Shown in pieces: positions 1 through 64,000 of a stretch of DNA of 64,000 nucleotides (positions are counted from its first letter, which is position 1; every line of letters starts with the position of its first letter). The stretch comes from Streptomyces sp. P3 (GTDB lineage: Bacteria > Actinomycetota > Actinomycetes > Streptomycetales > Streptomycetaceae): the NCBI RefSeq assembly GCF_003032475.1, contig NZ_CP028369.1:4216001-4280000 (forward strand). Direction: 5' to 3'. Position numbers and translations under genes: made by a program. The notes under the pieces were generated by a model, which saw only the letters and a program-made list of their open reading frames with translations, was not told where the DNA came from and did no database searches.

Positions 1-230
1 AGTCGTCGTCCGAGTCGTCCTCGTCCGAGGCGGCGACGGATTCCGCGGACGCGAAGGCCGGGGCCGGCGACGGCGCCGGGAAGACCGGGGACGCGTCCGG
101 GGGCGGGACCGAGGTCGCCGCCGAGGCGGACGACGAGGCCGCGGACAGGACCAAGACCAAGGCTGAGACCAAGGCTGAGACCAAGGTCGAGGCCAGGGAC
201 GAGGCGGAGTCGGCGGGCAAGAAGAGCTGA
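1..230 (+). CDS. C-terminal tail of an unidentified protein (partial, 5' end outside window)
   Basis: An open frame enters from the left edge and stops with TGA at 228-230. The visible 75 codons encode only a low-complexity charged tail: a serine/glutamate run, then Asp/Ala/Gly-rich sequence and a short repeat of the type TKAETKAETK, ending in GKKS. No folded domain can be seen, so function cannot be read from the sequence. Streptomyces Lgt (prolipoprotein diacylglyceryl transferase) often carries such a tail and in my recollection lies near this gene order, so Lgt is a guess. A strong hairpin follows 31 bp downstream. Confidence 0.6.
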   Translation, partial: SSSESSSSEAATDSADAKAGAGDGAGKTGDASGGGTEVAAEADDEAADRTKTKAETKAETKVEARDEAESAGKKS

Positions 231-261
231 CGGCCGTCGCTGCGGCGACGCGTACGACGAC

Positions 262-290
262 GAGGGCGCCCGGTGAACCCGGGCGCCCTC
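262..290. terminator. Bidirectional hairpin terminator between convergent genes
   Basis: A perfect 12-bp inverted repeat (262-273 and 279-290, arm GAGGGCGCCCGG) with a 5-nt loop lies between the plus-strand partial gene and the end of the minus-strand operon. There is no long T-run, as is usual for Streptomyces terminators. Confidence 0.75.
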
Positions 291-323
291 TTCGTCTGCC
301 GTGGGTCGCGGCCTGGCGGCCGG

Positions 324-1154
324 TCAGCCCCGGCCGGCCAGGGCCAGCGTGCGTTGTGCGGCCGCCACCACCGCGGCGTCGACGAACCGTCCGTCCGGGA
401 GGGCCTGGGCGCCCCGCTCGGTGCTGGCCGCCTTCACGATCGTCTCGGCGTCCTCCAGTTCCTGCTGGGTCGGCAGGTAGGCCTGTTCGATGATCGGGAG
501 CTGCCGGGGGTGGATGGCGGCGCGCCCCAGGAAGCCGAGGGTGCGGCCGTGGGCGCAGCTGGTGGCCAGGCCGTCCAGGTCGCGGATGTCGGGGTGGACC
601 GACTGGGGCGGGGGCGCCAGTCCGGCGGCCCGGGCGGCGACGACGACCCGGGAGCGCGACCAGTCGAGGCCCGCGTCGTGGCGGACGCCCAGATCGGCTC
701 GCAGGTCCGCCTCGCCGAGGGCGATGCCGCGCAGGGAGGGGTGGGCGCGGGCGATGGCGTAGGCGTGTTCGACGCCGAGGGCGGTCTCCAGCAGGGCGTG
801 CAGGGGCGTGGCACCGCGGTCGCTCCCGGGCACGCTCTCGGCGACCCGGGTGATCTGGTGGGGGGCGGTCACCTTCGGCAGCCGCAGACCGCGGACGCCG
901 GGGAGGGCGGCCACCGTGCGCAGGTCGGCCGCGGCATAGGGGGTGTCCAGGGAGTTCACCCGGACGTGGACCGGTACCGGCTGGGGCTCCGAAAGGCGTT
1001 CGGCGGTGGCCGCGCGGGCGTACTCCTTGCGGTCGGGGGCGACCGCGTCCTCGAGGTCGACGATGACGACGTCGGCGCCGCAGGCGAGGGCCTTGGTGAC
1101 GGTCTGAGGGCGGTCACCGGGAACGTAGAGCCAGGTCAGCGGGGGTTTCTTCAC
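324..1154 (-). CDS. CitE-like HpcH/HpaI-family CoA-ester lyase
   Basis: This 276-residue protein belongs to the citrate-lyase beta-subunit-like HpcH/HpaI aldolase family, which cleaves or forms beta-hydroxyacyl-CoA thioesters in a Mg2+-dependent TIM barrel. Visible family motifs are LYVPGDRP (9-16), DLEDAVAP (33-40), the substrate-binding arginine in HVRVN (about 65), LLETALG with the metal-binding Glu, and GEADLRADLG with the metal-binding Asp. There are no CitD/CitF partners, so it is a stand-alone CitE-like enzyme and not citrate lyase. It starts at a GTG whose bases overlap the stop of the CoA-transferase upstream (GTGA) and is the last gene of the operon. The substrate is unknown; citramalyl-CoA or malyl-CoA-like esters are reasonable guesses. 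Confidence 0.85.
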   Translation of the reverse strand: MKKPPLTWLYVPGDRPQTVTKALACGADVVIVDLEDAVAPDRKEYARAATAERLSEPQPVPVHVRVNSLDTPYAAADLRTVAALPGVRGLRLPKVTAPHQITRVAESVPGSDRGATPLHALLETALGVEHAYAIARAHPSLRGIALGEADLRADLGVRHDAGLDWSRSRVVVAARAAGLAPPPQSVHPDIRDLDGLATSCAHGRTLGFLGRAAIHPRQLPIIEQAYLPTQQELEDAETIVKAASTERGAQALPDGRFVDAAVVAAAQRTLALAGRG

Positions 1155-2443
1155 AGGGCGCCCGCCTCGCGCAGGGTGCTCAGCTCGTCCGCGGTGAGGC
1201 CGAGTTCGGTCAGGACGGCGTCCGTGTCGGCGCCGTGCGGGCGGCCGGCCCAGCGGATCGCGCCGGGGGTGGCGGAGAGCCGGAAGAGGACGTTCTGCAT
1301 ACGGATGGGGCCCAGCTCGGGGTCGTCCACCGAGGTGACGGTGTCCAGGGCCTGGTACTGGGGATCGGTGAGCACGTCCCGGACGTCCTGGACCGGGGCG
1401 ATCGCCGCCTCCGCCTTCTCGAAGGCGGCGAGGACGTCGGTGCGGGTGTGCCGGGCGATCCAGGAGCCGACCGCCTCGTCGAGGACGTCGGAGTGGGCGG
1501 CCCGCTCGGCGCCGGTGGCGAACCAGGGCTCGTCGATCAGTTCCGGGCGTCCGACCAGCCGCATCACCCGCTCCGCGACCGACTGCGCCGACGTCGAGAC
1601 GGCGACCCAGTCCCCGTCGGCCGTGCGGTAGGTGTTGCGGGGGGCGTTGTTGGCGGACCGGTTGCCGGTGCGCGCCTGGACGTACCCCAGCTGGTCGTAC
1701 CAGAGGGGCTGGGGGCCGAGGACGGTGAGGATGGGCTCGATGATCGCCATGTCGACGACCTGGCCCTCACCGGTGCGCTCGCGCGCGGCGAGGGCGGTCA
1801 TGACGGCGTACGCGGTGGCCAGGCCGGCGATCGAGTCGGCCAGCCCGAAGGGCGGGAGGGTGGGCGGGGCCTCCGGTTCGCCGGTGATCGCCGCGAAGCC
1901 GCTCATCGCCTCCGCGAGGGTGCCGAAGCCGGGGCGGTGCGCGTAGGGGCCGAACTGGCCGAAGGCGGTGACCCGGGCGAGGACCAGGCGGGGGTTGGCC
2001 GCCGACAGCTCCTCCCAGCCGAGGTCCCACTTCTCCAGGGTGCCGGGGCGGAAGTTCTCGACGATCACGTCGGCCGTCGAGGCGAGCCGCAGCAGGGTGT
2101 CGCGGCCGCCGGGTGTGGACAGGTTCAGGGTGATCGTGCGCTTGTTGCGGCCGAGGAGCTTCCACCACAGGCCCACGCCGTCCTTGGACGGGCCGTGCCC
2201 CCGGGAGGGGTCGGGCCGGTCGGGGTGCTCGACCTTGACGACGTCCGCGCCGAAGTCGCCGAGCAGGGTGGCGGCGAGAGGTCCGGCGAACAGGGTGGCC
2301 AGGTCGAGGACCCGGACGCCGTGCAGGGGAGCGGTCCGCCCGGCCGCCGGAGGCGCGGTCGTGACGCGGTCGCCTTCGGTGGTGACGTGTTCAGCCGTGA
2401 CGTATGCGGTCGCGATGTGCGAGGTCGTGCGGGGTTCGCTCAT
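1151..2443 (-). CDS. CaiB/BaiF family (class III) CoA-transferase
   Basis: This 430-residue protein is a family III CoA-transferase, which moves CoA between carboxylic acids through aspartyl-CoA and glutaryl-like mixed intermediates. The N-terminal core reads GVRVLDLATLFAGPLAATLL, GADVVKVEHP, NKRTITLNL, VIVENFRPGT, and a C-terminal NAPRNTYRTADG segment follows, all typical of the family. The first ~38 residues are low-complexity (repeated VT), so the true start may lie further in. The annotated ATG overlaps the ribokinase stop (ATGA). The pairing with a CitE-like lyase suggests activation and cleavage of a hydroxy- or methyl-dicarboxylic acid such as citramalate or itaconate, but no hydratase is present and the substrate is not shown. 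Confidence 0.87.
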   Translation of the reverse strand: MSEPRTTSHIATAYVTAEHVTTEGDRVTTAPPAAGRTAPLHGVRVLDLATLFAGPLAATLLGDFGADVVKVEHPDRPDPSRGHGPSKDGVGLWWKLLGRNKRTITLNLSTPGGRDTLLRLASTADVIVENFRPGTLEKWDLGWEELSAANPRLVLARVTAFGQFGPYAHRPGFGTLAEAMSGFAAITGEPEAPPTLPPFGLADSIAGLATAYAVMTALAARERTGEGQVVDMAIIEPILTVLGPQPLWYDQLGYVQARTGNRSANNAPRNTYRTADGDWVAVSTSAQSVAERVMRLVGRPELIDEPWFATGAERAAHSDVLDEAVGSWIARHTRTDVLAAFEKAEAAIAPVQDVRDVLTDPQYQALDTVTSVDDPELGPIRMQNVLFRLSATPGAIRWAGRPHGADTDAVLTELGLTADELSTLREAGAL

Positions 2444-3333
2444 GAGGCGTACTGCGTCTCGATCTCGGAGCGGCAGGGCATCGACGCGGAGGCGCCGGGG
2501 CGCTGGACCGAGAGCGCGGCCGCGGCCGCCGCCCAGGCCAGTGCCTCCCGTACGGGCCGTTCCTCGCCGAGCGCCACGGCGAGGGCGCCGACGAAGGTGT
2601 CGCCCGCGCCGGTGGAGTCCACGGCGGTGACGCGCGGGGCGGGCACGACGAAGGGGTCGGAGCCCCGGGCCGCGTAGAGGCTGCCGGCCGCGCCGAGCGT
2701 GATGACGACCTCGGGGACGCTGTCCAGCAGGACGGCGGCCGCCTCGTGCGGGTCGGTGCGGCCGGTGAGCGCGGCGGCCTCGTGCTCGTTGGGCACCAAC
2801 AGGTCGGTGGCGTCGAGGAGTTCCGGCGGCAGCGGCCGGGCCGGGGCGGGGGTGAGGATCGTGCGCACGCCGTGCGCCCGGGCCGCCCGCGCGCCCGCGA
2901 CGACCGCGGCCAGGGGCACTTCGAGTTGCAGCAGCAGCGCGTCCGCGGAGGCGATGAGGCCTTCGTCGCCGGGGGCCAGGTGGTCGACGGTGCCGTTGGC
3001 GCCGGGTACCACGACGATCGCGTTGCCGCCGTCGTCGTCCACCACGATGTGCGCGGTTCCGGAGGGGACCTCGACGGTGCGCAGGTGGTCGGTGTCGACG
3101 CCCGTGTGCTCGAGTGTGGAGCGCAGCCGGGCGCCGAAGGAGTCGTTGCCGACCGCCCCGATCATCGAGACGGCGCCGCCGGCGCGGGCGGCGGCGGTCG
3201 CCTGGTTGGCGCCCTTGCCGCCGGGGATCGTGCGGAACTCCCGCCCTGTCACGGTCTCCCCGCGCTGCGGGGGTTTCTCGACGTAGGCGACGAGGTCCAT
3301 GTTCGTGCTGCCGAGCACGACGATGTCGGTCAT
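2440..3333 (-). CDS. rbsK: Ribokinase (PfkB family)
   Basis: A 297-residue PfkB-family sugar kinase, most like ribokinase, which phosphorylates D-ribose to ribose-5-phosphate with ATP in the cytoplasm. The N terminus GSTNMDLVAYVEKPPQRGET, the GGKGANQATAAARAG signature near 40 and the C-terminal anion-hole motif DSTGAGDTFVGALAVAL with its catalytic Asp are all intact. The ATG at 3331-3333 overlaps the stop of the upstream DraG-like gene (ATGA), so it is translationally coupled. No ribose ABC transporter or RbsD is nearby. Its place behind four ADP-ribosylglycohydrolase paralogues suggests it captures ribose released intracellularly from ribosylated compounds; this is inference. Confidence 0.88.
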   Translation of the reverse strand: MTDIVVLGSTNMDLVAYVEKPPQRGETVTGREFRTIPGGKGANQATAAARAGGAVSMIGAVGNDSFGARLRSTLEHTGVDTDHLRTVEVPSGTAHIVVDDDGGNAIVVVPGANGTVDHLAPGDEGLIASADALLLQLEVPLAAVVAGARAARAHGVRTILTPAPARPLPPELLDATDLLVPNEHEAAALTGRTDPHEAAAVLLDSVPEVVITLGAAGSLYAARGSDPFVVPAPRVTAVDSTGAGDTFVGALAVALGEERPVREALAWAAAAAALSVQRPGASASMPCRSEIETQYAS

Positions 3334-4709
3334 GGGCGGGATGCCTCCCGAGGGACGAGGGACCGGGTGAGGTGGGCGAGGGCGTCGAAGCCGACGCCGT
3401 CGAAGTCGGCGACGGAGGTGGCCAGCCGGTTCTTCAGCGGGGCCGTCCAGCGGTCGGGGAGGGCGGCCGGGCCGCCGGTGAGCAGCGCGGCGACGCCGCC
3501 CGCGGTCGCACCGGCCGAGTCGGTGTCCCAGCCTCCGGACACGGCACGGCAGATGGACCCGGTGAAGTCGCCGTCCGCATGGGTGAGGGCGGCGGCGATC
3601 AGGGCCGTGTTGGGGACGGCGTGCACCCAGTGGGCGCTCCGGTGGGCGACGTGCAGCTCGTCGACGACGGTGTCGAAGTCGGCGTGCTCCCCGGCGAGCC
3701 GGATCGCGTGGGTGACGGCGACGGCGAGCCGGGAGCGGGGCGGGACGACCGACAGGCCGGTGTGCAGACAGGCGTGCACGTCGAGGCCGCCGGTCGCGGC
3801 CGCGGCGACGACGGCGGCCGTGAACATCGCCGCGTAGACGCCGTTCCCGGTGTGGGTGAGAACGGCGTCGCGGTGCGCCTCTTCGGCCGCGGCGGCCGGG
3901 TCGCCGGGGTTGGTCCAGCCGTGCACGTCGGCGCGGATCAGGGCGCCGATCCACTCCCGGAAGGGGTTGCGGTGGCGGGCGGTGTGCGGGGGTTCGACGC
4001 CGCAGAGGAGGTTGCGGTAGGCGACGCGTTCGGCGGTGAAGGTGCGGCCCGCGGGGAGTTCGTCGAGCCAGAGCCGGGCCACGTCGGCGGTGGTGAAGCC
4101 CCTGCCGTGGCGTTGCAGCAGCAGGAGGTTGAGGAGGGGGTAGTTGAGGTCGTCGTCCTCGGGCATGCCGTCGATGTTCTCGGCGAGGGAGGTGGGCGCC
4201 GAGCGGCGGTTCCAGGGGTGCTCCTCGAGGAGGGGGCCGGGAACGCCCCGGGCGGTGAAGTAGCCGTTCAGGGGCCAGTTGCCGGCGGCCCGCGCGAGGC
4301 GGCGAAGAGCGTCCAGGGGGAGCTTCTCCACCGGTTTGCCCAGGAGGCAGCCGGCGGCCCGGCCCAGCCAGGCCGCTTCCAGGCGGGCCTGCGAGGGCAC
4401 CGGGGGTCTCGTGCCGCCCGGTCGCCCCGGCCACCGAGGACAGAGCGTTCTGATCCTCTCCAGCTCGGTCGGCTCGTCCTCGGCCAGTCTGCTGGGCAGG
4501 TCCGCCAGCTCGTCCAGCAGGTCGTCCGCGAGGAGCCGCAGATAGCCCGAGGCCCGCTGCCCGGACGCGCCGGCCCGGGGCGGCGCCTCGCAGCCTCCGG
4601 CGGCCCGCCAGCGGGCGGCGACGGCCCACGGCTCCCGGCCGTCCTCGGCCGCCTGGCGCAGTTCGTGGCCGAGCAGGTCCTCCGGCTGGACCCAGGTCAG
4701 TCGGAGCAT
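3330..4709 (-). CDS. ADP-ribosylglycohydrolase family protein, long form with degenerate N-terminal metal motif
   Basis: This 459-residue protein is a member of the DraG/ADP-ribosylglycohydrolase (crystallin J1) fold. The first ~110 residues are an extra N-terminal region; the fold begins around ARLEAAWLGRAAGCLLGKPVE. Family motifs are partly kept: PEDDDLNYPLLNLLLLQ replaces the usual TDDT element and the C-terminal signature GGWDTDSAGATAGGVAAL is intact. The first metal motif, normally GDALGxPxE, reads GCLLGKPVE, so the usual first Asp is missing. It overlaps its upstream neighbour by 13 bp and the downstream ribokinase by 4 bp. It may hydrolyse a ribosyl or ADP-ribosyl bond other than that of the canonical enzymes. 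Confidence 0.82.
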   Translation of the reverse strand: MLRLTWVQPEDLLGHELRQAAEDGREPWAVAARWRAAGGCEAPPRAGASGQRASGYLRLLADDLLDELADLPSRLAEDEPTELERIRTLCPRWPGRPGGTRPPVPSQARLEAAWLGRAAGCLLGKPVEKLPLDALRRLARAAGNWPLNGYFTARGVPGPLLEEHPWNRRSAPTSLAENIDGMPEDDDLNYPLLNLLLLQRHGRGFTTADVARLWLDELPAGRTFTAERVAYRNLLCGVEPPHTARHRNPFREWIGALIRADVHGWTNPGDPAAAAEEAHRDAVLTHTGNGVYAAMFTAAVVAAAATGGLDVHACLHTGLSVVPPRSRLAVAVTHAIRLAGEHADFDTVVDELHVAHRSAHWVHAVPNTALIAAALTHADGDFTGSICRAVSGGWDTDSAGATAGGVAALLTGGPAALPDRWTAPLKNRLATSVADFDGVGFDALAHLTRSLVPREASRP

Positions 4710-5884
4710 CCGGAGCCTCCGGGGGTGCCTGCGAGGGCGTGGAACGCCCGCTCGTGGTCGCGGCGGCGCTCGACGTCGCGGTGGAAGACCTCGCGGGCCA
4801 CCTCGGTGAGCGTCGCCGCCGGCTGCCACAGGTCGAGGCGGCTGGCCTCGGCGACCTGCTTGGACCAGTCCTCGGGAACCGGTGAGCCCAGGGCGCCGGC
4901 CACCGCGCCCGCCATCGTGGCGATCGAGTCGCAGTCGCGGCCGTAGTTCACGGAGCCGAGGACCGCCCGGCGGTAGTCGCCGCCCGCCGCCACCACCATG
5001 CCCAGGGCGACCGGGAGTTCCTCGATCGCGTGCAGGCGGGAGGGGCGGCGGGCGCCGAGGGAGGGCCGCCGGTAGTCGGGTCCCACGGTGTCGTAGGGCG
5101 CCACCGCCTCCCTGAGCGGGACGAGCGCGGACTCGACGTCGCCGTGCCGGGCGGCCTCCTCGCAGACCCTCTCGATCGCCGCGCGCGTGCCGTCCTTCGC
5201 CAGCGTCAGACAGGCCGTCACCACCGACTCCGCGGTCGCGCCCGGCGTGCACGCGGCCGCCACCGCCGCGGCGAGGACGCCCGCCGCCTCCCGGCCGTAG
5301 GACGACTGGTGGGCGCCCGCGACGTCCAGCGCCTCGGCGTACGCTCCCGCCGGGTCGGCCGCGTTGACCAGGCCCACCGGGGCCATGTACATCGCAGCGC
5401 CGCAGTTGACGATGTTGCCCACACCGGCCTCCCGCGGGTCCACGTGGCCGTAGTGGAGCCGGGCGACCAGCCACTTCTCCGCCAGGAAGACCCGGTGCAG
5501 GGGGAGCGCCTCGGCCTCCAGTTCCGGGATCCAGCGGGGCGTCGTCATCAGGTCCGGGACGAGGTGCTCGGCGACCGCGTAGGCGTCCAGGTGGTCGCGG
5601 ACCGTGGCGTAGACCCTGATCAGCGCATGGGTCATCAAGGTGTCGTCCGTGACGTGGCCGTCGCCCTTGTGGTACGGGGCGATGGGGCGGGCGGTGCGCC
5701 AGTCGTCGCCGTTCCAGGGTCCGACGACGCCGTGCACGCGGCCGCCGTGGCGTTCGAGGATCTGTTCCGGGGTGTAGCCCTCGACGGGGCCGCCGAGGGC
5801 GTCGCCCACGGCCGCGCCGACCAGGGCACCGGTGATGCGTTCCTCCAGGGTTGCCCCGTTGCTTTCTTCTGCTTTGGGCGTCAT
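4697..5884 (-). CDS. ADP-ribosylglycohydrolase family protein
   Basis: This 395-residue DraG-fold protein is expected to hydrolyse N- or O-linked ribosyl/ADP-ribosyl bonds using a dinuclear Mg site. All motifs are visible: GAAVGDALGGPVEGYTPEQI near the N terminus, GHVTDDTLMTHAL, and NYGRDCDSIATMAGAVAGAL toward the C terminus. I use ATG 5884 because a GGAGG lies upstream; an alternative ATG at 5896 overlaps the preceding stop (ATGA) and would add four residues. It is the third gene of the seven-gene operon. Among the four paralogues it and the first gene of the operon look the most catalytically complete. Confidence 0.86.
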   Translation of the reverse strand: MTPKAEESNGATLEERITGALVGAAVGDALGGPVEGYTPEQILERHGGRVHGVVGPWNGDDWRTARPIAPYHKGDGHVTDDTLMTHALIRVYATVRDHLDAYAVAEHLVPDLMTTPRWIPELEAEALPLHRVFLAEKWLVARLHYGHVDPREAGVGNIVNCGAAMYMAPVGLVNAADPAGAYAEALDVAGAHQSSYGREAAGVLAAAVAAACTPGATAESVVTACLTLAKDGTRAAIERVCEEAARHGDVESALVPLREAVAPYDTVGPDYRRPSLGARRPSRLHAIEELPVALGMVVAAGGDYRRAVLGSVNYGRDCDSIATMAGAVAGALGSPVPEDWSKQVAEASRLDLWQPAATLTEVAREVFHRDVERRRDHERAFHALAGTPGGSGCSD

Positions 5885-5892
5885 GCCCCGAA

Positions 5893-7311
5893 TCATCCTC
5901 CCGGTGGGGCCGGTTGTGCGGCTTCCAGGAGTCCGGCGAGTTCCAGCAGGTCGGTGCCGGTGAGCCGGGGGAGCGCGCAGCCGGAGAGGACGCGGCAGCT
6001 GTCGCGCCACGCCCCGGGGATCGCGGCGGCCCCGCCCAGCGCCCCGGTGAGCGCGCCGGCCAGGGCCGGGGCCGAGTCCGCGACCCGGGAGAGGCAGGCC
6101 GCGGCCGGCACCGCCTCGCCGATGCGGCCGCCGGACGCCGTCGCCAGGGCCAGCGCCACCGGCACGGTCTCCGCCGCCGCGATGCCGTAGCTGTAGACGT
6201 GGTCGACGATCTGGTGCTCCAGCAGCGGGATGAGCGCGAACGCGCTCGGTGCGCCGCGGGCCAGGTCCAGCGCGTGCCGGGCGTTGCGGCCGATCTCCGT
6301 GTGCGCGGGCAACTCGCCGAGCGCCGCGCTCGCGCAGGCCCCGACATCGGCTCCGGCCAGGGCCAGCGCGAGCGCCGCGGCCATCGCCCGGGCGCCGTGC
6401 ACGCCGTCGCCGTCCTGGGTGTAGCGGGCGTCGAACTCGGCGAGGTCGGCGGCGGCCGCGGGGTCGCCGGCGTGTGCCACGGCGAGGACGCAGGCGCGTA
6501 CGCAGGCCGCGTCGTCGAAGTAGTGCGGGTTGTCGTGCCCGGTGGCGGGGGGCCGCAGACCGGCGGCGAGATTGCCCAGTCCGGCGCGGACCGAGATACG
6601 GGCGCGCAGGGGCAGGACGGCGGACTCGACCTCCGGCGCGCGGTCGGCCGCCGCCGCGACCTCACTGGCGATCGCGTTCCAGGTGAGGTCGATGGCGGCA
6701 CGCATCCGGCGCCCCCGGCCGAGGTCGCCCAGGGCGGTGTCGTCGCCGGCCCGCAGCACCGCCTCGGCGGCGAACGCCGCCCACTCGGCGTCGTCGGAGG
6801 GGCCGAGCCGGAGGGGCTCGGGCGGCTGGTTCAGGGCGATGGGGACGGGCAGGGTGGTCGTCGCGTTGTGTTCGGCGAAGGTGTCGAGCTCGCGGGTCAG
6901 ACGGCGGGTCCAGTCCGGCATCCGGGCGGCGCGATGGCGGGCGGCGGGCCACCCGGCGGCGTCGCCCGCCGCCAGACCCAGCAGCAGGCCTTCGATGCGC
7001 CGCGCGTGCCGCGGGCGGGCGGGCACCGCCGCTTCGGCTTCGCCCGCGGGCTCGCCGGTCAGGACCGCAGCTCCGCTGCGGTCGCGTCCTGCCGCTCCGG
7101 AGCGGCTCTCGCGGTCGGGTGCGGACGGCCGGCGCGGCCGGTCGGGTGCGGACGGCTTCCGCGGCGCGGCCTCGCCGTCGGCGGGCGCGGGCGCGCATGG
7201 CGCCGCCGTGTCCGCGGTGGCGGCTGCGATCGGTGTGGCCGCTGCGGCCGTGGCTGCTGCGGGCGCCGTCGTCTCTTCCCAGGGCGCGGGCGAGGGCGCG
7301 GGCGGTGTCAT
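5893..7311 (-). CDS. ADP-ribosylglycohydrolase family paralogue with degenerate C-terminal metal site
   Basis: This 472-residue protein has the DraG fold after an ~100-residue low-complexity N-terminal extension rich in Ala, Pro and Arg. That extension contains a 27-bp direct repeat (7113-7129 and 7140-7156) encoding SAPDRP/SAPDRE. The fold starts at RIEGLLLGLAAGDAAGWPAA. The second motif reads GPSDDAEWAAFAAE and the C-terminal motif reads SRVADSAPALAGALTGAL, where intact members have DxDT/S followed by AGALxGA. The metal site is therefore incomplete and the protein may be a regulatory or structural partner rather than a hydrolase. The ATG at 7311 overlaps the preceding stop; a GTG lies 6 nt further upstream. 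Confidence 0.78.
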   Translation of the reverse strand: MTPPAPSPAPWEETTAPAAATAAAATPIAAATADTAAPCAPAPADGEAAPRKPSAPDRPRRPSAPDRESRSGAAGRDRSGAAVLTGEPAGEAEAAVPARPRHARRIEGLLLGLAAGDAAGWPAARHRAARMPDWTRRLTRELDTFAEHNATTTLPVPIALNQPPEPLRLGPSDDAEWAAFAAEAVLRAGDDTALGDLGRGRRMRAAIDLTWNAIASEVAAAADRAPEVESAVLPLRARISVRAGLGNLAAGLRPPATGHDNPHYFDDAACVRACVLAVAHAGDPAAAADLAEFDARYTQDGDGVHGARAMAAALALALAGADVGACASAALGELPAHTEIGRNARHALDLARGAPSAFALIPLLEHQIVDHVYSYGIAAAETVPVALALATASGGRIGEAVPAAACLSRVADSAPALAGALTGALGGAAAIPGAWRDSCRVLSGCALPRLTGTDLLELAGLLEAAQPAPPGG

Positions 7312-8393
7312 GAGCACGCCGCCGCATGGTCATTCGCCGCTGCCGTCAGGGTGAAGGCCGTCGGGTCCGGCCGGGAAGACCCCGGGCCCATCAGGATCGG
7401 CACGAGGTCAGCCACGACCACGCCTTCGCCCCATTTCCCGCCCTCGCCCGGCACCAGCAGCTCGGCGACGTCCAGCACGTGATGGCCCGCCATCGAGGGC
7501 AGGCAGGTGCCCCGTGCCGGACCGATGGCCGCCGCCCAGTCCGGCGGGATCGCCGAGACCCCACGGGTGGCGCCGGCCAGGGCGCCCGCCACCGCCGCCG
7601 TGGTGTCCGCATCGCGGCCCATGTTCACCGCCGTGAGGACCGCCTCGCGGAAGTCGCCGTCGGCGGCCGCGTAGGCGCCGAACGCGAGGGCGACGGCCTC
7701 CGGGGCCAGATCGGTCCACGGGTAGCCGCCGACGACGACGGCCGAGCGCACGGCCCGTTCGCCCCGGTGGGCCACCGCCGCCGCCCGGCGCAGCGAACGC
7801 GCCGTCCAGGAGTCCTCGGGGACCACCGCGAGAGCCGAGGCGATCACCGCGATCGGCGACGCCCCGGCCATCGCCGCGGCCACGCCCGCCGCGACCGCCT
7901 GCCCGCCGTAGATGCCCTCGCCGTCGTGGCTCACCGCGCCGTCGATCGCGACCAGCCTGGCGGCCTCCGCCGGGCGGCCCGCGGCGAAGACGCCGAAGGG
8001 GGCCGCGCGCATCGCCAGGCCGTCGCTCCAGGCGTGCCGGTGCTGCGCCGAGATGGGTGCCGCGAGGCCGCGACGGAGGTTCTCCAGCGTGCCGCGCTCG
8101 CTGAAGCCCGCACCGCGGAAGGGGCCTTCGTCCCGGTCGGCGATCCACTGGTGCCAGGCCGACTCGACGTGGGGCGGGGTGAGCGCGGAGCCGTGCCGGG
8201 CGAGCAGCAGGCCGGAGAAGATCGCGTACTCGGTGTCGTCCGTGCCGGCCGGCCGGTCGGCGACGTAGCCGGTGATGCGGCCCCAGCGGGCGCGGATCTC
8301 GGAGGGTTTCATGTTCTCGGCGGGGGCGCCGAGGGCGTCTCCGACGGCGAGGCCGAGCAGGGCGCCGCGGGCTCTTTCACGGATCGTTGCCAT
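7308..8393 (-). CDS. ADP-ribosylglycohydrolase family protein (first gene of operon)
   Basis: This 361-residue DraG-fold hydrolase has complete motifs: GLAVGDALGAPAENMKPSEI near residue 15, AGTDDTEYAIFSG near 50, and NMGRDADTTAAVAGALAGAT toward the C terminus, giving the full set of acidic metal ligands. The start is the ATG at 8391-8393 with GGAGAGG 7-8 nt upstream; the frame stays open further upstream but without a ribosome-binding site. It is the promoter-proximal gene of the operon that runs to 324. The 269-bp region upstream, shared with the divergent VIT gene, holds an inverted repeat and metal-box-like sequences, so the operon may respond to metal. Confidence 0.86.
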   Translation of the reverse strand: MATIRERARGALLGLAVGDALGAPAENMKPSEIRARWGRITGYVADRPAGTDDTEYAIFSGLLLARHGSALTPPHVESAWHQWIADRDEGPFRGAGFSERGTLENLRRGLAAPISAQHRHAWSDGLAMRAAPFGVFAAGRPAEAARLVAIDGAVSHDGEGIYGGQAVAAGVAAAMAGASPIAVIASALAVVPEDSWTARSLRRAAAVAHRGERAVRSAVVVGGYPWTDLAPEAVALAFGAYAAADGDFREAVLTAVNMGRDADTTAAVAGALAGATRGVSAIPPDWAAAIGPARGTCLPSMAGHHVLDVAELLVPGEGGKWGEGVVVADLVPILMGPGSSRPDPTAFTLTAAANDHAAACS

Positions 8394-8515
8394 GGGCGGC
8401 CTCTCCACCGTGGCTCCGCTCGGGCGCGGAACCGTCTGCGGATGTGTCCCACCATCGGCGGTTGACCCGAGCCTCGACGCCCTGCATGTCACCCGGTCGA
8501 CATCTGTGCGGATGG

Positions 8516-8535
8516 TCGATCGAATGAGCGATCGA
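8516..8535. promoter_or_regulatory. Inverted repeat upstream of the DraG-like operon (possible operator)
   Basis: TCGATCG (8516-8522) and CGATCGA (8529-8535) form a perfect 7-bp inverted repeat with a 6-nt spacer, 123 bp upstream of the first DraG-like start. Its regulator is unknown. Confidence 0.4.
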
Positions 8536-8545
8536 AGGTAAAAGC

Positions 8546-8564
8546 GCAGGTTAGCCGAGCCTTT
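8546..8564. promoter_or_regulatory. Iron-box-like site (IdeR/DmdR1 type) in the DraG/VIT divergent region
   Basis: The 19 bp GCAGGTTAGCCGAGCCTTT match about 14 of 19 positions of the actinobacterial iron box TWAGGTTAGSCTAACCTWA. The match is strong in the left half (AGGTTAGC) and weaker on the right. It lies between the DraG-like operon and the VIT transporter gene; binding is inferred. Confidence 0.45.
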
Positions 8565-8603
8565 CCTTGGTGGCGAAGCGGAATGGGGAGGCGTATCTTC
8601 GCG

Positions 8604-8631
8604 TTGGAAGAACTTAGAATCAGTCTAAAGT
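8604..8631 (+). promoter_or_regulatory. Promoter of the VIT gene overlapped by a PerR/Fur-type 7-1-7 box
   Basis: A -35 like TTGGAA (8604-8609) and a -10 like TAAAGT (8626-8631) are 16 bp apart. Between them TTAGAAT-C-AGTCTAA (8614-8628) is a 7-1-7 inverted repeat with one mismatch, the layout of PerR/Fur-family operators. A repressor bound there would block the promoter. Confidence 0.5.
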
Positions 8632-8662
8632 TAGCTTTGGCTCAGCTTACCGGGGGATCTCC

Positions 8663-9394
8663 GTGGCCATCATCGAGACCGAGGCGCCGCTGCACGAGGC
8701 GCACCGCGACAACCACACCCACCGTGACGTCAACGGCGGCTGGCTGCGCCCCGCCGTCTTCGGCGCGATGGACGGCCTGGTCTCCAACCTCGCCCTGATG
8801 ACCGGCGTCGCCGGCGGATCCGTGGGGCAGCAGACCCTCGTCGTCACCGGCCTCGCGGGGCTGGCCGCCGGCGCCTTCTCCATGGCCGCCGGCGAGTACA
8901 CCTCCGTCGCCTCGCAGCGCGAACTCGTCGAGGCCGAACTGGCCGTGGAGCGGCGGGAGCTGCGCAAGCACCCGCAGGACGAGGAGGCCGAGCTCGCCGC
9001 GCTGTACGAGTCCCGGGGCGTCGAACCCGCGCTGGCCCGCCAGGTCGCCCGGCAACTGTCGCGCGACCCCGAGCAGGCCCTGGAGATACACGCCCGCGAG
9101 GAACTGGGCATCGACCCGTCCGATCTGCCCTCGCCGCTGGTCGCCGCGGTGTCCAGCTTCGGGTCCTTCGCGCTGGGCGCGCTGCTGCCCGTCCTGCCGT
9201 ATCTGCTCGGCGCCTCCTCGCTCTGGCCGGCCGTGCTGCTCGCCCTGATCGGGCTGTTCGGCTGCGGTGCGGTGGTGGCCCGGGTGACGGCGCGCACCTG
9301 GTGGTTCAGCGGGCTGCGGCAGCTGGCTCTCGGCGGTGCGGCGGCCGGTGTGACGTACGCCCTGGGTGGTTTCTTCGGAACGGCCGTAGGATAG
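8663..9394 (+). CDS. VIT1/CCC1-family (vacuolar iron transporter-like) membrane protein
   Basis: This 243-residue protein belongs to the VIT1/CCC1 family, which moves Fe2+ or Mn2+ across membranes in exchange for protons. The N-terminal part has the family signature RPAVFGAMDGLVSNLALMTG (about 29-48) and a second helix with GLAAGAFSMAAGEYTSVASQ. An acidic cytosolic segment (about 85-155, many Glu) follows, matching the metal-binding domain of the family, then three hydrophobic helices. The GTG at 8663 has a GGGGGA ribosome-binding site. Metal-regulator-like boxes in its promoter fit a role in metal export or homeostasis. A hairpin follows directly after the stop. Confidence 0.88.
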   Translation: MAIIETEAPLHEAHRDNHTHRDVNGGWLRPAVFGAMDGLVSNLALMTGVAGGSVGQQTLVVTGLAGLAAGAFSMAAGEYTSVASQRELVEAELAVERRELRKHPQDEEAELAALYESRGVEPALARQVARQLSRDPEQALEIHAREELGIDPSDLPSPLVAAVSSFGSFALGALLPVLPYLLGASSLWPAVLLALIGLFGCGAVVARVTARTWWFSGLRQLALGGAAAGVTYALGGFFGTAVG

Positions 9395-9402
9395 ATCGGC
9401 TG

Positions 9403-9430
9403 CTACCTATGCGATGGGCCGCATAGGTAG
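9403..9430 (+). terminator. Hairpin terminator after the VIT gene
   Basis: CTACCTATGCG (9403-9413) and its exact reverse complement (9420-9430) form an 11-bp stem with a 6-nt loop, beginning 9 bp after the stop codon. Confidence 0.65.
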
Positions 9431-9775
9431 CCGTTACCGACTGGTTTCGAGTGCTTAACCAGCGGGCATGAGCCGTAAGCGCTGTGGGCAATGACGCCTG
9501 CGGCGCACTCGCGGGGTGGGTGACGCCACTCCCTCCGCCCTTTCGGTCCGCCGGGCAACGATCCGACCGATCTCGCCCCGTCCGGCCCCCATACCTTTCA
9601 GCCACGTGCGAGGAACCCCCGCCGCGCAGCCGTGGCGTCCGCATGCTGGAACGGAGTATCCGGTTCCCGAGAACCGCTCCATCATGTAACCTGCACGAAA
9701 TTTTGCGTTCCGCAGAGGGCCAACGTCGTCCCTTCGCCAGCAGATATGCCACCTGAGACGACGACGGGAGAGCCG
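9431..9775. other. Non-coding leader upstream of gltB
   Basis: This 345-bp stretch between the VIT terminator and gltB has no convincing gene. Although the gltB frame is open from 9632, the residues before 9776 do not resemble glutamate synthase. It contains a GlnR-like box (9686-9701) and a small hairpin CGGTTC-CCGA-GAACCG at 9661-9676. Confidence 0.6.
9686..9701 (+). promoter_or_regulatory. GlnR-like box upstream of gltB
   Basis: GTAAC-N6-GAAAT fits the actinobacterial GlnR half-site pair gTnAC-n6-GaAAc at nine of ten fixed positions. It lies 75 bp before the gltB start. Nitrogen control of gltBD by GlnR is plausible but inferred. Confidence 0.45.
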
Positions 9776-14366
<4,591 letters not shown>

Positions 14367-14374
<8 letters not shown>

Positions 14375-15827
14375 CCCGAAGGGCTTCCTGAACCACGGCC
14401 GTGAGGTCGCCAAGTCCCGCCCCGTCGACGTGCGGCTGAAGGACTGGAACGAGGTCTACGTTCCCGGTTCGCTGCTGCCGATCATCGGCAAGCAGGCCAG
14501 CCGGTGCATGGACTGCGGCATCCCGTTCTGCCACAACGGCTGCCCGCTGGGGAACCTGATCCCCGAGTGGAACGACTTCGCCTACCGCGAGGACTGGTCG
14601 GCCGCGCAGGAGCGGCTGCACGCGACGAACAACTTCCCGGAGTTCACCGGGCGGCTGTGCCCGGCTCCCTGCGAGTCGGCGTGCGTGCTCGGCATCAACC
14701 AGCCGGCCGTCACCATCAAGAACGTCGAGGTCTCGATCATCGACAAGGCGTGGGAGACCGGCGACGTCGCCCCGCAGGCGCCCGAGCGCCTGTCCGGCAA
14801 GACGGTCGCGGTCATCGGTTCGGGCCCGGCGGGCCTGGCCGCCGCCCAGCAGCTCACCCGGGCCGGCCACACCGTCGCCGTCTACGAGCGCGCGGACCGC
14901 ATCGGCGGCCTCCTCCGGTACGGCATCCCCGAGTTCAAGATGGAGAAGCGGCACATCAACCGCCGCATCGAGCAGATGCGCGCGGAGGGCACCCGCTTCC
15001 GCACCGGCATCGAGATCGGCCGCGACCTCAAGGCGACCGACCTCAAGAAGCGCTACGACGCCGTCGTGATCGCCGCCGGCGCCACGACCGCTCGTGACCT
15101 GCCGGTCCCCGGCCGTGAGCTCAAGGGCGTCCACCAGGCGATGGAGTACCTGCCGCTGGCCAACAAGGTCCAGGAGGGCGACTTCGTGGCGCCCCCGATC
15201 ACGGCCGAGGGCAAGCACGTCGTGGTCATCGGCGGCGGCGACACCGGTGCCGACTGCGTGGGCACCGCCCACCGCCAGGGCGCGGCCTCCGTCACCCAGC
15301 TGGAGATCATGCCCCGGCCGGGCGAGGAGCGGAACCCGGGCCAGCCGTGGCCGACCTTCCCGATGCTCTACAAGGTCACCTCCGCGCACGAGGAGGGCGG
15401 CGAGCGGGTCTACTCCGTCTCCACCACCCACTTCGAGGGCGACGAGGACGGCAACGTCCAGTGGCTGCACCTCACCGAGGTCGAGTTCGTCGAGGGCAGG
15501 CTGACGCCCAAGCCGGGCACGGAGCGCAAGATCCCCGCGCAGCTGGTCACCCTCGCCATGGGCTTCACCGGCACCGACCGCGAGAACGGCCTGGTGGAGC
15601 AGTTCGGCCTGGCGCTCGACGAGCGCGGTAACGTCGCGCGTGACGCGGACTTCGCGACCAACGTGCCCGGCGTGTACGTCGCCGGAGACGCCGGCCGCGG
15701 CCAGTCGCTCATCGTGTGGGCGATCGCGGAGGGCCGCTCGGCCGCCCGCGGCGTCGACCGGTTCCTGACCGGCGCGAGCGACCTGCCTGCCCCCATCCGC
15801 CCGACGGACCGCTCGCTGATGGTCTGA
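14367..15827 (+). CDS. gltD: Glutamate synthase small subunit
   Basis: This 486-residue subunit passes electrons from NADPH through FAD and two 4Fe-4S clusters to GltB. The N-terminal cluster cysteines are in [17 protein letters not shown] and [13 protein letters not shown]. The FAD site [13 protein letters not shown] follows near 150, the NADPH site [11 protein letters not shown] near 290, and a second FAD motif [21 protein letters not shown] near the end. The ATG lies within the end of gltB, so the two subunits are translationally coupled. A 15-bp-stem terminator follows. Confidence 0.97.
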
Positions 15828-15879
15828 CGGCCCCGCCGAAAGGCACCCAGACGTCCCGTACAAAGGCGTGCGGAACATT

Positions 15880-15928
15880 GACGGCGCCTGCCCACAGTCC
15901 CCGACCGGACGACTGGGCAGGCGCCGTC
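15880..15928 (+). terminator. Terminator of the gltBD operon
   Basis: A perfect 15-bp inverted repeat (15880-15894 and 15914-15928, arm GACGGCGCCTGCCCA) with a 19-nt loop lies 52 bp after gltD. Confidence 0.75.
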
Positions 15929-15986
15929 GCCATTGCGTACACCTGTGCCCGAGGGCGAGGACGGTGGGTGTGGGAGGCTGTGCGCC

Positions 15987-16709
15987 ATGGTCGCGATCAG
16001 TCTCACCAAGGTCCAGGAGACCGCACCCGCGCTGGTCAGCCTCTACAAGAGCGCCGGGGTGTCCCTCGCCAAACACGGCCTCGGCGGGCAGCGGGCCGCC
16101 GTCTACCTCGTCGTCGACTACTCGGGGTCGATGAAGCCGTACTACCAGGACGGCAGTGTGCAGGCGCTCGCCGACCGGGTGTTGGGACTCTCCGCCCATC
16201 TCGACGACGACGGCCGGGTGCCGGTCGTCTTCTTCTCCACCGACGTCGACGCCGTCACCGACATCGCCCTGGCCGACCATCAGGGGCGGGTGGACCGCAT
16301 CGTGGCCGGGCTCGGGCACATGGGCAGGACCAGTTACCACCTCGCCATGGACGCCGTCATCGACCACTACCTCGACAGCGGCGCACGGGAGCCCGCGCTC
16401 GTCGTCTTCCAGACCGACGGCGGTCCCATCAACAAGCTCGCCGCGGAGCGCTACCTCTGCAAGGCCTCCAAGCTGCCCCTGTTCTGGCAGTTCATCGGCT
16501 TCGGCGACCGCGGCAGCAGACAGTTCGACTTCCTGCGCAGGCTCGACGAGCTGCCCGTCCCGGCGAAGCGGACGGTCGACAACGCCGGTTTCTTCCACGC
16601 CGGTCCGGATCCGCGGAAGGTGTCGGACGCGGATCTCTACGACCGGCTCGTGGGCGAGTTCCCGCAATGGCTGACGGCCGCCCGGGCACACGGGATCGTA
16701 CGGCCGTAG
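15987..16709 (+). CDS. VWA-domain protein of the TerF/tellurium-resistance type
   Basis: This 240-residue cytosolic protein is essentially one von Willebrand A domain. The MIDAS motif DYSGSM (DxSxS) lies near residue 44, with later metal-site positions in TSYHLAMD and FQTDGG. The C-terminal FIGFGDRGSRQFDFLRRLD is typical of VWA proteins found with TerD-family stress proteins. No other ter gene is next to it here, so it is likely a scaffold acting with TerD paralogues elsewhere. The ATG at 15987 has GGGAGG 9 nt upstream. Confidence 0.82.
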   Translation: MVAISLTKVQETAPALVSLYKSAGVSLAKHGLGGQRAAVYLVVDYSGSMKPYYQDGSVQALADRVLGLSAHLDDDGRVPVVFFSTDVDAVTDIALADHQGRVDRIVAGLGHMGRTSYHLAMDAVIDHYLDSGAREPALVVFQTDGGPINKLAAERYLCKASKLPLFWQFIGFGDRGSRQFDFLRRLDELPVPAKRTVDNAGFFHAGPDPRKVSDADLYDRLVGEFPQWLTAARAHGIVRP

Positions 16710-16805
16710 CGGCGGCGGTGGCGGCCGCCCGGAACCGTCCGCACCGTTGGCTCAGCGGGTCGTCCGTGCCACCCTGAGGAAGATCCGACGGGGAGGCGGC
16801 GACGT

Positions 16806-18527
16806 ATGGGCGAGTACGCGGGATCGGTGAACGAGGCGGCGCAGGAAGGCAGTTCACGGCCGAGGGGCGAGCCGGGCAAGGGCGAGCGGGTCGCTGACTG
16901 GGCGGACGAACGGCTCGGGCTGTACACGCTGGCGAAGGCCAACCTGCGCAAGGTGTTCCCGGACCACTGGTCCTTCATGCTGGGCGAGATCTGTCTCTAC
17001 AGCTTCCTGATCCTCATCCTCACCGGCGTCTATCTCACCCTGTTCTTCGAGCCGAGCAGCGCCGAGGTCGTCTACCACGGCTCCTACGCGCCCCTCAACG
17101 GCATCACGATGACGCGGGCGTACGAGTCGACGCTCGACATCAGTTTCGACGTGCGCGGCGGGCTGCTGATCCGGCAGATCCACCACTGGTCGGCGCTGGT
17201 CTTCGTCACCGGCATGCTCGTGCACATGATGCGGGTGTTCTTCACCGGCGCGTTCCGCAAGCCGCGCGAGGTCAACTGGGTGTTCGGCTGGCTGCTGTTG
17301 TTCCTCGGCATCCTTACCGGTCTCACCGGCTACTCGCTCCCCGACGACCTGCTCTCCGGCACCGGGGTGCGGTTCGCCGACGGCGCGATCCTGTCCGTCC
17401 CGATCGTCGGGACGTACCTGTCCTTCTTCCTCTTCGGAGGGGAGTTCCCGGGGCACGACATCATCTCCCGGTTCTACCCGATCCACGTCCTGCTGCTGCC
17501 CGGCATCATGCTGGGGCTGGTCGTCGCCCACCTCATCCTGGTGTTCTTCCACAAGCACACCCAGTACCCCGGACCCGGACGCGACCAGAGGAGCGTCGTC
17601 GGCATGCCGTTCATGCCGGTATACATGGCGAAGGCCGGCGGGTTCTTCTTCCTGGTCTTCGGGGTGCTGGCGGTGATGGGCGGTATCGCGAGCGTCAACC
17701 CGGTGTGGGCGTTCGGACCGTACCGGCCGGACCTGGTGACGACGGGCGCCCAGCCGGACTGGTACCTCGGCTTCTCCGAGGGGCTGATCCGGGTGATGCC
17801 GGGCTGGGAGATCAACGCCTGGGGCCACACCCTGGAACTGGGCGTCCTCATCCCGTTCTCGCTCTTCCCGCTGATCCTGCTCGCCATCGGGGCCTATCCG
17901 TTCGTCGAGGCGTGGATCACCGGCGACAGGCGGGAGCACCACATCCTCGACCGGCCGCGCAACGCCCCCGTGCGCACCGGTCTCGGCGTGGCATGGCTGA
18001 CCCTGTACGCGGTGCTGCTGCTCGGCGGCGGCAACGACATCGTCGCCACGCATCTGCACCTGTCCATCAACGCGATCACCTGGTTCGTGCGGATCTCCGT
18101 GTTCGTCGCCCCGGTCGTCGCCTTCATGGTCACCAAGCGGATCTGTCTCGGACTGCAGCGCCGCGACCGGGACCTGGTGCTGCACGGCCGGGAGACGGGC
18201 ACCATCAGGCGTCTGCCGCACGGCGAGTACATCGAGGTCCACGAACCCCTGAGCCGGGAGCGGCTGTTCACCCTCACCCAGCACGAGCAGCCCGCGCCGT
18301 ACGAGATCGGTCCGCTCGTCGACCACAACGGGGTGCGGCGGCCGGTCACCGTGTCCCAGCGGGTGCGGGCGCGGCTGGCCCGGGCGATGTACGGGGCGGA
18401 CGGCCACATCCCCAAGCCGACGCCCGAGGAGTACCGCGAGCTCACCGGGGGCCACGGAGGTCAGGGGAGTCCTGCGGGCCACGGGGGTCATGAGGGCCAC
18501 GCGGGACATGGGGGAGACGGACACTGA
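16806..18527 (+). CDS. QcrB-type cytochrome b subunit, stand-alone copy
   Basis: This 573-residue multi-pass protein is homologous to the cytochrome b subunit (QcrB) of the actinobacterial bc complex. The four haem ligands appear kept: IHHWSALVFVTGMLVHMMR in helix B and IHVLLLPG/VVAHLILVFFHKH in helix D. The Qo motif reads PDWY, as in actinobacterial QcrB. At least eight hydrophobic helices are visible. The C terminus is a His/Gly-rich tail (GGHGGQGSPAGHGGHEGHAG). No qcrA, qcrC or oxidase gene is adjacent, so this is probably a paralogue of the main qcrCAB copy. ATG 16806 has GGGGAGG upstream. Its last 86 bp overlap the convergent GDSL gene. Confidence 0.87.
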   Translation: MGEYAGSVNEAAQEGSSRPRGEPGKGERVADWADERLGLYTLAKANLRKVFPDHWSFMLGEICLYSFLILILTGVYLTLFFEPSSAEVVYHGSYAPLNGITMTRAYESTLDISFDVRGGLLIRQIHHWSALVFVTGMLVHMMRVFFTGAFRKPREVNWVFGWLLLFLGILTGLTGYSLPDDLLSGTGVRFADGAILSVPIVGTYLSFFLFGGEFPGHDIISRFYPIHVLLLPGIMLGLVVAHLILVFFHKHTQYPGPGRDQRSVVGMPFMPVYMAKAGGFFFLVFGVLAVMGGIASVNPVWAFGPYRPDLVTTGAQPDWYLGFSEGLIRVMPGWEINAWGHTLELGVLIPFSLFPLILLAIGAYPFVEAWITGDRREHHILDRPRNAPVRTGLGVAWLTLYAVLLLGGGNDIVATHLHLSINAITWFVRISVFVAPVVAFMVTKRICLGLQRRDRDLVLHGRETGTIRRLPHGEYIEVHEPLSRERLFTLTQHEQPAPYEIGPLVDHNGVRRPVTVSQRVRARLARAMYGADGHIPKPTPEEYRELTGGHGGQGSPAGHGGHEGHAGHGGDGH

Positions 18528-19683
18528 GGACCCGCCGCGCGAAGCGTTCGCCGATCAGACGGTGTCCCGCCCCGTCCGGGTGGAGGCCGTCGGGCAGCGG
18601 CGTCCCCGCGGCGTCGGCCTCGCCGTAGAGATCGAGGCCGTCGACGTGGTGCAGGTGCGGGTCGTCGGCGGCGCGCTCGGCCACGATCCGGGCCAGTTCG
18701 GCGCGGATCACCCGCAGGGTCAGCTTCCCGTACGCCACCTCGGCCGGATCGCCCATCGGCTGGAACAGCGCCCTGCCCGCGGCGGCGGAGGCGAAGTCGA
18801 GCGAGGTGGGGCCGGGCGTGTCCTCGTGCATCGGGCACAGGATCGGTGAGACGACCACCAGGGGCGTGCTCGGACGTCCCTCGCGGATCGTGTCGAGGAA
18901 GCCGTGCACGGCCGGGGTGAAGGCGCGCAGCCGCATCAGGTCGAGGTTCACCACGTTGATGCCCACCTTGACGCTGATCAGGTCGGCCGGGGTGTCCCGC
19001 AGCGCGCGGGCGGTGAACGGGTCCAGCAGGGCGCTGCCGCCCAGGCCCAGGTTGATCAGCTCCACCCGGGCCAGCGAGGCGGCGAGGGCGGGCCAGGTCG
19101 CGGTGGGGCGCACGGCGTTTGAGCCGTGACTGATCGAACTGCCGTGGTGCAGCCAGACCGGGCGGCCGTGCGCGGGGGCGGCGGTCAGCGGGGCGTCGGT
19201 GCGCAGGGCGACCAGTTCGGTGGTCTCGGTGGGCGGAAGCCAGATCTCCAGGTCCTTGGCCCCGGCCGGCAGGCCCGTGAACCGCAGGGTGACGACCGGG
19301 CCGCACCGCGTGTCGACGGTGTCGGCCGCCAGGTCGACGCTCTGCACGCGGCCGCCCTCCGGCGCGACGGCGGCCCTGACCGGACGGCCGTCGACGAGCA
19401 GTTCGTACACGCCGTCCGGGAGGGGCGGGCCGCCGACGTAGACCCGCCTCGTGGGCAGGACGTCCAGCTCGACGGCGGTCGCCTCGCTGCGGAACGCGAG
19501 CCGCACACCCGACGGCTGGGACTCTGCCATGGCGAGCTGCGGGTCGGCGCACTGGGCACGCGCGCGTGGGGGCAGCCGGTGCGGCAGCACACCGTGGTCG
19601 GTGCGCTCCACGTCGAGGGCTCCGCGCAGCAGATCGGCGGTGACCGGCGTGGTGACCCAGGCCGGCTCGGGCGCGCGGCTCAT
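18442..19683 (-). CDS. SGNH/GDSL-family hydrolase
   Basis: This 413-residue protein has an N-terminal beta-sandwich-like region (1-180) and a C-terminal SGNH hydrolase domain. The nucleophile block is HHGSSISHGS, a GIN block lies near 240, and the Asp-His pair is in LPDGLHPDGAGHRLIG. No signal peptide is seen, so it is probably a cytosolic esterase or acylhydrolase. It starts at an ATG overlapping the TetR stop (ATGA), forming a two-gene operon under the operator at 20303-20325. The last ~28 residues (PRGPHDPRGP repeats) are encoded antisense to the tail of the cytochrome b gene. Confidence 0.82.
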   Translation of the reverse strand: MSRAPEPAWVTTPVTADLLRGALDVERTDHGVLPHRLPPRARAQCADPQLAMAESQPSGVRLAFRSEATAVELDVLPTRRVYVGGPPLPDGVYELLVDGRPVRAAVAPEGGRVQSVDLAADTVDTRCGPVVTLRFTGLPAGAKDLEIWLPPTETTELVALRTDAPLTAAPAHGRPVWLHHGSSISHGSNAVRPTATWPALAASLARVELINLGLGGSALLDPFTARALRDTPADLISVKVGINVVNLDLMRLRAFTPAVHGFLDTIREGRPSTPLVVVSPILCPMHEDTPGPTSLDFASAAAGRALFQPMGDPAEVAYGKLTLRVIRAELARIVAERAADDPHLHHVDGLDLYGEADAAGTPLPDGLHPDGAGHRLIGERFARRVLSVRLPHVPRGPHDPRGPQDSPDLRGPR

Positions 19684-20249
19684 GCGGCGGGCCAGTTGCG
19701 CAGCAGGGCGTCGAGGGCGTCCAGGACCCGGACCCAGGTCTCGTCCGTGTCCGGCGCGCTGTGGCTGAAACTCCCGCCCAGCTCCAGGCCGACGTAACCG
19801 TTGAACACGCTGCCGAGCAGCCGGACCGCGTGCGTGCGGTCCGGCTCCGCCAGGTCGTAGCCGCGCAGCAGCGCCCGGGTCATCTGCGCGTGCCGGACGC
19901 CGGCGCTCGCGGCCGCCGTCTCGGGGTCGAGCCGCAGCTGGGCGGCGGCGTAGCGGCCGGGATGCTCGTGCGCGTAGTCGCGGTAGACGTTGGCCAGGGC
20001 GGTCAGGGCGTCCTTGCCGGCCCGGCCCGCCAGGGCGTCGGCGGCCCGGTCGGCGAGCTCATCGAGGGCGAGCAGCGCGATCCTGGTCCTGAGGTCCTGA
20101 GAGTTCTTCACGTGCGAGTACAGACTCGCCACCTTGACATCGAACCGCCGGGCCAGGGCCGAGACGGTCACCTCCTCGAAGCCGGCCTCGTCGGCGAGCT
20201 CGGCGCCCGCCCCCACGAGGCGCTCCGTGGTCAGTCCGACCCGTCCCAT
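19680..20249 (-). CDS. TetR/AcrR-family repressor
   Basis: This 189-residue regulator has an N-terminal helix-turn-helix in ELADEAGFEEVTVSALARRF and VKVASLYSHVKN, followed by a TetR C-terminal ligand domain like the TetR_C_33/WHG type. The ATG at 20249 has a strong GGGAGG 5 nt upstream; the open frame extends further but without support. It is co-transcribed with the GDSL hydrolase and divergent from the FBP gene. The perfect inverted repeat at 20303-20325 between them is very likely its own operator. Confidence 0.87.
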   Translation of the reverse strand: MGRVGLTTERLVGAGAELADEAGFEEVTVSALARRFDVKVASLYSHVKNSQDLRTRIALLALDELADRAADALAGRAGKDALTALANVYRDYAHEHPGRYAAAQLRLDPETAAASAGVRHAQMTRALLRGYDLAEPDRTHAVRLLGSVFNGYVGLELGGSFSHSAPDTDETWVRVLDALDALLRNWPAA

Positions 20250-20302
20250 CTCGTCCTCCCTCTCTCCCTCACACCATCCTCGTGCCCTTAAGTCATTATG
20301 TG

Positions 20303-20325
20303 TTTGCCTAAAAGTATTAGGCAAA
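20303..20325. promoter_or_regulatory. TetR operator: perfect 9-bp inverted repeat
   Basis: TTTGCCTAA (20303-20311), a 5-nt spacer and TTAGGCAAA (20317-20325) form a perfect palindrome between the divergent TetR and FBP genes. It covers the -35 and spacer of the FBP promoter, so binding would repress it. Confidence 0.75.
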
Positions 20326-20332
20326 TTAGCCT
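20304..20332 (+). promoter_or_regulatory. Probable promoter of the FBP gene, giving a leaderless mRNA
   Basis: TTGCCT (20304-20309) and TAGCCT (20327-20332) are spaced by 17 bp. The -10 ends 7 nt before the ATG at 20340, and no ribosome-binding site is present, so transcription likely starts at or next to the start codon. Confidence 0.5.
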
Positions 20333-20339
20333 CGCTGAT

Positions 20340-20831
20340 ATGAAGCCGCTGACCGAAGCAGAGATCCGCGCCGCGTTCGTGAACTGCACCAAGGGCGAGG
20401 CGAAACGCCTGTCAGTACCGCGCGACCTCGCCGACCGCCCGTGGGACGACCTGGACTATCTGGGCTGGCGTGACCCCCAGGCCCCCGACCGCGCCTACCT
20501 CGCCGTGGAGCTCGACGGCAGGCTGAAGGCCCTCGCCCTGCGCACCTCCGCCGCCGGCCCCGGGCAGTCCCGGCGCAGCATGTGCCGGCTGTGCCTGACC
20601 ACCCACTCCGGCGGCGTCTCGCTGATGGTCGCGCCGAAGGCCGGCCGGGCCGGTCAGCAGGGCAACTCGGTGGGCGCCTACATCTGCAGCGACCTCGCCT
20701 GCTCGCTGTACGTGCGGGGCAGGCGGGACGCGGGCATCGGGGCGCGACTGCACGAGACGATCACGCTGGAGGAGAGGATCGAGCGGACGGTCGCCCACCT
20801 CGCCGCGTTCGTCTCCAAGGTGACGGGCTGA
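20340..20831 (+). CDS. FBP-domain protein (EF-G-binding, FusB-like zinc finger)
   Basis: This 163-residue protein matches the FBP family named for FusB-type elongation factor G-binding proteins. The C-terminal treble-clef zinc finger is visible as CRLCLTTHSGGVSLM paired with GAYICSDLACSLYVRG, giving a C-x2-C and C-x4-C set. The N-terminal part (MKPLTEAEIRAAFVNCTKGE) is a helical region typical of the family. FusB proteins rescue ribosome-stalled EF-G from fusidic acid; whether this one does so is unknown. The tight TetR operator suggests drug- or ligand-induced expression. Confidence 0.8.
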   Translation: MKPLTEAEIRAAFVNCTKGEAKRLSVPRDLADRPWDDLDYLGWRDPQAPDRAYLAVELDGRLKALALRTSAAGPGQSRRSMCRLCLTTHSGGVSLMVAPKAGRAGQQGNSVGAYICSDLACSLYVRGRRDAGIGARLHETITLEERIERTVAHLAAFVSKVTG

Positions 20832-20833
20832 CC

Positions 20834-20882
20834 CTGCCGTCTGCCGTCTGCCGTCTGCCGTCTGCCGTCTGCCGTCTGCCGT
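20834..20882. repeat. Heptamer tandem repeat (7 copies of CTGCCGT)
   Basis: Seven perfect copies of the 7-bp unit CTGCCGT begin two bases after the FBP stop codon, between convergent genes. Such a repeat can vary in copy number by slippage. Confidence 0.9.
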
Positions 20883-20970
20883 CCGGCGACCGGCGACGGG
20901 CGTCCGCCGCCCGCCGTCCCTCGCTCGCGGGTGGCGGCCCGGCCGGGGGTCGCGCCCCCGCGGCGGCGGT

Positions 20971-21963
20971 TCAGGCGCGGGCGCGCAGCACCTCCGCCCG
21001 GCAGTCGTCCGGGGCGCCCCACGCCGTACGCAGCGCGCGGGCCTTGGTCAGCCACAGCGACAGGTCGTACTCCGCCGTGTAGCCGATCGCGCCGTGCAGC
21101 TGGAGCGCGGTGCGGGCGGTCGCGTACGCCGCCTCGCAGGCGCTCACCTTCGCCGCGGCCACGTCCGCCGGGGTCATCGTCACGGCTGCGCCCAGCACCA
21201 GGGGACGGGCGAACTCCAGCGCGATCTTGGCGTCCGCCAGCCGGTGCTTGACCGCCTGGAACGACCCGACGGGCACCCCGAACTGGACGCGCTGCCGCAC
21301 ATACCCCACCGTCCGGTCCAGCAGTGCGAGACCCACGCCCAGCGCCTGCGCGGCGGTGGCGAGACGGGCCCACAGCAGGGCGCCCTCCGCGGGCGGATCC
21401 GGGTCGAGGAGTTCACCGCCCGGCAGCAGCCGGGTGAGCCGTCGGGCCGGGTCCAGGGACGCGCGGACCGGGCCGTGTCCCGGGGCGAGCCGCAGCCCGT
21501 CCGCGGCCAGCACCAGCCGTGCCGCCGCCGCGTCGCCGTCCAGGGCGTACCCGCCCTCCCGCGCCAGCGTCGCCATCGACTCGCCCGAGGCCAGGCCCGG
21601 CAGGAACCGCCCGGCCGGCCCCGGAGCGCGCAGCGCCGCGGCCGCGGCCACCGTCTCCACCAGCGGGCCGGGCACCGCATACCGCCCCAACTCCACGAAG
21701 GCGACGGCCAGTTCCACGGGCCGCGGCCCCAGCCCTTCGTACGCCTGCGGGACCGCGAGCGCGAAGACGCCGGCCGCGGCGATCCGCGACCACAGCGCCC
21801 GCCCGGCCGTCCGCTCGCCCCGGCTCCAGTCGCGGATCACGGCCGGTGTGCCGGCCGCGGCCAGCATGGCGTGCAGCGACTCGGCGAAGGCCCGCTGCTC
21901 GGCGTCGAGGAGGAAGCGCGGCGCGGGCGCCTTCGGTGCGGGGACGTGCGGCGAGACGGTCAT
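20971..21963 (-). CDS. fadE32: Acyl-CoA dehydrogenase, small FadE32/FadE33-like subunit
   Basis: This 330-residue protein is a shortened acyl-CoA dehydrogenase, about the size of mycobacterial FadE32 and FadE33 (roughly 320 residues). C-terminal family motifs are visible: RVQFGVPVGSFQAVKHRLAD and QLHGAIGYTAEYDLSLWLTK. It starts at an ATG overlapping the stop of the larger dehydrogenase, and the two are likely to form a heteromeric enzyme, as described for steroid-catabolic FadE pairs. Its expected substrate is a CoA ester late in steroid C/D-ring breakdown. Which of FadE32 or FadE33 it corresponds to is uncertain. Confidence 0.78.
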   Translation of the reverse strand: MTVSPHVPAPKAPAPRFLLDAEQRAFAESLHAMLAAAGTPAVIRDWSRGERTAGRALWSRIAAAGVFALAVPQAYEGLGPRPVELAVAFVELGRYAVPGPLVETVAAAAALRAPGPAGRFLPGLASGESMATLAREGGYALDGDAAAARLVLAADGLRLAPGHGPVRASLDPARRLTRLLPGGELLDPDPPAEGALLWARLATAAQALGVGLALLDRTVGYVRQRVQFGVPVGSFQAVKHRLADAKIALEFARPLVLGAAVTMTPADVAAAKVSACEAAYATARTALQLHGAIGYTAEYDLSLWLTKARALRTAWGAPDDCRAEVLRARA

Positions 21964-23099
21964 CGGCGTCCCCTCGGCAGGCCGAGCAGGTGCTCGGCGA
22001 TGATGTCGCGCTGGATCTCGTTGGTGCCCGCGTAGATCGGCCCGGCGAGAGCGAAGACGTACCGCTGCGACCACTCCTCCTCGGCGAACTCGCCCTCCTC
22101 GCCGAGGAGATCCAGCGCCGTCTCGTGCAGGGCGATGTCGTACTCGGACCAGAAGACCTTGTTCAGGCTCGCCTCGGCGCCCACGCGCTCGCCGCCGAGG
22201 AACCGGGAAGCGGTCGCGAAGGTGGCCAACTGGTAGGCGCGGGCGCCGATCAGCGCGTCCGCGACCTGTGCCCGCGCGCCCTGCGGACCGCCCTGCGCCC
22301 GCCAGAGCGCGTGCAGCCGCTCCGCCGCGGCGAGGAAGCGGCCGGGGGAGCGCAGCGTCAGCCCGCGTTCGTCGGCCGCTGTCGCCATCGCGATCCGCCA
22401 GCCCTGGCCCGGCTCGCCGATCACGTCCTCGTCCGCCACGAACACCTCGTCCAGGAACAGTTCGGCGAACGCCGGCTTCCCGTCGAGACGGCCGATCGGG
22501 CGGACGGTGACGCCCTCGGCCCGCAGGTCGAACATGACGTAGGTGAGCCCCTGATGGGGTTTCGGCGCCTCGGCGTCACTGCGGAACAGACCGAAGGCGC
22601 GGTCGGCGAAGGCCGCGCGCGAGGACCACGTCTTCTGACCGCTGAGCCGCCAGCCGCCGGGGACCCGCACCGCCCGGGCCCGCAACGAGGCCAGGTCCGA
22701 ACCGGCCTCCGGCTCCGACCAGGCCTGCGCCCAGATGGTCTCGCCGCACGCCATCGCGGGCAGCACACGCGCGCGCTGCTGCTCGGTGCCGTGCTCGAAC
22801 AGGGTCGGCGCGAGGAGGCTCACGCCGTTCTGGCCGACCCGGCCCGGCGCGCCCGCCGCGTAGTACTCCTCCTCGAAGAGCAGCCAGCGCATGAGACCGC
22901 ACTCCCGTCCGCCGTACCGCCTCGGCCAGTTCACCGCCGACCAGCCGCCCGAGGCCAGTTCGGCCTCCCAGGCGCGATGCGCGGCGAAGCCCTCGGCGGT
23001 CTCCAGCGAGGGCAGCGGCTCGGGCGGCACATGCGCGTGCAGCCATTCCCGGGCCTCGGCGCGGAACGCCTCGTCGGCGGGGGAGTGCGTGAGATCCAC
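21960..23099 (-). CDS. fadE31: Acyl-CoA dehydrogenase, FadE31-like
   Basis: This 379-residue flavoenzyme oxidises acyl-CoA to enoyl-CoA. Motifs include WAQAWSEPEAGSDLASLRAR for FAD/substrate binding, GQKTWSSRAAFADRAFGLF, and the C-terminal PIYAGTNEIQRDIIAEHLLG. The sequence agrees closely with my recollection of mycobacterial FadE31 of the KstR2 regulon. I use the GTG at 23099 because TAGGAGAG lies 5 nt upstream and the next residues (DLTHSPADEAFRAEAREWL) begin the family. It is first in a two-gene minus-strand operon driven from the KstR2-like box at 23143-23156. Confidence 0.82.
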   Translation of the reverse strand: MDLTHSPADEAFRAEAREWLHAHVPPEPLPSLETAEGFAAHRAWEAELASGGWSAVNWPRRYGGRECGLMRWLLFEEEYYAAGAPGRVGQNGVSLLAPTLFEHGTEQQRARVLPAMACGETIWAQAWSEPEAGSDLASLRARAVRVPGGWRLSGQKTWSSRAAFADRAFGLFRSDAEAPKPHQGLTYVMFDLRAEGVTVRPIGRLDGKPAFAELFLDEVFVADEDVIGEPGQGWRIAMATAADERGLTLRSPGRFLAAAERLHALWRAQGGPQGARAQVADALIGARAYQLATFATASRFLGGERVGAEASLNKVFWSEYDIALHETALDLLGEEGEFAEEEWSQRYVFALAGPIYAGTNEIQRDIIAEHLLGLPRGRR

Positions 23100-23142
23100 G
23101 GGCGCTCTCCTACGGGTGCATTTCGCGGGACCGTTCTTCCCT

Positions 23143-23156
23143 AACAAGTGTTTGGT
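23143..23156. promoter_or_regulatory. KstR2-box-like operator between the fadE and SDR-kstR2-fadA6 operons
   Basis: AACAAGTGTTTGGT matches the mycobacterial KstR2 motif AnCAAGnnCTTGnT at nine of ten fixed positions. It lies 44 bp before the minus-strand fadE operon and 17 bp before the plus-strand SDR-kstR2-fadA6 operon. A -10-like TAGGTT overlaps its right end (23156-23161). The site shares its core with 29387-29400. Confidence 0.65.
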
Positions 23157-23172
23157 AGGTTAGCGTGGCTCC

Positions 23173-23961
23173 ATGACAGGCGTCGAGAGTCCGGCATACG
23201 TGCCCGGTCACGGGCTGCTCAGGGGGCGCACCGCCGTCGTCACGGCCGCGGCCGGGGCCGGCATCGGCCAAGCCGTCGCACGGCGCTTCCTGGAAGAAGG
23301 GGCGCGCGTGCTGATCAGCGACGCCCACGCCCGGCGGCTCAAAGCCCACGAGAGCGCGCTGGCCGAGGAGTTCGGGCCGGCGTCGGTGGCGGCCCTGCCC
23401 TGTGACGTCACCGACGAGGACCAGGTGCGGGCTCTGTTCGACGCCGCCGCCGACGCCCACGGCAGGCTGGACATCGTCGTCAACAACGCCGGCCTCGGCG
23501 GCACCGCCCACCTCGCGGACATGACGGACGACCAGTGGAACCGCGTCCTCGACGTCACACTGAACGGCACCTTCCGCTGCACCCGGGCCGCCCTGCGGCG
23601 GATGCGCGACACCGGCGGCGGCGTCATCGTCAACAACGCCTCCGTCGTCGGCTGGCGCGCCCAGGCCGGGCAGGCGCACTACGCGGCGGCGAAAGCGGGC
23701 GTGATGGCACTGACCCGCTGCGCGGCGATCGAGGCCGCCGCCTGCGGCGTACGGGTCAACGCCGTCTCACCCAGCCTCGCCATGCACCCGCACCTGGTGA
23801 AGGTCACCTCCGCCGAACTGCTGGAGGAGCTCACCGCACGCGAGGCCTTCGGACGGTACGCCGAGCCCTGGGAGGTCGCCAACGTGATCGTGTTCCTGGC
23901 GTCCGGCTACTCCTCGTACATGACCGGCGAAGTGGTCTCCGTCAGCGGCCAGCATCCCTAG
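23173..23961 (+). CDS. Short-chain dehydrogenase/reductase of the steroid C/D-ring cluster
   Basis: This 262-residue SDR has the nucleotide-binding motif TAAAGAGIGQAVARRFLEEG, the NNAG motif, and the catalytic Ser plus YAAAK (HYAAAKAGVMALTRC). It lies directly upstream of kstR2 and fadA6 in one operon. By position it could act as the beta-hydroxyacyl-CoA dehydrogenase of HIP side-chain oxidation (IpdF role), but orthology to IpdF is not certain. There is no clear ribosome-binding site, so the mRNA may have a very short leader. Confidence 0.82.
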   Translation: MTGVESPAYVPGHGLLRGRTAVVTAAAGAGIGQAVARRFLEEGARVLISDAHARRLKAHESALAEEFGPASVAALPCDVTDEDQVRALFDAAADAHGRLDIVVNNAGLGGTAHLADMTDDQWNRVLDVTLNGTFRCTRAALRRMRDTGGGVIVNNASVVGWRAQAGQAHYAAAKAGVMALTRCAAIEAAACGVRVNAVSPSLAMHPHLVKVTSAELLEELTAREAFGRYAEPWEVANVIVFLASGYSSYMTGEVVSVSGQHP

Positions 23962-23976
23962 GACGACAATGGACGC

Positions 23977-24615
23977 GTGCCTCCTACGAAGCCTTCCGCC
24001 CAGCCTGCTGCGAAGAAGAAGCCCCAGGTGACCGCCGCGCCCGCCCGGCGCCGCGAACTCCTCGAGACCGCTGCCGAGGTCTTCGCCGAGCAGGGCTACA
24101 ACGCCACCACCGTGCGCAAGATCGCGGACCACGCGGGCATGCTCGCGGGCAGCCTCTACTACCACTTCGACTCCAAGGAGTCGATGCTCGAGGAGATCCT
24201 GCGCAGCTTCCTCGACGAACTGTGGGACGGCTACGACACCGTCCTGGCGGCCCCGCTGGGCCCCCGCGAGACCCTCGAGGCCCTGGTCACCGAGTCGTTC
24301 AGGGAGATCGACCGGCACCGTGCCGCCGTCGCGATCTACCAGAAGGAGAGCAGGCAGCTGGTGGCGCAGGAACGGTTCGCGTTCCTCGCCGACTCCCAGC
24401 GCAGATTCGAGACGGCGTGGCTCTCCACGCTGGAACGCGGCGTCGCAGCCCGGGTCTTCCGGGCCGATCTCGACGTCCGTCTCACCTACCGGTTCGTCCG
24501 CGACACGGTGTGGGTCGCCGCGTCCTGGTACCGGCCCGGCGGGCAGCACAGCCCGGAGGAGATCGCCCGCCAGTACCTGTCGATGGTGCTGGACGGCATC
24601 GCCGTCCGTGAATAG
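23977..24615 (+). CDS. kstR2: TetR-family repressor KstR2
   Basis: This 212-residue regulator closely resembles mycobacterial KstR2, which represses HIP catabolism genes and releases DNA on binding HIP-CoA. The HTH segment is RRELLETAAEVFAEQGYNAT, then TTVRKIADHAG and LAGSLYYHFDSKESM. The C-terminal block WYRPGGQHSPEEIARQYLSM is shared with KstR2 as I recall it. It starts at GTG 23977, 15 bp after the SDR stop. The KstR2-like boxes at 23143 and 29387 would give autoregulation and control of the whole cluster. Confidence 0.83.
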   Translation: MPPTKPSAQPAAKKKPQVTAAPARRRELLETAAEVFAEQGYNATTVRKIADHAGMLAGSLYYHFDSKESMLEEILRSFLDELWDGYDTVLAAPLGPRETLEALVTESFREIDRHRAAVAIYQKESRQLVAQERFAFLADSQRRFETAWLSTLERGVAARVFRADLDVRLTYRFVRDTVWVAASWYRPGGQHSPEEIARQYLSMVLDGIAVRE

Positions 24616-24650
24616 TCCACTGACGTGCCCCTTTGCATGAGGGAGTTGCC

Positions 24651-25808
<1,158 letters not shown>

Positions 25809-25826
25809 CGGGAAACGCGGGTTCCC

Positions 25827-25854
25827 AGCCGTACGGCGACCCGGCCGTACGGCT
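25827..25854. terminator. Bidirectional hairpin between fadA6 and ipdC
   Basis: AGCCGTACGG (25827-25836) and CCGTACGGCT (25845-25854) form a perfect 10-bp stem with an 8-nt loop, between convergent operons. Confidence 0.65.
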
Positions 25855-25991
25855 GACCCGGCGGCACGGCCGCCCCAGTGGCACGGATCGTGCCGAGCGG
25901 CGAGGCTGTTTGGCGCACCGAGGCGGTCCGAGAGCGGTAAGGCCGTACCGGTAGGTGCGCAGGTGCGGGGGACGGGCCGGCGCGCCGGTCC

Positions 25992-27047
25992 TCACGTCCC
26001 TTTGAGCCGGTCCAGGGCGGCCAGCACGTCCTGCGCCTCCTTCATGATCCGCTCGACCAGCTCCGCGCACGACGGCAGGTCGTCGATCACCCCGGCGACC
26101 TGCCCGGCGGCCATCACGCCCGCCTCCGGGCGGCCCTCCACCATCGCGGACCTCAGCAGCATCGGTGTGTTCGCGGCCAGCAGCACCTGACTCCAGGCGA
26201 GGTCCTTGCCGTGGCGCAGCGCCAGGCCGTCGCGGACCATCTGCCGCCAGGTGAGCCCGGACAGCCTGCGCAGGCCGGCCGCGTGACGCGCTGCCCGCAG
26301 CAACGCCCTGCCCCGGCCCGCGTCCTCCAGGCCGTCTACCAGCGGCGTGCGCAGCATGCGGTGCGGAAGACCGTCCACGGCCCGGGTGACGGTGACGTCC
26401 CGTACCGTCGCCGCCAGATACCGCGCCTTCACCGCCTCGGGGACCGGCGAGTCCGAGGTGAGCAGGAACCGCGTGCCCATCGCGACGCCGGCCGCCCCGT
26501 ACGCCAGCGCGGCCGCCAGACCCCGCCCGTCGAAGAAGCCGCCCGCCGCCACGACGGGGACGTCCACCGCGTCCACCACCTGGGGAAGCAGAACCGTCGT
26601 CGCCACCTCACCGGTGTGGCCGCCGCCCTCGCCGCCCTGCACGATCACCGCGTCCGCGCCCCACGCCGCCACCTTCTCCGCGTGCCGGCGGGCCCCTACG
26701 GACGGGACGACGACGACCCCCGCCTCCTTGAGCCCGGCGATCAGCTCGGCGGAGGGGGCGAGCGCGAACGACGCGACCCGCACCCCCTCGTCGACGATGA
26801 TCCGCACCCGGTCGCCGGCGTCCGCCGCGTCGGCCCGCAGGTTGACGCCGAACGGCGCGTCCGTGCGCGCCTTCACCTCGCGCACCGCCGACCGCAGCTG
26901 GTCGAGGGTCATCGTCGCCGAGGCCAGGACGCCCAGCGCCCCCGCGTCCGCCGTCGCCGACACCAGCCGCGGGCCCGCCACCCATCCCATGCCGGTCTGC
27001 ACGATCGGGTGACGGACCCCGACCAGCCGGGTGAACGCCGTCTCCAT
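25992..27047 (-). CDS. ipdC: IpdC-like flavin oxidoreductase (nitronate monooxygenase family)
   Basis: This 351-residue FMN-dependent TIM-barrel protein resembles 2-nitropropane dioxygenases. Motifs include HPIVQTGMGWVAGPRLVSAT, QGGEGGGHTGEVATTVLLPQ and AAGGFFDGRGLAAALAYGAA with GVAMGTRFL. In mycobacteria the IpdC homologue (Rv3553) is an oxidoreductase acting on a hydroxylated bicyclic CoA ester during HIP catabolism. It is the last gene of the echA20-ipdA-ipdB-ipdC operon and overlaps ipdB by one base (TGATG). Confidence 0.85.
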   Translation of the reverse strand: METAFTRLVGVRHPIVQTGMGWVAGPRLVSATADAGALGVLASATMTLDQLRSAVREVKARTDAPFGVNLRADAADAGDRVRIIVDEGVRVASFALAPSAELIAGLKEAGVVVVPSVGARRHAEKVAAWGADAVIVQGGEGGGHTGEVATTVLLPQVVDAVDVPVVAAGGFFDGRGLAAALAYGAAGVAMGTRFLLTSDSPVPEAVKARYLAATVRDVTVTRAVDGLPHRMLRTPLVDGLEDAGRGRALLRAARHAAGLRRLSGLTWRQMVRDGLALRHGKDLAWSQVLLAANTPMLLRSAMVEGRPEAGVMAAGQVAGVIDDLPSCAELVERIMKEAQDVLAALDRLKGT

Positions 27048-27766
27048 CAGGCCGGCACCTCCCGGCCCCGGGCGCCCTCCGGGTCGATCACCTCACGGAT
27101 CAGCCGCAGCTCCGCCGTGGTCGGCTCACGGGTGTACGGCACCTCGTCCGGGGCGGCCAGCTCGAACCCCGTCGCCTCCCGGACCTGCTCCACGCTCACC
27201 CCGGGGTGCAGCGAGGCCAGCCGCATCGACCGGTCGGGCGTGGCGAAGTCGAAGACACCGAGGTCGGAGACGACCCGCGGGATGCGGTGGTGCCGGGCGC
27301 CGGCCGCACGGTCGTACCCGACGCCGCACACCATGTCGACCTTCGCGACGAAGACCCGCCGGGAGTGCCTCGGGATCCAGTAACTCGTCGGATTGTTCAG
27401 GGTGTTGACGGGCGCGCCGCGCACTCCGAGGAGCTGGCGCACCGGCTTCGCCCAGTCGCCGACGCAGGAGATGTTCTGGTTGCCGTACCGGTCGATCTGG
27501 CTCGCGCCCATCATCACGTGCCGGCGGCCGCCGGTGACCAGCTCCAGATGCTGCCGGTAGGGCAGCCAGCCCTCCGTCGTCCCGTCCGGGCGCACGATCA
27601 GCGCCTCGCCGTCGGTCAGCAGGAGATCCGGCGAGAAGGTGAGCCGGGCGAGCCGGGCGCCCACCGAGGGGATCACCCCCATGGGGCTCGCCAGGATCTC
27701 GCCGCCGCCCCGCCAGGCCTCGGCGCAGGCGATCACGCAGTACTCGGCACGCGTGGTCCCGCTCAT
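27047..27766 (-). CDS. ipdB: IpdB, beta subunit of the COCHEA-CoA ring-cleaving hydrolase
   Basis: This 239-residue protein is a class I CoA-transferase-fold subunit matching IpdB. Visible segments are EYCVIACAEAWRGGGEILAS, LTDGEALIVR, GGRRHVMMGASQIDRYGNQN and GVGYDRAAGARHHRIPRVVS. With IpdA it forms the enzyme that hydrolytically opens the last steroid ring in M. tuberculosis. It starts at ATG 27766, which overlaps the ipdA stop (ATGA), consistent with 1:1 synthesis. Confidence 0.87.
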   Translation of the reverse strand: MSGTTRAEYCVIACAEAWRGGGEILASPMGVIPSVGARLARLTFSPDLLLTDGEALIVRPDGTTEGWLPYRQHLELVTGGRRHVMMGASQIDRYGNQNISCVGDWAKPVRQLLGVRGAPVNTLNNPTSYWIPRHSRRVFVAKVDMVCGVGYDRAAGARHHRIPRVVSDLGVFDFATPDRSMRLASLHPGVSVEQVREATGFELAAPDEVPYTREPTTAELRLIREVIDPEGARGREVPA

Positions 27767-28599
27767 GAGTCCTCCCCGACCGCCGACCGGTACGCCTGTT
27801 CGTCCCCGGCGAGGTAGCGGGCCGCGAACTGTGCCCACGGCGTCGTCGCGTACCGCTTCTGGAACGCCTCGTCCCGGCCGTAGTCGGGAGCGCAGGACGT
27901 GAAGTGCGCCCCGTTCGGGGCCTCCACCACCCCCGTCACGGTGTGCCGCTTGATCAGCAGCGACTGCGGCGGCGCCTCCTTCGTCAGCTCGGCCGTGTCG
28001 ACGACGCGTTCGCAGCTGACGTACGCGGTGTCCGCCGCCTCGCAGAACAGGTCGTCGAAGTACGGGTCCGGACCCAGGTACTGGCCGTTGCCCAGCCGGT
28101 CGGCCCGGTTGACGTGCACCAGCGCCGCGTCCAGCCGCAGGGCGGGCATGGCCACGAACGTCTCCCCGTCCTCGTACGGCGACGTCACCGTCCGCAGACC
28201 GGGGTTGACCCGCATCACGTCCGAGCCGAGGCCCGCCCGCACCGGCAGGAACGGCAGCCGGTGCGCCGCCGCGCGCAGCCCCCACAGGAACATCGCCTCG
28301 TCGACCTCCGTCAGCTCCAGCGCGCCGCGCTCGCGGGCCGCCCGGTAGTGCGGCTCCAGCGGGATCGAGTCCAAGGTGGCGAACGCGGCGACCAGCCTGC
28401 GGATCCGCCCTGCCGCCGCCAGCATCCCGACGTCCGGACCGCCGTACGAGACCACGGTGAGGTCGGTGACCTCCGACCGCAGCAGCGCCCGCACCAGCGC
28501 CATCGGCTTGCGGCGCGAACCCCAGCCGCCGATGCCGAGGGTCATACCGCTCTCCAGGCGGGAGACGGCCTCCTCGGCGCTCATCGTCTTGTCACTCAC
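27763..28599 (-). CDS. ipdA: IpdA, alpha subunit of the COCHEA-CoA ring-cleaving hydrolase
   Basis: This 278-residue CoA-transferase-fold protein aligns from memory with M. tuberculosis IpdA (Rv3551): GMTLGIGGWGSRRKPMALVR, VVSYGGPDVGML, PALRLDAALVHVN, GPDPYFDDLFCEAA and VEAPNGAHFTSCAPDYGRDE. The acidic EVDEAM segment (E98-E101) corresponds to the region holding the catalytic glutamate described for IpdA, with Glu101 the likely residue. I use GTG 28599 because GGGAGGAG lies upstream; it overlaps echA20 by 8 bp. Confidence 0.88.
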   Translation of the reverse strand: MSDKTMSAEEAVSRLESGMTLGIGGWGSRRKPMALVRALLRSEVTDLTVVSYGGPDVGMLAAAGRIRRLVAAFATLDSIPLEPHYRAARERGALELTEVDEAMFLWGLRAAAHRLPFLPVRAGLGSDVMRVNPGLRTVTSPYEDGETFVAMPALRLDAALVHVNRADRLGNGQYLGPDPYFDDLFCEAADTAYVSCERVVDTAELTKEAPPQSLLIKRHTVTGVVEAPNGAHFTSCAPDYGRDEAFQKRYATTPWAQFAARYLAGDEQAYRSAVGEDS

Positions 28600-29365
28600 C
28601 CGAGCTCTCCTCCCGTGCGACCCTGCCGAAGGCGTCCCGGACCCGGTCGGCCACTCCGCCGACGCTCGCCTCGTAGGTGAATCCCTGCTCGAAGCGGTAA
28701 CTGCGACGCACGTCGACCGGATCGATGCCGTTGATGGCGGCCTTGGCCAGACGCACCAGCTCGCCGTCCTTCGCGGCGATCTCGCCGGCCACCTCCAGCG
28801 CGGCCGCGCGCAGTTCACCGGGCGGCGTCACCCGCCACACCGAGCCGTGCCCGTGCAGTTCGGCCGCCGTGACCGTGCGCGAGGTGTAGTAGAGGGCCCG
28901 CAGCAGATGCTGGGGCACCAGCCGGGCCAGATGGGTGGCCGCGCCCAGCGCGCCCCGGTCCAGCTCGGGCAGCCCGAACACGGCGTCCTCGCTCGCCACG
29001 ATCACGTCCGCGTTCCCCGCGAGGCCGACACCGCCGCCCAGACAGAACCCCTGGACGGCCGCCACGACGGGGACCTCGCACTCGTACACCGCCGCGAACG
29101 CCTCGAAGCAGCCGCGGTTGGCGCCGATCAGCGCACCCGCCCCCTGCGCCTGGATCTCCTTGATGTCGACGCCCGCGTTGAAGCCGCGCCCCTCGGCGGC
29201 CAGCACCACGCACCGCGTGGCCGGATCGCGGCCGGCCGCGCGCACGGCGTCGGCCAGCGCGAACCAGCCGTTCACCGGCAGGGCGTTCACCGGCGGGAAG
29301 TCGACCGTGACGAGCGCGATTCCCTTTTCCGCCCCCTTTTCCGGGGACGAGGTGGAGACACCCAT
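28592..29365 (-). CDS. echA20: EchA20-like ring-D hydrolase (crotonase family)
   Basis: This 257-residue crotonase-fold protein matches EchA20 (Rv3550), which opens steroid ring D during HIP-CoA catabolism. Recognisable segments are DFPPVNALPVNGWFALADAV, GRGFNAGVDIKEIQAQGAG with the first oxyanion-hole residues, GFCLGGGVGLAGNADVIVAS with the second, and the C-terminal RRSYRFEQGFTYE. It is the first gene of the echA20-ipdABC operon, 55 bp from the divergent SDR gene, with a KstR2-like palindrome between them. Confidence 0.88.
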   Translation of the reverse strand: MGVSTSSPEKGAEKGIALVTVDFPPVNALPVNGWFALADAVRAAGRDPATRCVVLAAEGRGFNAGVDIKEIQAQGAGALIGANRGCFEAFAAVYECEVPVVAAVQGFCLGGGVGLAGNADVIVASEDAVFGLPELDRGALGAATHLARLVPQHLLRALYYTSRTVTAAELHGHGSVWRVTPPGELRAAALEVAGEIAAKDGELVRLAKAAINGIDPVDVRRSYRFEQGFTYEASVGGVADRVRDAFGRVAREESSGE

Positions 29366-29375
29366 GGAAGCATCA

Positions 29376-29415
29376 GCTACCTTTCCACCAAACGTTTGTT
29401 AGGTGGAAAGGTAGC
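29376..29415. promoter_or_regulatory. 40-bp palindromic operator holding a KstR2-like box
   Basis: Perfect 14-bp arms GCTACCTTTCCACC (29376-29389) and GGTGGAAAGGTAGC (29402-29415) flank 12 bp. The core ACCAAACGTTTGTT (29387-29400) matches the KstR2 motif at eight of ten fixed positions and shares its sequence with the box at 23143-23156. It sits between echA20 and the divergent SDR gene and probably controls both. Confidence 0.68.
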
Positions 29416-29420
29416 AGCCG

Positions 29421-30161
29421 ATGAAGCTGGACGGGAAGGTCGCCGTAGTCACCGGCGGCACCCGCGGAGTGGGCGCCGGGATCGCGCGCTCCCTCACGCG
29501 CGCCGGCGCAGAGGTCGTCGTCTGCGCCCGCAGGCCCCCCGACACCCCGATCCCCGGAACCCGGTTCACATCGCTCGACGTACGGGACGCCGACGCCGTA
29601 CGCACCCTCTTCGCCGGGCTGCCCCGGCTCGACGTCCTCGTCAACAACGCGGGAGGCGCCCCCTACCGGCCACTCGCCGAGGCCGACGCGCACCGCCACA
29701 CGCGCGTGATCGAGCTCAACCTCCTCGCCCCACTCACGGTGTCCCTCGCCGCCCACGACCACCTCAGGCGCGCACGGGGCTCCATCGTGATGATCGGCAG
29801 CGTCAGCGGCACCCGCCCCTCACCCGGCACCGCCGCCTACGGCGCGGCCAAGGCCGGCCTGGAGAACCTCGCACGGTCCATGGCCGTCGAGTGGGCACCG
29901 GAGATCCGCGTGAACACCCTGGTCGTCGGCATGGTCCACACCGAGCGCACCCACCTCCACTACGGCGACGACGACGGCGTCGAGGCCGTCGCCCGCACCG
30001 TCCCCCTGGGCCGCCTCGCCCTCCCCGACGACGTGGGCGACGCGGCCGCCTTCCTTGCCTCCGACGCGGCCGCCTACATCAGCGGAGCCAGCCTCCTCCT
30101 GCACGGCGGAGGCGAACGGCCCGCCTTCCTCGACGCCGCGACCGCCGACAAGACGACCTGA
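29421..30161 (+). CDS. Short-chain dehydrogenase/reductase (Rv3549c-like)
   Basis: This 246-residue SDR has TGGTRGVGAGIARSLTRAG at the cofactor site, VLVNNAGGAP, and the catalytic Ser-Tyr-Lys in GSVSGTRPSPGTAAYGAAKA. It is divergent from echA20, the position of the SDR gene Rv3549c next to echA20 in M. tuberculosis. Its substrate is unknown but probably a hydroxyacyl-CoA of the HIP pathway. An AAGG ribosome-binding site lies inside the right arm of the operator palindrome. Confidence 0.82.
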   Translation: MKLDGKVAVVTGGTRGVGAGIARSLTRAGAEVVVCARRPPDTPIPGTRFTSLDVRDADAVRTLFAGLPRLDVLVNNAGGAPYRPLAEADAHRHTRVIELNLLAPLTVSLAAHDHLRRARGSIVMIGSVSGTRPSPGTAAYGAAKAGLENLARSMAVEWAPEIRVNTLVVGMVHTERTHLHYGDDDGVEAVARTVPLGRLALPDDVGDAAAFLASDAAAYISGASLLLHGGGERPAFLDAATADKTT

Positions 30162-30191
30162 CACGACTCCGACGCGGCCTGAAGGACCGGA

Positions 30192-30245
30192 GAGACGTGA
30201 GAGACGTGAGAGATGTGAGAGACGTGAGAGACGTGAGAGACGTGA
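30192..30245. repeat. Nonamer tandem repeat (6 copies of GAGACGTGA)
   Basis: Six 9-bp units, one with a single mismatch (30210-30218), fill the space between the two SDR genes. The repeat ends next to the GAGGAG ribosome-binding site of the second SDR. Confidence 0.88.
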
Positions 30246-30258
30246 GAGGAGACCCCCG

Positions 30259-31164
30259 ATGAGCGGAATCTGCGACGGCCGGGTCGTGGTCGTCACCGGC
30301 GCCGGACGCGGCCTCGGGCGCGCCCACGCCCTCGCCTTCGCCGCCGAGGGCGCCCGGGTCGTCGTCAACGACCTCGGCGTCGGACTCGACGGCACCCCCG
30401 GCCCCGACAGCCCCGCCCGACAGGTCGCCGACGAGATCCGCGCAGCCGGCGGCACCGCCCTCGCCCACGGCGGCGACATCGCCACCCCCCAAGGCGCCGC
30501 GTCCCTCGTGACGACCGCCCTGCAGACGTACGGCCGGCTCGACACCCTCGTCAACAACGCCGGCTTCCTGCGCGACCGCATGCTCGTCAGCCTCGACGAG
30601 GACGACTGGGACGCCGTCCTGCGCGTCCACCTCAAGGGCCACTTCCTCACCCTCAAGCACGCCGCCGCGCACTGGCGCGCCGAGGCCAAGGCAGGCCGCA
30701 CACCCGCCGCCCGCATCGTCAACACCACGAGCGGGGCGGGACTGCTCGGCTCGCTCGGACAGGGCAACTACAGCGCCGCGAAAGCCGGCATCGTCGGCCT
30801 CACGCTCGTCGCGGCCGCCGAACTCGCCCGCTACGGCGTCCAGGTCAACGCGATCGCGCCCGCCGCCCGCACCCGCATGACGGAACACACCTTCGCCGCC
30901 ACCATGGCCGCCCCCGAGACCGGCTTCGACGCCATGGCCCCCGGCAACGTCTCCCCACTGGTCGTCTGGCTCGGCTCCACCGCCAGCGAAGGCGTCACCG
31001 GACGCGTCTTCGAGACGGAGGGCGGCCGGATCACCGTCATGGAAGGCTGGCGCCCCGGCCCGACAGCGGACACCGCAAGACGCCACAGCCCCGCCGAGGC
31101 GGGAGAGACCGCACGCAAGCTCCTCACCGACGCGCAACCACCCCGCCGCGTCTACGGCGCGTGA
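30259..31164 (+). CDS. Short-chain dehydrogenase/reductase (Rv3548c-like)
   Basis: This 301-residue SDR carries TGAGRGLGRAHALAFAAEGA, VVVNDLGVGLDG, NNAGFLRDRM, and the catalytic set NTTSGAGLLG with NYSAAKAGIVGL. The long C-terminal part ending RVYGA resembles Rv3548c, an SDR linked to the KstR2 regulon, as I recall it. The ATG at 30259 has GAGGAG 6 nt upstream, next to a nonamer repeat. It is the last gene of the steroid-type block. Confidence 0.83.
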   Translation: MSGICDGRVVVVTGAGRGLGRAHALAFAAEGARVVVNDLGVGLDGTPGPDSPARQVADEIRAAGGTALAHGGDIATPQGAASLVTTALQTYGRLDTLVNNAGFLRDRMLVSLDEDDWDAVLRVHLKGHFLTLKHAAAHWRAEAKAGRTPAARIVNTTSGAGLLGSLGQGNYSAAKAGIVGLTLVAAAELARYGVQVNAIAPAARTRMTEHTFAATMAAPETGFDAMAPGNVSPLVVWLGSTASEGVTGRVFETEGGRITVMEGWRPGPTADTARRHSPAEAGETARKLLTDAQPPRRVYGA

Positions 31165-31213
31165 CACCCGCGCAGCGGCACGGACCCACGCCGATCCACC
31201 ACCGCACCACACC

Positions 31214-32140
31214 TCACGTGTCGCACTCCAGCACCGTCCCGCACAACCCGCAGCGAGCCCGGACCCGCCCCCGCACCGGAACCCGAATCCGCTGACGGCA
31301 AGTAGGACAGGCGAACATCACCCGCAACGGCCCCTGCGGATCGTGCACGAACGCATACGGGGCGCCCGCGTCCCCCGGCCGCGCCCCGACCCCCTGCGCG
31401 TGCCGCCGGTCACGGGCATAACGCCGCCGTCCCGCCCAGCCCGCCGCCGTCAGCGGCGGCTGCCGCTCGTCGAACCGGGCCCGCTCCAGACCCCGCCCGT
31501 ACGCCTCGTACGCCCGCGCGCTCGTGAACCACACCGACGGATCCTCACCGAACACCAGCGACCGCTTCGCCAGGACGTACCCGAACTCCTCCGGCGTCAG
31601 ATACCCCAGCTTCTGCGACGACGCCCCGTCCACCCGGTACGCGTCCAGCAGCAGCCAGCCCGCTCCCAGATACGTCGTCGCCGTGTCCGTCAGAATCTCG
31701 TTGTCCCGCGTCCCCGCGAACGACAACCCCGCCCGATGCAGGTAGACGTGCATGATCTCGTGCGCCAGCGCCGCACCGATGTCCCGACGATGCGTGCGGA
31801 AACGGTCGTTCAGCTCGACGAAGTACTCCGGCCCCGCCGCGAGCTCGATGTGCGCCGCATGCTCCATCTCCCGGAACGCCACCACCATCCGCGCGTCCGG
31901 CAACCGGTAGTGCCGTACCAGCTCCCGGGCCACCCGCTGCGCCCCCAGATGCAGGTCATCGCCCTCGCAGAACGCCACGTCGGCCGGCGCCACACTCGTC
32001 GCGAACTGGTGGATCGTGTCGTACGACAACCGCTTGTACAGCGCCGTCACCGCCGCCCGCACCGTCTCCAGATGCGGGTAACCGTGCTCGACCGGCCCGC
32101 CGTTCGCCACGCCGCACCCCCAACACGCCGAGGACCCCAT
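31214..32140 (-). CDS. Putative zinc metalloprotease with C-terminal zinc ribbon, unknown function
   Basis: This 308-residue protein has an HExxH motif (ALAHEIMHVYLHRAG) near residue 125, a following NEILTDTATTYLGAG that could supply the third ligand, and a C-terminal CPTCRQRIRVPVRG plus CGLCGTVLEC zinc ribbon. No signal peptide or membrane helix is seen, so it appears cytosolic. I do not recognise a named family. It is convergent with the SDR gene and divergent from chorismate mutase. Confidence 0.7.
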   Translation of the reverse strand: MGSSACWGCGVANGGPVEHGYPHLETVRAAVTALYKRLSYDTIHQFATSVAPADVAFCEGDDLHLGAQRVARELVRHYRLPDARMVVAFREMEHAAHIELAAGPEYFVELNDRFRTHRRDIGAALAHEIMHVYLHRAGLSFAGTRDNEILTDTATTYLGAGWLLLDAYRVDGASSQKLGYLTPEEFGYVLAKRSLVFGEDPSVWFTSARAYEAYGRGLERARFDERQPPLTAAGWAGRRRYARDRRHAQGVGARPGDAGAPYAFVHDPQGPLRVMFACPTCRQRIRVPVRGRVRARCGLCGTVLECDT

Positions 32141-32196
32141 TCCACTGTACGGGCAGCCCGCAACGCCCGCCGGGACATGCCCTAGGGTGATCGCCC

Positions 32197-32547
32197 ATGA
32201 CCACCAGCAACACCCGCGCGCCCGGCACCGGCGACGTCGACCCCGCCGTCCGCGAGGAGCTCGTCCGGCTGCGCGACAGCATCGACAACATCGACGCGGC
32301 CGTCGTGCACATGCTCGCCGAACGCTTCAAAGCCACCCAACAGGTCGGCCACCTCAAGGCCCGCCACCAGCTCCCGCCCGCCGACCAGGCCCGCGAGGCC
32401 CGCCAGATCGCCCGGCTGCGCACCCTCGCCGAGAGCGCCAAACTCGACCCCGCGTTCGCCGAGAAATTCCTCAACTTCATCATCGCCGAGGTCATCCGCC
32501 ACCACGAGCGCATCGCCGAGGACACCGCGGCGCCCCCACGCGGCTGA
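32197..32547 (+). CDS. Chorismate mutase (AroQ class)
   Basis: This 116-residue all-helical protein is a stand-alone chorismate mutase, converting chorismate to prephenate for Phe/Tyr synthesis. Helix 1 reads REELVRLRDSIDNIDAAVVH, followed by LAERFKATQQVGHLKARHQL with the usual active-site Arg/Lys and ARQIARLRTLAESAKLDPAF. The C-terminal helix FIIAEVIRHHERIAED completes the AroQ fold. There is no fused domain. Confidence 0.87.
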   Translation: MTTSNTRAPGTGDVDPAVREELVRLRDSIDNIDAAVVHMLAERFKATQQVGHLKARHQLPPADQAREARQIARLRTLAESAKLDPAFAEKFLNFIIAEVIRHHERIAEDTAAPPRG

Positions 32548-32864
32548 CCCGAACCGGCCCGAACCGGCTCGAGCCCGCCAGCCACGACCGCACCACCGAC
32601 GCCGCACCGCACCGCGCACCCGACGCCGCACCCCCCGGAACCGCACCAGGACCGCGCCGAGACCCACCGCACCGCGCACCCGACACCGCACCGGCACGCA
32701 CCGCGCAACGCCCAGCCACGCCGACGGCCGCACGACAGGCACGTGACCGGCACATGCCCGGCGCCAAATCGGCACAGGGCCAGCGCTCCGGCGCGAGAAG
32801 GGACATAGGGCGCGTACCGATCCGCCCCTGTGCCCGGCCAGCGGCATCAGGCAGCATGTCCTGC
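32548..32864. other. Low-complexity non-coding stretch with a 60-bp-spaced direct repeat
   Basis: Between chorismate mutase and pepN no reliable gene is seen. A 28-bp sequence rich in CACCGC occurs at 32605-32632 and again at 32665-32692 with one mismatch, exactly 60 bp apart, among other CCGCACC repeats. The pepN promoter must lie in the right part. Confidence 0.6.
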
Positions 32865-35357
32865 ATGTCCGTACTGACGCGCGACGAAGCGCAGAACCGT
32901 GCCAAGCTCATCGACGTCCTCCGCTACACCATCGAGCTCGACCTGACGACCGGCGACGAGACCTTCGAGTCCAGCACCGTCATCCGGTTCGCCGCGCGCA
33001 CCCACGGGGACACCTTCGTCGAGATCAGGCCCGCCGCACTGCACTCCGTCACCCTCGACGGCGAGCCCGTCGACCCCGACACGCTCGACGACAACCGGCT
33101 CCCCCTGACCGGCCTCACCGCCGGCGAACACGAACTGCGCGTCCGCGCCGGCATGCGCTACTCCCGCACCGGCGAGGGCATGCACCGCTTCACCGACCCC
33201 ACCGACGGCGAGACCTACCTCTACACCCAACTGTTCATGGAAGACGTCCAACGCGTCTTCGCCGCCTTCGACCAGCCCGACCTCAAGTCGGTCTTCGAGC
33301 TCACCGTCCAAGCCCCCGAAGGCTGGACCGTCCTCGCCAACGGCATCACCGAACACCTCGGCGACGGCCGCTGGCGGGCCGCCCCCACCCCCCTGATCTC
33401 CACCTACCTCGTCGCCGTCGCCGCCGGACCCTGGCACTCCGTGCGCACCGAACACCGCGGACTCCCCTTCGGCCTCCACTGCCGCCGCTCCCTGGCCCCC
33501 TACCTCGACGCCGACGCCGACGAACTCCTCGACATCACACGCGCCTGCTACGACCGCTACCACGAGAAGTTCGAGGAGCCCTACCCCTTCGACTCCTACG
33601 ACCAGGCGTTCGTCCCCGAGTTCAACGCCGGCGCCATGGAGAACCCCGGCCTCGTCACCTTCCGCGACGAATTCGTCTACCGCTCCGCCGTCACCGACAC
33701 CGAACGCCAGACCCGCGCCATGGTCATCGCCCACGAGATGGCCCACATGTGGTTCGGCGACCTCGTCACCCTCCAATGGTGGGACGACATCTGGCTCAAC
33801 GAGTCCTTCGCCGAATACATGGGCTACCAGACCCTCACCGAAGCCACCCGCTTCCACGGCACCTGGACCGAGTTCGGCGTCGTCCGCAAACCCTGGGGCT
33901 ACGACGCCGACCAGCGCCCCTCCACCCACCCCGTCGCCCCCGAGGACGTCGACGACACCGCCTCCGCACTCCTCAACTTCGACGGCATCTCCTACGCCAA
34001 GGGCGCCTCCGCACTGCGCCAGCTCGTCACCTGGCTCGGCGAGAAGAACTTCCTCGCCGGCATCAACACCCACTTCGCCCGACACCGCTTCGCCAACGCC
34101 ACCCTCGCCGACTTCATCGACTCCCTCGCCGCCCACACCGACCGCGACGTCCACGCCTGGGCCGACGCCTGGCTGCGCACCACCGGCGTGGACACCCTCG
34201 TCCCCACCGTCACCGGCTCCAACGGCGACCACACCCTGACCGTCGACCACCAGGGCAGCCGCCCCCACCGCGTCGGCGTCGGCCTCTACGACCTCGACCT
34301 CGCCGACGAGGACCGCCACCTCACCCTGCGCCGACGCCTCGAGATCGACATCCCGCAGAGCGCACCCGAACCCCTCGGCAAGCGCCCCGCCCTGCTCCTC
34401 CTCAACGACGCCGACCTCACCTACGCCAAGGTCCGCTTCGACCCCGGATCCTTCGACACCGTCCGCGCCCGCCTCAGCGGCCTGCCCGACCCCCTCACCC
34501 GGGCCGTCGTCTGGAACGCCCTGCGCGACGCCGTCCGCGACGGTGAACTCGCCCCCGCCGCCTACCTCGAGACCGCCCGCGCCCACCTCCCGCACGAGAC
34601 CGACCTCGCCCTCGTCCAAGGCGTCCTCACCTTCGCCTCAGGCCAGGCCGCCGACCGCTACGCCACCCCCGAACAGCGCCCCGCCGCGCTCTCCGCGCTC
34701 TCCGCGCTCTGCCGCGACCTCATCCGCCGCACCGAGGACGGCGACCACCCCAGCCTGCGCCTCATCGCCGTACGCCACTTCATCGCCGTCGCCGCCCACC
34801 CCGAAACCATCGCCGCCTGGCTCGCCGACGGCACCGTCCCCGGCGGCCCCGAACTCGACCCCGACCTGCGCTGGCGCGTCCTCGCCCGGCTCGCGGTCCT
34901 CGGCGCCGTCGACGACGCCGACATCGCCGCCGAACTCGACCGCGACCCCTCCGCCACCGGCCGCGAAGGCGCCGCCCGCTGCCGCGCCGCCCTGCCCGAC
35001 GCCGACGCCAAACGCACCGCCTGGGCCGCCATGTTCGAGGACGACGACCTCTCCAACTACCTCTTCACCGCCACCGCCCAGGGCTTCTGGCAGCCCGAAC
35101 AGGCCGACCTCCTCGCCGACTACGTCCCACGCTTCTACCAGGACGCCGTCGCCCTCGCCGCCCGCCGCGGCCCCGCCATCGCGGACGCCGCCGGCCGCTG
35201 GGCCTTCCCCGGCCACGCCGTCGACCCCGACACCCTGCGGCTGGGCGAACAATGCCTCGCCGACGCCCACCCCATCCCGGCCCTGCGCCGCAAACTCGTC
35301 GACCAACTCGACGACCTCACACGCGCGTTGCGCGTACGCGAGGCCCACCAGGCCTGA
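32865..35357 (+). CDS. pepN: Aminopeptidase N (M1 family)
   Basis: This 830-residue cytosolic zinc aminopeptidase removes N-terminal residues from peptides. The substrate-binding GAMEN motif is in NAGAMENPGLVTF and the zinc site HExxH-x18-E is in IAHEMAHMWFGD and LNESFAEYMG. The long C-terminal ERAP1-like domain follows. The ATG at 32865 gives MSVLTRDEAQ, matching streptomycete PepN; another ATG lies 9 nt upstream. A long hairpin terminator follows. Confidence 0.93.
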   Translation: MSVLTRDEAQNRAKLIDVLRYTIELDLTTGDETFESSTVIRFAARTHGDTFVEIRPAALHSVTLDGEPVDPDTLDDNRLPLTGLTAGEHELRVRAGMRYSRTGEGMHRFTDPTDGETYLYTQLFMEDVQRVFAAFDQPDLKSVFELTVQAPEGWTVLANGITEHLGDGRWRAAPTPLISTYLVAVAAGPWHSVRTEHRGLPFGLHCRRSLAPYLDADADELLDITRACYDRYHEKFEEPYPFDSYDQAFVPEFNAGAMENPGLVTFRDEFVYRSAVTDTERQTRAMVIAHEMAHMWFGDLVTLQWWDDIWLNESFAEYMGYQTLTEATRFHGTWTEFGVVRKPWGYDADQRPSTHPVAPEDVDDTASALLNFDGISYAKGASALRQLVTWLGEKNFLAGINTHFARHRFANATLADFIDSLAAHTDRDVHAWADAWLRTTGVDTLVPTVTGSNGDHTLTVDHQGSRPHRVGVGLYDLDLADEDRHLTLRRRLEIDIPQSAPEPLGKRPALLLLNDADLTYAKVRFDPGSFDTVRARLSGLPDPLTRAVVWNALRDAVRDGELAPAAYLETARAHLPHETDLALVQGVLTFASGQAADRYATPEQRPAALSALSALCRDLIRRTEDGDHPSLRLIAVRHFIAVAAHPETIAAWLADGTVPGGPELDPDLRWRVLARLAVLGAVDDADIAAELDRDPSATGREGAARCRAALPDADAKRTAWAAMFEDDDLSNYLFTATAQGFWQPEQADLLADYVPRFYQDAVALAARRGPAIADAAGRWAFPGHAVDPDTLRLGEQCLADAHPIPALRRKLVDQLDDLTRALRVREAHQA

Positions 35358-35371
35358 CACCCCGCGGCCAC

Positions 35372-35431
35372 GGCCCGCCGCGAGGCCCCCCACACCCCAG
35401 GCCGGTGCGTGTGGGGGCCTCGCGGCGGGCC
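35372..35431 (+). terminator. Terminator of pepN
   Basis: An approximately 23-bp stem with one bulged C (35372-35395 pairing with 35409-35431) and a 13-nt loop begins 15 bp after pepN. It is one of the most stable hairpins in the window. Confidence 0.8.
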
Positions 35432-35718
35432 GCCGCAACTCAGGCCGAGCCCCCGACCCGGCCCGCCGCACCATCCCTTCGCACGGCCCCTTCACACGGC
35501 CCCGACCGCCGGGTGCCGACGACCCCGGCACCCGGAGAACACGGCCCCCCGCCACGGCGAAGCACAGCCGCCCGAGGAATCGTTCCCCCGGCACCCAACC
35601 CGGCCGAAGTACCCACTTTCGGGTTCCTGTCACCGGGCTTTCGGGCGCGTCGCCGTCCCACCCGACAAGCTGGACCTCCCCGCTGCGGGCATCCGCCCCC
35701 GGCCCCGGAGGAACCCCC
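35432..35718. other. Non-coding leader of the siderophore-like pair
   Basis: No gene is seen. There is a hairpin with arm CCGGGTGCC (35509-35517 with 35527-35535). I could not find an iron-box-like sequence, although iron control would be expected for siderophore genes. Confidence 0.5.
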
Positions 35719-37260
35719 GTGAGCATGCCGCCCCTCGCCTCAGGCCCCGAAGGCTCCGACGCCCTGCGCCCCCTGCTGGCGACCGTCCTCGACGCACTCG
35801 ACGCCGGCGCCCGCTCACGCGGCGGGCCACTGCCCGAAGGCGGACCCCACACGGTGGCCGAACGCGTCCGCGAGGCCATCGGCGACCCGCTGCCCGAACA
35901 CGGCGACCCCGACGCCCTGTACACCGTCGTCCGCACCCTCGCCGAAGGCGCCGCCGACCCCGCCCACCCCCTGTGCGCCGCCCACCTGCACTGCCCACCC
36001 CTCGCCGTCGCCACCGCCGCCGACCTCGCCGCCTCCACCCTCAACCCCTCCCTCGACTCCTGGGACCAGGCCCCCGCCGCCTCGGAACTGGAATCCCTGC
36101 TCACCCACGCCCTCGCCGCGGAGATCTACGGCCACACGAACCCCGCACCCCCCACAGGCTCCGCGCCCGCGCCCACCGGCCCCGGGTCACCGTCCGCCGA
36201 CTCCGGGCCCGCGCCCGCCAGTCCCGGGTCACCGTCCGCCGACTCCGGGCCCGCGCCCACCGGCCCCATGACGCCGGCCACCCGCCCCCGGGCCGCCACC
36301 GCCCCCACGCTCCCCGCCGACGCCCTCGTCACCACCGGCGGCACCGAAGCCAACCACCTCGCCCTGCTCCTCGCCCGAGAAGCACACGGACCCGCCCTCC
36401 GGCTCGTCTGCGGCGCCAACGCCCACCACTCCCTGCCCCGCGCCGCCTGGCTCCTCGGCCTCCCCGAACCCGTCATCCTCCCCACCCCCACCGGCGTCCT
36501 CGACCCCGCCACCCTCCACCACACCCTCACCACCCGACCCGGCCCCCTCCTCGTCGCCGCCACCGCCGGCACCACCGACGCCGGACTCATCGACCCCCTC
36601 CCCGCCCTCGCCGCCCTCTGCCACGCCCACGGCGCCCGCCTCCACATCGACGCCGCCTACGGAGGAGGCCTCCTCTTCAGCGACCGGCGCCGCCCCCTCC
36701 TCACCGGCCTCGAAGCCGCCCACACCGTCACCCTCGACCTGCACAAACTCGGCTGGCAGCCCGTCGCCGCCGGACTCCTCGCCGTCCGCGACCCCCACGA
36801 CCTCACCGCCCTCCACCACCACGCCGACTACCTCAACGCCGACGACGACACCGAAGCCGGACTCCCCGACCTCCTCGGCCGCTCCCTGCGCACCACCCGC
36901 CGCCCCGACGTACTCAAGATCGCCGTCACCCTCAAAACCCTCGGCCGCAGCGGCCTCGGCGCCCTCGTCGACCAGGTGTGCGACAACGCCCGGCAACTCG
37001 CCGACCTCGTCACCGCCCACCCCGGCCTCGAACTCCACGCCCCACCCACCCTCAGCACCGTCCTCCTCCGACCCGCACACGCCACCGACACCGCCGTCGC
37101 CGACATCCGCCGACGCCTCCTCACCCAAGGCCACGCCGTCCTCGGCCGGGCCCGCCTCGACGGCCGACTCTGGCTCAAGACCACCCTCCTCAACCCCCAC
37201 ACCCGACCCGCCGACCTCACCGCCCTCCTGCGACTGGTGGAAGGAAACACCCCCGCATGA
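35719..37260 (+). CDS. Group II PLP-dependent decarboxylase, DesA-like (lysine/diamine type)
   Basis: This 513-residue PLP enzyme is of the aromatic-L-amino-acid/diaminobutyrate decarboxylase group used in siderophore pathways (DesA-like). Visible features are LHCPPLAVATAADLAAS, LNPSLDSWDQAPAASELE, TTGGTEANHLALLLARE, HIDAAYGGGLLF with the pyridine-binding Asp, and LDLHKLGWQPVAAG with the PLP lysine. An unusual Pro/Ser/Gly-rich insert (about 147-195), encoded partly by a 42-bp tandem repeat, lies just before the PLP domain. GTG 35719 has GGAGG 7 nt upstream. It overlaps the hydroxylase gene by 4 bp, so cadaverine or putrescine would be the likely product. Confidence 0.82.
   Translation: MSMPPLASGPEGSDALRPLLATVLDALDAGARSRGGPLPEGGPHTVAERVREAIGDPLPEHGDPDALYTVVRTLAEGAADPAHPLCAAHLHCPPLAVATAADLAASTLNPSLDSWDQAPAASELESLLTHALAAEIYGHTNPAPPTGSAPAPTGPGSPSADSGPAPASPGSPSADSGPAPTGPMTPATRPRAATAPTLPADALVTTGGTEANHLALLLAREAHGPALRLVCGANAHHSLPRAAWLLGLPEPVILPTPTGVLDPATLHHTLTTRPGPLLVAATAGTTDAGLIDPLPALAALCHAHGARLHIDAAYGGGLLFSDRRRPLLTGLEAAHTVTLDLHKLGWQPVAAGLLAVRDPHDLTALHHHADYLNADDDTEAGLPDLLGRSLRTTRRPDVLKIAVTLKTLGRSGLGALVDQVCDNARQLADLVTAHPGLELHAPPTLSTVLLRPAHATDTAVADIRRRLLTQGHAVLGRARLDGRLWLKTTLLNPHTRPADLTALLRLVEGNTPA
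36181..36264. repeat. In-frame 42-bp tandem repeat inside the decarboxylase gene
   Basis: Two 42-bp units start at 36181 and 36223, each encoding PGSPSADSGPAP plus two variable residues, with partial copies on both sides. The repeat adds a disordered linker without breaking the frame. Confidence 0.85.
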
Positions 37261-38690
37261 ACACGCCCCCACACCCCGACGCCGGCACCCCCCGCGACCT
37301 CGTCGGCATCGGCGTCGGCCCCAGCAACCTCTCCCTCGCCGCCCTCGCCCACCCCCTCGCCGAACTCGACGCCGTCTTCTACGAACAACGCCCCCGCTTC
37401 GACTGGCACCCCGGCCTCCTCATCGACGGCGCCCGCATCCAGGTCCCCTTCCTCGCCGACCTCGTCACCCTCGCCGACCCCACCAGCCCCTGGACCTTCC
37501 TCAACTACCTCAAAACCCACCACCGCCTCTACCCCTTCTACTTCGCCGAGCGCTTCCACATCCAGCGCGCCGAATACGACGCCTACTGCCGCTGGGTCGC
37601 CGACCAACTCCCCGGACTCCACTTCCGCCACCAGGTCGACTCCGTCCACTGGAACCCCGAACGCGACGTCTTCGAAGTCGACTTCACCCAACTCGACGCA
37701 GCCGGCGAAGCCGAAGCCCTCGGCCGCACCCACACCCGCAACGTCGTCCTCGGCATCGGCACCACCCCCCACATCCCCGACTCCCTGCGCCCCCTCGTCG
37801 ACGCCCCCGGCGTCCCCGTCCTGCACACCGACGACTACCTCACCCACCGCGACACCCTCCTCACCGCCGGCCACATCACCGTCGTCGGATCAGGACAGTC
37901 CGGCGCCGAAGTCTTCCTCGACCTCCTCCGCCACCGCCCCGCCGGCCGCGAACGCCTCCACTGGATCGGCCGCACCGAAGCGTTCACCCCCATGGAGTAC
38001 TCCAAACTCGGCCTCGAACACTTCACCCCCGACTACACCCGCTACTTCCACGCCCTCCCCGAAAACGTCCGCGACCGCCTGCTCGCCGGCCAATGGCAAC
38101 TCCACAAAGGCATCGACGCCGACACCCTCGCCGCCATCCACGACGAGCTCTACCGCCGCACCCTCCAAGGCGGCTGGCCCGACGCCGTCCTCACCCCCGG
38201 CGTGACCGTCCGCACCGCCGGCCGCATCTCCACCACCCAGATCGAACTCCACCTCGAACACACCCAGCAGAACATCCGCAGCCGCCTCACCACCGACGCC
38301 GTCGTCCTCGCCACCGGCCACCGCGAACACACCCTCGACCGCATCCTCGCCGGCCTCGACCCCTACATCCGCCGCGACAACAGCGAACGCCCCCGCATCG
38401 ACGCACACTTCCGCCTCGTCCTCGACCCCTCCATCACCGCCACCGGCTGCAACGTCCACGTCCAGAACGCCGAACGCCACACCCACGGCGTAGGCGCCCC
38501 CGACCTCGGCCTCGCCGCCTGGCGCAGCGCCACCATCCTCAACGCCCTCACCGAAAAAGAGACCTACCCCCTGCCCACCCGGACCGCCTTCACCACCTTC
38601 GGACTCGGACAACCCCAACCCCAACCCGAACCCCGCGTCCCCACCGCCCGGCAAGCACCCACCCTCACCCCCCTCGTCGACCTACGCTGA
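37257..38690 (+). CDS. L-lysine/ornithine N-monooxygenase family (IucD/SidA/PvdA/DesB)
   Basis: This 477-residue flavin N-hydroxylase adds a hydroxyl to a terminal amine as the first dedicated step of hydroxamate siderophores. The FAD motif GIGVGPSNLSLAALA is near residue 17, the substrate block DWHPGLLIDGARIQVPFLAD near 56, the NADPH motif VVGSGQSGAEVFLDLL near 208, and ATGHREH near 360. It overlaps the decarboxylase (ATGA). A diamine made by the decarboxylase is the likely substrate. No acyltransferase (DesC) or NIS synthetase (DesD) follows. Confidence 0.88.
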   Translation: MNTPPHPDAGTPRDLVGIGVGPSNLSLAALAHPLAELDAVFYEQRPRFDWHPGLLIDGARIQVPFLADLVTLADPTSPWTFLNYLKTHHRLYPFYFAERFHIQRAEYDAYCRWVADQLPGLHFRHQVDSVHWNPERDVFEVDFTQLDAAGEAEALGRTHTRNVVLGIGTTPHIPDSLRPLVDAPGVPVLHTDDYLTHRDTLLTAGHITVVGSGQSGAEVFLDLLRHRPAGRERLHWIGRTEAFTPMEYSKLGLEHFTPDYTRYFHALPENVRDRLLAGQWQLHKGIDADTLAAIHDELYRRTLQGGWPDAVLTPGVTVRTAGRISTTQIELHLEHTQQNIRSRLTTDAVVLATGHREHTLDRILAGLDPYIRRDNSERPRIDAHFRLVLDPSITATGCNVHVQNAERHTHGVGAPDLGLAAWRSATILNALTEKETYPLPTRTAFTTFGLGQPQPQPEPRVPTARQAPTLTPLVDLR

Positions 38691-38786
38691 AGACCGCACC
38701 CGCCGACGCCGACGACCCGACCCACGCGAAAAGGCGGTGCCCCCACGGCGACCGAACCAGGCCACCCCAGGGAACACCGCCCACCG

Positions 38787-38854
38787 CCCGCAGGACCACA
38801 AGACCCACAGGACTGAAAGACCCGCAGGACTACAGACCGCGGGACTGCAAAACC
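38787..38854. repeat. Degenerate 17-bp tandem repeat (about 4 copies)
   Basis: Units of the type CCCGCAGGACTACAGAC occur at 38787, 38804 and 38821, with a more diverged fourth at 38838. They lie in the 173-bp gap between the convergent hydroxylase and nucleotidase genes. Confidence 0.7.
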
Positions 38855-38863
38855 CCGCAACCC

Positions 38864-40678
38864 CTAGAACACCGGCGTACCGTCACGCGTCAGCTTCCAG
38901 TCCACCGACGCGAAGTCCTTCGGGTCCAGCACACCCTTCGCCGTCACCCACTCCGAAATCCGCGTACGGATCTCCGTCGACTCCGACCACAACTCCTGCG
39001 CCGACGCCACATGCGGGAACGCCCCACCGCCATTGGCCCGGTAGTTGTTCACCGCCAGCACGAACTGCTGCGCATCGTCCAACGCCGCCCCGTCGAACTT
39101 CAGGTTCCTGATCCGCGAACCCGCCGCCTGCGCGATGTCGATCTCGTACGACAGACCCGACACATAGTCGTAGTTGTAGTCCGGACGCCCCGCCGCGTTC
39201 GTCAACTTCTCCGTGTCGACCACCGCGCCCGCCGCCGTCTGAACGAAGTACTGCGCCGAGTACTCCAGGTACGCCCGCACCTGCGCACCCGTCATCAACT
39301 TCGCCACCAGCGTGTTGTCGTACACATACAGGCTCGACAGGTCCCGGATCGTCACCTGGCCCGCCGGGATCTCCGACGTCCGCGAGAACGGCGACGCCTG
39401 CGCGATCACCGGCAGCGACGCATACGACGTCCCCGCCAACGCCGCCTTGACGACGTCCTCCTGCACCTTCGTGATCAGGTCGATGATCGGCGCGTCCTTG
39501 AACCGCGCCTCCACCGTCGTCAACGTCTCCGTCGCCGTACCCACCACCTGGTTGACGTACGCCACGACCTTCGCGTGCTCATCACCCAGCAGCTTCGTGA
39601 TCTTCGGGTCGTCGGCGACCGAGTTGGAGTTCAGCACCTTCGACGACACCGACTCGACCGACCACCGCCCCTTCTCGAACACCAACTCCACATCGAACAC
39701 CGACAGCCGCTCCGCATACGCCAACGGCTCCGACAGCACGACCGTCCTCCCGGACTTCGCGTTGACGACCTTCAGCTCCGGAATCTCCACATGCGCATGC
39801 CCCACCAGCACCGCGTCGATGTCCGGCACCTGCTGCGCCACCAACGCCGCCGAGTTCTCCACATACGGCAGCTGGTCACCGTACGACGACGTACCCGACG
39901 AACCCGAGTGCGCCGACACGATCACCACATCCGCACCCAGCGACTTCAGCTTCGGCACCCACTTCGCCGCCTGCTCCTCCAGCCCCGGAAACGCCAGCTT
40001 CCCCTGCACATACGCCTTGTCCCAGATCGCGATACCCGGGTTCGTCAGCCCCAGCACCGCCACCTTCACCGGCGGCGCACCCTTCACACAGAACGTCTTG
40101 ATCACATACGGCTGGAACGCCGGCCGCAGCGTCTTCGCGTCCACCGCGTTCGCCCCCAGCAACGGGAACCGCAACTGCGACTCGAACTTCCGCAGCGTCT
40201 CGATGCCGTAGTTGAACTCGTGGTTGCCCAGCGCCGCCGCGTCGTACCCGATCGCGTTCATCGCCTGCGCCATCGGATGCACCGGACCGCCCTTGGCGGT
40301 GATCGGGTCCACCTTCGCGTAGTAGTACGTCAGCGGAGTGCCCTGGATCGTGTCACCCGCGTCCAGCAGCAGAGTGTTCTCACGCCCCTTCTCCGCACGG
40401 ATCCGGTTCACCAGCGTCGAGATACGCGACAGACCCTGCGCATTGCCCGCCGCGTCCTTGTACTCCGCGTCCTTGAAGTAGTCCCAGTTGAAGACATGAC
40501 CGTGCAGGTCCGTCGTGCCCATCACGGTCAGCGAGTACCGCTTCGGCTGCGTGCCCGGCTTCGACGGCCGCTGCGCCGCCGCTGCCTGCGCCGACGGAGC
40601 CGCCGCGGCCCCCGCGATCGCCACCCCCGCCCCGGTCACGGCGGACTTCTTCAGGAACTTCCGGCGGTTCAACGGCAT
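38864..40678 (-). CDS. Tat-exported bifunctional metallophosphatase/5'-nucleotidase
   Basis: This 604-residue protein is a UshA-like 5'-nucleotidase/2',3'-cyclic phosphodiesterase that removes phosphate from extracellular nucleotides. The N terminus NRRKFLKKSAVTGAGVA with a hydrophobic stretch and AQA cleavage site is a Tat signal. The metallophosphatase part has TTDLHGHVFNWD, LLDAGDTIQGTP, LGNHEFNYG, SAHSGS and VGHAHVEIP. The C-terminal nucleotide-binding domain has NNYRANGGGAFP. ATG 40678 has GAGGAG upstream. It probably scavenges phosphate or nucleosides outside the cell. Confidence 0.92.
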   Translation of the reverse strand: MPLNRRKFLKKSAVTGAGVAIAGAAAAPSAQAAAAQRPSKPGTQPKRYSLTVMGTTDLHGHVFNWDYFKDAEYKDAAGNAQGLSRISTLVNRIRAEKGRENTLLLDAGDTIQGTPLTYYYAKVDPITAKGGPVHPMAQAMNAIGYDAAALGNHEFNYGIETLRKFESQLRFPLLGANAVDAKTLRPAFQPYVIKTFCVKGAPPVKVAVLGLTNPGIAIWDKAYVQGKLAFPGLEEQAAKWVPKLKSLGADVVIVSAHSGSSGTSSYGDQLPYVENSAALVAQQVPDIDAVLVGHAHVEIPELKVVNAKSGRTVVLSEPLAYAERLSVFDVELVFEKGRWSVESVSSKVLNSNSVADDPKITKLLGDEHAKVVAYVNQVVGTATETLTTVEARFKDAPIIDLITKVQEDVVKAALAGTSYASLPVIAQASPFSRTSEIPAGQVTIRDLSSLYVYDNTLVAKLMTGAQVRAYLEYSAQYFVQTAAGAVVDTEKLTNAAGRPDYNYDYVSGLSYEIDIAQAAGSRIRNLKFDGAALDDAQQFVLAVNNYRANGGGAFPHVASAQELWSESTEIRTRISEWVTAKGVLDPKDFASVDWKLTRDGTPVF

Positions 40679-40827
40679 GTCTCGTACTCCTCGGGGGATG
40701 GTCAATGACGCGCGTAGATTCTGACCCGGCCACCACCGACGACAACAGGTCCAGGAGGTTGCGATCTGATGACCGCAACAGTCCACCCCCACCCCGGAAC
40801 ACCGAAAGCAGTGACAAGGTGGGACGT

Positions 40828-41529
40828 ATGACCTCCCCTCAGAACCCCTCCTACGGCACCCCCGACACCCCCCACCTCACAGTCCGCGGCGAGGCCGAAC
40901 TCGAAGTCGACCCCGAAATCGCCCGCATCGCCGTCACCCTCACCGCCCGCGGCCGCGACCGCCGCACCACCCTCGACGACCTCACCCGCCGCAACACAGA
41001 CGCCCTCGACCTCCTCAAGTCCTACGGCGACACCGTCGAGAACCTCTCCACCGGCGCACTCACCCTCACCCCCGAACTCGAACCGCACCGCCGAGGCGAA
41101 CGCGTCCGCACCTACCACGGCACCGTCCGCCTCACCGCCGAACTCACCGACTTCACCGCCCTCGGCGAACTCACCACCCGCCTCGCCGACCTCGAACTCA
41201 CCCGGGTCGACGGCCCCTGGTGGGCCCTGCGTCCCACCTCACCCGCCCACCGCACCGCCCGCCGCCACGCCGTCCACGACGCCGTCCGACGCGCCAGGGA
41301 ATACGCCGAAGCACTCGACACCACCGTCGCCGCCCTCCTCGAACTCACCGACACCGCGACAGGCGGCCCCCGGCCCCGGTCCACCTTCGACCGCCACGCC
41401 GTCCGCTTCTCCCGCGCCGCAGCCGACACCGAACCGCAAGCCCCCGAACCCCTCGACCTCGAACCCCAGCGCATCCAGGTCCGCGCCGAAGTCAGCGCAC
41501 GGTTCACCATGAATCCACCGGCCCTGTGA
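40828..41529 (+). CDS. SIMPL-domain (DUF541) protein
   Basis: This 233-residue protein is one SIMPL/DUF541 domain. Diagnostic parts are LTVRGEAELEVDPEIARIAV at the N terminus, a long helix RRTTLDDLTRRNTDALDLL, and ARRHAVHDAVRRAREYAEAL. No signal peptide is present. SIMPL proteins form oligomeric rings and are linked to oxidative or envelope stress in other bacteria; the role here is unknown. ATG 40828 has AAGGTGGGA upstream; an upstream extension to 40705 is less likely. Confidence 0.82.
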   Translation: MTSPQNPSYGTPDTPHLTVRGEAELEVDPEIARIAVTLTARGRDRRTTLDDLTRRNTDALDLLKSYGDTVENLSTGALTLTPELEPHRRGERVRTYHGTVRLTAELTDFTALGELTTRLADLELTRVDGPWWALRPTSPAHRTARRHAVHDAVRRAREYAEALDTTVAALLELTDTATGGPRPRSTFDRHAVRFSRAAADTEPQAPEPLDLEPQRIQVRAEVSARFTMNPPAL

Positions 41530-41654
41530 ATCCATCCACGGCCTGAATTCACCCGTTCGGGGAATCCGCACACCAGGGAAAGGAACCCGCGGAAATCAGC
41601 GGGAGACCACCCGGAGTGCTCAGAAGAGCGACACTCCGCACACTTTAGTACTTG

Positions 41655-41683
41655 TCAACAACCCTTCACCCAAAGGTTGTTGA
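41655..41683. promoter_or_regulatory. Palindrome upstream of pyk (possible operator)
   Basis: TCAACAACC (41655-41663) and GGTTGTTGA (41675-41683) form a perfect 9-bp inverted repeat with an 11-nt centre in an unusually AT-rich stretch 52 bp before pyk. The cognate regulator is unknown. Confidence 0.45.
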
Positions 41684-41735
41684 GCAGTCACGTGCCCCCA
41701 ATTCGCTACCCGCCGGTAAGACATAGGCTCGAAAC

Positions 41736-43172
41736 ATGCGCCGAGCGAAAATCGTCTGCACCCTGGGCCCCGCCACCGACTCCTACGACCAGCTCCAAGC
41801 CCTCGTAGAAGCCGGAATGGACGTCGCCCGCTTCAACCTCAGCCACGGCACCCACGCCGAACACGAGGAGCGCTACCACCACGTCCGCAAGGCCTCCGAC
41901 GAAACCGGCCGCAGCGTCGGCACCCTTGCCGACCTTCAAGGCCCGAAGATCCGCCTCGGCCACTTCACCGAAGGCCCCGTACTCCTCGAACGCGGAGACA
42001 CCTTCACCATCACCGTCGAAGAAGGCACAGCAGGTGACGGCACCCACTGCGGCACCACCCACGCAGGCCTCGCCGACGACGTCACCCCCGGCGAACGCAT
42101 CCTCGTCGACGACGGAAAAGTCTGCCTCGAAGTCACCGACGTCGACGGCCCCCGCGTCCACACCCGCGTCGTCGAAGGCGGCGTCATCTCCGACCACAAA
42201 GGCCTCAACCTCCCCGGCGTCGCCGTCTCCGTCCCCGCCCTCTCCAAAAAAGACGAAGACGACCTGCGCTGGGCGCTGCGCACCGGCTTCGACGTCATCG
42301 CCCTCTCCTTCGTCCGCAGCGGCCGCGACATCCTCGACGTCCACCGCATCATGGACGAGGAAGGCCGCCGGCTCCCCGTCATCGCCAAGGTCGAGAAGCC
42401 CCAGGCCGTCGAGAACATCGACGAGATCGTGGCCGCCTTCGACGGCATCATGGTCGCCCGCGGAGACCTCGGCGTCGAAATGCCACTCGAACAGGTCCCG
42501 ATCGTCCAGAAACGCGCCATCAAACTCGCCAAGCGCAACGCCAAACCCGTCATCGTCGCCACCCAGATGCTCGACTCCATGATCGAGCACTCCCGCCCGA
42601 CCAGGGCCGAGGCCAGCGACGTCGCCAACGCCGTCCTCGACGGCACCGACGCCGTCATGCTCTCCGGCGAGACCAGCGTCGGCAAACACCCCGTCCAGAC
42701 CGTCCGCACCATGGCGAAGATCGTCGCAGCTGCGGAAGAGGACCTCCTCGCAGCCGGCCTGCCCGAACTGACGGAAAGCACCAAACCCCGCACCCAGGGC
42801 GGCGCCGTCGCCAGGGCCGCAGCGGAGATCGGCGACTTCCTCGGCGCCAAGTTCCTCGTCGCCTTCACCCAGAGCGGCGACACCGTCCGCCGCCTCTCCC
42901 GCTACCGCTCACCGATCCCCGTCCTGGCCTTCACCCCGGAACCGGCGACCCGCTCCCAGCTCAACCTGACCTGGGGCGTCGAGACCTTCCTCGGCCCGAC
43001 GGCCGCCTCCACGGACGCGATGGTCGCCCAGGTGGACGAAGCGCTCCTGCAGTACGGCCGCTGCCAGAAGGGCGACGTCGTCGTCATCACGGCAGGCTCC
43101 CCGCCCGGCGTCTCCGGCTCCACGAACCTGGTCCGCGTCCACCACGTGGGCGAGGACGACAGCCCGAAGTAG
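41736..43172 (+). CDS. pyk: Pyruvate kinase
   Basis: This 478-residue enzyme makes pyruvate and ATP from phosphoenolpyruvate and ADP in glycolysis. It begins MRRAKIVCTLGPATDSYDQL and contains ARFNLSHGTH, LADLQGPKIRLG, the PK signature VIAKVEKPQAVENIDEIVAA with the catalytic Lys, MVARGDLGVEMP, ATQMLDSMIE and MLSGETSVGKHPV. Length is normal. There is no ribosome-binding site; TAGGCT 6 nt before the ATG looks like a -10, so a leaderless mRNA is possible. It ends 3 bp before a convergent gene. Confidence 0.96.
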   Translation: MRRAKIVCTLGPATDSYDQLQALVEAGMDVARFNLSHGTHAEHEERYHHVRKASDETGRSVGTLADLQGPKIRLGHFTEGPVLLERGDTFTITVEEGTAGDGTHCGTTHAGLADDVTPGERILVDDGKVCLEVTDVDGPRVHTRVVEGGVISDHKGLNLPGVAVSVPALSKKDEDDLRWALRTGFDVIALSFVRSGRDILDVHRIMDEEGRRLPVIAKVEKPQAVENIDEIVAAFDGIMVARGDLGVEMPLEQVPIVQKRAIKLAKRNAKPVIVATQMLDSMIEHSRPTRAEASDVANAVLDGTDAVMLSGETSVGKHPVQTVRTMAKIVAAAEEDLLAAGLPELTESTKPRTQGGAVARAAAEIGDFLGAKFLVAFTQSGDTVRRLSRYRSPIPVLAFTPEPATRSQLNLTWGVETFLGPTAASTDAMVAQVDEALLQYGRCQKGDVVVITAGSPPGVSGSTNLVRVHHVGEDDSPK

Positions 43173-43175
43173 GAC

Positions 43176-43817
43176 TCAGTACTTGGGGCCGATGTGGGCG
43201 TCCATGAGGGCTACGGAGGCTTTGCGGGCGACGGAGATGTTTCTGTGGTTCGCCATTTTCCATTCGACGCCCACGTGGTCCAACGTGTCGGTGAAGAGAC
43301 GGATGACGTCGCCCGACAAGTTGGTGAAGAAGTAGCGCGGGTACTCGTAGCGCTTGCGTACGCCGCCGATCGTCTTCTCGGTCCAGTTGGTGATGCGGCA
43401 TCCGTCGGAGTGGATGAGCCCTCGGATGAACTCCCAGGGGTGTTCGTCGACGATGGCCTGCTGCCACGGTTCCAGGGCGATCCGCCGTTCGTGCTTCTTG
43501 CCGGGGCCGTGCTGTGGGAACAGGTGCGGCCAGTGGGCGTAGTAGCCCGCGCAGGCGATGCGCAGGTAGTGGCCACTGCCGCGTGGATGGGCGCTGATGC
43601 AGCCGTCGCCTAGGTAAAGGCCGAGCAGGTACGCGTATGCGACGCGGTCGCTCGGTGGGTCGGGAAATGGGGGCGCCATGCGAGGCAGCGGTTCAAGTCG
43701 GTCCTGCCAGGAGCGGATTGCGGCGCGTGAGATGCCTGTTTCTCGGCTGGCGGAGTTCAGACTGCGCCCCTGTGCCACGAGTGCGAGTGCCCTCTTGCGT
43801 GTGCTGACGTCGTACAT
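43176..43817 (-). CDS. HTH plus LAGLIDADG-like protein
   Basis: This 213-residue protein starts with a helix-turn-helix (LVAQGRSLNSASRETGISRA). Two motifs resembling paired LAGLIDADG helices follow: YAYLLGLYLGDGCIS and EFIRGLIHSDGCRIT, each ending in the acidic residue normally used for metal. This is the layout of a homing-endonuclease-fold protein, though it could now serve as a DNA-binding regulator. I use ATG 43817; GTG 43850 is an alternative. It lies between pyk and a tRNA gene, a typical spot for a mobile or formerly mobile gene. Confidence 0.72.
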   Translation of the reverse strand: MYDVSTRKRALALVAQGRSLNSASRETGISRAAIRSWQDRLEPLPRMAPPFPDPPSDRVAYAYLLGLYLGDGCISAHPRGSGHYLRIACAGYYAHWPHLFPQHGPGKKHERRIALEPWQQAIVDEHPWEFIRGLIHSDGCRITNWTEKTIGGVRKRYEYPRYFFTNLSGDVIRLFTDTLDHVGVEWKMANHRNISVARKASVALMDAHIGPKY

Positions 43818-43923
43818 GTGCCCACTGTGTGAGCGAGATCGCGACGACACGCAGCAATAAGCGGATGTTCACGAGAACGTGGACATCCGCCTGTTGGCGC
43901 AATACTTCGATTTGAAGGAAAAG

Positions 43924-43998
43924 TGCCCCAGGTGGGATTCGAACCCACACTGTCCGCTGTTTGAGAGCGGCCTCTCTAACCAGTTGGAGTACTGGGGC
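43924..43998 (-). tRNA. tRNA with anticodon CAA (Leu), but with a short variable loop
   Basis: On the minus strand the 7-bp acceptor GCCCCAG/CTGGGGC, a 3-bp D stem CTC/GAG, anticodon stem CCGCT/AGCGG with loop CTCAAAC, and T arm GTGGG-TTCGAAT-CCCAC fold cleanly. The anticodon is CAA (Leu, UUG codon) and base 73 is A. CCA is not encoded. The variable loop is only 5 nt (ACAGT), whereas normal bacterial leucine tRNAs have a long variable arm. Confidence 0.85.
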
Positions 43999-44096
43999 CT
44001 TAGAAAGTAAGGAGAACTGCAACCCCTCGCGCACCCACCTTACCGCAGCTAGGTAGGCTCTTGTCAGCAGTACCCGCCCCTGAACGAGGAGCCCCC

Positions 44097-44753
44097 GTGA
44101 CCGCCCCCGAGTCGCCCCAGCCAGTAGACGCGCCCGACGACGACAGGTCGCACGTGCCTCCGCTGACGACCCGTGTCGTCATCGCCGAGGACGAGGCCCT
44201 GATCCGCCTCGACCTCAAGGAGATGCTGGAGGAGGAGGGCTACAGCGTCGTCGGCGAGGCCGGTGACGGTGAGCAGGCGATCGAGCTCGCCCGCGAGCAC
44301 AAGCCGGACCTCGTCATCCTCGACGTGAAGATGCCCAAGATGGACGGCATCTCCGCGGCGGAGAAGATCGCCGAGGAGCGCATCGCGCCGGTCCTGATGC
44401 TGACCGCGTTCTCGCAGCGCGACCTCGTCGAGCGTGCCCGGGACGCGGGGGCGATGGCGTATCTGGTGAAGCCGTTCAGCAAGAGCGACGTCGTCCCGGC
44501 GATCGAGATGGCCGTCTCGCGTTTCACGGAGCTGCGGGAGCTGGAGAACGAGGTCGCGGATCTGACGCTGCGGCTGGAGACGCGCAAGCTGGTGGACCGG
44601 GCGAAGTCGATCCTGCAGACGGAGTACGGGCTGTCGGAGCCGGCGGCGTTCCGGTGGATCCAGAAGACGTCGATGGATCGTCGGATGTCGATGCAGCAGG
44701 TGGCGGAGGCCGTGATCCAGGACGCCGAGGAGAAGAAGGCCGACAAGGGCTGA
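44097..44753 (+). CDS. pdtaR: ANTAR-domain response regulator PdtaR
   Basis: This 218-residue regulator has a receiver domain (VVIAEDEALIRLDLKEMLEE, phospho-acceptor Asp in LVILDVKMPKMDG, LTAFSQ, LVKPF) followed by an ANTAR RNA-binding domain (DRAKSILQTEYGLSEPAAFR, MDRRMSMQQVAEAVI). PdtaR binds RNA terminators to allow readthrough when phosphorylated by PdtaS. GTG 44097 has GAGGAG 5 nt upstream; a TTG at 44061 is less likely. A strong terminator follows. Confidence 0.93.
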   Translation: MTAPESPQPVDAPDDDRSHVPPLTTRVVIAEDEALIRLDLKEMLEEEGYSVVGEAGDGEQAIELAREHKPDLVILDVKMPKMDGISAAEKIAEERIAPVLMLTAFSQRDLVERARDAGAMAYLVKPFSKSDVVPAIEMAVSRFTELRELENEVADLTLRLETRKLVDRAKSILQTEYGLSEPAAFRWIQKTSMDRRMSMQQVAEAVIQDAEEKKADKG

Positions 44754-44770
44754 CCGCGAGGCAGGCGTAC

Positions 44771-44809
44771 GACGAGGCCCGCGCCCGGAGAAGGGGCGCG
44801 GGCCTCGTC
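44771..44809. terminator. Bidirectional terminator between pdtaR and livF
   Basis: A perfect 16-bp stem (44771-44786 and 44794-44809, arm GACGAGGCCCGCGCCC) with a 7-nt loop lies between convergent genes. Confidence 0.85.
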
Positions 44810-44822
44810 GTGTGCGGGTGGT

Positions 44823-45535
<713 letters not shown>

Positions 45536-45539
<4 letters not shown>

Positions 45540-46420
45540 TTCTCGTCTCCTTCCGTGGTGCTGTGCGCCTCGGCGGCCTCTGCGGCTTCGACTTCGGCGA
45601 CTTCCTCCGCTCCCGGCGCGCCCTCGAAGGGGGTGCCGAGGTAGGCGGCGATGACGCGTTCGTCGGCCTGGACGACTTCGGCGGGGCCTTCGACGATCTT
45701 CTCGCCCTGGACGAGCACGGCGACGCGGTCGCAGAGGTTCATGATGAACCGGATGTCGTGCTCGATGACGAGGACGGCGATGCCCTGGTCGCGGATGGCG
45801 AAGATGAGTTCTTCGGCCGCGCGCGTCTCCTGGGGGTTCATGCCGGCGGTGGGCTCGTCGAGGAGGAGGAGTCCGGGGTCGCTGGCGAGGGCGCGGGCGA
45901 TTTCGAGCTTGCGCTGTTCGCCGTAGGGGAGGTTGCGGGCGAGGTGGTCGGCCTTGGCGGCGAGGCCGGTGAACTCGAGGAGTTCCATGGCTCGTTCGCG
46001 TGAGGCGTCTTCGGCCTTCTTGAAGCTGGGCAGGCGCAGGAGCGCGGACCAGAGGCCTTCGTTGGTGCGGGTGTGGCGTCCGACGAGCACGTTTTCCAGG
46101 ACGGTCATGTTGGCGAAGAGCCGGATGTTCTGGAAGGTGCGGGCGATGCCGGCCTGGGTGACCAGGTGGGGTTTGGGCGGGAGGACGGTGCCTTTGTAGC
46201 TGACTGTGCCGGTCGTGGGGATGTAGAGGCCGGTGAGGCAGTTGAAGAAGGTGGTCTTCCCGGCTCCGTTGGGGCCGATGAGTCCGACGATCTCGCCGCT
46301 GTTGACGGTGAGGTCGACGGAGCGTACGGCGGTGAGGCCGCCGAACTGCATGGTGACGCCGGAGGCGTCGAGGACCGTGGTGGTCGTGGCGGTTGTCGTG
46401 GTGGTGGTCATCGCGGTCAC
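45536..46420 (-). CDS. livG: Branched-chain amino acid ABC transporter ATPase LivG
   Basis: This 294-residue ATPase has Walker A GPNGAGKTTFFNCLTGLY, ARTFQNIRLF, signature NLPYGEQRKLEIARAL and Walker B LLLLDEPTAGMNP. The N terminus is a threonine run (residues 2-15), and the C terminus has an acidic Glu/Ala tail (EVAEVEAAEAAEA) not typical of LivG. It starts at GTG 46420 overlapping the livM stop (GTGA); an ATG lies 9 nt inside. Confidence 0.93.
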
Positions 46421-48258
46421 GCCCCTGCCTTGGCGACGCCGGTGGCGGTCTCGGGCAGGCCATTGTCGTCGGGTACGTCGAGTTGTCCGGTCTCGTGGAA
46501 CTCGAGCTGCTTCCTGCGGTCGGCGACGAGGCCTTCGGGGCGGAAGCGCATGAGGAGCATGAGCGCGACACCGAAGAGGAGCAGCTGGTATTCCGCCATG
46601 AACTGGAGTTTGGCGGGGATGAGGTAGAGCAGTGCGGCGCCCACGAGCGGCCCGCTGATGGTGCCCATGCCGCCGAGGATGACCGCTGCGAGCAGGAAGG
46701 CCGAGTTGGGCGGCACGGAGCCGGCGAACTGGTACTGCTCGGGGGTGACGCTGTAGGAGACGTGTGCCTGGACGGTGCCGGCGAGGCCGGCGAGGCAGGC
46801 TCCGAGGGCGAAGGCGAGGAGCTTGAGGCGGAAGCCGTTGATGCCCATGGCGGTGGCGGCGGTTTCGTCTTCGCGGATGGCGACCCAGGCGCGGCCGATG
46901 CGGGAGTCGGCGCTGCGGCGGAAGACCGTGACGACGACGAGGGTGCAGAGGAGCATCAGCAGGTAGTAGTTGCCCGGGCGGGTGAGCTGGTGGCCGAGGA
47001 CGTCGTGGGGGATTCCGAAGTCGAATCCGAAGATCTTCAGGTCGGGGATGTTCGGGATGCCGGTGGAGCCGTTGGTGACGTCGGGTCCGCTGGTGCCGTT
47101 GAGGTTGTTGACGGTGATGCGGAAGATCTCACCGAAGCCGAGGGTGACGATGGCGAGGTAGTCGCCGCGCAGCCGCAGGGTGGGGGCGCCGATGACGACG
47201 CCGAAGATCAGTGAGGCGAAGGCGCCGGTGAGGACGGCGGCCCAGAAGGGGAACTGGACGCCGATGCTCGACTGGGGGGAGCCGGAGACCAGGGCGGCGG
47301 CGTAGGCGCCGACGCCGAGGAAGGCGACGTAGCCGAGGTCGAGGAGGCCGGCGAGGCCGACGACGACGTTGAGGCCCAGGGCGACCGTGGCGAAGATGAG
47401 GATGTTCGCGCCGATGAGGGCGAACTGGTCGTTGGTCTGGGTGAAGGGGAAGCAGATCGCGGCGGCGAACGCGGCGCCGAGCGTGACGCTGCGGTGTTTG
47501 GCCGTCAGTGCCGAGAGTCGCTTGAGGAGGCCGGCGCGGGTGAGTGCGGTGAAGCCGAACGCGGTGGTGATGAGGAAGCCGATGAACAGCTGGGGGTTTT
47601 CGTCGTCTACGCCGATGCCGTAGGAGAAGACGTAGAGGCCGATGCCGAAGGCTGCGGTGATGATGAGGATCTCTGCCCAGGAGGGGAGGTCCTTGGTGCG
47701 GCCGGGCTCGGGGGCGGCGAAGCTGTGGCGGATTTTGGCCCAGGGGTTCGTCGCGTCGTCGGCGTCGCGGGGGACGTCGGCGGGGAGGGCGAAGGCGCCG
47801 ATGGTGGCGATGAGGGCGCCGATGACGGAGACCCAGGCGCCGGGTTCGAGGTTGACGACGCCGCCGAGGACGTAGCTGATGGCGCCGAGGGCGTAGCCGG
47901 TGGTGCCGAGGACGCCGAGGGCGGTGGCGCGGGCGGGGCTGTGGGTGCCGCCGGGGGTGAGCCAGCGCAGGCCGCGGATTCCGTATCCGGAGAGGACGAA
48001 GAGGATGGTGAGGGCGGCGCCGATGAGGGTGAGGACCTGGAGGCCGCCGGGGTAGCCGTTGATGGTGAGTTTGCCGGGGAACTCGTCGGTCCAGGTCCAG
48101 GCGAGGAAGGTGCCGGCGAGTGCGACGGCGGATCCGGCGAGGGTGAGGACGGGGGCGAGGGCCGCGGGCAGGGGGATGAGGGGTGCCGTGTCGCCGTTGG
48201 TGGTGTTGACGGCGTCGGTGTTCTTCTGGGTGGGGATGTTGGTGGTCATGGTGATCAC
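46417..48258 (-). CDS. livM: Branched-chain amino acid ABC transporter permease LivM, N-terminally extended
   Basis: This 613-residue permease is much longer than the usual ~320-420 residues. The LivM core (about 265-575) has NVVVGLAGLLDLGYVAFLGV, RLRGDYLAIVTLGFGEIFRI, AWVAIREDETAATAMGIN and VILGGMGTISGPLVGAALLY. The first ~260 residues add several hydrophobic helices (LAGSAVALAGTFLAWTW, VLTLIGAALTILFVLSGYGI). Actinobacterial LivM proteins often carry such an extension. GTG 48258 overlaps the livH stop; ATG 48249 is an alternative. Confidence 0.9.
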   Translation of the reverse strand: MITMTTNIPTQKNTDAVNTTNGDTAPLIPLPAALAPVLTLAGSAVALAGTFLAWTWTDEFPGKLTINGYPGGLQVLTLIGAALTILFVLSGYGIRGLRWLTPGGTHSPARATALGVLGTTGYALGAISYVLGGVVNLEPGAWVSVIGALIATIGAFALPADVPRDADDATNPWAKIRHSFAAPEPGRTKDLPSWAEILIITAAFGIGLYVFSYGIGVDDENPQLFIGFLITTAFGFTALTRAGLLKRLSALTAKHRSVTLGAAFAAAICFPFTQTNDQFALIGANILIFATVALGLNVVVGLAGLLDLGYVAFLGVGAYAAALVSGSPQSSIGVQFPFWAAVLTGAFASLIFGVVIGAPTLRLRGDYLAIVTLGFGEIFRITVNNLNGTSGPDVTNGSTGIPNIPDLKIFGFDFGIPHDVLGHQLTRPGNYYLLMLLCTLVVVTVFRRSADSRIGRAWVAIREDETAATAMGINGFRLKLLAFALGACLAGLAGTVQAHVSYSVTPEQYQFAGSVPPNSAFLLAAVILGGMGTISGPLVGAALLYLIPAKLQFMAEYQLLLFGVALMLLMRFRPEGLVADRRKQLEFHETGQLDVPDDNGLPETATGVAKAGA

Positions 48259-49184
48259 GCCCTGTCCGCGACGCGTTCGCCGAGCAGGCCTTGTGGTCTG
48301 AACAGCAGGACGAGGATGAGGAGGGCGAAGGCCCATACGTCCTTCCAGGCGCCGCCGCCGAAGAGGGTCATGCCGGGGATGTCGCCGATGTAGCCGATGG
48401 CGAGGGATTCGGCGACGCCGAGGACGAGGCCGCCGAGCATGGCTCCGTAGATGTTGCCGATGCCGCCGAGGACGGCTGCGGTGAAGGCTTTGAGGCCCAT
48501 GAGGAAGCCCATGCGGAAGCCGACCTGGCCGTTCTTGAGGCCGTAGGCGACTGCTGCGATGGCGGCGAACGCGGCGCCGATGGCGAAGGCCATGACGATG
48601 ATGCGGTCGGTGTTGATGCCCATGAGCTTGGCGGTGTCGGGGTCCTGGGCGGTGGCCTGCATGCCGCGGCCGGAGCGGGTCTTCGTGACGAAGAAGCCGA
48701 GGGCGACCATGCACAGGGGTGCGGCGATGAGGACGAAGAGGTCGCCGCGCTGGATGTTGGCGCCGAGGACGTCGATGGGGCCGCCGGAGAACTGGGGGAA
48801 GGGGCGGTCCTTCTTGGCGTCGGGGTATCCCATCCACACGGCCTGCTGGAGGACGATGGAGAGGCCGATGGCGGTGATGAGGGGTGCCAGTCGCGGGGCG
48901 GTGCGCAGGGGCCGGTAGGCGAAGCGCTCAGCTGCGGTGGCGACGGCGACGGAGACGATGACGCCGCCGAGGATCATGAGGGGTATCGCTGCGCCGAGGG
49001 CGAAGCCGCCGGGGAGGACGAGCCAGACGGTGAGGGCCCCGAAGCCCCCGACCATGAAGATCTCGCCGTGGGCGAAGTTGATGAGCTGAACGATGCCGTA
49101 GACCATCGTGTAACCGATCGCGATGAGTCCGTACATCGCGCCGAGGATGAGTCCATTGGCCAGCTGTTGCGGCAGTTCGTGCAC
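48255..49184 (-). CDS. livH: Branched-chain amino acid ABC transporter permease LivH
   Basis: This 309-residue membrane protein is the LivH permease. Typical segments are LANGLILGAMYGLIAIGYTM, GIVQLINFAHGEIFMVGGF, ITAIGLSIVLQQ, RSGRGMQATAQDPDTAKLMG and AVLGGIGNIYGAMLGGLVLG. About eight hydrophobic helices are visible. GTG 49184 has GGAGG 7 nt upstream. A hairpin lies between livJ and this gene, so its level may be lower than that of the binding protein. Confidence 0.94.
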   Translation of the reverse strand: MHELPQQLANGLILGAMYGLIAIGYTMVYGIVQLINFAHGEIFMVGGFGALTVWLVLPGGFALGAAIPLMILGGVIVSVAVATAAERFAYRPLRTAPRLAPLITAIGLSIVLQQAVWMGYPDAKKDRPFPQFSGGPIDVLGANIQRGDLFVLIAAPLCMVALGFFVTKTRSGRGMQATAQDPDTAKLMGINTDRIIVMAFAIGAAFAAIAAVAYGLKNGQVGFRMGFLMGLKAFTAAVLGGIGNIYGAMLGGLVLGVAESLAIGYIGDIPGMTLFGGGAWKDVWAFALLILVLLFRPQGLLGERVADRA

Positions 49185-49217
49185 CGCAGGGCCTCCGTGG
49201 AGTGGTTCGGATATGGC

Positions 49218-49253
49218 GCCGCGCGGGAGCGCTGGTGGGCACTCCCGCGCGGC
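49218..49253 (-). terminator. Partial terminator/attenuating hairpin between livJ and livH
   Basis: A perfect 12-bp stem (49218-49229 and 49242-49253, arm GCCGCGCGGGAG) with a 12-nt loop lies in the 114-bp gap. It probably lowers readthrough into the membrane and ATPase genes. Confidence 0.55.
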
Positions 49254-49298
49254 CTGATCAATGCGTGAAGTGGGGAGGTGTGGTTGCTCCTGCTTCGT

Positions 49299-50528
49299 TC
49301 AGCTGACGTTGGGTGCGGCGCTGTACTCGGGCTTCCACGCTCCGCCGGTGACCTTGTAGGCGGTCATCATGTGGTTGGTGGTGTCGCCGAACTCGTCGAA
49401 GGAGATGGTGCCGGTGACGCCGTCGAACTTGACCTTGGACATGGCGTCGAGGACTGCCTTGCGGCCGTCGGCCGGGACCTTGCCGTCGTTGCCCTCGACG
49501 GCGAGCTTGACGGCTTCGATGATGGCCCAGGTGGCGTCGTAGGTGAGGCCGCCGTAGGCCTCGTAGGCGTCCTTGTAGCCGGCCGTCTTGTAGTTGGCGA
49601 TGAACTCCTTGGCGGAGGGGAGTTCTTCGACGGGCTTGCCGACGGAGGTGGCGAGGTCGCCTTCGGCCTTCTTGTTGAGCTTGGGGAACTCGCCGGAGTA
49701 GATGCCGTCGCCGCCCATGAGGGGGATGCTCTGGCCGCTGTCCTTGAGCTGCTGGCTCAGGGGGGCGGCGGCGGGGTATTCGCCGCCGTAGTACAGGGCG
49801 TCGGCGCCGGTCTTCTTGATCTTGGCGACGATGGCGTTGAAGTCGCGGTCGTCGGGGTTGACGTGGTCGGTGCCGACGATCTGGCCGCCGAGCTTGGTGA
49901 AGTTCGCCTTGAAGGAGGCGGCGAGGCCGGCGCCGTAGGTCTTCTGGTCGTCGATCAGGTAGACCTTCTTCTTGCCGGCCTTGGAGAAGAGGTACTCGGC
50001 GGCGAAGGCGCCCTGGATCTCGTCCGTGGTGGCGGTGCGGAAGAACGTCTTGAACGGGCGGACCGAGTTGCCGGTCTTCCAGCCGTCGCCCTGGGTCAGC
50101 TCGGTGCCGGTGTTGGCGGGGGAGACCTGGGTGAGGCCCGCGTCGTTGAGGGGCTTCTGCATCTGCTGGGAGACGCCGGAGTTCAGCGGGCCGACGACGC
50201 CGAGGACTTCCTTGTCGCTGATGAACTTCTGGGCGTTCTGCTGGCCGACGGAGGGCTGGGCCTGGTCGTCGGTCGCTTCGATCTTGAATTCGACGCCCTT
50301 GACGTATTCCTTTTTGTTGGCGGTCTTGGCGGCGAGGTCGGCGGAGTTCTTGATGCCGAGGCCGAGCGCGGACAGGTCGCCGGTGAGCGGGGCGTCTACG
50401 CCGATCACGACGGTGGTCTTGTCTCCGCTGCTGCTCTTGCCGTCGTCGTCACGCGACCCACAGGCGGTGAGTGTCAGCGATCCCGCCGCGAGTGCGGCGG
50501 TGATGGCGATGATCGAACGTTGACGCAC
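49299..50528 (-). CDS. livJ: Branched-chain amino acid ABC transporter substrate-binding lipoprotein
   Basis: This 409-residue protein is the ligand-binding subunit (LivJ/LivK type). It has a lipoprotein signal with lipobox LTAC (Cys23) followed by GSRDDDGKSSS. The periplasmic-binding fold type I shows TVVIGVDAPLTGDLSALGLG, QPSVGQQNAQKFISDKEVLG and ADALYYGGEYPAAAPLSQQL. GTG 50528 has AAAGGA upstream. It is the first gene of the liv operon, preceded by a long non-coding leader. Confidence 0.94.
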   Translation of the reverse strand: MRQRSIIAITAALAAGSLTLTACGSRDDDGKSSSGDKTTVVIGVDAPLTGDLSALGLGIKNSADLAAKTANKKEYVKGVEFKIEATDDQAQPSVGQQNAQKFISDKEVLGVVGPLNSGVSQQMQKPLNDAGLTQVSPANTGTELTQGDGWKTGNSVRPFKTFFRTATTDEIQGAFAAEYLFSKAGKKKVYLIDDQKTYGAGLAASFKANFTKLGGQIVGTDHVNPDDRDFNAIVAKIKKTGADALYYGGEYPAAAPLSQQLKDSGQSIPLMGGDGIYSGEFPKLNKKAEGDLATSVGKPVEELPSAKEFIANYKTAGYKDAYEAYGGLTYDATWAIIEAVKLAVEGNDGKVPADGRKAVLDAMSKVKFDGVTGTISFDEFGDTTNHMMTAYKVTGGAWKPEYSAAPNVS

Positions 50529-51113
50529 GAATCAGGTCCTTTCCCTGGCACGGCGGTCCCCCCTGGAACGCGCCGGGTCGAGCGCTGGGCCGAATTGACT
50601 TCCAAACCGGTGGCGCGGTGACTGGGCGTGACTCTAGGCGCGGGGAGGGAACTCGGAGGAGGGTCTGACCAAGGCTGTGACGCTCTTGTTATGACACGAG
50701 GTAATGCAGAGCGGTACTCGGAGGGGGGAAGAGCGGAGTTAAGGATGATTCGTCCTGTCCGCATGCTGAGAACGTGCAGGACGAATCCGGCGGGGTTCAG
50801 GCGTCTCGAGTGTTTTGGTAATGACCGGGATTCGTTGCTGGGGGCGACCTGTAGGGTCCCGAAGGGCTGGTGCGCATAGTGCGGGCCGGTGTCGGAACCC
50901 CGTTCTCGCATTGCGCGCGTATTACGTAGAGTTACGTTCGGGAAAGAAAGTCCGACGTTGAGCGACGCTTTTCCGCGGGGAGTTGCCTGCTCCGCTTCGA
51001 GGGAATCGGCGGAGTGCGGGTCGGGGCGGGTGAGTTGAGCCCGGGCGGGGTGTGCCGTCGGATCCCGGGGTGCCGGGGGGGCGTGGGACGCCGGCCGGCG
51101 CACCCCGGAGGGG
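50529..51113. other. Long non-coding leader upstream of livJ
   Basis: These 585 bp have lower GC than the surroundings and no convincing gene on either strand; possible frames lack Streptomyces codon bias and one contains the rare TTA codon. It holds a perfect 11-bp inverted repeat at 50747-50787. Control elements for the liv operon are expected here. Confidence 0.6.
50747..50787. repeat. Inverted repeat in the livJ leader
   Basis: GATTCGTCCTG (50747-50757) and CAGGACGAATC (50777-50787) are exact inverted copies separated by 19 nt, about 220 bp upstream of the livJ start. It may be an operator or an RNA hairpin in the leader. Confidence 0.6.
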
Positions 51114-51602
51114 TCAGCCGCCCGAGGGGAGGTGGGCCCCGTCGCCGGCGCGGACGTCGCGCAGCAGGCAGGTCAGCCGTGCGGTGCACACGCGGCGTTC
51201 CTGCTCGTCGCTGATCACGATCTCGTAGGTGGCGGTGGAGCGTCCGCGGTGCACGGGGGTGGCCACGCCGGTGACCAGGCCGGAGCGGGCTCCGCGGTGG
51301 TGGGTGCAGTTCAGGTCGACGCCGACGGCGATCTTGGAGCTGCCGCCGTGCAGCATGGCGCCGACCGAGCCGATCGTCTCGGCGAGGACCGCGGAGGCGC
51401 CGCCGTGCAGCAGTCCGTAGGGCTGGGTGTTGCCCTCGACGGGCATGGTGGCGACGACCCGGTCGGCGGAGGCTTCGAGGATCTGCACCCCCATGCGGGT
51501 GCCGAGGTGTCCGGCGGAGAACAGGGCGAGGATGTCGACGCCGAGCGCGGCGTACTCGTCGATGACTTCCTGCGGGAACTTCACGTGTTGCTGCTCGCCC
51601 AT
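51114..51602 (-). CDS. PaaI-type hotdog-fold thioesterase
   Basis: This 162-residue protein is an acyl-CoA thioesterase of the PaaI/YbgC hotdog group. The fold signature is QPYGLLHGGASAVLAETIGS, with VGVDLNCTHHRGARSGLVTG and RRVCTARLTCLLR. ATG 51602 has ACGGAG upstream; the frame extends further without support. The substrate is unknown. It overlaps neither neighbour but is only 52 bp from the molybdoenzyme, which lies upstream on the same strand. Confidence 0.87.
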   Translation of the reverse strand: MGEQQHVKFPQEVIDEYAALGVDILALFSAGHLGTRMGVQILEASADRVVATMPVEGNTQPYGLLHGGASAVLAETIGSVGAMLHGGSSKIAVGVDLNCTHHRGARSGLVTGVATPVHRGRSTATYEIVISDEQERRVCTARLTCLLRDVRAGDGAHLPSGG

Positions 51603-51654
51603 GGGGCCCGGCTCCGTTCGTCGATCCAAGTCCAGCGGTGACTTAAGCAAACGC

Positions 51655-53934
<2,280 letters not shown>

Positions 53935-54279
53935 CGCACGCTCTCCTTCGACCTGCCACGGGTGCGGTATACCTCCGATCCTCGCACGTGGCGCCGGCAT
54001 CGAACCCGGGCGGGCCTGCGGCGGACCGCCGTCCGCGCGGTCCGGGGGCTGCCGGTGCGCTGTAGGGGCCGATCACGCGGCCGTGCGCCGCCCATAACCC
54101 GCGGGCGCGGATCCGGGGGCCGGGATCCGCGGGCAGGGATCCGCGGGGGCGGGTGGGTGGGCCGGGTGCGTGCGGAGGGTCGGCGGGGCGGGTCGGCGGG
54201 TCCGGTCCGCGGGGCGGGGAGTGGCGGGATCCGTGGCGGCCGGGACCGAGTGTCAGTGGGGCGTGGCAGGATCGTGGGC
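53935..54279. other. Divergent intergenic region between the molybdoenzyme and polA
   Basis: No gene is seen. GC-rich GGGATCCGCGGG-type repeats occur around 54112-54150, with G-runs to 54240. Promoters for both neighbours must lie here; none can be assigned with confidence. Confidence 0.5.
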
Positions 54280-57006
54280 GTGGCAGAGACAGCATCGAAG
54301 AAGACCGAGACCCCCTCCGGCGCAAGCCGTCCGCGCCTGATGCTCATGGACGGGCACTCGCTGGCCTACCGCGCGTTCTTCGCGTTGCCCGCGGAGAACT
54401 TCACCACCGCGACGGGCCAGCCCACCAACGCGATCTACGGCTTCGCGTCGATGCTCGCCAACACACTGCGTGACGAGGCGCCCACGCACTTCGCGGTCGC
54501 GTTCGACGTCTCCCGCAAGACGTGGCGTTCCGAGGAGTTCACCGAGTACAAGGCGAACCGCTCCAAGACGCCCGACGAGTTCAAGGGCCAGGTCGAGCTG
54601 ATCGGCGAACTGCTCGACGCGATGCACGTCTCACGCTTCGCGGTGGACGGCTTCGAGGCCGACGACGTCATCGCCACCCTGGCCACCCAGGCCGAGGCCG
54701 CCGGTTTCGAGGTGCTGATCGTCACCGGCGACCGCGACTCCTTCCAACTGGTCTCCGAGCACACCACCGTGCTGTATCCGACGAAGGGCGTCTCGGAGCT
54801 GACCCGGTTCACCCCGGAGAAGGTCTTCGAGAAGTACGCGTTGACACCGGCGCAGTACCCCGACTTCGCGGCCCTGCGCGGTGACCCGTCCGACAACCTG
54901 CCGGGCATCCCGGGCGTCGGCGAGAAGACGGCCGCGAAGTGGATCAACCAGTTCGGTTCCTTCGCGGAGCTCGTCGAGCGCGTCGAGGAGGTCAAGGGCA
55001 AGGCCGGGCAGAACCTGCGCGACCACCTGGAATCGGTCAAGCTCAACCGCCGCCTCACCGAGATGGTTCGCGACGTCGAGCTGCCTGCGTCGGTCGGCGA
55101 CCTGGAGCGCACTCCGTACGACCGCACGGCCGTCGCGATGATCCTGGACACCCTGGAGATCAGGAACCCGTCGCTGCGTGAGCGGCTCCTCGCCGTCGAC
55201 CCGGGGGGACAGGAGGCCGAGGCCGCCCCGGTGATCACCGGCGGTGTGGAGCTGGACGGCACGGTGCTGGGCGCCGGGGAGCTGGCCGGCTGGCTCGCCG
55301 AGCACGCCGGGCAGACCCTGGGCGTGGCCACCGTCGACGCCTGGGCGCTGGGCGCCGGCTCGGTCACCGAGATCGCCCTCGCCGCCGCCGAGGGAGCGGC
55401 CGCCTGGTTCGACCCGACGGAGCTCGACGAGACGGACGAGAACGCGTGGGCGGCCTGGCTCGCCGCCGAGGACCGCCCCAAGGTGCTGCACGACGCGAAG
55501 GGCGCCATGCGGGTCTTCGCCGAGCACGGCTGGTCCGTCGCCGGCGTCCTCATGGACACCGCTCTCGCCGCCTACCTGGTCAAGCCGGGCCGCCGCTCCT
55601 TCGACCTGGACGCGCTGTCCCTGGAGTACCTGGGCCGCGAACTGGCACCGGCCGCCGCGGCCGACGGCCAGCTCGCCTTCGGCACGGACGACGGCGCCGA
55701 GGCCGAGGCGCTGATGGTGCAGGCCCGCACGATCGTGGACCTCGGCGCATCCTTCCGCGGCCGGCTGGAGGAGGTCGGCGCGGCGGACCTGCTGCGCGAC
55801 ATGGAGCTGCCGACGTCGGCCCTCCTGGCCCGCATGGAGCGGCACGGCATCGCGGCCGACCGCGCCCATCTGGAGGCCATGGAGCAGATGTTCGCGGGCG
55901 CGGTCCAGCAGGCCGTGAAGGAGGCGCACGCGGCCGCCGGCCACGAGTTCAACCTGGGGTCGCCCAAGCAGCTCCAGGAGGTGCTGTTCGGCGAACTGGG
56001 CCTGCCCAGGACGAAGAAGACCAAGACCGGCTACACCACCGACGCCGACGCGCTGGCCTGGCTCGCCGGCCAGACGGACAACGAGCTGCCGGTCATCATG
56101 CTCCGCCACCGCGAGCAGGCGAAGCTCCGGGTCACCGTCGAGGGCCTGATCAAGACGATCGCCGCGGACGGCCGTATCCACACGACGTTCAACCAGACGG
56201 TCGCGGCGACGGGCCGTCTGTCGTCCACCGACCCCAATCTGCAGAACATCCCCGTCCGCACGGACGAGGGGCGGGCGATCCGCCGCGGGTTCGTCGTCGG
56301 CGAGGGCTTCGAGTCGCTGATGACGGCCGACTACAGCCAGATCGAACTGCGTGTGATGGCCCATCTCTCCGAGGACGAGGGCCTCATCGAGGCGTTCACC
56401 TCCGGCGAGGACCTGCACACCACGGCCGCCTCGCAGGTGTTCGGCGTCGAGCGGGGCGCGGTGGACGCCGAGATGCGCCGCAAGATCAAGGCCATGTCGT
56501 ACGGGCTCGCCTACGGTCTGTCGGCGTTCGGCCTGTCCCAGCAGCTGAACATCGAGGCCGGTGAGGCCCGCGCCCTGATGGACGCCTACTTCGAGCGTTT
56601 CGGCGGGGTGCGGGACTACCTGCGCCGCGCTGTCGACGAGGCGCGCGCGACCGGCTACACGGCGACCCTGTTCGGCCGCCGCCGCTATCTGCCCGACCTC
56701 AACAGCGACAACCGACAGCGCCGTGAGGCGGCCGAGCGCATGGCCCTCAACGCGCCCATCCAGGGCACGGCGGCGGACATCGTCAAGATCGCCATGCTCA
56801 AGGTGGACACCGCGCTGCGCGCGGCGGACCTCGAGTCGCGCATGCTGCTCCAGGTCCACGACGAAATCGTCCTGGAGATCGCGCCCGGCGAGCACGCGGC
56901 GGCGGAGGAGCTGGTCCGCCGCGAGATGGCCGGAGCCGTCCGGCTCAGGGCCCCTCTCGACGTGTCGGTCGGCGCGGGCACGGACTGGGAGTCGGCGGCG
57001 CACTGA
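54280..57006 (+). CDS. polA: DNA polymerase I
   Basis: This 908-residue protein has the N-terminal 5'-3' exonuclease (LMLMDGHSLAYRAFFALP, AVAFDVSRKTWR, GFEADDVIATLA, VTGDRDSFQLV), a central 3'-5' exonuclease-like domain (about 320-500) that appears to lack clear catalytic acids, and a complete polymerase domain (SSTDPNLQNIPVRTDEGRAI, ADYSQIELRVMAHLSEDEGL, RRKIKAMSYGLAYGLSAFGL, LLQVHDEIVLE). It repairs DNA and removes primers. The true start is GTG 54280; the much longer upstream frame is spurious. Confidence 0.95.
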   Translation: MAETASKKTETPSGASRPRLMLMDGHSLAYRAFFALPAENFTTATGQPTNAIYGFASMLANTLRDEAPTHFAVAFDVSRKTWRSEEFTEYKANRSKTPDEFKGQVELIGELLDAMHVSRFAVDGFEADDVIATLATQAEAAGFEVLIVTGDRDSFQLVSEHTTVLYPTKGVSELTRFTPEKVFEKYALTPAQYPDFAALRGDPSDNLPGIPGVGEKTAAKWINQFGSFAELVERVEEVKGKAGQNLRDHLESVKLNRRLTEMVRDVELPASVGDLERTPYDRTAVAMILDTLEIRNPSLRERLLAVDPGGQEAEAAPVITGGVELDGTVLGAGELAGWLAEHAGQTLGVATVDAWALGAGSVTEIALAAAEGAAAWFDPTELDETDENAWAAWLAAEDRPKVLHDAKGAMRVFAEHGWSVAGVLMDTALAAYLVKPGRRSFDLDALSLEYLGRELAPAAAADGQLAFGTDDGAEAEALMVQARTIVDLGASFRGRLEEVGAADLLRDMELPTSALLARMERHGIAADRAHLEAMEQMFAGAVQQAVKEAHAAAGHEFNLGSPKQLQEVLFGELGLPRTKKTKTGYTTDADALAWLAGQTDNELPVIMLRHREQAKLRVTVEGLIKTIAADGRIHTTFNQTVAATGRLSSTDPNLQNIPVRTDEGRAIRRGFVVGEGFESLMTADYSQIELRVMAHLSEDEGLIEAFTSGEDLHTTAASQVFGVERGAVDAEMRRKIKAMSYGLAYGLSAFGLSQQLNIEAGEARALMDAYFERFGGVRDYLRRAVDEARATGYTATLFGRRRYLPDLNSDNRQRREAAERMALNAPIQGTAADIVKIAMLKVDTALRAADLESRMLLQVHDEIVLEIAPGEHAAAEELVRREMAGAVRLRAPLDVSVGAGTDWESAAH

Positions 57007-57722
57007 CCCCGCCGCGCCGGCCGGCCGCCGCGGGCGTCCGGCCGGACCCCGGCGGTCGTGCTCCGGCTTGGCGCGGTGGGTGGGAGCGGGGCCCGTGTTC
57101 CGGCGCCCGGCCGGGGCCTCCTGGCGCTGACCGGCCGGGCCCGCGGCGGCCGGCCGCACCTCGGCGCGGTCATTCGGGTTCCCGGCGACCCGAAGGCACT
57201 TCCCCGATGGCCAGTCGGACTCCGGGCCGTCGATCAAGCGTCCGGCGGGCGGGGCTTTGCCGCGGTCGGGCGGGTGTCCGGCGATTGGAGGGCCGAGGGC
57301 TCGGCGGTGGGGCGGCCGAGCTCCGGGCAGGCGGTCGGGCGGTCTCCGGGGTGTGCGTTCAGGTGTCCGGCGGGTCGGCGGTCGGGCGGGGTCCGGTGGT
57401 CGGACGGTTGAGGAATCGGTGGTGGAACGGGTGCGCCCCGGGCGGCGGGGCGGGTTCCCGGGCTCGTGCAGGCTTCCGGCGCTCGGAGGGTGGCTGCGGG
57501 GGCTCCGGGTGACTGGCGGTGCCCTGGAAGGCCCGGACGGAGGCCCTCGCCCGTCGGTAGGTCTGGTGCGGTGCCTGCCCGGCACCGGGAGAAGGGGCCT
57601 TGCCGGCGGTGGTCCGCCGACGCGGACAGGAACCCCGGGACCGGGCCCCGGCCACGGAGGGCCTCACCCGCGTGGCCCCCGAGAACAGGACCCGGGCCGA
57701 CTCCGGCCGCCAGGATGCGGCC
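57007..57722. other. Non-coding GC-rich region downstream of polA with degenerate repeats
   Basis: No convincing gene is seen in 716 bp. A short palindrome GTCCGGCCGGAC lies at 57036-57047. A degenerate repeat starting GCGGTCGGGCGG recurs near 57262, 57331 and 57378. Some of this may be transcript 3' end or small-RNA sequence, but nothing specific can be supported. Confidence 0.5.
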
Positions 57723-58178
57723 ATGGGTATACGCATGCTCCACCGCCGCAAGGCCCACGCACGCGTTCATGCCACGGCCACCGTGATCGGGCGGCTCCGC
57801 CCCGGCAACGCTCCCTGGCGCCGCCGACGCCCCGCCCGCGCCCCCCGGGCCGCCACTCCCCGCATTCCGAGCACCGCCGGTGCCGCCCTGGGCACTGCCG
57901 CCGGAGAGCTGCTCGGCACGGGGCTCGCCCGACTCGTTCCCCCGCCGGTGGCCCGGCTCGTCCGCCCGTTCGTCCGTCGGCCCGTTCCGCGCGGCGACTC
58001 CTGGCGGCTGTGGGGCGAGACGGTGCACGGTCGCCTGACGCTCGTCCTCGGCGTCCTCGGCGTCCTCGGCGTCCTCGGCAGGCTGCGCGGACCGCGCAGG
58101 TCGGCCCGCCACAGCCCTCTCCCTGTCGTGCCCCCCGCGCCACTCACCAAGCCCCGGGACGGCTTCCTCCCACGCTGA
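57723..58178 (+). CDS. Small basic protein of unknown function
   Basis: This 151-residue frame has strong GC bias at third positions and an AGGA 8 nt before ATG 57723, so it may be real. It is very rich in Arg, Pro and Ala, with a hydrophobic stretch GVLGVLGVLG encoded by a 9-bp repeat (GTCCTCGGC, near 58040). No known family is recognised. Its last 35 bp overlap the convergent DUF4184 gene. Confidence 0.5.
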   Translation: MGIRMLHRRKAHARVHATATVIGRLRPGNAPWRRRRPARAPRAATPRIPSTAGAALGTAAGELLGTGLARLVPPPVARLVRPFVRRPVPRGDSWRLWGETVHGRLTLVLGVLGVLGVLGRLRGPRRSARHSPLPVVPPAPLTKPRDGFLPR

Positions 58179-59010
58179 CCTCCGTCGGCTCCCCGGCGCG
58201 CCCGCCGGGGGCGGCCGGACGCCACACCCGCACGCCGACTGCGTACACCAGCAGACCCAGGATCAGCCCCGCCCCCGCGCCGAAACACACCGTCGGGACG
58301 AGATCCCAGGGCTTCGCGTTTCGCGTACCCCAGTAGTCCCACCACCGCGTGGCCCGCAGCACCGCTGCGACCAGCGCACAGCCGCCGATCACGGCGGCGG
58401 CCCACCACCGGTCCGCCGCCGACAGCACCGTGACCCCCACCGGCTCGGCATCGGGCGCCCCGCGCACCGCACGCGCCAGGAACACGGCGATCACGACCGC
58501 CGCGACCGCGGACCCGCCGTACTGCAGATACCAGTACAGGGGCGAGCCCGCGATCTTCTCGCCGAGCACGGGGAACAACCGCATGCCCCAGCGGTCGAGG
58601 TGGGTGAACGCGTCCCACACCACGTGGGTCAGCGCGCCGAGCACCGCCGACACGTACCACCACAGGGCCGTGGACGCACGCGCACGCGCGCGGGGCGCTC
58701 CGCACCGGGTCAGCGCGGCCGTCCGGCCCTGCCGGGCGCGCGGCAGCAGCGCGACCAATGGTTCGCGCACGAGCAGCCACAGTCCGACGAGCGCCCAGGC
58801 CAGCGGCACGTCGACCGTGAACACGCCGGGGAAGGAGTGCGTGACGTCGCCGAATTCCATGGCCTCGGGCCGGACACTCGCCGCGTAGTAGGTCAGGTCG
58901 GGGGCGAACGATCCCGCCACGAGCACGGCCGGCACCAGCCGTCCGCGGCCGGACCCGTCGGTGCGCACGGCGGGCAGCACGGCCGCGGCGTGACTCAGAG
59001 TGAACGGCAA
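58144..59010 (-). CDS. DUF4184 family membrane protein
   Basis: This 288-residue protein matches DUF4184: it begins PFTLSHAAAVLPAVR and has SFAPDLTYYAASVRPEA, THSFPGVFTVDVPLAW and ALTHVVWDAFTHLDRWGMR with conserved His/Asp residues that resemble a metal site. About six hydrophobic helices are visible. The best start is TTG 59010, which places the conserved PFTLSH at residue 2 as in the family, with GGGAG upstream. Function is unknown; some members are annotated as metal-dependent hydrolases. Confidence 0.82.
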   Translation of the reverse strand: MPFTLSHAAAVLPAVRTDGSGRGRLVPAVLVAGSFAPDLTYYAASVRPEAMEFGDVTHSFPGVFTVDVPLAWALVGLWLLVREPLVALLPRARQGRTAALTRCGAPRARARASTALWWYVSAVLGALTHVVWDAFTHLDRWGMRLFPVLGEKIAGSPLYWYLQYGGSAVAAVVIAVFLARAVRGAPDAEPVGVTVLSAADRWWAAAVIGGCALVAAVLRATRWWDYWGTRNAKPWDLVPTVCFGAGAGLILGLLVYAVGVRVWRPAAPGGRAGEPTEVSVGGSRPGAW

Positions 59011-59319
59011 CAGGGCTCCCGGGAGGCGGAATGTCGACGGGCCTTCCGGCCCGATGATCAACGACGTCCGATGGGCGGGGCGCGGTTCCCGGCCCTCGCC
59101 ACATGAGCGGCTGGTGAAAACGGCACCCGAACGGGTGCCGGTCAAAAAGAAGTTGTCGTAGGGTCGCCTGGGTCGCCGCGCCCGAAGGCGCGCCGAACAG
59201 AGGAACAGAACAGCGCAAAACGCCCACGAGTGCAACCTGTGGGGCGGGTTGATCGTCACACGAGTGGCAGTTGATGGGTCACGTGAGTGGCAACGGCGAC
59301 ACCGGGAGGGTCTTTCTTC
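59011..59319. other. Divergent non-coding region before the transglycosylase gene
   Basis: No gene is seen. It holds the hairpin at 59121-59140 and three related CACGAGTGGCA-type repeats near 59225, 59258 and 59280. Cell-wall hydrolase genes in actinobacteria often follow a c-di-AMP (ydaO) riboswitch, but I cannot recognise its conserved core here. Confidence 0.5.
59121..59140 (-). terminator. Hairpin followed by a T-run on the minus strand
   Basis: CGGCACCC-GAAC-GGGTGCCG forms a perfect 8-bp stem. Read on the minus strand it is followed by TTTTC, the form of an intrinsic terminator. Confidence 0.45.
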
Positions 59320-61071
59320 ATGTCGGCGCACTTCGGCACAAGGCTGCGCAAGGGAGCGGTCAACACGACCGTGGCCGCACTGGCGGTCGCGGCTCTGGCC
59401 GCGTCCCAGGCACCGGACGTCACGGCCGACACCCAGGGCAGACGGACCGCGGCGGACACTCCCGCCACCGAGACGGGCACCGACGCCGGCACGGACGACA
59501 GCGCCACCGGCAACTCGCCGTACTACACGGACCTGCCGCCCCTGCACAGCCCCAACCCGGCTCCGACCCAGAGCTCCGCCACTCCTCCCGCGGGTGGCGG
59601 CGAGGCGGGCATTCCGGCGACCGTCCTGGACGCCTACAAGAAGGCCGAGGCCCAGCTGGCGCAGGCCAAGCCGGGCTGCAACCTGCCCTGGCAACTCCTC
59701 GCCGCCATCGGCAAGGTCGAGTCGGGCCAGGCGCGCGGCGGCAACGTCACCGCCGACGGCACGACCGTCTCGCCGATCCTCGGACCGGTCCTCAACGGCA
59801 GCGGCTTCGCCAACATCAGGGACACCGACAACGGCGCCTACGACGGCGACAGGACCTTCGACCGCGCCGTGGGCCCCATGCAGTTCATCCCGTCCACCTG
59901 GGCGTGGGCGGGCCGCGACGGCAACGCCGACGGCAAGAAGGACCCCAACAACATCTACGACGCCGCCCTCGCCGCCGGCCACTACCTGTGCCGCTACGGC
60001 TGGGACATGTCGACGACGTCCGGGATGCGCACCGCGATCCTCAGCTACAACAACTCCACGGACTACCTGAACACCGTCCTGTCGTGGCTGGAGTACTACC
60101 GCAAGGGCTCGCACGGGATCCCCGACGGCACCGGCACCGTGCCGACCGACCGCAGCGACGACTACACGCCGACCTCGCCGTCCGTCCCGACGACGCCCGG
60201 CAGGCCGTCGGTCCCGTCCACGCCCGGGAAGCCGACCAGGCCGTCCACGCCCGGGAAGCCTACGAAGCCGTCCACGCCCGGGAAGCCGACCCCGACACCC
60301 ACGCCCGCGCCCACGCCGACCGAGACGGTCCACCACCTCGAGGCCGCGGGCCCGGCGAAGATCACCGCCATGGCGGGCAACGCCTACACGGACCGCGTCA
60401 GCGCCCGGGCGGAGACGGCGGCCGGCAAGGCCGTCGCCAAGGTCAGGATCCGCTTCACCATCGTCGGCGACACCGACGCCGAGTTCACCGGCGGGGAGAG
60501 CGTCGCCACGATCGTCACCGACAGCAGGGGCATCGCCCTCGCGCCCGTCCTCCGGGCGGGCGAGAAGAGCGGCGCCTTCACCGTCCGTGCCACCGTTCTC
60601 GGCCGCACGCTGTCCGCGCTCGACTACGCGGCCACCGTCACCCCCCGCGCCGCCGACGTCCTCGCCCGCACCGGCGACACCGCACTCACCTGCACCGTCG
60701 GCGGCGAGTTCGCCGACGCGGTCGAGGTGAAGGCCACGTACAAGGGAGCGGCGGCGGGCAAGGTCGCGGCCACCGCCACCCTGGTCAAGTCCGCGTCCGA
60801 TCCGACGGCGAACGACAAGGGCCCGTACTTCAAGGGCGCCGGCGACAGCCCCGTCCGCACCCTGGACCTGCAGACGGACGCCGACGGTCTGCTGCGGCTG
60901 CCACAGCTGTACGCGGGCGACACCGCCGGCGCCTACCTGCTGCGCATCACCACCACCGGTGGAGCCGTCCTCACGGTCGAGCTGACCGTCACGGCCGCCG
61001 GGACGTCGGCGCCGGCCCCCGCACCCGTCGAGTCGGAGCCGGAGCCGGAGGCGACGGCCTCCGCTTCGTAA
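59320..61071 (+). CDS. Secreted lytic transglycosylase-like protein
   Basis: This 583-residue protein has a signal peptide (basic RLRKG then VAALAVAALAASQA), a disordered linker, and an SLT/MltB-like domain (about 95-275) with NLPWQLLAAIGKVESGQARG holding the catalytic Glu, AVGPMQFIPSTWAWAGRDG and ALAAGHYLCRYGWDM. A Pro/Thr repeat (PSTPGKPTK type, about 287-340) leads to a C-terminal beta-rich region, possibly Ig-like. It would cleave peptidoglycan glycan strands outside the membrane. ATG 59320 has GGGAGGG upstream. Confidence 0.86.
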   Translation: MSAHFGTRLRKGAVNTTVAALAVAALAASQAPDVTADTQGRRTAADTPATETGTDAGTDDSATGNSPYYTDLPPLHSPNPAPTQSSATPPAGGGEAGIPATVLDAYKKAEAQLAQAKPGCNLPWQLLAAIGKVESGQARGGNVTADGTTVSPILGPVLNGSGFANIRDTDNGAYDGDRTFDRAVGPMQFIPSTWAWAGRDGNADGKKDPNNIYDAALAAGHYLCRYGWDMSTTSGMRTAILSYNNSTDYLNTVLSWLEYYRKGSHGIPDGTGTVPTDRSDDYTPTSPSVPTTPGRPSVPSTPGKPTRPSTPGKPTKPSTPGKPTPTPTPAPTPTETVHHLEAAGPAKITAMAGNAYTDRVSARAETAAGKAVAKVRIRFTIVGDTDAEFTGGESVATIVTDSRGIALAPVLRAGEKSGAFTVRATVLGRTLSALDYAATVTPRAADVLARTGDTALTCTVGGEFADAVEVKATYKGAAAGKVAATATLVKSASDPTANDKGPYFKGAGDSPVRTLDLQTDADGLLRLPQLYAGDTAGAYLLRITTTGGAVLTVELTVTAAGTSAPAPAPVESEPEPEATASAS

Positions 61072-61129
61072 GGACGTACGGCCGGGCGCACGCGCCCGCG
61101 CGTCCGTACGCGGTCCGCACCGCCCTCCG

Positions 61130-61178
61130 CACGACGACGGCGGCCCCTCCTGCGCATGGAGGGGCCGCCGTCGTCGTG
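61130..61178 (+). terminator. Strong hairpin terminator after the transglycosylase gene
   Basis: A perfect 21-bp stem (61130-61150 and 61158-61178) with a 7-nt loop lies 58 bp after the stop codon. Confidence 0.85.
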
Positions 61179-61223
61179 TCCGACGTGTTCTCATCTCGCG
61201 CGCCCGTTGCTACGGTGCCCGAC

Positions 61224-61238
61224 CTGACACCCTGTCAG
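61224..61238. promoter_or_regulatory. CTGACA-CCC-TGTCAG palindrome upstream of the SPW_0924 gene
   Basis: A perfect 6-bp inverted repeat with a 3-nt centre lies 37 bp before the ATG at 61276. It is a candidate operator in the promoter region; no regulator is known. Confidence 0.45.
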
Positions 61239-61275
61239 CTCCGTGGGGAGTTCGCCGCCGCTTCAGGAGGCCCCG

Positions 61276-61410
61276 ATGCGCGCTCTGATCGCCGCCGCGA
61301 CCGGCCTCGCCCTCGCCCTCGCCCTGGTCTTCACCGTCACCGCGCTCGGCGCCCCGGCCGGCCGGACCTCCCCGAAACCCCTGCTGACCACCGTCCCCGC
61401 CCACCCCTGA
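61276..61410 (+). CDS. SPW_0924 family small membrane protein
   Basis: This 44-residue protein has a short basic start and one hydrophobic helix (LIAAATGLALALALVFTVTA), then SPKPLLTTVPAHP. It matches my recollection of the streptomycete SPW_0924 family, whose members lie beside a DUF3068 gene. A perfect AGGAGG lies 5 nt before the ATG. The function is unknown; a membrane anchor or partner of the DUF3068 protein is possible. The downstream gene starts 28 bp later. Confidence 0.83.
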   Translation: MRALIAAATGLALALALVFTVTALGAPAGRTSPKPLLTTVPAHP

Positions 61411-61438
61411 CCCCGCCCCGTCCGCGAAGGAGGCCGAG

Positions 61439-62431
61439 ATGCGCCGCAAGACAAGCCTGCTCCTGCTCGCCCTCGCCGTGTTCTTCGCGGCGCTCTCCCC
61501 GCTGATGCGCTGGTACGCCTTCCCCCGCCTGGCCAAGATCCCCGCGAACGAGTACCAGACGATGGTCCTGGAGGCGAAGAACGCCACCCTCCTCGACTAC
61601 GGCAGCCTGAAGGCCCGCACGGTCCCGAAGGTCACCATCGTGCAAACCCTCAAGGGCGACGTCGAAGCCTCCGAGAAGATCGAGAAGACGGCCGGCCGGG
61701 ACGTCGTCGTCTGGGACGGCCTGTCCTACGTCCAGGGACCCGACGGCAAGATGGTCTCCCGGGTCCCCGAGCGCTACATCTTCGACGCCCACACCCAGGA
61801 ACCCGTCCACGCCACCGGCGAGACGGTCGACGGCGATCCCGTCCGCCGCAAGGGCATCGAGTTCAAGTGGCCGTTCCTGACGGAGAAGCGCGACTACGAG
61901 TACTTCGACGCCCAGACCCGCACCAGCGCCCCCATCCACTACCGGGGCACCCGGACCTTCCGCGGCCTGAAGGTCTACTACTTCGAGCAGACCGTCCCCT
62001 GGACCCGGGTCGCCATGCCCAAGACGATGCCGGTCAAGGGCATCACCCCGGCGGACGTCGCCAGGACCGGCACCACCCGCTGGTACACCACGGTCCGCAG
62101 GTTCTGGGTCGAACCCGTCACCGGGGCACCCGTCAACGGCGAGGAGATCCACCAGGAGGAACTGCGCGGCGGCACCCTCCTCGGCGGCCGCGCCAAGGTC
62201 ACCGCGTTCGCCGGGCACGTCAAGATGCGTGAGGACTACATCGACCACACGGTGTCCGTCGTCAAGGCCAACCGCACCCTGGTCCTGCTGATGACCTCCT
62301 ATCTGCCGTGGAGCTTCCTCCTGCTGGCTCTCCTGCTCCTGTCGCTCTCCCTGTACCTGGAGGCCCGCGCCCGCCGCACCCGCCCGCGCGCTCCCGCGGC
62401 CCGCGCCACACCGCAGCCGGTCACCGCCTGA
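61439..62431 (+). CDS. DUF3068 domain membrane-anchored protein
   Basis: This 330-residue protein fits DUF3068, a family noted in actinobacteria. It has a signal-anchor (LLLLALAVFFAALSPLMRWY), a large extracytoplasmic domain (about 30-275) and a C-terminal helix (LVLLMTSYLPWSFLLLALLL) followed by an Arg-rich cytosolic tail. ATG 61439 has AAGGAGG upstream. Its end overlaps the convergent hrpB gene by 11 bp. Function is not established. Confidence 0.87.
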   Translation: MRRKTSLLLLALAVFFAALSPLMRWYAFPRLAKIPANEYQTMVLEAKNATLLDYGSLKARTVPKVTIVQTLKGDVEASEKIEKTAGRDVVVWDGLSYVQGPDGKMVSRVPERYIFDAHTQEPVHATGETVDGDPVRRKGIEFKWPFLTEKRDYEYFDAQTRTSAPIHYRGTRTFRGLKVYYFEQTVPWTRVAMPKTMPVKGITPADVARTGTTRWYTTVRRFWVEPVTGAPVNGEEIHQEELRGGTLLGGRAKVTAFAGHVKMREDYIDHTVSVVKANRTLVLLMTSYLPWSFLLLALLLLSLSLYLEARARRTRPRAPAARATPQPVTA

Positions 62432-64000
62432 GCCGCGCGTTGGTGTGCCGGGTCGGCTCGGCGCCCGCCGGATCCTCCGGCCAGGGATGCTTCGGATACC
62501 GGCCGCGCAACTCCGCCCGCACCCCCTTGTAGCCCTCCCGCCAGAAGGACGCGAGGTCCGCGGTGACGGCCACGGGCCGCCCGGCGGGCGACAGCAGATG
62601 CACCAGCAACGGCACTCCCGCCACCCGCGGCGACTCCTGCAGCCCGAACATCTCCTGCAACTTCACCGCCAGAACCGGCTGCTGCGGATCCGCGTAGTCG
62701 ATCCGCACCCGGGACCCGCTGGGGACGGCGATCCGCTCGGGCGCCAGCTCGTCCAGCCGGCCCGCCGCGCCGGACGCCCACGGCAGCAGCCGCCCGAGCG
62801 CCGCCCCGGCGTCGATCCGCCCGAGATCGCTCCGCCGCCGCGCCCGGCCCAGCTCCGGCTCCAGCCATTCGTCCACGCGCGCGTACAACGACGCGTCGCA
62901 GACGTCGGGCCACGGCTCACCGAGCCGCAACCGCAGAAAGGCGAGCCGCTGTCGCAGGACGGCCGCCTCGGCCGACCAGCGCAGCAGCCCCAGCCCCTCC
63001 TTCTCCAGCCCCTCCACCAGCGCACCGCGTAGGAGCGCAGGGTCGGCGTCCCGCAGCGGCCGCGCCCCGAGCTGCACCGCCCCGAGGCGCTCCACCCGCC
63101 GCGCCACCACCTCCCCGCCGGCCCAGTGCACCTCGTCCCGCTCGTCCAGCAGCGCACCCGCCGCCAGCCGCGCCACCTCCTCGTCCACCGCCGCCGCCAG
63201 CTGCACACGCGCGTGCCCCCTGCCGACCGGCCGGTCCGCGACGGCGACGGCCAGCCAGCGTGCGCCCCGCAGACCCGATCCGTCCCGCACCTCCGCCCGG
63301 GTCCCCGACACCATCAGCCACGACCCGCCGTCGGACTTCGCGACCCGCTCCGGAAAGGCCAGGGCCACCACACGGCCGACGGCGAGATCCTCACCGTCGA
63401 CCGCCCCGCCCCCCGCGCTCCCCGCAGCCGACGACGCCTGCCGCGCGGGCGGCACGTCGACGTCCGCCGCGACGGCCCGCAGCCGCCGCACCTCCGACCG
63501 CCACCTCCCGGCGTAGGCGTCACCCCCACGCCGGGCGCCGCGCAGCGCCGCCGCCAGATCGTCGCCGTACTCCCGCGGCGCCTCCTCGCTCAGCAGCGCC
63601 ACCACCTCCGCCGCCCGCTCCACCCCCACCAGCGCCGCCCCGTCCAGCAACGCCCGCCCCAGCCGCGGATGCAGCCCCAACCGCGCCAGCCGCACCCCGC
63701 GGGCCGTCGCGCGGCCCGTAGCGTCCACCGCGCCGATCGCCGTCAACAGCTCCCGAGCCGCCGCCATCGCCCCGGCCGGCGGCGCGTCCAGCAACGCCAG
63801 CCCCGACGCGTCCGGATCGCCCCAGCAGGCCGCCTGCAGCGCGAACCCCGTCAGATCGGCCACCTTGATCTCCGGAGCCGGGAACGCCGGCAGCCGGCCG
63901 TCCTCCGCCTGCGCCCAGCACCGGTACACCGCCCCCGGCGCCTCGCGCCCGGCCCGTCCAGCCCGCTGCCGTCCCGCAGCCTGCGAGGCCCGCACGGTCG
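62421..64000 (-). CDS. hrpB: ATP-dependent helicase HrpB (3' part; 5' end outside window)
   Basis: The 526 visible codons are the C-terminal part of a DEAH-box helicase. Motif VI (ASQAAGRQRAGRAGREAPGA) is near the right edge, followed by a helicase-associated region (LGLHPRLGRALLDGA) and the HrpB-specific C-terminal domain (LAVKLQEMFGLQESPRV, GVPLLVHLLSPAGRPVAVTA, DLASFWREGYKGVRAELRGR, YPKHPWPEDP). The ATPase domain and start lie beyond 64000. HrpB is a putative RNA/DNA helicase of unclear function. Confidence 0.92.
   Translation of the reverse strand, partial: TVRASQAAGRQRAGRAGREAPGAVYRCWAQAEDGRLPAFPAPEIKVADLTGFALQAACWGDPDASGLALLDAPPAGAMAAARELLTAIGAVDATGRATARGVRLARLGLHPRLGRALLDGAALVGVERAAEVVALLSEEAPREYGDDLAAALRGARRGGDAYAGRWRSEVRRLRAVAADVDVPPARQASSAAGSAGGGAVDGEDLAVGRVVALAFPERVAKSDGGSWLMVSGTRAEVRDGSGLRGARWLAVAVADRPVGRGHARVQLAAAVDEEVARLAAGALLDERDEVHWAGGEVVARRVERLGAVQLGARPLRDADPALLRGALVEGLEKEGLGLLRWSAEAAVLRQRLAFLRLRLGEPWPDVCDASLYARVDEWLEPELGRARRRSDLGRIDAGAALGRLLPWASGAAGRLDELAPERIAVPSGSRVRIDYADPQQPVLAVKLQEMFGLQESPRVAGVPLLVHLLSPAGRPVAVTADLASFWREGYKGVRAELRGRYPKHPWPEDPAGAEPTRHTNARLRR

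Follow-up and report, generated by a model that had tools for sequence, protein, structure and literature searches.

Among the closest described systems to the locus analysed here is the KstR2 regulon of Mycobacterium and Rhodococcus (Kendall 2010, PMC3068626; Crowe 2017, PMC5380842), with which this locus has in common the regulator type, the set of enzymes from IpdF and IpdC to FadE31 and FadE32, and the order and strand of the genes. The pathway steps are given in PMC5380842, and FadE30-FadE33 is equated with IpdE1-IpdE2 in a passage of PMC8708139. FadE32 is the MOODA-CoA dehydrogenase of mycobacteria. The KstR2 regulon is called highly conserved among actinomycetes in a part of PMC3068626 in which Streptomyces is not mentioned. 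Metabolites that Streptomyces rubescens makes from HIP are the subject of a 1977 paper, which appears as reference 19 in the bibliography of PMC5380842.

The window, by which the whole analysed stretch of 64,000 nucleotides from Streptomyces sp. P3 is meant, contains at 20971-31164 a block of eleven intact genes, each without internal stops. On the minus strand lie fadE32 (20971-21963) and fadE31 (21960-23099), which encode acyl-CoA dehydrogenases of the small-subunit and large-subunit type, respectively, and whose reading frames overlap by 4 bases. They are followed on the plus strand by an ipdF-like SDR gene (SDR1, 23173-23961), the predicted first gene in the kstR2 operon, by kstR2 itself (23977-24615), encoding a TetR-family repressor, and by fadA6 (24651-25808), encoding a beta-keto-CoA thiolase. 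The minus strand then carries ipdC (25992-27047, FabK-like oxidoreductase), ipdB (27047-27766) and ipdA (27763-28599) for the beta and alpha subunits of the COCHEA-CoA hydrolase, and echA20 (28592-29365) for a crotonase-family ring-D hydrolase. Two further SDR genes on the plus strand, SDR2 (29421-30161) and SDR3 (30259-31164), take the positions of Rv3549c and Rv3548c in the mycobacterial regulon. The start codons of fadE31 and SDR3 were picked by RBS.

The genes ipdA, ipdB, ipdC, echA20, fadA6, ipdF, fadE31 and fadE32 are all present in the order of the actinobacterial KstR2 regulon, and four mycobacterial-type loci (L113, L114, L117 and L129) match the block in gene order and strand, with additional genes interspersed among the shared ones. 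A preliminary description had proposed a KstR2-type C/D-ring block with these coordinates, which are correct, and the eleven genes, their synteny, their clades and the family cut-offs agree with it. A chance gathering of generic beta-oxidation genes is ruled out by gene order, clades and operators. Among the compared regulon genes, fadE30, fadD3 and fadE33 are absent from the block, which is therefore classed as a variant and not as a standard KstR2 regulon.

The orthology assigned with respect to the mycobacterial genes is carried by synteny and sequence identity. IpdA, EchA20, IpdC and FadE31/32 share 45-73% with the mycobacterial type; ipdC reaches 60-73% to the syntenic ipdC of mycobacterial-type loci, and the ipdF-like SDR 61-66% to the syntenic gene of L113-L117 and L129. 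NCBIfam equivalog cut-offs are exceeded by SDR1 (PRK07831, 446.8 vs. 336), FadA6 (PRK07801, 707.2 vs. 591), EchA20 (PRK07938, 396.8 vs. 260) and SDR2 (PRK07856, 371.6 vs. 255), while SDR3 lies above the subfamily model PRK07791 (488 vs. 373). We take these five to be the models of the mycobacterial regulon genes. FadA6 is under the cut-off of the steroid thiolase model PRK07850 (401.2 vs. 515). EchA20 falls within the EchA20 clade (95 SH-aLRT, quick tree method). FadE31 and FadE32 are likewise placed within their own clades, with support of 100/99 and 97/97, and FadE32 also by synteny. The tree rules out the FadE32-like protein of the window as FadE33/IpdE2. The NCBIfam IpdE2 model (cut-off 450) cannot decide between FadE32 and FadE33, since both the FadE32-like protein (150.2) and the FadE33 candidate of the distal locus described below (190.4) miss its cut-off.

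The best match of IpdA and IpdB is 6co6, with 338.5 bits to 6co6_A and 292 bits to 6co6_B; this entry is labelled as a probable CoA-transferase in the PDB, and we take it to be IpdAB. In a pairwise comparison, a Glu of IpdA is kept (EVDEAMF aligned with EMDEGMV) that is replaced by Ala in the 6coj chain (EMDAGMV); presumably this residue has a catalytic role and marks the IpdAB hydrolase as opposed to a CoA-transferase. From the alignment to 6co6_B, the Met preceding SGTTRAEYC is the predicted start of ipdB. The KstR2 protein has 195 bits to two solved KstR2 entries (4w1u, 4w97), and its top match is 2ibd ("possible transcriptional regulator", 225 bits). It shares its syntenic place and 46-56% identity with the mycobacterial-type orthologues; the KstR2 tree, built by a quick method, consists of 11 rows that all come from loci of the KstR2 type, so it has no outgroup.

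Operator A (CCTAACAAGTGTTTGGTAGG, 23140-23159) between fadE31 and ipdF and operator B (TCCACCAAACGTTTGTTAGG, 29384-29403) between echA20 and the SDR genes occupy the two divergent gaps of the block, and operator B is embedded in a longer inverted repeat. Neither site is part of the feature list of the preliminary description. In the 9.85-Mb genome, the KstR2-like pattern occurs with at most two mismatches in two places, both in the block. Compared with the mycobacterial motif in the literature, AnCAAGnnCTTGnT, operator A differs at one position, and operator B has no match to it at this one-mismatch limit. Three KstR2 sites are given for mycobacteria in a passage of PMC3068626, one of them in the gap equivalent to that of operator B. 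Both operators are conserved in related loci, and the 20-mer of operator A is identical in 77 of the 85 related loci scanned; these counts lean towards the short form of the block because 80 loci, 79 of them with Streptomyces in the title, were the best 80 among 549 relatives ranked by likeness to the IpdA of the window. A matrix built on the block operators detects related sites in mycobacterial-type loci, where both the matrix and the IUPAC motif are derived from the window's own sites and those of its relatives. The palindromes lie in divergent gaps and are restricted to the cluster, by which the sites of a regulon are recognised, and are putative KstR2 operators.

Queries with FadD3, KshA, HsaA and HsaC gave no match in the 64,000-nt window, and FadE30 and FadE33 queries matched only the FadE31 and FadE32 genes there. 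For the whole genome, the picture is different for FadE30 and FadD3: the region at 2.681-2.725 Mb, 1.5 Mb from the block, encodes an orthologue of FadE30, a probable one of FadE33 and a ligase of the FadD3 family. The FadE30 orthologue and the ligase refute the idea that FadD3- and FadE30-type genes are lacking organism-wide. The ligase exceeds its family cut-off (792.7 vs. 657) and is found in only three of ten sister loci at the corresponding place, near which several of these loci end. Two other FadD3-like ligases, at 7.69 Mb (51%) and 8.20 Mb (50%), are almost as similar as the one at 2.72 Mb (53%) and are rival candidates. The distal FadE30 splits off before the remaining FadE30s, which are united by a fork of 81/37, and given this early branching it may act on another substrate. 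The FadE33 candidate is a probable orthologue, its fork of 93/90 being just under the mark of the tool. The distal cluster is conserved and has its own palindrome, CTGACNNNNNGTCAG, which was first spotted by eye in intergenic gaps and counted afterwards (post hoc). No KstR2-like operator was found in this cluster by pattern or matrix, which excludes it as a KstR2-controlled cluster. Its further products include an FMO-like and a ChsH2-like protein, Ltp-like proteins and an additional FadE pair; the last three suggest that the substrate bears a C17-type side chain and is not HIP alone.

Regarding the upper steroid rings, the best match to KshA (steroid 9-alpha-hydroxylase) in the whole genome has 41 bits, with 28% identity across 150 of 385 residues. 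The only HsaC match in the genome (38%, 200.6 bits vs. a cut-off of 450) is at 5.63 Mb; this gene is rejected as a steroid HsaC, and together with an HsaD-like gene, also far under the cut-off, it adjoins an aromatic-hydroxylase-type monooxygenase. A 3-ketosteroid delta-1-dehydrogenase (KstD) is encoded in the genome (911.6 vs. 788). KshA and an HsaC above the cut-off are absent from the genome. KstD would be superfluous to a pure HIP scavenger and counts against pure HIP scavenging.

Among 199 Streptomyces genomes, IpdA is present in 136 and KshA in 18, the latter recovered with the same query at 55-59% identity to the mycobacterial-type enzyme and always together with IpdA and FadE30. KshA is absent in 118 of the 136 IpdA-positive genomes. 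IpdA and FadE30 were observed together in 132/199, apart in 8/199 and neither in 59/199, as raw genome counts uncorrected for shared descent. Cut-offs of E <= 1e-60 (IpdA), E <= 1e-100 (FadE30) and E <= 1e-50 (KshA) were applied, and the genome counts were scored from part of the first-look candidates. With a cut-off of E <= 1e-200, which captures the own type only, KstD was found in 49 genomes, 47 of them IpdA-positive; the other two are FadE30-positive and 78-79% complete, so every genome in which own-type KstD was found also has IpdA or FadE30. Two forms of FadE30 were separated by hand by identity (61-66% vs. 70-100%). The 61-66% form occurs in 30 genomes, including 17 of the 18 with KshA, and the genome of the window has neither KshA nor this form. 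Read by hand, its contig placement is that of IpdA in 28 genomes (no more than 15 kb apart in 26 of them, 28 and 52 kb apart in the other two) and another contig in two.

Taken together, a two-locus pathway for HIP-type hydrindanes is regarded as the best reading, with a probability of about 60%. Here, the block would be a self-contained lower half, and C/D-ring products would be scavenged, probably from other steroid or bile-acid degraders. Partly degraded steroids or a different hydrindane had already been suggested as the substrate, which fits the absence of KshA and of an HsaC above the cut-off. Since KshA is absent and HsaC is below its cut-off, the 9,10-seco opening of rings A/B is most likely not used. 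The enzyme steps, operon limits, inducer and substrate are transferred from mycobacteria and rhodococci and are predictions by analogy. A hydrindane acid, e.g. HIP, would be imported and CoA-esterified by a FadD3-family ligase, and its propionate chain shortened by FadE30/FadE33 of the second locus under the different operator. IpdF and IpdC of the block would then form HIEC-CoA, after which ring D would be hydrolysed by EchA20 and ring C by IpdAB. FadA6 would split off acetyl-CoA, and FadE31/FadE32 would begin the last round of beta-oxidation. KstR2, encoded within one of the operons it would control, would repress four operons via two operators until an HIP-CoA-like ester lifts the repression.

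More tentatively, about two thirds of streptomycetes could possess a two-locus pathway of the KstR2 block and the CTGACNNNNNGTCAG cluster for an unnamed hydrindane with a side chain, which may be a secosteroid or a fragment of a bile acid, or else a terpenoid other than a steroid. It is unlikely that both loci degrade a non-steroid hydrindane, such as a terpenoid or polyketide that is of plant or fungal origin or is synthesised by the bacterium, with KstR2 and the ring-cleaving enzymes retained and entry catalysed by FadD3-, FadE30- and FadE33-type enzymes of an own lineage. The wide occurrence of IpdA in a genus largely without KshA, the second palindrome and different gene set of the distal locus, and its FadE30, which represents an old lineage and not a recent move, are consistent with such a substrate. 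However, IpdA, EchA20, IpdC and FadE31/32 are still near the steroid enzymes, the distal ChsH2-like and Ltp-like parts are of the steroid-side-chain type, and own-type KstD is confined to genomes bearing IpdA or FadE30. These KstD, ChsH2- and Ltp-type proteins, along with the distal FMO-like protein, could instead form an upper pathway for whole steroids or secosteroids, in which a different enzyme takes the place of KshA in opening ring B. KstD is above its cut-off and nested in pathway-bearing genomes, but the missing KshA, the low-scoring HsaC-/HsaD-like genes beside an aromatic-hydroxylase-type monooxygenase, and steroid pathways in just 2 of 57 Streptomyces genomes, as stated in a passage of PMC4810484, make this quite improbable. 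It is hardly credible that a once full cholesterol cluster is decaying here and has lost its catabolic role, as the genes missing from the block and the lack of KshA might suggest, since the eleven intact frames, the operator identical across many species and the co-occurrence with the distal FadE30 indicate selection on the block.

If this more tentative reading for about two thirds of streptomycetes is true, Streptomyces would be a large unnoticed C/D-ring guild without known ring-A/B chemistry. In the relevant part of a 2016 survey (PMC4810484), 55 of 57 Streptomyces genomes are outside the steroid degraders, yet IpdA is found in about two thirds of the genomes counted here. Should HIP-type hydrindanes be consumed, a well-known soil genus would finish the leftovers of steroid and bile-acid degraders, and the block may supply the gene basis for the old Streptomyces rubescens report. 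The block also allows a regulator's inducer to be predicted, and the second gene cluster is offered for finding the substrate.

A two-locus arrangement in Streptomyces was not found in print by a literature search covering largely abstracts and passages. Compared to the KstR2 regulon, which in mycobacteria has 15 genes and three operators according to a passage of PMC3068626, the block has eleven genes and two operators. The two are alike in having operators in the gap between echA20 and the SDR genes and to the left of ipdF, and in kstR2 adjoining fadA6. They differ slightly in the operator sequences, in the fadE30, fadE33 and fadD3 types being in a second cluster under another palindrome, and in the window lacking KshA, HsaA and HsaC. 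A fadD3 outside the C/D cluster is also described in parts of PMC8708139 and PMC5380842 for Saccharopolyspora hirsuta and Steroidobacter denitrificans, both of which are presented there as steroid degraders, whereas the genome of the window is without KshA. Streptomyces sp. BHT-5-2 carries a long form on its replicon p1 (L083), in which fadE30, an enoyl-CoA hydratase gene and fadE33 are inside the block and fadD3 is absent as well. This long form comprises the same eleven genes, with 56-85% identity, and two operators.

The window spans G000:C1:4216001-4280000, and its closest relatives mark the organism as a Streptomyces. Eleven open genes without internal stops occupy window 20971-31164. Judged by their spacing, they would form four operons, namely fadE31-fadE32 (minus strand), ipdF-kstR2-fadA6 (plus), echA20-ipdA-ipdB-ipdC (minus) and SDR2-SDR3 (plus), and overlaps of a few bases between several adjacent genes resemble coupled operons. 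In profile searches, ipdF, fadA6, echA20, SDR2 and SDR3 exceeded the family cut-offs. In a tree of 58 acyl-CoA dehydrogenases, the two window enzymes fell inside the FadE31 (100/99) and FadE32 (97/97) clades, and in a quick tree EchA20 clustered with EchA20 of other Actinomycetota, separate from its paralogues (SH-aLRT 95). The top match of both IpdA and IpdB was 6co6, which we take to be IpdAB, and the window IpdA retains the Glu that reads Ala in 6coj. The top-scoring solved structure for KstR2 (window 23977-24615) was 2ibd, a 'possible transcriptional regulator' presumably from Rhodococcus, with 225 bits versus 195 bits to the two solved entries named KstR2. The intact genes, family cut-offs and clades, together with synteny, confirm the KstR2-type block of the preliminary description, and neither IpdA (placed by pairwise matches), EchA20 nor KstR2 (in a tree without an outgroup) was found outside the steroid families. 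Slightly upstream lies a cytochrome b gene (window 16806-18527), which we assume to be QcrB-like from its sequence. A PLP-dependent decarboxylase-like frame followed by a lysine N-hydroxylase-like frame (window 34543-38690), both named from motifs, presumably resembles the pair in desferrioxamine-type siderophore clusters.

Two KstR2-like predicted operators lie in divergent gaps: site A (CCTAACAAGTGTTTGGTAGG, window 23140-23159) between fadE31 and ipdF, and site B (TCCACCAAACGTTTGTTAGG, window 29384-29403) between echA20 and the SDR genes. A single base separates site A from the published KstR2 motif AnCAAGnnCTTGnT (PMC3068626), which at one mismatch does not match site B. A degenerate pattern derived from the window's own two sites and allowing up to two mismatches matches just those two places in the 9.85 Mb genome, a single contig, in which the reversed control pattern has no match. 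Conservation was assessed in related loci, including the best 80 of 549 relatives (79 of these 80 titled Streptomyces). Site A was readable in 82 of 87 loci, with 20/20 positions matched in 78, 19 in three and 11 in one, that of Streptomyces sp. BHT-5-2, where its counterpart sits between fadE30 and a hydratase gene; the exact sequence occurred in 77 of the 85 loci scanned. Site B was readable in 85 of 87 loci, with 17 or 18 positions matched in 84 and 12 in one (L128), in which the pattern is present elsewhere in the locus, outside the place scanned. A longer inverted repeat, GCTACCTTTCCACC ... GGTGGAAAGGTAGC (window 29374-29413), encloses site B; across 20 loci whose core is identical, the left arm of the repeat is 95-100% conserved and the right arm less. 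Three sites are described for mycobacterial KstR2, in the echA20-SDR gap, before kstR2 and in the fadE30-fadD3 gap (PMC3068626). The Streptomyces sites match the first and third by place, the third having its counterpart between fadE31 and ipdF in a block that lacks fadE30 and fadD3. Two predicted switches would govern the four operons and eleven genes, so that KstR2 would control its own gene as well.

The earlier statement that fadE30 and fadD3 are not in the window holds for the block, but a genome search found a FadE30-clade gene and a FadD3-family ligase in a second locus (G000:C1:2681439-2732507, L154-L156). The acyl-CoA dehydrogenase at 2690074-2691222 belongs to the FadE30 clade (100/100). 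Another at 2712689-2713906 joins the FadE33 clade with 93/90, just below the tool's mark, and scores below the NCBIfam IpdE2 cut-off (190.4 versus 450). The ligase at 2723617-2725248 matches mycobacterial-type FadD3 at 53% and exceeds the cut-off of the NCBIfam 'FadD3 family acyl-CoA ligase' (792.7 versus 657), although further ligases of the genome are nearly as close (51% and 50%). FadE30 and FadE33 each form one half of IpdE1-IpdE2, whose substrate is 5-OH-HIP-CoA (PMC8708139); both types are jointly absent from the block and jointly present in the second locus. Elsewhere, a large catabolic cluster in two near-identical copies (G000:C1:7685001-7745000 and 8195001-8275000, L157-L163) encodes FadD3-like ligases, FadE genes, a fadA6-like thiolase (54%) and Ltp-like, P450-like and KshB-like genes; end branches of its paired dehydrogenases in the tree are about 0-0.06 changes per column.

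The second locus also encodes a further FadE pair, an SDR, a zinc alcohol dehydrogenase, an MFS transporter, a flavin reductase, an enoyl-CoA hydratase, an FMO-like protein, two Ltp/thiolase-like proteins, a TetR regulator, a protein resembling NDP-forming acyl-CoA synthetases (below those families' cut-offs) and a protein that carries ChsH2-type OB and zinc domains and scores 69.6 bits against ChsH2 of 6ok1. It was compared in 20 stretches with ten sister genomes picked because they carry a distal FadE30 within a long contig. Eight genes including FadE30 were kept in order in all ten, the FadE33 candidate was present in eight, the ChsH2-like gene in seven (on the opposite strand in one) and the ligase at its place in three, several stretches ending close by. 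Pattern and matrix scans detected no KstR2-type site in the second locus. Instead, the palindrome CTGACNNNNNGTCAG occurs exactly at ten places in 100 kb there, three of them past the ligase, and with up to one mismatch at 17 places, whereas two scrambled control motifs gave 4 and 2, a post hoc count of a motif first spotted by eye. Since this palindrome recurs in all ten sister loci and a KstR2-type site is lacking, the second locus is likely a separate regulon. A one-mismatch site overlapping the TetR gene start suggests self-control by this regulator. In the window, an exact copy lies far from the block (61224-61238); the four matches at up to one mismatch, compared with 2.6 expected, are likely due to chance.

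IpdA (E <= 1e-40) was found in 27 of 296 sampled Actinomycetota, including 7 of the 9 listed genomes of the same genus. Among 199 Streptomyces genomes, including this one, IpdA (E <= 1e-60) and FadE30 (E <= 1e-100) each occurred in 136: both in 132, IpdA only in 4, FadE30 only in 4 and neither in 59 (Fisher p = 1.5e-40, ignoring shared descent). The IpdA-only genomes comprise 540-1020 contigs each; among those with FadE30 only, two reach 78-79% completeness, one shows 6% contamination and one, in 280 contigs, is 99% complete. One form of FadE30, in 30 genomes, matches the distal FadE30 of this genome at 61-66% and lies on the IpdA contig in 28 of them; the distal-like form occurs in 116 genomes, and ten have both. 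The distal FadE30 is, judged by the tree, an old, separate lineage, which counts against a simple HIP scavenger. KstD of the type found here occurs in 49 of 199 genomes, 47 IpdA-positive and two incomplete but FadE30-positive. KshA is present in 18, every one IpdA-positive, and missing from 118 of the 136 IpdA-positive genomes; in this genome just a 41-bit partial match was obtained with the identical query that gives 55-59% KshA in sisters.

Because KshA and an above-cut-off HsaC are lacking, the genome does not appear to encode the known form of 9,10-seco cleavage for rings A and B. A meta-cleavage cluster (G000:C1:5622001-5642000, L214) encodes HsaE/F/G-like proteins (45-58%), whose names are presumed from gene order, together with HsaC/HsaD-like proteins that score below cut-off; it probably serves another aromatic substrate. 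In the published scheme, IpdF and IpdC convert 5-OH-HIC-CoA to HIEC-CoA, EchA20 opens ring D and IpdAB ring C, a thiolase such as FadA6 yields MOODA-CoA, and this is oxidised by an acyl-CoA dehydrogenase that is wholly or partly FadE32 (PMC5380842). All of these enzymes are encoded in the window; with the ligase, FadE30 and FadE33 candidate elsewhere, HIP free acid could be carried into central metabolism. With the known route through rings A and B apparently missing, growth on HIP-type hydrindanes released by other organisms is favoured. The proposed use of partly degraded steroids or another hydrindane fits the C/D-ring block and the lack of KshA, but the ChsH2/Ltp parts of the second locus and the KstD argue against simple HIP scavenging and suggest that the substrate carries a C17-type side chain or involves some contact with ring A. 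Alternatively, the substrate may be a secosteroid, a non-steroid hydrindane or a bile-acid hydrindane acid whose side chain is retained. PMC8399759 discusses how bile-acid degraders cross-feed one another. The closest experimental precedent found is Hashimoto and Hayakawa 1977 (cited in PMC5380842), whose title reports HIP metabolites formed by Streptomyces rubescens.

In one survey, 55 of 57 Streptomyces genomes were counted as without steroid pathways (PMC4810484). A limited open-access literature search found no description of the present arrangement, a reduced KstR2 regulon, a second cluster that holds the genes for side-chain entry, and no KshA, common in Streptomyces. Four mycobacterial-type loci (L113, L114, L117, L129) share the gene order fadE33, fadE32, fadE31, fadD3 | fadE30, ipdF ... 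kstR2, fadA6 ... ipdC, ipdB, ipdA, echA20 | SDR, SDR, and carry extra genes between regulon genes. The block on replicon p1 of BHT-5-2 (L083), unlike that of the window, includes fadE30, a hydratase gene and fadE33; fadD3 is absent there too. This long form lies at 11.4-25.3 kb of its locus, and its hydratase is an enoyl-CoA hydratase; the replicon, 2.8 Mb in size, is listed as a plasmid. Compared with the mycobacterial-type loci, the window block is without fadE33, fadD3 and fadE30 and keeps order and strands, and its enzymes and regulator belong to a known kind.
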